From Nitrospinota bacterium (GTDB taxonomy: Bacteria > 2-12-FULL-45-22 > JACOWJ01), in assembly GCA_016176845.1 (NCBI GenBank), contig JACOWJ010000046.1, forward strand, positions 1 through 28,457: a stretch of 28,457 nt of DNA. The letters run 5' to 3'. Under the pieces are notes generated by a model that was not told the DNA's origin, did no database searches, and saw only the letters and a list, made by a program, of their open reading frames with translations. Position numbers and translations under genes: made by a program. Of this stretch, positions 1 through 28,457 are shown piece by piece (within the stretch, counting starts at the first letter, position 1; every line of letters begins with the position of its first letter).

Positions 1-381
1 CACGTGGTGGCCGATACCGGCTCCTGGGAGCAGAAGATGGCACAGGCCCTGGAGGAGATGGATGAGGTAGCCTGCTACGTCAAGAATCAGGGGCTGGGCT
101 TCACCATTCCCTATACCCTCAACGGCGAGGAGAAGAATTATATCCCGGATTTTATCGTAAAGGTCCGCCAACCAGAGGGCGAATTGCACCTGATTCTCGA
201 GGTCACGGGCGAGAAGAAGAAGGACAAGGCGGCCAAGGTGGCCACGGCGCGCAAACTGTGGGTGCCGGCCATCAACAACCACGGGGGCTTCGGGCGCTGG
301 GCCTTTCTGGAAATTGTCGATCCGTGGGATGCCAAAAACATCATCCGCACTGCCTTGGGGAGCGACATGCAATCCGGCTAG
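1..381 (+). CDS. res: Type III restriction enzyme Res subunit, C-terminal nuclease end (partial)
   Basis: The reading frame is already open at base 1, so only the last ~126 residues of a larger protein are visible. The segment has the layout of the C-terminal endonuclease domain of type III Res subunits: YIPDFIV supplies the PD of a PD-(D/E)XK nuclease, followed by LILEVTGEKKKDKAAK with the acidic and lysine residues. The ending NNHGGFGRWAFLEI..DPWDAK is typical of that family as I know it. The helicase part would lie upstream, outside the window. Res normally acts with Mod to cut unmodified DNA. Mod is encoded downstream on the same strand, but three small toxin-antitoxin-type genes lie between them, and the order res-before-mod is the reverse of the classical one. 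Confidence 0.88.
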   Translation, partial: HVVADTGSWEQKMAQALEEMDEVACYVKNQGLGFTIPYTLNGEEKNYIPDFIVKVRQPEGELHLILEVTGEKKKDKAAKVATARKLWVPAINNHGGFGRWAFLEIVDPWDAKNIIRTALGSDMQSG

Positions 382-500
382 ATGTTTGTGAGCACCTCGA
401 TGCTTGACAACGGAAAGTTCTGCGCGTAACCTCTTGAAATCACAGAGAGCTTTCTGCTGTCTAGCTCCAAGAGCGCCTTAAACAAACAGGAGGCTAAACG

Positions 501-818
501 ATGACCACCCCTGCGATCTCGCTGTCACCCGAACAGATCTCCGATTTCTGCCAACGCTGGAAGGTCCTTGAGCTTGCCTTGTTTGGATCGGTGCTGCGCG
601 AGGACTTTAGATCGGACAGCGACGTGGACATGCTGGTGACCTTCGCGCCGGATGCAGATTGGAGCTTGTTGGATCACGTACAGATGGAAGAAGAGCTCGG
701 CTCGATCATAGGACGCAAGGTAGATTTGGTCAGTCGGCGGGCCATCGAGCGCAGCGAAAATTGGATTCGTCGCCAGGAGATTCTGGAAACTGCCGAGGTA
801 ATCTATGTCGCGCGATGA
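501..818 (+). CDS. mntA: MNT-type nucleotidyltransferase (antitoxin of MNT-HEPN pair)
   Basis: This is a 105-residue minimal nucleotidyltransferase. The signature is clear: FGS at residues 28-30, then the paired metal-binding aspartates DVD (D41, D43), and a third acidic residue in KVDLV (D75). In the known MntA/HepT systems this protein is the antitoxin and adenylylates a tyrosine of the HEPN toxin. An AGGAGG ribosome-binding site at 488-493 sits 7 bases before the ATG. The gene overlaps the next one, which encodes the HEPN partner, by 14 bases, so the two are translationally coupled. Confidence 0.88.
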   Translation: MTTPAISLSPEQISDFCQRWKVLELALFGSVLREDFRSDSDVDMLVTFAPDADWSLLDHVQMEEELGSIIGRKVDLVSRRAIERSENWIRRQEILETAEVIYVAR

Positions 819-1158
819 CGCCACTCTGCTCGATATTGCCAAAGCCGCCAGGCTGGTTCTCGAATTTAAGCAGGGTTTCGATCGGATTGCCTTTCTAAAC
901 GACGCAAAGACTCAGTCAGCAATTCTCCATCAATTGCTGATTTTAGGAGAGTCGATAAAACGGCTCTCCGATGAATTTCGGGCTCGTCATCCTCAGATAC
1001 CCTGGCGGCTGATCGCTGGCATGCGTGACAAGCTGATCCACGATTATGATGACGTGGATCTCGATGAAGTGTGGCGGGTAGCGGAACGGGATATCCCGCA
1101 GTTGATTCAACTGATCGAACCGCTTTTGCCCACGCGAGGAAGGAATACCGATGATTGA
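805..1158 (+). CDS. hepT: HEPN-domain HepT-like ribonuclease toxin (DUF86)
   Basis: This 117-residue, mostly helical protein has the HepT signature RX4HXY as RDKLIHDY (R74, H79, Y81). The arginine and histidine form the RNase site, and the tyrosine is the residue AMPylated by the partner in characterised pairs. It overlaps the upstream MNT gene by 14 bases and the downstream second MNT gene by 8 bases, so all three are very likely one transcript. Its position between res and mod suggests an extra defence or addiction function carried by the restriction locus. Confidence 0.87.
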   Translation: MSRDDATLLDIAKAARLVLEFKQGFDRIAFLNDAKTQSAILHQLLILGESIKRLSDEFRARHPQIPWRLIAGMRDKLIHDYDDVDLDEVWRVAERDIPQLIQLIEPLLPTRGRNTDD

Positions 1159-1453
1159 CCGAAATCTTGATTTTCCGATGGAGGCAATCAGAGCGCTATG
1201 CCGACGGTATTCGGTGCGCGATCTCGCAGTTTTCGGTTCAGCTCTCCGTAACGATTTCAGTGCTACCAGCGATGTGGATTTATTGGTAGAATTCGAACCA
1301 GAAGCGCAAGTGGGTTTCTTAACTCTGGCCAGAATGCAAAGAGAGCTTTCTGAAATCCTTCATCGACAGGTGGATCTGGTACCCAAAGGCGGCCTGAAGC
1401 CCAAAATCCGCCAGGCCGTGTTTTCCAGCGCGGAGGTGCTTTATGCAGTGTGA
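1151..1453 (+). CDS. Second MNT-type nucleotidyltransferase in the MNT-HEPN-MNT trio
   Basis: This 100-residue nucleotidyltransferase has FGS at 28-30, DVD (D41, D43) and VDLV (D75), spaced exactly as in the upstream MNT protein. It has no HEPN partner of its own: the next gene is the methyltransferase, starting 12 bases after this stop. The start ATG is preceded by a GAGGAAGGA stretch at 1135-1143. It is either a paralogous second antitoxin for the same HEPN protein or an orphan. Both MNT proteins keep the catalytic aspartates, so both look active. Confidence 0.85.
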   Translation: MIDRNLDFPMEAIRALCRRYSVRDLAVFGSALRNDFSATSDVDLLVEFEPEAQVGFLTLARMQRELSEILHRQVDLVPKGGLKPKIRQAVFSSAEVLYAV

Positions 1454-1458
1454 GGAGG
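1453..1458 (+). promoter_or_regulatory. Ribosome-binding site fixing the mod start
   Basis: A perfect AGGAGG lies 7 bases before ATG 1466. The in-frame TTG at 1460 is only one base away from it, too close to be used, so translation should start at 1466. Confidence 0.75.
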
Positions 1459-1465
1459 ATTGAGT

Positions 1466-3796
1466 ATGGCTCGCGGCAAGAGCGGAAGTCGCACGCCGGT
1501 AGAAAGCCTCAAGCACCAGGATAAGCGCGCCAACATTCCTACCGAAGAACTGCGCGACTTCGTGGCCGACGACGAAAAAAGCCCCAAGACTCTCCTCTAC
1601 CCCCGAGACCCATCGCTCGACCCGCAGCTCGTCTGGAAGGACAAGGATGACCAGGACCAGCATCCACTCGAAGTACCCGCCGTGCCCATCTACATCCAGG
1701 AGAAGATTCACCCCCAGGCCATCATTGAAGACCTTCGCGCCCAGTCCAAAAGGACCCGGCCCGAGTCTCAGTTAGAGCTCTTCGCCGATTTCAATGGCAT
1801 CAACTTTGAGGACCTGGTGGACTTCTACCGCCATGAACAGAACTGGTCCAACCGGATGATCCTGGGCGATTCGCTGCTGGTGATGACCTCGCTGGCCGAG
1901 AAGGAGGGGCTCAAGGGCAAGGTGCAGATGATCTACCTCGACCCGCCCTACGGCATCAAGTTTGGTTCTAACTGGCAGGTCTCCACCCGCAAGCGTGACG
2001 TGAAGGACGGCAAGCCCGAAGACCTCACCCGCCAGCCCGAACAGATCAAGGCCTTCCGCGACACCTGGAAGCTGGGCATCCACTCTTACCTCTCCTATCT
2101 GCGCGACCGGCTGGTGGTGGCGCGGGAACTGCTCACCGAGAGCGGCAGTATCTTCGTGCAGATCGGCGATGAGAATGTACATCTGGTCCGATGTTTGCTG
2201 GATGAGGTGTTTGGGAGCGAGAACTTCTGTGGAATCGTCATGTATCAGAAGACCGGCGGCTTCAGTCCAACGCTGCTGGCATTAAACGTCGATTTCATTC
2301 TTTGGTATGCCAAGGACAGGAGCCAGGTGAAGTACCACCAGCTCTTCGAGGCTACCCAGGTCACGACTGAAGAGACCGCATTCCTCGACTTCATCGAGTT
2401 GTCCGATGGGTCGCGCAGGCCTCTGAGCCAACAGGAACGTCAATACCCGGAGAGGATTCCGGCTGGCCTGCGCCTACTGTCGAGGAACCCACTGACCTCA
2501 GACGGATACATCGAGTCATTGGCGAAGCCGTTTGAGTTTCAAGGGCAAGTCTACAAGCCACAACCAAACTCTCACTGGAAAACGACATCCGAGGGAATGC
2601 AGAACCTGCGGAGAGCATGCCGCCTGATCGTAAAGGGGAATACGCTGCGATTCGTTCGCTATCTTGGAGACTTCCCGGTCAAAGCACGTGGTTGCCTTTG
2701 GACTGACACCGGTACGGGCGGCTTTGTCGGAGATGAGAAAGTCTACGTCGTTCAAACTGACACGCGTGCTATCGAGCGCTGCATCCTGATGACCACCGAC
2801 CCTGGCGATCTGGTGTTTGACCCGACCTGCGGCAGTGGCACCACCGCCTATGTCGCCGAGCAGTGGGGCCGGCGCTGGATCACCTGCGACACCAGCCGCG
2901 TCGCCCTGGCGCTGGCCCGCACCCGCCTGATGGCCGCGAAGTACCCCTACTACCTGCTGGCCGACTCGCCCGAAGGCATCAAGAAGGAAATGGAACTGAC
3001 CGGCACCCTCACCCCAGCCCTCTCCCAGAGGGAGAGGGGGAAACCCGAGGGTAACATCAAGAAGGGCTTTGTCTACAAGCGCGTACCGCACGTCACGCTC
3101 AAATCCATCGCCAACAACCCGGAGATCGATAACATCCACGCCCGATGGCAGGAAAAGCTCAAACCCCTTCGTGCAGAGCTGAACCAGCTATTGAAACAGT
3201 CATGGGAAGAATGGCAGATCCCCCGCGAGGCGGGGGAGGCTTGGCCGCAGACTGCCAGGGACCTGCTGTCCCAATGGTGGCAGCTACGCCGGGAGCGGCA
3301 AAAAGAGACCGATGCTTCCATTGCCCGCCACGCCGATACCGAAATCCTTTACGACCAGCCTTATGAAGACTCCAAACGCATCCGGGTTACCGGCCCCTTC
3401 ACCGTGGAGAGCCTTTCGCCGCACCGGGTGCTCTCTACGGACGGGGAGCGGCCCGTATCGGAGCGGGAGGCCCAACAGGAAGCCACAGCCGGCCAATTCG
3501 AGGCAATGATCCTGGAAAATCTCAAAAAGGCAGGCGTGCAAAACACCGTAAAGAGCGAACGGCTGCTCTTTGAACGGCTTGAGACTTATGCCGGCGAATG
3601 GCTGCACGCTGCCGGTGAGTACCCGGATCGAAATGGTATCCCCCGCCGCTTCGACCGGATGATATCGTTAAGCTCGCTGTTGGACCTCGAAAAAAAATTG
3701 CCAGGAATATTGCGAACCCGGGTCACGATGCAGCGAAGCGGATCATATTTCGCGACCATTTTCGGGTGTTCTATGAACGAGACCCAAACGATGTAG
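1466..3796 (+). CDS. mod: Type III site-specific DNA methyltransferase (Mod), altered C-terminus
   Basis: This is a beta-class adenine-N6 methyltransferase of 776 residues. Motif IV is DPPY at about residues 159-162, and the AdoMet-binding motif I, FDPTCGSGTT, follows at about 451-460. The IV-before-I order is typical of type III Mod, with target recognition between them. Two things are odd. At residues ~514-525 the protein reads LTPALSQRERG, the translation of a palindromic repeat at 3005-3040 that keeps the frame. After NGIPRR (about base 3650) the sequence stops resembling Mod endings and reads a different fragment in the wrong frame to the stop at 3796. The catalytic part is intact, but the last residues are probably replaced by a rearrangement. 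Modification activity is likely retained; cooperation with Res is uncertain. Confidence 0.88.
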   Translation: MARGKSGSRTPVESLKHQDKRANIPTEELRDFVADDEKSPKTLLYPRDPSLDPQLVWKDKDDQDQHPLEVPAVPIYIQEKIHPQAIIEDLRAQSKRTRPESQLELFADFNGINFEDLVDFYRHEQNWSNRMILGDSLLVMTSLAEKEGLKGKVQMIYLDPPYGIKFGSNWQVSTRKRDVKDGKPEDLTRQPEQIKAFRDTWKLGIHSYLSYLRDRLVVARELLTESGSIFVQIGDENVHLVRCLLDEVFGSENFCGIVMYQKTGGFSPTLLALNVDFILWYAKDRSQVKYHQLFEATQVTTEETAFLDFIELSDGSRRPLSQQERQYPERIPAGLRLLSRNPLTSDGYIESLAKPFEFQGQVYKPQPNSHWKTTSEGMQNLRRACRLIVKGNTLRFVRYLGDFPVKARGCLWTDTGTGGFVGDEKVYVVQTDTRAIERCILMTTDPGDLVFDPTCGSGTTAYVAEQWGRRWITCDTSRVALALARTRLMAAKYPYYLLADSPEGIKKEMELTGTLTPALSQRERGKPEGNIKKGFVYKRVPHVTLKSIANNPEIDNIHARWQEKLKPLRAELNQLLKQSWEEWQIPREAGEAWPQTARDLLSQWWQLRRERQKETDASIARHADTEILYDQPYEDSKRIRVTGPFTVESLSPHRVLSTDGERPVSEREAQQEATAGQFEAMILENLKKAGVQNTVKSERLLFERLETYAGEWLHAAGEYPDRNGIPRRFDRMISLSSLLDLEKKLPGILRTRVTMQRSGSYFATIFGCSMNETQTM
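3005..3040. repeat. Palindromic dispersed repeat inserted in frame in mod
   Basis: CCCTCTCCC (3018-3026), a 3-base loop AGA, and GGGAGAGGG (3030-3038) form a perfect 9-bp hairpin within mod. Read in the mod frame it gives LTPALSQRERG, a peptide that recurs in many bacterial genomes because the same palindrome is dispersed in them. It lies between the catalytic domain and the C-terminal domain, where an extra loop could be tolerated. Confidence 0.75.
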
Positions 3797-4092
3797 CTCA
3801 GAATCCCGAAGCTGGACGTGCGGTATTTGAGGCCGCGCAAAAAGAATTTGGTGCTAAGAATGTAAGACATGACAAGCGCAGCGAACCTGGCGGCCTTCCC
3901 GATTTCCCTGTTCAGACCAGGGATGGTCGTATCGTTTCGTCAATTTCTATATCGGAAACACTCAGAACACTTCCTGTTGTAGCATCTGTGCAGCAACTGA
4001 TGGAACTTGTCACAGCATCGGGAAGTTTTGACTGGCTCAATGCTGAAGAAGAGGATATTTATTCCATCGAGGATGGCGAAGCAGCTCAATAG
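3651..4092 (+). pseudogene. C-terminal fragment of an unrelated gene fused onto the mod end
   Basis: In a frame different from mod, an open stretch runs from 3619 to the stop at 4092. From about 3651 it looks like real protein (RPDDIVKLAVGPRKK, then FRDHFRVFYERDPNDVAQNP, then DFPVQTRDGRIVSS). It has no convincing start: the first ATG, 3766, falls mid-domain. The RNPxxx/FYERDP...DFPV..RDGRIVSS pattern reminds me of the C-terminal part of HD-domain phosphohydrolase-like proteins, but I am not certain. I read this as the tail of a gene whose 5' part was lost when it was joined to the 3' end of mod. Confidence 0.55.
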
Positions 4093-4279
4093 TCTCTCAT
4101 ACTGCGCGTTTTAGGAGAGATGGATGCGGATTTGATGGATGAAATAAATCACCGATTGAAGATTGCTTTGGGGCTTTGAATGAAATCTGATCGGGAGAAG
4201 GGGAAAAACCTTTCAAGCCGAGCAGCCGTGCTTCCTGGTGCAGGCTGCGAAAATCCCTGAATTAGGAGAGGGCACGTCA
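4093..4279. other. Intergenic stretch with a possible 19-codon ORF
   Basis: Nothing recognisable is seen apart from a 19-codon open frame at 4120-4179 (MDADLMDEINHRLKIALGL). An AGGAGA lies only one base before its ATG, too close for normal initiation. It is probably gene debris continuing the broken region upstream. Confidence 0.35.
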
Positions 4280-5056
4280 ATGCCCACGCCTTTCCCCGGA
4301 ATGGACCCTTATCTGGAGCGGCCTGGTCTGTGGCCGGACGTGCATAATAGCCTCATTGCTGCTTTGCGCGATACGCTAGCGCCGAGCTTGCGTCCCCGGT
4401 ATTACATTGCCATCGAGGAGCGTACCTATCTCGCCGAGCCGGAGGACCTGGTTTTCATTGGCCGGCCCGATGCGACGGTGGTTGATCGGCGGGCCCCCAG
4501 CCCGGAGGCGCCTCCAGCAGAGGCTGGAGGTGGCGTGCTGACCGTAGAGGTGCCCATCCCCGACCGGGTGCGGGAGACCTATCTGGAGGTGCGCGAGGTC
4601 CCTGGAGGCGACGTGGTAACGGCCATCGAGATCCTCTCGCCCACCAACAAGCGGCCCGGGGAAGGTCGCCGGCTCTATGAGGAGAAGCGCTTGATCCTGC
4701 TGGGTACGCGCACCCACCTGGTGGAGATCGACCTGCTGCGGGCCGGTGCGCCCATGCCCTTGCGGGGAGATGGCCGTGCCGCCCACTACCGCATCCTGGT
4801 CAGCCGCTCTCACCGGCGTCCCCGGGCCGACCTCTACGTCTTTGGGGTGCGCCAACCCATCCCTGCCTTCCCCCTGCCCCTGCGCCCCGGGGACGAGGAG
4901 CCCTGGGTGGACCTGAATGGGCTGCTCCATGGCCTGTACGATCGGGCCGGCTATGATCTGCGGATGGACTACAGGGGGGAGCCCGAGCCGCCCCTAGAGG
5001 AGCAGGATGCGGCCTGGGCCGATGCCCTGCTCCGCGAGCGCGCCCTGCGGCCTTGA
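4280..5056 (+). CDS. DUF4058 family protein
   Basis: This 258-residue protein starts MPTPFPGMDPYLE, the hallmark opening of DUF4058, followed by WPDVHNSLI, then IEERTYL and GRPDATV. The middle TAIEILSPTNKRPGEGR and KRLILLGTRTHLVEIDLLRAG is also characteristic. I choose ATG 4280 over the upstream in-frame GTG at 4238 because the family begins at this methionine and an AGGAGAG lies 9 bases before it. The conserved E, ILSP and K residues resemble a nuclease-like fold, but no function is established that I know of. These genes often occur singly near mobile or defence regions, which fits here. Confidence 0.87.
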   Translation: MPTPFPGMDPYLERPGLWPDVHNSLIAALRDTLAPSLRPRYYIAIEERTYLAEPEDLVFIGRPDATVVDRRAPSPEAPPAEAGGGVLTVEVPIPDRVRETYLEVREVPGGDVVTAIEILSPTNKRPGEGRRLYEEKRLILLGTRTHLVEIDLLRAGAPMPLRGDGRAAHYRILVSRSHRRPRADLYVFGVRQPIPAFPLPLRPGDEEPWVDLNGLLHGLYDRAGYDLRMDYRGEPEPPLEEQDAAWADALLRERALRP

Positions 5057-5124
5057 AGGGTCGCTTTAAGCGCGGCATGATATTTACATCAATCCTGCTA
5101 CAGGACAAGAGCAGCCGGTACCAT

Positions 5125-5182
5125 GCTCATAGCTCATGGCTCATGGCCGAAAGCTCTTCGCTATGAGCCATGAGCTATGAGC
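5125..5182. repeat. Inverted repeat of the GCTCATA type (20-bp perfect arms)
   Basis: The left arm, 5125-5144, reads GCTCATAGCTCATGGCTCAT and the right arm, 5163-5182, is its exact reverse complement, separated by 18 bases. Related copies built from the same AGCTCAT unit occur at 10581-10646 and 14216-14233. There is no T-run after it, so it is not a standard terminator. It looks like a dispersed intergenic repeat. Confidence 0.8.
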
Positions 5183-5210
5183 TATCAGCTATGAGCTATC
5201 AGGTAAACCC

Positions 5211-6194
5211 ATGCCTGCCAACTTACCTCCCCAGTATTTCGAAGTAGAGAGGCGCTACCGGGAGGCCAGGAGCCCGCAGGAGAAGATTCGGTTGCTGGAG
5301 GAGCTGCTGGCGATCCTCCCCAAGCACAAGGGGACGGAGCACCTTCAGGGGGACCTCAAGCGACGGATCTCCCAGCTGAAGGCCGAATCGCAGCGGAAAA
5401 AAGGGGCCGTCACGGTGGGCTACGGCTTCCATGTGGAGCGCGAGGGGGCCGGACAGGTCATGCTGGTGGGCCCCCCCAATACCGGCAAGTCCTCGCTCTT
5501 GGCCAGCCTGACGAACGCCACCCCGGAGGTGGCCGACTATCCCTTCACCACCCGCCGCCCGCTCCCCGGCATGATGGAGGTCGAGAATGTCCAGATCCAG
5601 CTGGTGGACCTCCCACCCCTCTCCCCGGAGCTCACGGAACCCTGGCTCTCCAGCGCCCTGCGCGGGGCCGACCTGATCCTGCTGCTGATCGACCTGAGCC
5701 AGGAGGACGTCCTGGAGCAGGTGGAGCAGGTCAAGGAGGGCCTTGCCCGTTGGAAGATCGTCCTGGGGAGGGCCGATGAGGATCGTGCCGAAGGGGTGGT
5801 GGGCAGGAGGGCCTTGCTGGTCGGGAACAAACTCGACGCCCCCGACGCGGAAGAGCGCTATGATCTCCTCCGGGAGATCTACCGCGAAGAGTTGCCGATG
5901 CTGGCCGTATCGGCCCTCCGGGGGAGCCACCTGGAGGAGCTCAAGTGGGCCATTTACCAGGTCCTGGAGATCGTCCGGGTCTACACCAAGCCGCCCGGCA
6001 AGGAGCCCGATCTCTCGAGCCCGACCGTCCTGAGGCGGGGGAGCACCATCGAGGAGGTGGCCGCCTCGATCCACCAAGACTTTGCCCAACACCTCAAATA
6101 CGCCCGGGTCTGGGGAAGAGGGACCTATGGGGGCCAGCGGGTCCACAGGGACCACGTCGTCCAGGATGGCGACATCATCGAGCTGCACGTTTGA
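5211..6194 (+). CDS. OBG/DRG-family GTPase with C-terminal TGS domain
   Basis: This is a 327-residue TRAFAC GTPase. After a ~65-residue helical N-terminus, G1 is GPPNTGKSS (87-95), the switch region reads [15 protein letters not shown]3 is DLPP (133-136, in place of the usual DxPG), and G4 is NKLD near residue 206. The last ~60 residues form a TGS domain ([11 protein letters not shown] to DGDIIELHV). The layout is that of DRG/YchF-type GTPases, which bind ribosomes or RNA; a specific role is not shown. The cytoplasmic protein is flanked by repeats on both sides and looks monocistronic. Its TGA stop overlaps the first bases of the inverted-repeat element that follows. ATG 5211 has only a weak AGG upstream. 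Confidence 0.86.
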
Positions 6195-6361
6195 GATCTC
6201 ACTGAAATTCCAACATAAGCCCAGTCTTCTTGGCTAACCCATTGAAATCATTGAGGCTACTGCCTAAAGTGGGGAATTGCCAATTTTCCCTGTAAATCCC
6301 TGTAAATTCAAAGGGTTACGCTGTTTCGGATTCCTTATGTTGGAATTTCAGTTGAGATCTC
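6193..6361. mobile_element. MITE-like element with 27/28-bp terminal inverted repeats
   Basis: The left end (6193-6219, starting GAGATCTCACTGAAATTCC) matches the reverse complement of the right end (6334-6361) across 27 positions with a single extra T. The ~115-bp interior has no coding capacity and includes a direct 10-bp doublet CCCTGTAAAT. This is the size and build of a miniature inverted-repeat element. It lies between the GTPase stop and the promoter region of the dehydratase cluster. I do not recognise a parent transposon. Confidence 0.6.
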
Positions 6362-6370
6362 AATTAACGC

Positions 6371-6399
6371 TTGTCTTGGAATCGAGATGGGTTTATAGT
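6371..6399 (+). promoter_or_regulatory. Candidate sigma-70 promoter of the dehydratase cluster
   Basis: TTGTCT (6371-6376), a 17-base spacer and TATAGT (6394-6399, five of six matches to TATAAT) lie 56 bases before the first dehydratase ATG and just outside the right end of the MITE-like element. No -24/-12 sigma-54 pattern was found here. This is a sequence match only. Confidence 0.4.
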
Positions 6400-6454
6400 A
6401 GGATTTTAATCCATCACCAGAAGGGACCTAACCGTTGGGGGGAGGAGAAAGAGA

Positions 6455-7612
6455 ATGACAGGTTCCGCAACCGCCCTTGCCGAATGGAGAGAGCAGGCCC
6501 AAGGCTTTCCGGAAAACCGTTTCATCCGAGAGTGGAAGGGCCAGGGGAGGAAGGTGATCGGCTGGGTCTGCATCTACGTCCCCGAGGAGATCATTTACGC
6601 CGCCGGAATGCTTCCTTACCGCGTTAGCGGCGACAACGAGGAGTTGGAGTTAAAGAAGGCCGAGTCCTTCCTTTACATCAACACCTGCTCCTTCGCCCGG
6701 ACCGGATTTCAGCTCGCCCTGGAGGGCCATTATGACTTCCTCGACGGGCTGGTGGCGGGAGAGACCTGCGATGGGGCCCGCCGCCTCTACGATGTCTGGC
6801 AGCGCAACCGGCCCCTGCCATTCATGCATGTCTACGGCATTCCCCGTAAGTTCATCGACCGTTCCGTAAGGATCTACCGGACGGACCTGGAGGAGCTCAA
6901 AAACCGGCTGGAGCTCTTTGCCGGAAGGGAGATCTCCCCCGAGCTCCTCCGGCAAGCGATCCAGGTTTACAACCGGGGCCGCCGTCTCCTGCGGGCGCTC
7001 TATGAGCTGCGCAAGATGGACCCTCCCCCCCTCTCCGGCGCGGAGGTCCTGGAGGTGGTCAAGGCCGCCATGCGGATGCCGCGGGACTCATACAACGCCC
7101 TCCTGGAGAGGCTGCTGGCAGAGCTCTCCGCCGGGAACGGCCCTCCCCAGCCCCCCTCAAAGATCCGGCTGATGGTGCTGGGGAGCATCCTCAACAACTC
7201 CCACTTCCTCCAGGGGATCGAGGAGGTGGGGGCGGCAGTAGTGACCGATGAGCTGTGCACCGGCACCCGGTACTTCTGGGGGGAAGTGGACGAGAGCCTC
7301 GACCCCATGGAGGCCTTGGCCCGGTACTACCTGAACCGGCCGCCCTGCGCCCGTTTCCAGCCCAATGACCGCCGGTTCGAGCACATCTTCCGGATGATCG
7401 AGGAGTTCAAAGTCCACGGGGTCATCAGCGAGATCGTCCGCTACTGCGTCCCTTACGGCCACGACAAGCCCTTCATCAAGGAGCGGCTCCAGCAACGCGA
7501 TCTCCCGGTGCTCGAGCTGGATTTGGAATATGGGTTGGGCCATTCCGGCCAGGTTCGGACCCGGGTGGAGGCCTTCATCGAAATGCTCAAGATCCGCCAT
7601 GGGATCGGTTAA
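6455..7612 (+). CDS. BcrC/HgdB-like 2-hydroxyacyl-CoA dehydratase / benzoyl-CoA reductase family subunit (pair 1)
   Basis: This 385-residue protein belongs to the superfamily that reduces benzoyl-CoA or removes water from (R)-2-hydroxyacyl-CoA by one-electron chemistry. Evidence is the opening KVIGWVCIYVPEEIIYAAGMLP, then YINTCSFAR (C78), GETCDGARR (C105) and YCVPYGHDKPF (C331), the likely [4Fe-4S] ligands. Length and order (short subunit first) match BcrC/BzdN next to BcrB/BzdO. A purine-rich GGGGGGAGGAGAAAG precedes the ATG, and the stop is 14 bases before the partner gene. A paralogue lies at 11795 with the same DPPPLSGAEVLEV segment. The substrate cannot be read from the sequence. The activating ATPase that such enzymes need is not encoded in this window. 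Confidence 0.87.
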   Translation: MTGSATALAEWREQAQGFPENRFIREWKGQGRKVIGWVCIYVPEEIIYAAGMLPYRVSGDNEELELKKAESFLYINTCSFARTGFQLALEGHYDFLDGLVAGETCDGARRLYDVWQRNRPLPFMHVYGIPRKFIDRSVRIYRTDLEELKNRLELFAGREISPELLRQAIQVYNRGRRLLRALYELRKMDPPPLSGAEVLEVVKAAMRMPRDSYNALLERLLAELSAGNGPPQPPSKIRLMVLGSILNNSHFLQGIEEVGAAVVTDELCTGTRYFWGEVDESLDPMEALARYYLNRPPCARFQPNDRRFEHIFRMIEEFKVHGVISEIVRYCVPYGHDKPFIKERLQQRDLPVLELDLEYGLGHSGQVRTRVEAFIEMLKIRHGIG

Positions 7613-7626
7613 GGAGGGGGAGGAAG

Positions 7627-8901
7627 ATGACCATCGCCAGGCTTCCGGAGGTACAAGACCTGATCGATCACATCGGTCGGCTGATCGAGGAGAAGAAGGA
7701 CGCGTATCAGTTGAAGTCTACCATTCCCTATATGCGGTTGATGACCCAATATTTCGAGCGCGCCGTCCGGGCCAAAGGAGAGGGGAAGCACCTGGTGGCC
7801 CATACCACCCAGTTGCCCGTGGAGATCTTCCACGCCATGGACGTAGTCCCCTTTTTCATCGAGACCTATTGTCTCTTCCTCAACTTCTTCGAGGACTTCC
7901 AGGAATTCCTGGGGATCGCCGCCGAGCACGGCATCCCCTCGGAGATCTGCTCCGTGCATCGGGTGACGGATGCCATGGTGATGACTGGAGCCTTTCCCCA
8001 GGCCGACTCCTTCGTCTTCTCCAACCTGGTCTGCGACAACACCCCCAAAGGCGGTGAGAGCATGGCCGAGCTCCTCAACCAGGCTCCCTCCTACTTCCTG
8101 GACCGTCCCTTCAAGCTCACCGCGCCCCACATGGCTTACTGGAAGGAGGAGCTGGAGGGATTGGTCAGCTTCCTGGAGGAGCAGACGGGACGGAAGATGG
8201 ACTACGACCGCCTCCAGGAGATGGTGCGGATCTCCTACCGGGCCACAGAGCTCTGTCAGGAGATCAATGAGCTCCGCAAGGCGGTCCCCGGCCCCCTGCC
8301 CGCCGAGGGGCTCTTCGCCCAGGCGGCCGTATACTGGCTGCTGGCCGGGCTGCCCGAGGCGGTTCAGTTCTTCGAGCAGCTGCGGGACGAGCTGAAGGAG
8401 CGGGTTTCCCAAGGGATCGGAGCCGTCCAGAAGGAACGCTTCCGCATCATCTATCCCTTCGTGGCCCCTTTTTGGGACATGGAGCTGATGGATGTGATGG
8501 AGGAGCGGTACGGGGCAGTGACGGTGATGGACCTGCTGGGACACTGGCGGGGCAAGGGAGAGTGGCTCGTCGATCCCTCCGACCCCCTGGGCAACCTGGC
8601 CCGCAAGAGCTCGGTCTTTCCCGGCAGCTTCCACCTCCATGGCCCCATGGAGGAGTACGTGGAGGATATGGTCCGGATGGGCCGGGAGTACCGGGCCGAT
8701 GGAGCGATCTTCTTCGCTCACATCGGTTGCCGCCAGGCCTGTGCCACCATCCGGGCCATCAAAGACGAGCTCCAAAGCCAGCTCGAGATCCCCATGGCCG
8801 TCATCGACTGCGACCTGGTGGATAAGGCCTTTACCTCCAGGAAAGAGGTCCTGGACAAACTGGACGGCTTCTTCGAGATGCTGGAGGAGCAAAAAAGGTA
8901 G
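7627..8901 (+). CDS. BcrB/HgdB-like 2-hydroxyacyl-CoA dehydratase / benzoyl-CoA reductase family subunit (pair 1)
   Basis: This 424-residue protein is the larger partner of the preceding gene. Family features are LPVEIFHAMDVVPFFIE near residue 63, cysteines in SEICSVHR (C108) and NLVCDNT (C136), and the C-terminal FFAHIGCRQACATIRAIKD (C368, C372) before IPMAVIDCDLVD. Three of these cysteines would hold the second [4Fe-4S] cluster facing the active site between the two subunits. GGAGGGGGAGGAAG runs directly into the ATG region, so the pair is coupled. It is paralogous to the gene at 12948 (both have EE.TG.KMDY.RL). Which acyl-CoA is used is unknown. Confidence 0.87.
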   Translation: MTIARLPEVQDLIDHIGRLIEEKKDAYQLKSTIPYMRLMTQYFERAVRAKGEGKHLVAHTTQLPVEIFHAMDVVPFFIETYCLFLNFFEDFQEFLGIAAEHGIPSEICSVHRVTDAMVMTGAFPQADSFVFSNLVCDNTPKGGESMAELLNQAPSYFLDRPFKLTAPHMAYWKEELEGLVSFLEEQTGRKMDYDRLQEMVRISYRATELCQEINELRKAVPGPLPAEGLFAQAAVYWLLAGLPEAVQFFEQLRDELKERVSQGIGAVQKERFRIIYPFVAPFWDMELMDVMEERYGAVTVMDLLGHWRGKGEWLVDPSDPLGNLARKSSVFPGSFHLHGPMEEYVEDMVRMGREYRADGAIFFAHIGCRQACATIRAIKDELQSQLEIPMAVIDCDLVDKAFTSRKEVLDKLDGFFEMLEEQKR

Positions 8902-8905
8902 GAGG

Positions 8906-8958
8906 ATTGGAAATTGGAAATTGAAAATTGAAAATTGGAAAATGAAAAATGAAAAATG
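8906..8958. repeat. A-rich tandem repeat (GGAAATTGAAAATT / GAAAAATGAAAAATG type)
   Basis: Short units of ATTGGAAATTGAAA and GAAAAATG follow the stop of the second dehydratase gene, inside the 174-base gap before the DUF1302 gene. A related GAAAAATG run lies at 22988-23012 after the response-regulator stop. Both sit just after a stop codon. They look like dispersed low-complexity repeats, with no sign of a gene. Confidence 0.65.
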
Positions 8959-9075
8959 AGTAGGAGAGGACGGAGCCGGAAAATCTGGGTTGATCCACGG
9001 ATGATCAAGGGAAGCCAGGCCGGTCAAGAGAGATGCGGGCGGAAGCCACACAGCGGAACAGAAAGAAGATAGGCG

Positions 9076-10578
9076 ATGGGATCTTTGAAAATGAAGCGGT
9101 TTTTCTTTTGCCTCTGGATTTTGATGGGTGCTCTTTGGGCGGTCAGCCCCGCAGGGGCTGGCTGGGACGAGCGCATCAGCCTCTTCGACCCGATTGGGCC
9201 TCTCTTCGACCCCCTGGAAGAGGCCGTCCCTGGTTTGATGGTCAAAGGAATGGCGCGCAATTGGACGCGCCTGGCCAGCCATGAGCGCACCCGTGACCCC
9301 AACCGTCAGGTCGGTTTCCATCGGACCAAGCGTTTCCCCTCCATCGAGTGGCTGGGCGAGTTGGAGCTGCGCTACCAGGCCACCCCGAACCTGGAGATCG
9401 TCAATATCAACAACTTCCTGTACGACTCGGCCTTCCGCTGGGACAGCGGCGGCCCCTATTCCCGCAGCACTCGGCGGGAGTTGGAGTATTACCACACGAC
9501 CGATCGCATCCTGCGAGAGCTTTACGCCGTCTATTATTACGGGGATATGCTGGACATCAAGCTGGGCAAGCAACAGCTGGTCTGGGGGAAGATGGACGGC
9601 AAGGTGATCGATATCATCAACCCCAGCGACAACCGCTACAGCCTGGCCAGCACCTCGGACAACTTCGAGTGGACCCGGGTGCCCCTCTGGATGGCGAACG
9701 TCATTTACACCTTTGGCGATTACTACCTGCAGTTGCTCTGGATCCCCGACTTCGAGCCCAACCGCAATCCCCCCCCGGACGGCCCCTTCCGCTCCATCTC
9801 GAAGCCCTCCCGGAGGTCCAGCATCCGCACGGTCAACTCCCTGCTCACCGGAGACAAGCCCTCGCAGAGCTTCTTGAACAGCGAGTGGGGCCTGCGGTTC
9901 AACCTGGTCAAAGGGCGCTGGGACTTGAGCTTCGTCTACTTCTACACCTGGAACGACGACCCTTTCCGCTTCCGGCGAGGGTTCGAGGAGACCCTCGACC
10001 TGGAAGGAAAGGTGGTCGAGCGGACCTTCTTCCTGGAGCCCAAGCATACCCGCATCCACCAATTCGGGCTGGACCTGGATCAGAGCTTTCAGCTGTTGGG
10101 GCGGAACATCCTGGTGAAGGGGGAGGCCGTCTACACCCTGAACAGCTACTTTCCCGTCGCGGGGGAGCCCCTCCGGGAGGACGGCGTCAAAAAGAGCAAC
10201 CAGCTTCTGGCAGCGGTCAACCTCGAGACCAGGTTCCGGGGAGAGATCACCGCCTCAAGTCAGTTGCAATTGCGCCACATCTTCGGGTACAATAGCCGCA
10301 TGCGTACCCTGGGTCGCCCACAGGAAAAGGACCGGCTGGACGTCATCTTCGGGGTCAACAAGCTCTTCAAGTTCACCGATAACCGGTTGGGACTCTTCTG
10401 GACCAACTATTACATCGACAGCGGTTCCTGGAAGGAACGATTTGACGTCAAGTACGCCCTCTCCGATTACGTGGACCTGATGGTCCGCTATTGGGCCTTC
10501 TGGGGAAATCATAACAGCGCTTACGGCATGTATAAGGACCGGGACGAGGTGGAGTTCTTCCTCAAATACGAGTTCTAA
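9076..10578 (+). CDS. DUF1302 family outer-membrane beta-barrel protein
   Basis: This 500-residue exported protein has a signal peptide (MKRFFFCLWILMGALWAVSPAGAG, cleaved near residue 29). The body shows alternating aromatic strands. The segment LRELYAVYYYGDMLDIKLGKQQLVWGK...DIINPSDNR (about 152-190) is the characteristic DUF1302 motif. It ends EVEFFLKYEF, with the terminal phenylalanine used by barrel-assembly machinery. DUF1302 genes typically sit beside DUF1329 genes, often with RND/MMPL transporters, and have been linked to handling of hydrophobic compounds; here DUF1329 follows after 99 bases. Its place between two dehydratase pairs suggests uptake or export of their substrate. ATG 9091 is an alternative start. 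Confidence 0.83.
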   Translation: MGSLKMKRFFFCLWILMGALWAVSPAGAGWDERISLFDPIGPLFDPLEEAVPGLMVKGMARNWTRLASHERTRDPNRQVGFHRTKRFPSIEWLGELELRYQATPNLEIVNINNFLYDSAFRWDSGGPYSRSTRRELEYYHTTDRILRELYAVYYYGDMLDIKLGKQQLVWGKMDGKVIDIINPSDNRYSLASTSDNFEWTRVPLWMANVIYTFGDYYLQLLWIPDFEPNRNPPPDGPFRSISKPSRRSSIRTVNSLLTGDKPSQSFLNSEWGLRFNLVKGRWDLSFVYFYTWNDDPFRFRRGFEETLDLEGKVVERTFFLEPKHTRIHQFGLDLDQSFQLLGRNILVKGEAVYTLNSYFPVAGEPLREDGVKKSNQLLAAVNLETRFRGEITASSQLQLRHIFGYNSRMRTLGRPQEKDRLDVIFGVNKLFKFTDNRLGLFWTNYYIDSGSWKERFDVKYALSDYVDLMVRYWAFWGNHNSAYGMYKDRDEVEFFLKYEF

Positions 10579-10580
10579 GA

Positions 10581-10646
10581 TAGCTCATAGCTCATAGCTC
10601 TATAATGGCTCACAGGCTTGAACTTTGAGCTATGAGCTACGAGCTA
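10581..10646. repeat. Inverted repeat of the AGCTCATA type (20-bp arms, one mismatch)
   Basis: The left arm 10581-10600 (TAGCTCATAGCTCATAGCTC) pairs with the right arm 10627-10646 with 19 of 20 matches. It fills the gap between the DUF1302 and DUF1329 genes and belongs to the same repeat family as 5125-5182. Confidence 0.75.
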
Positions 10647-10677
10647 ATCGCTTACTTCCCATGGAGGCGCGACGCTG

Positions 10678-11781
10678 ATGATCGGACGAAAATGGAGATC
10701 GACTCTGGGAGGGCTGCTCCTGGCCCTGTTCACCTATCCCGCCATCTCCTCCTCCGGCCAATGGGTCAATCCCAAGGAGGCCATCGGAGACCCCTGGGTG
10801 GCCCGGCTCCAGCAGGGCCGCAAGGAGCTCGCCCCGGGCGAGAAGGAGGACCTGGCCCGTTACGGCTACACGGGGCTGGAGCTGATGACCTATGCGGACT
10901 ACAACAGTTTTACGGGGGAGGATTACGACAACTTCTGGCGGATCGTCCATATCAGCCCTACCCGCCACATCCAGATCAAGCTCTGGGTGGAGCGGGGCAA
11001 ACACCTCTTCAAGCACTATCGCGACCTGTTGACCTACAACGGGCTCCAGCCGGATAGTGTCATCCTGAAGTTCCGGCTGATCTACTTCTATCCCCCGGCG
11101 CAATGGGGATGGGGGGTGACCAACTTCACCTACCTGCGATCCGAGGAGTTCGACAAGAAGTACCCCCGCAAAAAGACGGAGGCCTGGCGCTGGCTGCCCG
11201 ACCAGCGCAAGGTCTCCCGCGGGAGCAACAACGACCGGGCCGACCACTTCCAGGGGACGGAGATGACCCAGGATGACTTCCGCTGGCGACGCCCCTGGGC
11301 GGAGGATCACCGGATCCTGGGGGAGGACACCTTCGAGGGCAAGAGGTGTCTGGTGGTCGAGAGCGTCCACCATGACGCCACCTACTACCTGAGCAAGCGG
11401 GTGACCTGGATCGAGATGGAGCACTTCCTCGACCTGCACGAGGAGCAGTTCGACAAGAAGGGCCAACCCCTGAAGGTGATCGGCCGGCGGTGGCGGCAAT
11501 ACCAGCCCTGGGGCTATTGGGCCCGGGAGGAATGGGATGGGTACAACCTCCAGACCCAGGCCCGCACCCTCCTTCAGAAATACGATTGGCTCTACGACCA
11601 GGGCCTCTCGGAGGAGTTCTTTCGCGGAAGGGAGATGCGCAAGGAATACCACTGGCGCAGTCCCCGCCGGGATGCCATCCCCCCCATCCGGAGCCTCTCC
11701 GACCTAGCCCCCGTGCCAGAGATCCGGACAGCCTTCTGGGATCGTTTGGGGATCAAGCTGAGCCTGAAAGGGAAGGACTAG
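10678..11781 (+). CDS. DUF1329 family periplasmic protein (outer-membrane lipoprotein-sorting-like)
   Basis: This 367-residue protein has an N-terminal signal sequence (basic start, hydrophobic stretch to about residue 24, no lipobox cysteine). Family-type segments are NNDRADHFQGTEMTQDDFRWR, ILGEDTFEGKRCLVVES, then YYLSKRVTWIEMEHFLDLHEEQFDKKG. These resemble the LolA/LolB-like fold that binds lipids or other hydrophobic ligands. GGAGG at 10663-10667 lies 10 bases before the ATG. DUF1329 and DUF1302 are a recurring gene pair, and the order here is the usual one. Only 13 bases separate it from the next dehydratase gene, strong support that the outer-membrane pair and the enzymes share a transcript. 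Confidence 0.82.
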   Translation: MIGRKWRSTLGGLLLALFTYPAISSSGQWVNPKEAIGDPWVARLQQGRKELAPGEKEDLARYGYTGLELMTYADYNSFTGEDYDNFWRIVHISPTRHIQIKLWVERGKHLFKHYRDLLTYNGLQPDSVILKFRLIYFYPPAQWGWGVTNFTYLRSEEFDKKYPRKKTEAWRWLPDQRKVSRGSNNDRADHFQGTEMTQDDFRWRRPWAEDHRILGEDTFEGKRCLVVESVHHDATYYLSKRVTWIEMEHFLDLHEEQFDKKGQPLKVIGRRWRQYQPWGYWAREEWDGYNLQTQARTLLQKYDWLYDQGLSEEFFRGREMRKEYHWRSPRRDAIPPIRSLSDLAPVPEIRTAFWDRLGIKLSLKGKD

Positions 11782-11794
11782 AAAGGAAAGGAAA

Positions 11795-12916
11795 ATGGCC
11801 GACACCCGATTTACCGAGATCTTTGCCAATCGATACGCCCGGCTGAAGGAGCTCAAAGAGCAAGGAAAGAGGATCATTGGCTGGGTCTGCATTTACGTGC
11901 CCGAGGAGATCTTGCATGCGGCAGGCTTCCTGCCCATCCGGATCCTGGGCAGCGCCGACGAGACCTCCATCGCTGATGCCTACCTCTACTCCAACAACTG
12001 CTCCTTCGGCAAGAACTGTCTGGAGGACGCCTTCCAGGGCCACTACGACTCCCTGGACGGGATGGTGACCTGCAACTCCTGCGACGTCATGCGCCGCTTC
12101 TATGATATGTGGGAGATCTACCTGAAGACCCCCTTCACCCACATCATGACCGTTCCCTGCCGGGGCGACGAGTCGGTGGTGCCGGGCTTCCGGAACGAGC
12201 TGATGCGCTTCAAGGGAAAGCTGGAGGAGGCCTTCTCCCTGGAGATCCAGCCCGAGGCCCTGCGCGAGTCGATCGCCCTCTACAACCGGACCCGCCGGCT
12301 GCTGCGGGAGTTGTGGGAGCTGCGCAAGGCCGATCCCCCGCCCCTTTCGGGCGCCGAGGCCCTGGAGGTGATCCTGGCAGGGATGGTGATGCCCAAGGAG
12401 GAATTCAATCCCCTCCTGGAGAGCTACATCGGGGAAGTCCGGGCCCGCAAGGCGAGCAACGGCTCCGCCCAGAAGATCCGGCTCTTGCTGACCGGGCCCG
12501 AGCTGGCCGACCCCGGCTATGTCCGCTTCATCGAGGAGCTGGGGTCGGTGGTGGCCATCGATGACCTGAGCTGCGGGACGCGTTATTTCTGGGACCTGGT
12601 CGAAGAGGCGGGCGACCCCTGGGAGACCCTCGCCCGGCGATACGCCACTCGGCAGGCCACCTGCCCCCGGGTGCACCCGCAGGGCCAGCGGATCGAGCAC
12701 CTCAAGCAGCTCGCTCGGGATTACAAGGTGGAAGCGGTCATCGACTCGATCATCAAGTTCTGCGAGTCCCACGGGGGGATAACGCCCATCCTGAAAAGGG
12801 AGTTCGCCGAGCTGGGCCTTCCCATGCTTCACCTGGAGCGGGAGTACCAGATGGGAAGTAGAGGGCAATTGAGGACGCGGGTGCAGGCCTTCTTCGAGAG
12901 CCTGGATAGGGGCTAG
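11795..12916 (+). CDS. BcrC/HgdB-like 2-hydroxyacyl-CoA dehydratase / benzoyl-CoA reductase family subunit (pair 2)
   Basis: This 373-residue protein is a paralogue of the gene at 6455. Shared segments include IIGWVCIYVPEEILHAAGFLP and DPPPLSGAEALEV. Candidate cluster ligands are C69 (NNCSFG), C96 (CNSCDVMRR) and C323 (KFCESHGG). It differs from the first copy in having two extra nearby cysteines (C74, C93) and in lacking the PYGHD that follows the third cysteine there, so substrate or tuning may differ. AAAGGAAAGGAAA precedes the ATG. The partner gene follows after 31 bases. Confidence 0.86.
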   Translation: MADTRFTEIFANRYARLKELKEQGKRIIGWVCIYVPEEILHAAGFLPIRILGSADETSIADAYLYSNNCSFGKNCLEDAFQGHYDSLDGMVTCNSCDVMRRFYDMWEIYLKTPFTHIMTVPCRGDESVVPGFRNELMRFKGKLEEAFSLEIQPEALRESIALYNRTRRLLRELWELRKADPPPLSGAEALEVILAGMVMPKEEFNPLLESYIGEVRARKASNGSAQKIRLLLTGPELADPGYVRFIEELGSVVAIDDLSCGTRYFWDLVEEAGDPWETLARRYATRQATCPRVHPQGQRIEHLKQLARDYKVEAVIDSIIKFCESHGGITPILKREFAELGLPMLHLEREYQMGSRGQLRTRVQAFFESLDRG

Positions 12917-12947
12917 CCCCTAGCCCCTATTCTTAGGAGGAAGAACA

Positions 12948-14213
12948 ATGAGAGTGGAAGAGATGATGGAGAAGTTCAACAAGCGGGCGAAGTCCATGGA
13001 GCAGAAGGGAGAGATCAACAGCCGCTATTACCAGAACAAGACCCAGGCCGCTTATTTGCAGAAGGTCTTGGCGGCCAAGGACGAGGGAAAGCCCCGGGCC
13101 TGGGTCAGCCTGTTCGTTCCCACCGAGCTCTTCTGGGCCATGGATATCGTCCCCTTCGTGGTGGAGCAGTTCGTGATCCAGGTGCTCGCCTCTGGCGCAG
13201 GCTACCACTTCCTGGATGCGGGAGAGGCCTACGGCTTCCCCAAGGAGTCCTGCTCTCCCCACCTGGCCACGGTCGGGGCGGCCCTCTCGGGGACCCTCCC
13301 TCCGCCGGACGTGATGATCTGCTCCGGCCAGTCCCCCTGCGATTCGGCCTCCGTCATGTTCGAGAACCTGAGCTACGTCATGAAGAGCCCCATTCATTAC
13401 GCCACCGTCCCTTATTATCAGGGGCAGGAGGCCATCCAGGAGTTCAAAGAGGAGCTGAAGCAGCTGATCGCCTTCCTGGAAGAGACCACCGGAAATAAGA
13501 TGGACTACCACCGGCTGCGGCAGGCATTAGAAACCTACAAGGCGGCCCAGGAGTACTTCATCAAGTTTCATAAGCTCCGAAGCCTCATCCCATCCCCGGT
13601 GAATAACCGGACGGCTTTCGCCTCCTTTGGGATCGGCCTGACCTGCTCGGGAATGCCCGAGACGATCGATTTCTACCAGGCCCAGTACGAAGAGGCCCTG
13701 GCCCTGGCCGATCAGGGCAAAGGGGCGGCGGTAGAGGAGCGGCACCGGATCCTCTTCCACGGTCCTCCCCCCTTCTGGTATATGCGCCTGGTCGAATGGA
13801 TCGAGAAGGAGTATGGGGCGGTCATCACGGCGGATATCTTCAACCACTTCCCCTTGAATAACCTGGAGGATACCTCCGATCCCCTGGATGCCCTGGCCCG
13901 CCGGGCCCTGACCTGCTTCGGCGGGGCCCTGATGCATACGGCCCCCATCCGGGCCACGGCGAACTGGGCGGTGGAGGCCGGCAGGGAGTACAAGGTCAAC
14001 GGGGCCATCGCCACCACCCACTTCGGATGCAAGCAGGGCTGTAGCCGCACCCGGCCCATCGCGGATGGGCTGCGAAACGAGCTGGGCATCCCCGTCCTGA
14101 TCCTGGACATCGACGTGGGCAACCCCGCCATCGTCTCGGTCGCCCAGATGGAGCTCAAGCTGGACCAGTACTTCCGCGTGCTGGAGCAGCAGCGGGAGGC
14201 CCTGGCGGTTTAA
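12948..14213 (+). CDS. BcrB/HgdB-like 2-hydroxyacyl-CoA dehydratase / benzoyl-CoA reductase family subunit (pair 2)
   Basis: This 421-residue protein is the larger partner in the second pair. It shows WVSLFVPTELFWAMDIVPF (about 52-70), ESCSPH (C102), QSPCDSASVMFENL (C131) and the C-terminal THFGCKQGCSRTRPIADGLRNELGIP (C361, C365), followed by LILDIDVGNP. These are the superfamily positions for the [4Fe-4S] ligands. A strong TTAGGAGGAAG lies just before the ATG. It is related to the gene at 7627 but clearly diverged, so the two pairs are an old duplication or separate acquisitions rather than a recent copy. Confidence 0.87.
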   Translation: MRVEEMMEKFNKRAKSMEQKGEINSRYYQNKTQAAYLQKVLAAKDEGKPRAWVSLFVPTELFWAMDIVPFVVEQFVIQVLASGAGYHFLDAGEAYGFPKESCSPHLATVGAALSGTLPPPDVMICSGQSPCDSASVMFENLSYVMKSPIHYATVPYYQGQEAIQEFKEELKQLIAFLEETTGNKMDYHRLRQALETYKAAQEYFIKFHKLRSLIPSPVNNRTAFASFGIGLTCSGMPETIDFYQAQYEEALALADQGKGAAVEERHRILFHGPPPFWYMRLVEWIEKEYGAVITADIFNHFPLNNLEDTSDPLDALARRALTCFGGALMHTAPIRATANWAVEAGREYKVNGAIATTHFGCKQGCSRTRPIADGLRNELGIPVLILDIDVGNPAIVSVAQMELKLDQYFRVLEQQREALAV

Positions 14214-14215
14214 AT

Positions 14216-14233
14216 TAGCTCATAGCTCATAGC
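14216..14233. repeat. Single arm of the AGCTCATA repeat
   Basis: TAGCTCATAGCTCATAGC directly after the dehydratase stop matches one arm of the repeats at 5125 and 10581. No opposing arm is present nearby. Confidence 0.6.
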
Positions 14234-14267
14234 GGAAAAAGGAAATTCCTATACCTTCAAGTTAAGT

Positions 14268-14355
14268 TTTAAGTTTTAGGTGTTAAGTTTTAGGTTTCTT
14301 GCTTAACACTTAAAACCTGAAACTTAAAACTTTCCCGTAAATCCTGTCTAAAAAG
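14268..14355 (+). repeat. Left copy of a perfect 88-bp inverted repeat
   Basis: Bases 14268-14355 are the exact reverse complement of 17050-17137. The unit contains AAGTTTTAGGTGTTAAG and a near-complementary CTTAACACTTAAAAC, so each copy can also fold on itself (14 of 15 pairs). It ends with TCCTGTCTAAAAAG, 21 bases before the dehydrogenase start. A separate shared motif, ATAGGAATTTCCTTTTT, lies beyond the repeat here (in reverse) and abuts it at the other copy. Confidence 0.85.
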
Positions 14356-14376
14356 CGCGCGGCCCTGGAGGTGCGA

Positions 14377-15354
14377 ATGGATGGAAGACCGAAGGTCCTC
14401 ATCTCCCGGTCCATCCCGCAAGCCGCCCTCGAGATCGTGGCGCGGGAGTGCCAGGTGGAGGTCAACGAGCGCGACGTGCGCCTGACCCAGGAGGAGCTCA
14501 TCGAGAGGCTCCTGGAGAAGGAGGGCCTCCTCTGCCTCCTCACCGACCGGGTTGATGCCGCAGTGCTGGCCGCCGCGCCCCGCCTTCGGGTGGTGGCCAA
14601 CGTGGCCGTGGGGTACGACAACATCGATGTCGCCGAGGCCTCCCGGCGCGGGATCCTGGTCACCCATACGCCCGGCGTGCTGACGGAGACCACGGCCGAT
14701 CTCACATGGGCCCTGCTGTTGGCCGTGGCGCGCCGGGTGGTCGAGGCGGATCGCTACGTTCGATCGGGCCAATGGCGGGAGTGGGGGCTGCAGCTGCTGC
14801 TGGGGAGCGATGTCCATGGGAAGGTCCTGGGGATCTTAGGGTTCGGCCGGATTGGCCAGGCCGTGGCCCGCCGGGGGATGGGGTTCGGCATGCAGAACCT
14901 CTACCACAGCCGCCGCCGCGCCTCCCCAGAGGTCGAGGCCGCCTTGAAGGCTCGATACGTGGACCCGGAAACCCTCCTGCGGGAGGCGGACTTCGTCTCC
15001 CTCCACCTTCCCCTCACCCCAGAGACGACCCATTTCCTGACGGCCCGCGAGTTCTCCTGGATGAAGCCGACCGCTTACCTGATCAACACGGCCCGAGGGC
15101 CCATCATTCGCGAGGAGGACCTGGTGGAGGCCCTTCGAATGGGAAGGATCGCGGGGGCCGGGCTGGACGTCTACGAGCGAGAGCCCACCCTGGCCCCCGG
15201 GCTGACCGACCTCCCGAACGTGGTTCTGGCCCCCCATATCGGCAGCAGTTCCGTCGAGACCCGGACCCGGATGGCCGTGATGGCGGCGGAGAACTTGACG
15301 GCAGCCCTGGCCGGAAGGCGACCCCCCAATCCGGTCAACCCCGAGATCCCCTAA
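14377..15354 (+). CDS. D-2-hydroxyacid dehydrogenase (glyoxylate/hydroxypyruvate reductase type)
   Basis: This 325-residue NAD(P)-dependent enzyme reduces a 2-keto acid to the (R)-2-hydroxy acid, or the reverse. It shows VAVGYDNIDV, the nucleotide-binding GILGFGRIGQAVARR with GxGxxG, the catalytic arginine in INTARGPII, the glutamate in DVYEREP, and the histidine in APHIGSSS. The nearest characterised relatives are GyaR/GhrB-like glycerate dehydrogenases. I use ATG 14377 because the GGAGG at 14367-14371 overlaps the upstream GTG and is correctly spaced for this ATG. It follows four dehydratase genes on the same strand. An (R)-2-hydroxyacid is exactly what a 2-hydroxyacyl-CoA dehydratase route would need, so a pathway link is plausible. 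The stop shares four bases (CTAA) with the stop of the convergent next gene. Confidence 0.87.
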   Translation: MDGRPKVLISRSIPQAALEIVARECQVEVNERDVRLTQEELIERLLEKEGLLCLLTDRVDAAVLAAAPRLRVVANVAVGYDNIDVAEASRRGILVTHTPGVLTETTADLTWALLLAVARRVVEADRYVRSGQWREWGLQLLLGSDVHGKVLGILGFGRIGQAVARRGMGFGMQNLYHSRRRASPEVEAALKARYVDPETLLREADFVSLHLPLTPETTHFLTAREFSWMKPTAYLINTARGPIIREEDLVEALRMGRIAGAGLDVYEREPTLAPGLTDLPNVVLAPHIGSSSVETRTRMAVMAAENLTAALAGRRPPNPVNPEIP

Positions 15355-17024
15355 TCCAGCCCGATCCATTCGCCGGCGGGGATGAATTCCCTCTTTTGGA
15401 GATCGATCGCGACAATGTGGGCCCCCAGCGCCCCGATGCGCCGGTTCGGGCCATAGGTAATCCGCGGGCTCAATCCCGTGTCGAGCTCATACAGTCCCTC
15501 CAACGTCACGACCAGCTTTTCGCGACTCAGCTCCTTTCCGGCAAGTTTGAGTCCCTCCACCAGGATCTTTGCAGCGCAATAGGCGGAGATTTGGGCCGCA
15601 AGATGGCGTGTGGAGAGCCGATGCTTCTCGAGGAGAGCCCGGTATTCCATCACGCCGGCGGGAGTTTGATCGGAGGGAAGCGTGGGGTAGGCCAAATAAA
15701 TTTTCTCCTGGAAGCTCAAAGGAAGGTCGAAGATCCCCTTCCCGACCAGCGAGCCTGGGAGGAAAACATGGGGCGTCCATTTCCTCGTCGCCGCCTCCTT
15801 CATCCAGGCCTTTCCTTCCTCCCAGGAGCCCAAAAAGAAGACCGCGTTGGTGCCTCCCTGGCTCAATCTCTCGACGAGCGGGGCCGACTCGAGCCGGCCG
15901 GGTGGGTAAGGGATCCTTTCCAGCGGGCTCCATCCGGATTTCCTGCACTGCTCCTCGATCGCCTCCACCAGGTCCAGGGGAATCTTCGTCTCGGGGAATA
16001 CCAGCGCAGCCCGGGGGGCCTGGATTCGCAGCTTTCGCGCCGCAAAATCGGCCAGCGCGCGGCCCTGTTCCTTCAGGCCGGAGAAGACATAGAACAGGTA
16101 GCGGTTCAGGAGGAAGCTCCCCTCCGGGAAGAGGGTAAAGGGGCCCACCAAAGGGACCTCCTCGCCTTGGATGAGCGAGGCCATCTCCTGATCGGCTCCG
16201 GCGATCAAGGCCCCCACCAGGGCGAAGACCTCTTCCTTCTCGATGAGACGGCGGGCATTCTCCCGGGTTGCCGCTGCGGTATCTCCAGGCTCGGCTACTC
16301 GCAGCTCAATCTTACGGTGATAAATGCCGCCATGGGCGTTGATCTCGTCAAAATAGGCCGTCATCACAGCCTTCATCGCCTGCCCTATTTCCGCCAGCGG
16401 CCCTTTTGCCGGTAAGATCGTCCCCAGCCGGAGGCTGCTCTCCGTCAATCCCGGGTCCTGGTCTTCTCCGAGCCGTTTCAGGTAAGCGATCAGGTCGTCC
16501 AGGTCCTTTCGGGAGATGGAGTACCTGGGCATGGCGACGGCCAATGGGTTCCCGGCGGGATCGACACCGTCCGTGATCGCGCGCGCCATTGAACGGTCCG
16601 TGTAGGCGGGATGTTTTCGTCCGCTGGCGTGAGTGATCCCGTACGGTTTCGCCAACTGTTTCCAGGTAATATCGGAGGGGATGACGCCGCCCTCAGGCCT
16701 GCCCCGGCCGTCCGTTCCATGGCAGCCGGCGCAAGGCAGCGTGACAGCCGGCACTTCGCTCGAGGAATCCCCGATGATGGCTTGGATCGCCCCGCCGGAA
16801 GGGCTGCTCCCCTTGAGATAGATCTGCTTCCCCCGCCTTTCCTGGGGAGTCATCCGGCCCTCCGGGGAGGCTACCACGCGAAACCGCCATGACCGAGCAA
16901 AGTTGACCGCCCCCGGGGATAAAAATGGACTTTCGATAGACTTTGGGATTTTCACGATAAAAAAATCGAAAAGCAAAATCGCGGCGCCGGCCAGCAACCA
17001 GACCGCCAAACGTTGCGTCTTCAT
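15351..17024 (-). CDS. Cytochrome c domain fused to an ABC-type periplasmic binding protein
   Basis: This 557-residue exported protein has a hydrophobic N-terminal segment (about 6-26) acting as signal or anchor. Residues ~55-190 form a monohaem cytochrome c domain, with CAGCH (C98, C101, H102) as haem site and the likely axial Met in AVAMPRYS (M165), followed by DLDDLIAYLKRLG. From about 196 it is a Peripla_BP_6 (leucine/branched-chain amino-acid binding-like) domain: SLRLGTILPAKGPLAEIGQAMK, YFDEINAHGGIYHRKIEL, RENARRLIEKEEVFALVGALI, ending near QKREFIPAG. The fusion suggests ligand binding tied to periplasmic electron transfer. It is last in a minus-strand set with SCO and beta-propeller genes. 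No permease or ATPase gene is nearby, so transport is not indicated. Confidence 0.87.
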   Translation of the reverse strand: MKTQRLAVWLLAGAAILLFDFFIVKIPKSIESPFLSPGAVNFARSWRFRVVASPEGRMTPQERRGKQIYLKGSSPSGGAIQAIIGDSSSEVPAVTLPCAGCHGTDGRGRPEGGVIPSDITWKQLAKPYGITHASGRKHPAYTDRSMARAITDGVDPAGNPLAVAMPRYSISRKDLDDLIAYLKRLGEDQDPGLTESSLRLGTILPAKGPLAEIGQAMKAVMTAYFDEINAHGGIYHRKIELRVAEPGDTAAATRENARRLIEKEEVFALVGALIAGADQEMASLIQGEEVPLVGPFTLFPEGSFLLNRYLFYVFSGLKEQGRALADFAARKLRIQAPRAALVFPETKIPLDLVEAIEEQCRKSGWSPLERIPYPPGRLESAPLVERLSQGGTNAVFFLGSWEEGKAWMKEAATRKWTPHVFLPGSLVGKGIFDLPLSFQEKIYLAYPTLPSDQTPAGVMEYRALLEKHRLSTRHLAAQISAYCAAKILVEGLKLAGKELSREKLVVTLEGLYELDTGLSPRITYGPNRRIGALGAHIVAIDLQKREFIPAGEWIGLD

Positions 17025-17049
17025 TTTATAGATAATAGATAGGAATTTC

Positions 17050-17137
17050 CTTTTTAGACAGGATTTACGGGAAAGTTTTAAGTTTCAGGTTTTAAGTGTT
17101 AAGCAAGAAACCTAAAACTTAACACCTAAAACTTAAA
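17050..17137 (-). repeat. Right copy of the perfect 88-bp inverted repeat
   Basis: This is the exact reverse complement of 14268-14355. It fills the gap between the cytochrome-fusion gene and the SCO gene and supplies the last codons and stop of the SCO reading frame. Immediately outside it, at 17039-17055, lies ATAGGAATTTCCTTTTT, also found beyond the left copy. Confidence 0.85.
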
Positions 17138-17826
17138 TAATTTAAATCCCGGGCCCCCAGGATAAGCTCGAACATCCGGGACGGCGGCATCAGCCCGTAG
17201 GTGCGGGTCCATACTCCCCTGGCGTCGTTCCCGATGAGGACGGTGGGCGAGTGATCTTCTTTCCGGGCCACAGACGCGCGCAAGGCCCTTAGCAATTGAT
17301 CCATTTCCGGCTTTGGCCCCGTTACGAGCGTCCAACCTGGTTTCGCCTGAAACTTCTCTCCCCAGGCCTTGAGCCGCTCCGGGGTGTCGGTAATGGGGTC
17401 CACGCTGATGGAGATCAGGGTGAAATCTTTCCCCAATCGATCGCCTGCCAGCTCCTGAACCTTCGAGAACGTGGTCGCCAGCGGCGGACAGATCGTGGTG
17501 CAGGTGGTGAAGATGAAGTTGATGGCAACCACCTTGCCTTTGATCAGATCACTATAGAAGCGGATCTTCTTGCCGTCCTGGTTGAGAAGCACCAGATCCG
17601 GAATGGACATTTTCGCGGTTGCGGCCTCTTTTTGCGGCCCGGCTGTTGAGGATGGGCGCGGGTGCTGGTGGCCGCTGTGCGGATCCGCCGATGGCCCCGG
17701 CGGTTGAGCCGGCCGCTGGGTGGCGGTTTCGCCGGCATACAATGGGAGTGCCCAGGAAAATAGGCAAATTGCCGCCGCGCTGAGCAATAAATTCGCTTTC
17801 TTGGGATGGATTCGCTTCGCTCGCAA
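17119..17826 (-). CDS. SCO1/SenC-family thioredoxin-fold copper/redox protein
   Basis: This 235-residue exported protein has the SCO motif TTCTTICPP (C109, C113) and the distant metal-binding histidine in DHSPTVLIGN (H192), with ISISVDPITDTPERL between. A hydrophobic signal segment (LLLSAAAICLFSWALPLYAG) is followed by a Pro/His-rich linker DPHSGHQHP. Family members deliver copper to cytochrome oxidase CuA sites or act as periplasmic thiol reductases; no oxidase gene is in view. Both ends are unusual. The only upstream start in frame with the signal is a TTG at 17826, inside a copy of the dispersed TCGCTTCGCTCGCAATGA repeat, and the last six codons lie in the 88-bp repeat. The start may instead be an internal TTG near 17790. 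Confidence 0.82.
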   Translation of the reverse strand: MRAKRIHPKKANLLLSAAAICLFSWALPLYAGETATQRPAQPPGPSADPHSGHQHPRPSSTAGPQKEAATAKMSIPDLVLLNQDGKKIRFYSDLIKGKVVAINFIFTTCTTICPPLATTFSKVQELAGDRLGKDFTLISISVDPITDTPERLKAWGEKFQAKPGWTLVTGPKPEMDQLLRALRASVARKEDHSPTVLIGNDARGVWTRTYGLMPPSRMFELILGARDLNYLSFRC

Positions 17827-17830
17827 TGAC

Positions 17831-17864
17831 TATTCCCTATTCCCTATTCCCTATTCCCTATTCC
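17831..17864. repeat. Heptamer tandem repeat (TATTCCC, nearly five copies)
   Basis: Four full TATTCCC units plus a partial fifth sit in the short gap between the beta-propeller stop and the SCO start. The repeat covers the end of the propeller gene, where codon sense is AKE then stop. Copy number of such a tract could vary. Confidence 0.7.
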
Positions 17865-20098
17865 TTGGTTGCTTGCAAAATCAGGTAAGGCAGTTGGTTG
17901 AAGCGCACCCGCAACGAAGGGCACTCGAAAAAGATGTAATACACCCCGGGCTGGAGGACCGTGAAGGTCACTTCATAGATCCCGTCGCCGATCGACTGTG
18001 CCCAATCGCGGTTTTGCCAGGTGCCGGGGGCTAGAGATATCAGGACATGCACGTCTTTCAGCCCCATCTTGGGTTGGTTGGTGGTCGGATCGGTGGCCTT
18101 CAATTGCAAGCGCACATTTTCTCCCACGCGAATCTTCCTCTCTTTGAGCAACGGTTCGATTCGAAGGGCCACCTGTTTGCCTTTCTTCTTGAGCGCAGGA
18201 TTTGCCTTCACCGAAAGGTCGAAGCAGTGGAGGAACCGCGGAGCATCCAAAAGGAAGGCCACGTCGAATGTCCCGTCTTTGGCCAGCTTCACCTGGGTCG
18301 AATAGACGCCTGGCGTCGTCTCGCGAAGGCTTCGATCGATCACGCGGACCGCCTTGGGCTCGCGACGGTAATTTTGAAAACTTCCCATGGGGGCGGCCAT
18401 GCCCTCCGAGTAATAATAGATCATCTTGTCGGCTGGGTTTGCCACCAAGACGGAATTTCCTTCCGGCGTGGGAACGATCGTATCTGCCGCTCCGATGCCC
18501 GAAGACTTTTCGGGAGGAGCTTGCCCGCCCGGGAATTTGGTGACGGGCACGGTTCCGGCCTTGCCGAGGGCGTCCAGGGGGATCATGCTGACCTCCTCGG
18601 AGCCGGCCGATCGGATGTAGGCAAAACCCTTGGTAAAAGAGATCTGGTCCGGCCCTTTTCCGACCTCGACCGTCTGCAGGATGCGATGGGTGGATGGGTC
18701 GAAGATATGCACCACGCCCTCTTTCGAATTGGCCACCAGTCCCCAGCGACCGCTGGGGGTAAAGCGGATGGCCCTCAGGCCGGGCTTTGCCTGGATGCGG
18801 GTGGTGATCTCATGCCCCTGGCCATCCACCACCACAATGGCCCCGTCCCCCTCATGGACGACGTAAATCGCTTTGCTGAGGGCAGAAAAAGCCAGGGCCG
18901 TGGGGAGCGGCCCGGTCTGGATCTCTTTGATCTTTGCCAGCTTCTGCACATCGATCATCGAGAGGGTGCCCCCTTCCTTATTTGTGACGAAGACATAGCG
19001 ATCGTCGTCGGTGAAGGCGATTTCATGAGGGCCCGCCCCAGTCCGGATGCGAGCGACGACCTTCAGCTCGACCGGGTCGATGGCCGTCACGCCGCTCTCG
19101 GCTTTGGCGTCGCCGGCCGCATCGTTTCCCACCCCCTCGCGCCTTCGCGCCTTCGCGTCTTCGCGTGAGGCCTCGGCCTCTATGCTCCCCGCGGAATCGT
19201 TTCCCACCCAGAGATACTTCTCGTCCGGCTGGAAGGCCAGGCGGGTCGGCCTGGGTCCCCCATCGACATGGGCCACCACCTTCCAGGTGGCCATGTCCAC
19301 CACCGCAACCTGATTGGCCAGGGGCATGGCGACGAAGAGCCTCTTCCCGTCGCGGCTCAAGACCCAGTCCTCTCCCGGGTTTTTCAGCAGGACCAAGGTG
19401 TAAAGTTTGCTGCTGCCGAAACCCAGGAGGGGATCGATGACCGAGATATTGGGCTCGCGATTCAGGGCCAGGATGTAATAGGTATTCAGGTCGATCTCTG
19501 GGCGAGCCCTCAGGCTTCCCTGCATGAACGCCTGAACTTTTTGTTGACATGCCTTGGCCTCGGTTGCTTGACCTCCCGGCCTAAGGTCCATCCAGGCCGA
19601 GGGGTGGAGCCCCGTCATCGCCGTCCCGGTCGCGGTGTCGGTAATCTTGAATCGAACCACCGCATCTTCCCCTTCCTGGGGCTCCGCCGATTTGCCCTTC
19701 TCACCCACGACAGGCTCCAGGCTAAATTCGACCGCGATCCCTTCCTGGACGATCTTCTGCGGCTCGCGCGCCCGTTCGCCCCTCTTTTCCTCTTCAGGTT
19801 TTGATACGAAAATAGCCCCCACCATTTTAATACGCTTGGGTGCCCATGGGGCATGACCGGTTACCGTGAAAATGGCCGGGCCTTTCTGAAGGACTTTTTC
19901 ATCGGCGGTGCCGGCAAACTCTGCCTGGCCATGTCGGTTTAGGGCGCTTTGTTCCGGGCTGCCCCAGAGGAGATTCTGTCCCGCTAGGAGCAAAAACGCG
20001 AAGGCGAGAACCCAACGGATGGCTTTCCCATGCCTCCCCCGAGCTCTCATGGCCTGCTGCGGGTCAATCTTCTCGTTCAACGATGACTCCTTCAACAT
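17858..20098 (-). CDS. YncE-like beta-propeller (YVTN-repeat) exported protein
   Basis: This 746-residue protein has a signal sequence (AIRWVLAFAFLLLAGQNLLWG). The centre is a seven-bladed-propeller-type array of YVTN-like repeats: LFVAMPLANQVAVVDMATWKVV, YVFVTNKEGGTLSMIDVQKL, AIYVVHEGDGAIVVVDGQGH, GLVANSKEGVVHIFDPSTH. The C-terminal ~150 residues look like an Ig-like or FixH-like sandwich (GTFDVAFLLDAPRF to VYYIFFECPSL). Such propellers are often periplasmic partners of cytochromes or quinoproteins. ATG 20098 directly follows the stop of the HEPN gene; ATG 20050 (MRARGRHGKAIRW) gives a neater signal peptide. A 75-bp in-frame insertion lies between blades (19121-19195 region). It leads the operon with the SCO and cytochrome-fusion genes. 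Confidence 0.8.
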   Translation of the reverse strand: MLKESSLNEKIDPQQAMRARGRHGKAIRWVLAFAFLLLAGQNLLWGSPEQSALNRHGQAEFAGTADEKVLQKGPAIFTVTGHAPWAPKRIKMVGAIFVSKPEEEKRGERAREPQKIVQEGIAVEFSLEPVVGEKGKSAEPQEGEDAVVRFKITDTATGTAMTGLHPSAWMDLRPGGQATEAKACQQKVQAFMQGSLRARPEIDLNTYYILALNREPNISVIDPLLGFGSSKLYTLVLLKNPGEDWVLSRDGKRLFVAMPLANQVAVVDMATWKVVAHVDGGPRPTRLAFQPDEKYLWVGNDSAGSIEAEASREDAKARRREGVGNDAAGDAKAESGVTAIDPVELKVVARIRTGAGPHEIAFTDDDRYVFVTNKEGGTLSMIDVQKLAKIKEIQTGPLPTALAFSALSKAIYVVHEGDGAIVVVDGQGHEITTRIQAKPGLRAIRFTPSGRWGLVANSKEGVVHIFDPSTHRILQTVEVGKGPDQISFTKGFAYIRSAGSEEVSMIPLDALGKAGTVPVTKFPGGQAPPEKSSGIGAADTIVPTPEGNSVLVANPADKMIYYYSEGMAAPMGSFQNYRREPKAVRVIDRSLRETTPGVYSTQVKLAKDGTFDVAFLLDAPRFLHCFDLSVKANPALKKKGKQVALRIEPLLKERKIRVGENVRLQLKATDPTTNQPKMGLKDVHVLISLAPGTWQNRDWAQSIGDGIYEVTFTVLQPGVYYIFFECPSLRVRFNQLPYLILQATKE
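19121..19209. repeat. In-frame repeat insertion with 14-bp direct repeats, inside the propeller gene
   Basis: ATCGTTTCCCACCC occurs at 19121-19134 and again at 19196-19209, exactly 75 bases apart (25 codons). The 61 bases between carry GCGCCTTCGCGCCTTCGCG and TCTTCGCGTGAGG, units of a widely dispersed bacterial repeat. On the minus strand it reads ASREDAKARRREG flanked by VGNDSAG and VGNDAAG. The duplicated flank looks like a target-site duplication. Confidence 0.65.
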
Positions 20099-20509
20099 TT
20101 ATAAAAAATCCTTCACTTCATCAACAAATTCTTTAAAGTCTTCAATATTATTCAGCAACTCATATAATTTATCCATCTCAATAGAGATATATTCGTGAAC
20201 CAAAATATTTCTCAACCCTATCATGCTGACAAGCTTTGACGACAAACCTTCATGAATATAATGATATTTCATTAAAAACTCTATGCACTCAGAATAAGCA
20301 GTGGGATTCCCCAAATTATATTTGGCAACTATATGACATGCTATATCAATAATTATTTGGATACTCTCTAAAAAACCATATCTTAATGCCCACTCTTTGG
20401 ATTTATCAGAACGAACATCCGTTAGACTAAATCTTTTTTTAAATTCTAAAAGCTCTCGTATATTATTCTCAAGTAGCTTAAGTCTCTCAAACAAAATTAT
20501 GTTCTCCAA
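20099..20509 (-). CDS. hepT: HEPN-domain HepT-like toxin (AT-rich module 1)
   Basis: This 136-residue helical protein has the HepT motif RNILVHEY (R100, H105, Y107), the RNase residues and the tyrosine that is AMPylated in studied systems. It overlaps the upstream MNT gene by 23 bases, and its TAA directly abuts the ATG assigned to the beta-propeller gene. Base composition is strikingly AT-rich against its GC-rich neighbours, and codons favour A/T endings, a sign of acquisition from another genome. Confidence 0.86.
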   Translation of the reverse strand: MENIILFERLKLLENNIRELLEFKKRFSLTDVRSDKSKEWALRYGFLESIQIIIDIACHIVAKYNLGNPTAYSECIEFLMKYHYIHEGLSSKLVSMIGLRNILVHEYISIEMDKLYELLNNIEDFKEFVDEVKDFL

Positions 20510-20915
20510 ATTTACCTTTATTTAATCTGTCTTTGAATGTTTTATTAATCATGTCCCTCATCTTCTTTGTATCCATAAAATATAATAAAGCATTTTTCTT
20601 AAAATCTATAAATTTATTTTCATTTATACAGAATAATATCTTGTTACTCGATACTATCTCATAAGCTATCACAGGATTTTTTTTATATAGATTATTCAAA
20701 ATCATTAAATCGACTTTTATTTTGAGGATTGATTCAAGATTTGCTGTCAAAAATCCTATTTCCAATAGAGAAATGTCTTTATTCGTAAAAATCCCTATAT
20801 CCACATCACTGAGATTATGCGCCCTGTTTTCTGCATAAGAGCCAAAAAGTAGAGCAAAATCAATAAAATCAAACCGCTGAAGGTAGTTCGCAGAAAGGCC
20901 TTCTACTGCCGACAT
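20487..20915 (-). CDS. mntA: MNT-type nucleotidyltransferase antitoxin (AT-rich module 1)
   Basis: This 142-residue protein has the minimal nucleotidyltransferase signature LLFGSYAENRAHNLSDVDIGIF: G25-S26, then D37 and D39, with a third acidic site in IKVDLMIL. It is the expected antitoxin of the overlapping HEPN gene. It is long for an MNT antitoxin; the extra C-terminal ~50 residues (ENKFIDFKKNALLYF onward) are Lys/Asn-rich and helical. No strong ribosome-binding site is visible before the ATG. Confidence 0.85.
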   Translation of the reverse strand: MSAVEGLSANYLQRFDFIDFALLFGSYAENRAHNLSDVDIGIFTNKDISLLEIGFLTANLESILKIKVDLMILNNLYKKNPVIAYEIVSSNKILFCINENKFIDFKKNALLYFMDTKKMRDMINKTFKDRLNKGKFGEHNFV

Positions 20916-21234
20916 GGAGGGTTCCCCATTCCATTTTTAAGTGGCTAGAGGATGGGGGGGTACAAAAGTTCTTCCTCACTAGCCCCTAACCCCTAACCTC
21001 TAACTTACCCAATGGCGAATTTCCCGGGCAAGGAGGGAGAAAACGAGGATCCTCCCTACCCTATCGACCGCAAGTTTAGCGGGAAAACCGGGGACAGTCA
21101 AGAGGTTATCCCGTAAAGGGGCGGGGCTCAAAACCCCTTGACTGAGGCCCCAGGTTCCATTAAACTTCGGCTTAAGAGGGCAAGCCCCAAGTAGAGAATG
21201 GCGAAAGGCTCGGAAAATCTTGCTGAGAGAGGGG
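20916..21234. other. Non-coding gap with repeats, including a long hairpin
   Basis: There is no gene here. Bases 20979-21006 carry TAGCCCCTAACCCCTAACCTC. A related copy, sharing an AAAGTTCTTC core and the CCCCTAA tract, lies at 26215-26264, and a shorter CTAGCCCCTAGCCCC occurs at 12914. The stretch 21086-21156 forms a long interrupted hairpin, listed separately. No toxin gene is present upstream of the HicB-like gene. Confidence 0.6.
21086..21156. repeat. Long interrupted hairpin (20 base pairs in four blocks)
   Basis: Pairing blocks are AACC 21086-21089 with GGTT 21153-21156, GGGG 21090-21093 with CCCC 21148-21151, CAGTCAAG 21095-21102 with CTTGACTG 21137-21144, and GGTT 21104-21107 with AACC 21132-21135, closing on a 24-base loop. 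There is no T-run, so a classical terminator is unlikely. It may be a structured RNA element or an IS-related palindrome. Confidence 0.6.
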
Positions 21235-21516
21235 ATGATGCTTTTTGGGTTGAGTTATTCCATCATTATCGAGAAAACGGAAGACCCGAATTTTTTCGGA
21301 GTGGTCGTTCCCGACATCTTGGGGTGCACGACGACAGGCCGCTCTATTCAGGAGTGCATCCACAAAGCCAGGGAAGCAATCGAGCTTCACCTCCAATATC
21401 TTCAAGAGGAAGGCTTATCTCTCCCCCCGGAGCCAAAGCGGGTTTATATCAAGATTGTGGAAGAGGTAGAGGAAATCGCGGAGGAGCCGACAACGGTGAC
21501 AACTCCCACCTCTTAA
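21235..21516 (+). CDS. hicB: HicB-like antitoxin-family protein (orphan)
   Basis: This 93-residue protein has the HicB_N-like pattern YSIIIEKTEDPNFFGVVVPDILGCTTTGRSIQECIHKAREAIELHLQ, a partly degraded RNase-H-like fold that binds HicA toxins. No DNA-binding tail is evident; the end is acidic and Thr-rich (EEVEEIAEEPTTVTTPTS). I start at ATG 21235, next to the purine-rich GAGAGAGGGG; ATG 21238 would fit equally, and the upstream TTG 21220 is unlikely. No HicA-type gene lies on either side, so it may be a solitary regulator. Confidence 0.8.
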   Translation: MMLFGLSYSIIIEKTEDPNFFGVVVPDILGCTTTGRSIQECIHKAREAIELHLQYLQEEGLSLPPEPKRVYIKIVEEVEEIAEEPTTVTTPTS

Positions 21517-21626
21517 CCCTTCAAATGTTTCACGGGGCCCCCGGGCTTCGCTGAACTTCGAGGTTGTACGACAAATCCCCTGCGGATACCCGAGCGTACC
21601 CCAAGAGGACGCTAAGGAACGAAGAG

Positions 21627-22991
21627 ATGGCGGAAGGAGATCGGATCCTCGTCGTCGATGACGAGAAGGATATGCTCCAAAATTACCAGCGGATGATCCA
21701 GCCCTGGGGCTACGAATGCCTCACGGCGGCCGGCGGCCAGAAGGCGATCGAGCTCATCCGCAAGGAGATGCCGGGTCTGGTCCTGACCGACCTGAGGATG
21801 CCGGGCAAGGATGGCCTCGAGGTCCTACGGGCCGCCAAGACGATCGACCGCGACATCGTCGTCATCCTGATCACCGCCTATGCCACCATTGATACGGCGG
21901 TCCAGGCGATCAAGGAGGGGGCCTTCGACTACCTGCAGAAGCCCTTCACCTCAGAGCAGCTCCGCAACGCCATCCAGAAGGGGTTGGACCAACGGCGTCG
22001 GTTGCGCTCGGGCCCCTTGAGGGCCTCCCCGTTTCAGGAGATCGTCGGGCAGAGTCCGGCCATCCAGCAGGTCTTTCAGCTCATCGCCAAGGTGGCCGAT
22101 TCGGAGGCGAATATCCTCCTTACCGGCGAGACGGGGACGGGCAAAGAGCTCTTCGCCCGTTATCTCCACCACCAGAGCCGTCGGGCCAGGAAGGCCTTTG
22201 TCCCCATCGACTGTTCTTCCCTGCCCGAGAGCCTGCTGGAGAGCGAGCTCTTCGGCTATGAGAAGGGGGCCTTCACCGGGGCGCACATCAGCCGTCCCGG
22301 CCTCCTGGAGCTGGCTCAAGGAGGAAGCATCTTCTTCGACGAGATCGCCGAGCTCAAGCCCGACCTGCAGGTCAAGCTGCTCCGCGTCATCCAGGAGCGC
22401 ACCTATCGGCGCATCGGGGGCCGGGAATGGATCTCGCTGGATGTGCGGATCCTCTCGGCGACCAACCGCGACCTCAACCGCGAGGTGGCCCAGGAGAGGT
22501 TCCGGGAGGACCTCTTTTACCGGCTGAACGTGGTTCAGGTGGCCTTGCCCCCCATGCGGGAGCGGAAGGAGGACATCCCCCTGCTGGCCCAGCATTTCCT
22601 GGTCCATTTTGGCCGGTCCGGGCGCAGCTCCCCCTCCGCCATCTCCCCGGAGGCCATGGAACGGTTGGCCCGCTATCCCTGGCCCGGAAACATTCGGGAG
22701 CTGCAGAACGCCATCGAGCGGGCGGTATCGGTCTGTGAGGGAGGCGTCATCCGTCCCCAGGATCTCCCCGAGCCCATCCGGGTCGGCCCCATAGGGAGAC
22801 TGCCCTTCCAGCCCAAGGTGGACCTCCCCTTCAAGGAGGCCAAAGAGCTCTGGATCGCGAGCTTCGAACGGGAGTACCTCAGCCAGCTCCTGCGGGAGCA
22901 ACGGGGCAACATCTCCCGGGCCGCACAGCAGGCCGGGATCGACCGCAAGACCATCCATCGACTGATCCGGAAATATGGGCTGAAAGATTGA
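21627..22991 (+). CDS. NtrC-family sigma-54-dependent response regulator
   Basis: This 454-residue cytoplasmic transcription activator has three domains. The receiver (about 5-115) has the acidic pocket D11-D12, phosphoacceptor D55 (LTDLRMPG), T83 (LITAYAT) and K105. The AAA+ domain (about 137-370) has Walker A GETGTGKE (167-174), the sigma-54-contacting GAFTGA loop (214-219) and Walker B IFFDEI. A Fis-type helix-turn-helix (GNISRAAQQAGIDRKTIHRLIRKYGL) closes it. The start ATG 21627 has AAGGAA 7 bases upstream, and the receiver begins right there, so the longer upstream open frame is not needed. The histidine kinase gene follows after 150 bases, giving a complete two-component pair. Targets are unknown. 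Confidence 0.92.
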   Translation: MAEGDRILVVDDEKDMLQNYQRMIQPWGYECLTAAGGQKAIELIRKEMPGLVLTDLRMPGKDGLEVLRAAKTIDRDIVVILITAYATIDTAVQAIKEGAFDYLQKPFTSEQLRNAIQKGLDQRRRLRSGPLRASPFQEIVGQSPAIQQVFQLIAKVADSEANILLTGETGTGKELFARYLHHQSRRARKAFVPIDCSSLPESLLESELFGYEKGAFTGAHISRPGLLELAQGGSIFFDEIAELKPDLQVKLLRVIQERTYRRIGGREWISLDVRILSATNRDLNREVAQERFREDLFYRLNVVQVALPPMRERKEDIPLLAQHFLVHFGRSGRSSPSAISPEAMERLARYPWPGNIRELQNAIERAVSVCEGGVIRPQDLPEPIRVGPIGRLPFQPKVDLPFKEAKELWIASFEREYLSQLLREQRGNISRAAQQAGIDRKTIHRLIRKYGLKD

Positions 22992-23113
22992 AAAATGAAA
23001 AATGAAAAATGAAGCATGGAAGAGGGCATGGAGGATGGGCAGGGGAAAGATTATTAGCGTGAATCAACGTTGGGACAACCCATGGCGACGTAGGGGCGGG
23101 ATTTATCCCGCCC
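22988..23113. repeat. Repeats between response regulator and kinase genes
   Basis: A GAAAAATG tandem (22988-23012) resembles the repeat at 8906. Further on, GGGCGGGAT (23094-23102), TT, ATCCCGCCC (23105-23113) make a perfect 9-bp hairpin of a type commonly dispersed in such genomes. It lies 28 bases before the kinase ATG and could slow translation or transcription. Confidence 0.6.
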
Positions 23114-23141
23114 GCTTCCATCCCAACGGGTTTTCGCGCCT

Positions 23142-24839
23142 ATGAAAGATTCGAAAGACCAAGGGGAGATCAATCTCATGAGGGGAGAGGTCGGGCGGCT
23201 CCGGCAGGAGCTGCAGGCTCGTGACGAGCGGCTGTCCGTACTCCACCGGATCACCCAGAACATCAACTCCAGCCTGGACATCGACACCCTCCTCCAGAAT
23301 ATCTTCGCCGAGATCAAAAAGATCCTCCCCTTCGACATGATGGTGATCCTGCTGCTGGAAGAGATGGGGGAGGAGTTGCGGCTGTTCACGCTGCGCAAGG
23401 AGAAGGAGCTCACCCGCCTGGAGAAGGGCTATACCCTCCCCAAAGGGAACACCGCTTCCGGCTGGGTGGTGAACCATCGGCGCCCCCGCATCGCGAGGGA
23501 CCTATCCCGGCTTCAGGAGCCGCTGCTCGACGAGGAATTGGGCCTGCTGGAAGGGATGCGCTCCTACCTGATGGTGCCCCTGGTCTCCAAGGACAAGACG
23601 ATCGGCACCCTGGACATCGGCTCCTGCCAGCCCGGGGCTTACGAGGAGGAGCAGGCCGAGCTGCTCGAGCAGCTGGCCGGCCAGATCGCGGTAGCCCTGG
23701 AGAACGCCCAGCTCTATGGACAGCTCCGCGAGAACAAGCTCTTCCTGGAAAACCTGATCGAGAGCTCGATCGACGCGATCGTGGCCACCAATCGGGAGGG
23801 AGTGATCACCTTCGCCAGCCGGGGGGTGGAGAGGCTCATCGGCTATCGGCCCGAGGAGATCCTCGGCCGGCCCTCTTCGGAGTTTTACGCCGGCGAGGCG
23901 GTGGGGGAGAAGATCCTGCGGGAATTGGCCAGGGGGAAAAAGATCCAGGATTACGAGACGGAAGTGGTCAGCAAGGACGGGCGGTCGGTCTACATCAGCC
24001 TTTCGGCCTCCCAGCTCTATAACGAGAAGGGGGAGGTGGTGGGCACCCTGAGGATCGCCAAGGATATCTCCCGGCGCAAGCGGCTGGAGGAGCAGGTCCG
24101 GCAGTCGGAGCGCATGGCGGCGACGGGGAAGCTGGCGGCGGGCATCGCCCACGAGATCAACAACCCCATCGCGGTCATCCTGAGCCGCATCGATTGCCTG
24201 CAGGAGGAGGCCTCCCGCAAGGGATTCCCCGCCACGGGCCTCCTGGAGGACCTGCAGGTCATCAAGCATCACGCCCAGAACATCTCCCGGATCACCAATA
24301 CCCTGCTCACCTTTACCCGCGATTCCTTCAAGCCCCGGGACTCCTTCCTGAGGTTCCGGGCCTGCGATATCAATGGGCTCTTGGGGAAGACCCTCCTCCT
24401 CTTCCGTCCCTCCCTGCAGCAGAAGGGGCTCCGGCTGAAGTACCAGCCCGATCCCTCTCACCCACGGGTCTGGGGGGATGAGAATGCCCTCCAGCAGGTC
24501 TTCCTCAACCTCCTGAACAACGCCCTGGATGCCACGCCCCTCGGAGGTCGCATCGCCCTCTCGGTCCGCCGGCGACCCCGGACGCCGGGTTGGGTACGGG
24601 TCCAGGTCTCCGATACCGGCATGGGGATCCCTCCGGAGAACCTCAGCCGCATCTTCGACCTCTTCTTCACCACCAAGGAGGTGGGAAAAGGCACGGGGCT
24701 GGGCCTCTCGATCTGTCACGAGATCGTCAAGAACCACCGGGGGACCCTCGAGGTGAAGAGCCAATGGGGCAAAGGCGCTACCTTTCTCGTTACCCTGCCC
24801 ACTGCCCCTCCCGCCGGGGCCGCCGTTCCGGCGCCTTGA
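23142..24839 (+). CDS. Soluble GAF-PAS sensor histidine kinase
   Basis: This 565-residue kinase has no transmembrane segment, so it senses a cytoplasmic signal. A short coiled coil (about 10-40) leads to a GAF domain (about 34-190), a PAS domain (about 202-315, ending TLRIAKDISRRK), a dimerisation/phosphoacceptor domain with H337 in GIAHEINNP, and an HATPase domain with NLLNNALDA, DTGMGIP, FDLFFTTK and GTGLGLS. It should phosphorylate the NtrC-type regulator encoded just upstream. No ribosome-binding site precedes ATG 23142; ATG 23178, 13 codons in, has AAGGGGAG about 10 bases before it and could be the real start. Confidence 0.91.
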   Translation: MKDSKDQGEINLMRGEVGRLRQELQARDERLSVLHRITQNINSSLDIDTLLQNIFAEIKKILPFDMMVILLLEEMGEELRLFTLRKEKELTRLEKGYTLPKGNTASGWVVNHRRPRIARDLSRLQEPLLDEELGLLEGMRSYLMVPLVSKDKTIGTLDIGSCQPGAYEEEQAELLEQLAGQIAVALENAQLYGQLRENKLFLENLIESSIDAIVATNREGVITFASRGVERLIGYRPEEILGRPSSEFYAGEAVGEKILRELARGKKIQDYETEVVSKDGRSVYISLSASQLYNEKGEVVGTLRIAKDISRRKRLEEQVRQSERMAATGKLAAGIAHEINNPIAVILSRIDCLQEEASRKGFPATGLLEDLQVIKHHAQNISRITNTLLTFTRDSFKPRDSFLRFRACDINGLLGKTLLLFRPSLQQKGLRLKYQPDPSHPRVWGDENALQQVFLNLLNNALDATPLGGRIALSVRRRPRTPGWVRVQVSDTGMGIPPENLSRIFDLFFTTKEVGKGTGLGLSICHEIVKNHRGTLEVKSQWGKGATFLVTLPTAPPAGAAVPAP

Positions 24840-24903
24840 CCTTTCTCTCCCGATCTGGTATGAAAGGTTCGAGACCTTCTCCTTTTTTCAACTGAGGTGA
24901 ATT

Positions 24904-25275
24904 ATGGTCAATGTAGAGGCGATCAAAAAGAGACTCGAGGCAAAATACGCCCTGAGAAAGGCCCTGCTTTCGAAAAAACGCAGAGATATTATCGTCTTAT
25001 TAGAAAATAGATTGGTTGAAATAATGGATCAATTTCCATCGGTCGAATTTATATTTATATTTGGCTCAATTGCGAACCAGATATTTTTTAATGAATTATC
25101 AGATATAGATATTGCTGTGAAGGGTCTTGATAATAGAGATGAGCTGAAGTTTTCTATATATCTTGAAAATATTTTAAGGACAGAAAAAATAGATCTAATA
25201 ATGATGGAATATGCAGATAAAGATTTGATAGAAAATATAAAAAATGGGATATTGGTTTATGAAAAGAAAAATTGA
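24904..25275 (+). CDS. MNT-type nucleotidyltransferase antitoxin (AT-rich module 2)
   Basis: This 123-residue protein has IFIFGSIANQIFFNELSDIDIAV (G54-S55, D67, D69) and KIDLIMM (D97), the MNT active-site set, preceded by a ~45-residue basic helical extension. GAGGTGA lies just before the ATG. It overlaps the next gene by 17 bases. AT-rich composition sets it apart from the GC-rich kinase gene 64 bases upstream. Confidence 0.85.
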   Translation: MVNVEAIKKRLEAKYALRKALLSKKRRDIIVLLENRLVEIMDQFPSVEFIFIFGSIANQIFFNELSDIDIAVKGLDNRDELKFSIYLENILRTEKIDLIMMEYADKDLIENIKNGILVYEKKN

Positions 25276-25744
25276 ATATATAAAACTCTTAAAATCTGAA
25301 ATTCTTTCTATCATGGATAGAATAATTAATCTGGAACATAAATTACTATCAAAGCTAGAAAAAGACTTAAAGAGGAAAATAATTTCCGAAGGAGAAATAA
25401 TAACACTATCTTACTATCTTTCTGGCATTTATTCTTTTTATGAGGATATTTTTGTAAAGATTGCAAATGTTTTTGAGAATACTATTTCCGATAAAACCAT
25501 GTGGCATTCCGAGCTTTTAAATAGAATGGCATTAAATATTGAAGATGTAAGGCCGAGGGTAATTGCTGACGAGAATCTGGAGATATTAAATGAATTAAGG
25601 CGATTTAGGCATGTATTTAGATATTCTTATGCTTTTGAATTAAGATGGGAAAAGGTTAAAGAGCTTTCGTTAAACTGGAGAAGAGATTCTAAAAGAATCC
25701 AAGACGATATTCATTTCTTCATAAAGTTTTTGGATGAATTATGA
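25259..25744 (+). CDS. HepT-like HEPN toxin of a second subtype (AT-rich module 2)
   Basis: This 161-residue, all-helical protein is longer than the classical HepT. In place of RX4HXY it shows LRRFRHVFRYSYAFELRWEKVKEL (R117-H118, R121, Y124), the pattern I associate with the second HepT-like family, whose genes also follow MNT genes. It is probably an RNase toxin neutralised by the overlapping nucleotidyltransferase. ATG 25259 gives MKRKIEYIKL; ATG 25244 is an alternative that lengthens the overlap. Base composition is as AT-rich as its partner. Confidence 0.78.
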   Translation: MKRKIEYIKLLKSEILSIMDRIINLEHKLLSKLEKDLKRKIISEGEIITLSYYLSGIYSFYEDIFVKIANVFENTISDKTMWHSELLNRMALNIEDVRPRVIADENLEILNELRRFRHVFRYSYAFELRWEKVKELSLNWRRDSKRIQDDIHFFIKFLDEL

Positions 25745-25874
25745 AGGTTAAGAGGGGTTTTCGCGAATTCCTCGCCAAAAAAATAAATTCTTGGCCGGGT
25801 TGAGCTCGCGGTGTCGCTGTTGCACGGGTTGGGTGAGTAGTACTGCTCCCGCGAGAGAAGCTCCCTCCTCGGGT

Positions 25875-25917
25875 CCGCATATTAAGCTATGCAGGACATG
25901 CATACTCAGTTATGCGG
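25875..25917. repeat. Nested symmetrical double-stem palindrome
   Basis: The outer stem is CCGCATA (25875-25881) with TATGCGG (25911-25917). The inner stem is TATGCA (25888-25893) with TGCATA (25899-25904). They are separated by two facing 6-base internal loops and capped by GGACA. The symmetry is too regular to be chance. Confidence 0.6.
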
Positions 25918-26070
25918 CCCAAATCCCTTCCCCTAGAAGAATACTCCCCACGAATTTCCCCGTCGAGGGCATACCGGAATATGCGTTTCGGTGGGTTCCC
26001 CGTCCTTTCTCCGGACGACCGTTTTTCCCGGAATCCCTTCAGGGCCTCAAAATCCCTTCCGATGGGTGAG

Positions 26071-26096
26071 CGGTGGGCGTCAGCCCGCCGTTTTTT
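26071..26096 (+). terminator. Rho-independent terminator-like hairpin
   Basis: CGGTGGGC, a 4-base loop GTCA and GCCCGCCG form an 8-bp stem (one G-U pair), directly followed by six T residues at 26091-26096. It would end a plus-strand transcript coming from the MNT/HEPN module or from the structured stretch before it. Confidence 0.6.
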
Positions 26097-26360
26097 ACCA
26101 CGCTTCGTTGTCGGGAGGTTGTTCCTTGGTTAACGGGGGACTCACGTCCCCCGCTCGCCGCGCTATCTCAAGAAACCGTCGGATGTCCATTTGCTTGGGC
26201 TGTCCGAAGTCCGTAGAGGCTAGGGGTTAGGAAAAGTTCTTCTTCTTCCCTGGCCCCTAATCCCTCCAATAGGGTATCCATTCTCCCGCAGGTCGGAATC
26301 ATCTAGGTTATGAATAATTCAATCGTAATATCACCAAACATAGTGAACCCCTTCTGGTCG

Positions 26361-26402
26361 GGCAGGGACGCCCGACCCACCGGTGGGACAGGCGTCCCTG
26401 CC
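26361..26402. repeat. Perfect 12-bp inverted repeat with inner palindrome
   Basis: GGCAGGGACGCC (26361-26372) pairs perfectly with GGCGTCCCTGCC (26391-26402), and between them CCCACCGGTGGG (26376-26387) is itself a palindrome. This is a dispersed-repeat type seen in many genomes, with no gene nearby. Confidence 0.7.
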
Positions 26403-26518
26403 TGTCCAAGGCAGGATCTGGAGGTGTACAGCATGTTCGGTGGTAGCACAAAAATCGAATAACCCGGCTCAAAATTCGCGAGATCTTTGTTAGATGTGCG
26501 CTCTGGCATGCCATTTGC

Positions 26519-26673
26519 TCATGAATTTAGATTGCCTCGCTTCGCTCGCAATGACCTCCTCTTGTGGAGTCATTATCGAAGAGGCTCATCCATCATGAAT
26601 TTAGATTGCCTCGCTTCGCTCGCAATGACCCCCATTATGTCATTGCGAGGAGCGCCAGCGACGAAGCAATCTC
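26519..26673. repeat. Two direct and one inverted copy of the TCGCTTCGCTCGCAATGA repeat
   Basis: A 38-bp sequence (including ATTGCCTCGCTTCGCTCGCA) is identical at 26519-26556 and 26593-26630. An inverted, diverged copy (TCATTGCGAGGAGCG ... GAAGCAATCT) follows at about 26637-26673. The core also occurs at 17814-17830, where it covers the start of the SCO gene. Confidence 0.75.
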
Positions 26674-26792
26674 AAAATGGGAATGGTTCATGGTGATTCA
26701 GAGGAATAAGACTAATCATAGGTTTTCTCTGTGCTTTCGCCTGGCAAGGCAGGTGGTTCTTTCGCTCTTAGAAAAAAGAAGGTTTGGAGCGG

Positions 26793-26926
26793 GCCGCACT
26801 ACGCTGCGCCTCCCCCATGCAGATCAACCCTAAAAAGAGGAGCTCACGATGTCAGCAAGATTGAAAGCCGCGCTACGCTGCGCCTCCCCAAGGCAGATCA
26901 ACCCTAAAAAGGAGGAGCTCACGATG
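26793..26926. repeat. Tandem duplication of a leader with ribosome-binding site and start codon
   Basis: The unit GCCGC.CTACGCTGCGCCTC to GAGCTCACGATG is present at 26793-26851 and 26867-26926 with few changes. Each copy ends in a (G)GAGGAG-type ribosome-binding site and an ATG. The two ATGs (26849 and 26924) are 75 bases apart and in the same frame. Confidence 0.75.
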
Positions 26927-27076
26927 TTGAAAAAATTAAAATGGAAATGGATCTTTCTCGCGTTCCTGCTGCTTTTCAGCTTCAGGCAGACCGCTCACGC
27001 GGGATTGGCGGCGGTGGGGCCGAACAGCCCGCAAAACGGCTTCCTGCCGAACAGCATACAGGGAGAGGAGATCTGA
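26924..27076 (+). CDS. Short secreted ORF, probably a truncated paralogue of the next gene
   Basis: This 50-codon ORF encodes a signal peptide (MLKKLKWKWIFLAFLLLFSF, cut after AHA) followed by GLAAVGPNSPQNGFLPNS and a stop. The mature start GLxxVGP is the same as in the next protein (GLKRVGPVNN), so this looks like the N-terminus of a paralogue cut short. I use ATG 26924, with GGAGGAG 6 bases upstream; ATG 26849 in the duplicated leader would add 25 residues encoded by repeat. A GAGAGGAG near its end serves the following gene. Confidence 0.55.
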   Translation: MLKKLKWKWIFLAFLLLFSFRQTAHAGLAAVGPNSPQNGFLPNSIQGEEI

Positions 27077-27077
27077 A

Positions 27078-28457
27078 ATGCATGGGATATGGAAAATGAC
27101 CAAAGCCAAATTGAACCAACAACAAGAGGTCCCGAAACGCGCCGGCTTGACGGCAGGACGGCGCATGGGGAATAAATTAGGGGACAGGGAGCAGGGGACA
27201 GGGAACAGGGGACAGGGTCCCAATAATCTGTACCCTAAAAATGGAAATTCTTATGCGATCCAGTTCCTCATCGCGGTCGTAGTCGCGGCTGTTCTGCTCG
27301 TCAGCGCCGTGCCGGCGGCCCACGCCGGCCTTAAACGGGTCGGCCCCGTGAACAACGTCCCTTCTGTCGGCGGCTACCCGGCGTGGTACCAGGACACCAC
27401 CGGCCTCGCGTTGGAGTTCTGCGACCCGAAGAACCAGGCCGAGTTGGACGGCGGCTGGTGCTTGCTGCTCCCCGTCGACATTCCCGTCGTGCCCGAGGTG
27501 TTCCCTACGAACTTCGTCGACGAACACTTCTGGTACGCCGCGGAGGCGAGCATGACCACCGGGAACAGTGGCAAGGCCCTGCTGGTCCTGGCGGTGGAAG
27601 CCGCGTTTGCCGCGGACGTCGAGCCGGGAGGGCAGATCTCGTTCTCCCGCATCCGGGTCAAGCTCACCGACGTGCCGGTCCCCGGGACCTATCGGTTCAT
27701 CCATCCCTACGGGGAAGAGCTGTTTACCTGCCCCGACGAGTGCAGGGGGGCGGCCGGCGACCTGATCTTCTTCAGCGATGACGTGGGCATCGCGCCGCTC
27801 ATCTTCACGGATGCCCTGACCAGCCGCCTGGGCCCATTTCTCCTTCCCTCGAACACCCCCGGCGGCCCCGAATTGCCTGCGACCCCGGGCCCGGCAGGCC
27901 TGTATATCGCCGATCCCGCCCGCAGCGGCCCGGTCACCGGCAGCCCGCTGCCCAACTTCATCGACTCCACCGGGGCCTCTCGCAACCACAACATCTTCCG
28001 CATCGAAGGCCCTGTCGGCTCCAACCTCGACGGCAACGGCCATGATTTCATCGAGACCACCGACTTCGCCCTGATGGGCCGGGTCTTCCAGGGCGCGATT
28101 GCCGGTGAGGCCACCGTGGACCACGCGGTCTACGCCCGCACCGCGGCGTCCCAGAAGGTGGACGTCTACGCGACGGCCTTCCCGGCCACCCAGGGGCGGC
28201 TCCCCGCGGGGCTACCCCCGGCCGTGATCGTCCCAGTGCTCGCGTTCTTCGACGCGCCTTGCACCGCCACCCCGGACGAGAACGGCAACCCCGGCCCGCC
28301 TTTTAGCGCGCCCGTGGGCTTCCTCCCCAATCTGATGTCGGCCGCTGGCAGCCATTACTTCGGCCAGAGCCATCCCGCGACGCTCCCGCTCGAGGTGTGC
28401 ATCCAGATGAACGCGCTCACCGCGGGCGGTCAGCCCGTGGAGGTCTTCTTCCCGGCC
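27078..28457 (+). CDS. Secreted protein of unknown function (partial, runs off the window)
   Basis: An open frame without a stop runs from ATG 27078 to the end, 460 codons. AGAGGAG (27064-27070) lies 7 bases before this ATG. Residues 59-83 form a strong export signal (FLIAVVVAAVLLVSAVPAAHA), after which the mature protein starts GLKRVGPVNNVPSVGGYPAWYQDTTGL. Cysteines appear in EFCDP, GWCLL, FTCPDECRG, APCTA and EVCIQ. The signal is unusually far from the start because bases 27179-27237, a GGGGACAGG-type dispersed repeat, read in frame as GDREQGTGNRGQGPNN before it. ATG 27096 or 27165 are alternative starts. The VGP...YPAWYQD..GL opening resembles large exported proteins of metal-reducing bacteria, but I cannot name the family. 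Confidence 0.7.
   Translation, partial: MHGIWKMTKAKLNQQQEVPKRAGLTAGRRMGNKLGDREQGTGNRGQGPNNLYPKNGNSYAIQFLIAVVVAAVLLVSAVPAAHAGLKRVGPVNNVPSVGGYPAWYQDTTGLALEFCDPKNQAELDGGWCLLLPVDIPVVPEVFPTNFVDEHFWYAAEASMTTGNSGKALLVLAVEAAFAADVEPGGQISFSRIRVKLTDVPVPGTYRFIHPYGEELFTCPDECRGAAGDLIFFSDDVGIAPLIFTDALTSRLGPFLLPSNTPGGPELPATPGPAGLYIADPARSGPVTGSPLPNFIDSTGASRNHNIFRIEGPVGSNLDGNGHDFIETTDFALMGRVFQGAIAGEATVDHAVYARTAASQKVDVYATAFPATQGRLPAGLPPAVIVPVLAFFDAPCTATPDENGNPGPPFSAPVGFLPNLMSAAGSHYFGQSHPATLPLEVCIQMNALTAGGQPVEVFFPA
27179..27237. repeat. GGGGACAGG-type dispersed repeat within the N-terminal coding region
   Basis: The units GGGGACAGGGA, GCAGGGGACAGGGA and ACAGGGGACAGGG lead into TCCCAATAATCTGTACCCT, a combination typical of dispersed non-coding repeats. 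Here it stays in frame with the secreted protein gene and sits between the start codon and the signal peptide. Confidence 0.6.

Follow-up and report, generated by a model that had tools for sequence, protein, structure and literature searches.

Two HGD-D enzyme pairs around an outer-membrane barrel and a LolA-like protein in a Nitrospinota bacterium: a possible route for a hydrophobic compound

Why should two pairs of putative low-potential enzymes bracket genes for an outer-membrane and a periplasmic protein, and what might they act on? The question is raised by a 28,457-nucleotide stretch of Nitrospinota DNA (contig JACOWJ010000046.1 of assembly GCA_016176845.1; henceforth the window). Its block at positions 6455-15354 lies entirely on the forward strand and opens with a short, BzdN-like HGD-D subunit (S1, 6455..7612; PF06050, E 9e-101) and a long, BzdO-like one (L1, 7627..8901; E 6e-61). 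These are followed by a DUF1302-type outer-membrane β-barrel with a signal peptide-like N-terminus (9076..10578; PF06980, E 1.6e-14) and a periplasmic protein of the LolA_like/DUF1329 superfamily (10678..11781; PF17131, E 9e-26). A second short (S2, 11795..12916; E 1e-95) and long subunit (L2, 12948..14213; E 2.5e-60) come next, and a glyoxylate-reductase-like D-2-hydroxyacid dehydrogenase (14371..15354; PF02826 and PF00389) is possibly the last gene of the block. The coordinates bear out the gene order, the single strand and the mere 13 bases between the LolA_like gene and the second pair, all as first read from the sequence. Gaps of 174, 99 and 157 bases elsewhere mean that the block may be split among several transcripts, and scans of it for promoters and terminators found no clear unit boundaries. 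Genes for an activase, a CoA ligase or a CoA transferase are absent from the window.

All four enzyme subunits belong to the HGD-D family, scoring 205-338 bits against the PF06050 cut-off of 28.4 (E 1e-60 to 1e-100). None reaches the cut-off of the NCBIfam models for BcrB/C, BzdN/O, HadB/C or the double-cubane reductases, so that their earlier designation as BcrCB-like pairs holds at the level of the superfamily and lapses at that of the specific family. The best BzdN score is 185 bits (cut-off 454), with 75 for BzdO (449), 177 for HadC (700) and 84 for HadB (750). The best-matching family model for both short subunits is that of the double-cubane proteins (260 bits for S1 and 225 for S2, below the cut-off of 350). 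Trees built with BzdNO, MbdNO, HadBC and DCCP as the only references place the subunits not in unrelated clades, but in two clearly delimited groups of the BzdN/DCCP type: clade A, with S1 and L1, and clade B, with S2 and L2. The trees of the short and long subunits are congruent for the window pairs, consistent with co-evolving heterodimers.

In the class I benzoyl-CoA reductase BzdNO, whose structure appeared in 2025 (PDB 8s02), the double cubane is ligated by Cys36, Cys73, Cys100, Cys263, Cys293 and Cys327 of BzdN, and the residues of interest in BzdO are Cys95, Cys128, Cys380, Glu65 and His131 (PMC11971306). When these positions are mapped onto the block subunits, S1 is seen to carry all six double-cubane cysteines (C39, C78, C105, C268, C298 and C331; pattern CCCCCC). 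S2 has five of the six in register, the equivalent of C263 being displaced by one residue in the motif DDLSCGT (CCCSCC plus an adjacent Cys). Both long subunits retain the three cysteines of the [4Fe-4S]-OH2 site (C108, C136 and C368 in L1; C102, C131 and C361 in L2) and the equivalent of Glu65. The resemblance to BzdNO covers the two-subunit make-up and the cluster ligands, but the short subunits are only 31% and the long ones about 22-23% identical to it, and the activase BzdPQ of the Bzd system has no counterpart linked to the block pairs. The pairs also fall outside the BzdN/O clades, of which the only sampled order-mate (G001) has separate members at about 50%. Moreover, the catalytic His131 is replaced by Thr in L1 and Ala in L2, and the position of BzdO Trp46 reads Q/F in L1/L2; as neither residue is conserved, benzoyl-CoA itself would be an unlikely substrate.

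The barrel protein passes the DUF1302 (PF06980) cut-off with 54.2 bits against 23.2, and its structure model, of moderate confidence (pLDDT 67), resembles porins of the MOMP and Occ/Opd types (best E 3e-12). Its neighbor passes the cut-off for PF17131 LolA_like (91.1 bits against 30) and falls below that for PF07044 DUF1329 (15.4 against 23.1), for which reason we dropped the label of a true DUF1329 protein. Its fold model matches the solved structures of LolA3 (9tp6) and a DUF1329 protein (4z48), so that of the pair named in the sequence-only reading, DUF1302 stands as a family, and "1329" is right for the superfamily but loose for the family. A scan of viral contigs with the LolA_like protein found no relatives. 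The proposed association of such pairs with hydrophobic compounds has published support: P. putida requires DUF1302/DUF1329 relatives to use Tween20 (PMC10866462) and Castellaniella to use monoterpenes (PMC6394551), and a benzene degrader expresses a DUF1329 protein at high levels (PMC13101534). The block shares its barrel and LolA/DUF1329-superfamily protein with the P. putida PP_0765-0766, Castellaniella Ame and ORM2a "Nanopod" clusters, all associated with hydrophobic-compound use. It differs from these DUF1302/DUF1329/YCF48/RND clusters in lacking an RND transporter or YCF48 gene (these sit elsewhere in the genome, e.g. G000:C35 and C60), in having a LolA_like protein by Pfam, and in its flanking HGD-D enzymes.

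The arrangement is not confined to this contig. A second block in the same genome (G000:C14) likewise sets one clade-A and one clade-B pair around DUF1302 and LolA_like genes, in the order clade-B pair, fused CaiB CoA-transferase, DUF1329/LolA, DUF1302, LolA_like (41% identical to that of the window), MFS, URO-D and clade-A pair. Each of the genome's two clade-A pairs thus shares a DUF1302/LolA block with a clade-B pair. In the tree, the members of either clade in the two blocks (C36 and C14) are not mutual closest relatives, which rules out a recent duplication of the whole block. In the order-mate, a third HGD-D pair occurs beside such genes, a single run on G001:C148 comprising S, L, DUF1329 and a LolA gene (49%), and an orthologous pair (67%/59%; G001:C81) adjoins two BcrAD_BadFG ATPases. 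Four ATPase genes of this type exceed the cut-off in our genome, all outside the window. Beyond the order, the linkage breaks down: S1-like short subunits (E 1e-85 or better) occur in only 6 of 386 sampled genomes, G000 and G001 included, and in the remaining four (G025, G033, G172 and G310) their neighbors are acyl-CoA enzymes or BadF activases rather than DUF1302, so that the complete block is not conserved across lineages. The outer-membrane pair and the HGD-D genes sit on separate contigs in AUK140, the CSMAG genomes and NC_groundwater_1425. Hence, the association that recurs within the order between HGD-D pairs and DUF1302/LolA-superfamily genes is lineage-restricted.

A separate observation concerns the HGD-D paralogues at large: four of them carry a single in-frame TGA exactly on a cluster-ligand Cys codon, in genomes that have SelB and tRNA-Sec. 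The genes concerned are the C14 short subunit and the G001 long subunits at C148, C53 and C231; LolA_like genes of AUK140 and CSMAG_3040 contain TGA codons as well. Among 96 frames, all four in-frame stops are TGA and all four fall on codons for ligand cysteines (a rough chance of 5e-9 if placement were uniform), making an origin by random error unlikely. SECIS folding is weak: two of the four HGD-D genes have z-scores of -2.8 and -2.2, and the other two lie at about zero and -0.8. These four are candidate selenocysteine-ligated members, and one HGD-D copy of the C14 block seems to bear selenocysteine at its metal cluster.

We give an even chance to the reading that the block encodes a hydrophobic-compound route peculiar to the lineage, combining an import pair with two low-potential HGD-D reductases of CoA thioesters. 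By analogy with characterized relatives, the outer-membrane DUF1302 barrel and the periplasmic LolA/DUF1329-superfamily carrier would handle the compound on entry. In the cytoplasm, two unlike heterodimers of the BCR/HAD family may then carry out difficult two-electron reductions of its CoA thioester. Each short subunit would store electrons on a putative [8Fe-9S] double cubane, and each long subunit would use a putative [4Fe-4S]-OH2 cluster to reduce the acyl-CoA, the Glu serving as proton donor. The electrons would presumably pass from ferredoxin through ATP-dependent ATPases of the BadF/BcrA type, whose genes lie outside the window. That the two enzymes come from different clades, A and B, suggests two reductions that are either successive or position-specific, possibly of one common substrate. 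A more elaborate version strikes us as unlikely: a dedicated system by which this order of uncultured bacteria brings a recalcitrant hydrophobic compound, perhaps a polycyclic or alicyclic one, across the outer membrane and on into the cytoplasm, with two different double-cubane reductases in series and, in some paralogues, a selenocysteine ligand on the catalytic or double-cubane cluster tuning its potential.

The dehydrogenase that follows the second pair, with its catalytic R242, E269 and H289 in place, invites a different interpretation, namely that it provides (R)-2-hydroxyacids to pairs that are 2-hydroxyacyl-CoA dehydratases, as in the Had and Fld systems. HadBC (2-hydroxyisocaproyl-CoA dehydratase, PDB 3o3m) shares the fold family and the three-Cys long subunit, His131 is absent from HadB as from L1 and L2, and relatives of the dehydrogenase lie near LolA/DUF1302 genes (G001:C75, 50% identical) and beside an HGD-D pair (G001:C169, 39%). 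Yet HadC reads PCCACC at the six double-cubane positions, lacking the distal cysteines at 36 and 263 that S1 and S2 both keep (263 with its one-residue shift in S2), the HadB and HadC models score far under their cut-offs, and BzdN is the best solved relative of S1 and S2 (E 3e-55 and 2e-56), outscoring HadC for both. The ligand pattern does not map one-to-one onto reaction type, given that MbdN, an accepted aryl-CoA reductase subunit, lacks the distal cysteines. The dehydrogenase is itself loosely linked: it follows a gap of 157 bases and is absent from the C14 block. It exceeds the PF00389 and PF02826 cut-offs but no NCBIfam equivalog cut-off (PRK13243, 397 bits against 455), and may either assist the pairs or adjoin them without a shared role. 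The 2-hydroxyacyl-CoA route of the sequence-only reading accordingly loses ground, and we regard it as improbable. Because S1 and S2 carry the double-cubane cysteines (one shifted in S2), of which HadC is without the full set, we prefer a reductase reading, and the pairs are most likely acyl-CoA reductases resembling class I BCR.

DCCP (PDB 6eno/7yyl) also has the six-Cys pattern, and its family supplies the model that S1 and S2 match best; hence, the pairs could act on small non-CoA molecules, with the outer-membrane genes serving another purpose. This seems very improbable to us, as DCCP is a homodimer specified by one gene in a clade of its own (with a 48% relative at G001:C93), whereas the block has distinct subunits with BzdO-type three-Cys long ones, and CoA-transferase genes occur beside the C14 and C21 loci. 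Somewhat less unlikely is proximity without function, in which some enzymes of an HGD-D-crowded genome are chance neighbors of a generic envelope or hydrophobe-handling pair. There are 29 HGD-D matches in the 1.5 Mb assembly and 67 in the order-mate, and LolA-DUF1302 pairs stand without an HGD-D neighbor in four other genomes and at G001:C191 and C75, in part because the contigs are short. However, only 7% of the bases of G000 lie within 3 kb of an HGD-D match, and three of the seven close LolA_like loci in G000 and G001 adjoin such pairs (rough chance ~0.02 at an assumed 8.5%). The pairing of clades A and B in both blocks likewise counts against chance, as does a fourth LolA_like gene, two genes past a BadF-type activase (G000:C21).

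Double-cubane reductases work at potentials near the limit of biology. BzdNO is described as the first of them with a defined catabolic function (PMC11971306). The order considered here, with 67 matches in one 3.7 Mb genome, holds an unusual reserve of unassigned HGD-D relatives, and their linkage to outer-membrane and periplasmic genes offers a first clue to the class of substrate. The selenocysteine candidates, if real, would provide Cys-to-Sec variants of the [4Fe-4S]-OH2 site that arose in nature, and with them the part that cluster ligation plays in Birch-type chemistry could be tested directly.

The sequence-only reading's gene order is real and recurrent. The window is the entire contig C36 of a metagenome-assembled genome (G000; 1.53 Mb, 68% complete), and in it two enzyme pairs, pair 1 (short and long subunits S1 and L1, 6455-7612 and 7627-8901) and pair 2 (S2 and L2, 11795-12916 and 12948-14213), bracket an outer-membrane barrel gene (9076-10578) and a presumed DUF1329 gene (10678-11781), with a D-2-hydroxyacid dehydrogenase gene last (14371-15354; catalytic Arg, Glu and His present). 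All lie on the forward strand, and 13 bases separate the presumed DUF1329 gene (end 11781) from pair 2 (start 11795). All four enzyme subunits are assigned to HGD-D (PF06050), the BCR/HAD family, and the barrel is DUF1302 (PF06980), whose structural model (pLDDT 67) gives porin-barrel matches including Campylobacter MOMP and the Occ/Opd channels. The DUF1329 label holds at the superfamily but not the family level: Pfam places the protein in LolA_like (PF17131), under the DUF1329 cut-off, and its model (pLDDT 62) matches LolA3, 3bk5 and the DUF1329 protein 4z48, making it a member of the LolA/DUF1329 superfamily.

Elsewhere in the window, a reverse-strand gene (15351-17024) converges on the dehydrogenase gene, with a 4-base overlap at the dehydrogenase stop, and codes for a protein that joins a cytochrome c motif (CAGCH) to a Peripla_BP_6 substrate-binding domain; it is followed by genes for a SCO1-like protein (17119-17826) and a beta-propeller protein (17858-20098). 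HepT-like/nucleotidyltransferase gene pairs of the MNT-HEPT type occur at 20099-20915 (reverse) and 24904-25744 (forward), and probably, judged by sequence alone, at 501-1158 (forward), all on one 28 kb contig. At the contig start (1-3796), an N6_N4 DNA methylase gene (1460-3796) preceded by the tail of an apparent restriction-type subunit is possibly a type III restriction-modification remnant.

The comparison covered one genome of the same order (G001), all others in the sample being no nearer than the domain. HGD-D is strongly expanded in both members of the order, G000 having 29 matches and G001 67; these include separate BzdNO-like (G001), MbdNO-like (G000), HadBC-like and DCCP-like (G001) members. 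A second block occurs on contig C14 of G000, in the order MFS, HGD-D pair, fused double CaiB CoA-transferase, DUF1329/LolA, DUF1302-like, LolA_like (41% identical to that of the window), MFS, URO-D and HGD-D pair; its DUF1302-like protein lacks a Pfam match and was recovered with a profile of the window family (E 6e-100). Trees built from 44 short-subunit and 53 long-subunit sequences are concordant: clade A unites window pair 1 with the second C14 pair and the pair on G001 contig C81 (67% and 59% identical), and clade B unites window pair 2, G001 contig C300, the first C14 pair and C19. Hence, in each block DUF1302 and LolA_like are flanked by an A pair on one side and a B pair on the other, the window block starting with A and the C14 block with B. 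On G001 contig C148, another HGD-D pair is followed by DUF1329 and LolA (49%), with a convergent DUF1302 fragment, and on C43 a BzdNO-type pair lies within a few genes of a DUF1329-like gene. In AUK140, CSMAG_2437, CSMAG_3040 and NC_groundwater_1425, LolA_like adjoins DUF1302, and the HGD-D genes are on separate contigs. The linkage is recurrent, yet so far limited to this order, where it is seen in two genomes.

By analogy with studied relatives, the window's DUF1302/LolA_like pair may function in import. Use of Tween20 depends on the DUF1302 and DUF1329 proteins PP_0765/PP_0766 (PMC10866462), monoterpene metabolism includes AmeA/AmeB (PMC6394551), and a benzene-degrading culture highly expresses a DUF1329 protein together with YCF48 and MMPL genes (PMC13101534). 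Classical RND/YCF48/DUF1302 sets are present separately in G000 and G001, and on G001 contig C5 an RND/YCF48 set adjoins UbiD-like genes.

In the class I benzoyl-CoA reductase BzdNO, BzdN Cys36/73/100/263/293/327 ligate an [8Fe-9S] double cubane, and BzdO Cys95/128/380 with Glu65 and His131 form a [4Fe-4S]-OH2 site (PMC11971306). In alignments, S1 retains all six double-cubane cysteines and S2 five, its Cys263 equivalent being one residue out of register; L1 and L2 keep the three BzdO-type cysteines and the Glu, with His131 replaced by Thr or Ala and Trp46 by Gln or Phe. In HadC, from a 2-hydroxyacyl-CoA dehydratase, the positions equivalent to Cys36 and Cys263 are not cysteine. The pattern favors low-potential reductases over dehydratases and shifts the functional reading away from dehydration, in the direction of double-cubane acyl-CoA reduction. 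It does not settle the matter, because the distal cysteines are also missing from MbdN, a subunit of an accepted aryl-CoA reductase. None of the block proteins reaches an equivalog cut-off, and no substrate is therefore assigned. Genes for an activase, a CoA ligase or a CoA transferase are absent from the window; electron activation is probably ATP-dependent, as four BcrAD_BadFG genes exceed the cut-off in G000 and two adjoin the pair 1 orthologue on G001 contig C81.

In-frame stops occur in 4 of the 96 HGD-D frames of G000 and G001, one per gene, each a TGA replacing a cluster-ligand cysteine: at BzdN Cys100 in the C14 short subunit (L010:8941), and at BzdO Cys95 in the G001 long subunits on C148 (L059, 3047-4339), C53 (L072, 6642-7889) and C231 (L073, 5211-6518). 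The window's own genes use Cys. SelB and tRNA-Sec are found in both genomes; SECIS folding is suggestive in only two of the four genes. TGA also interrupts three LolA_like frames, L069:3560-4639, L070:3520-4716 and L060:3256-4344 (G001 contig C191). The L069 and L070 proteins, from different genomes and 71% identical, have a common TGA, and that of C191 falls in a column where L068, L069 and L070 carry Cys; tRNA-Sec is present in the genome of L069 and in that of L067 and L070. Neither family is listed in the 2016, 2022, 2025 and 2026 selenoproteome papers searched; DUF523, which we take to be the TudS family, is listed there. PMC11971306 describes TudS as a single-domain relative. The four HGD-D genes are candidates for selenocysteine-ligated clusters, and the TGA-bearing LolA_like proteins are a candidate new selenoprotein family.
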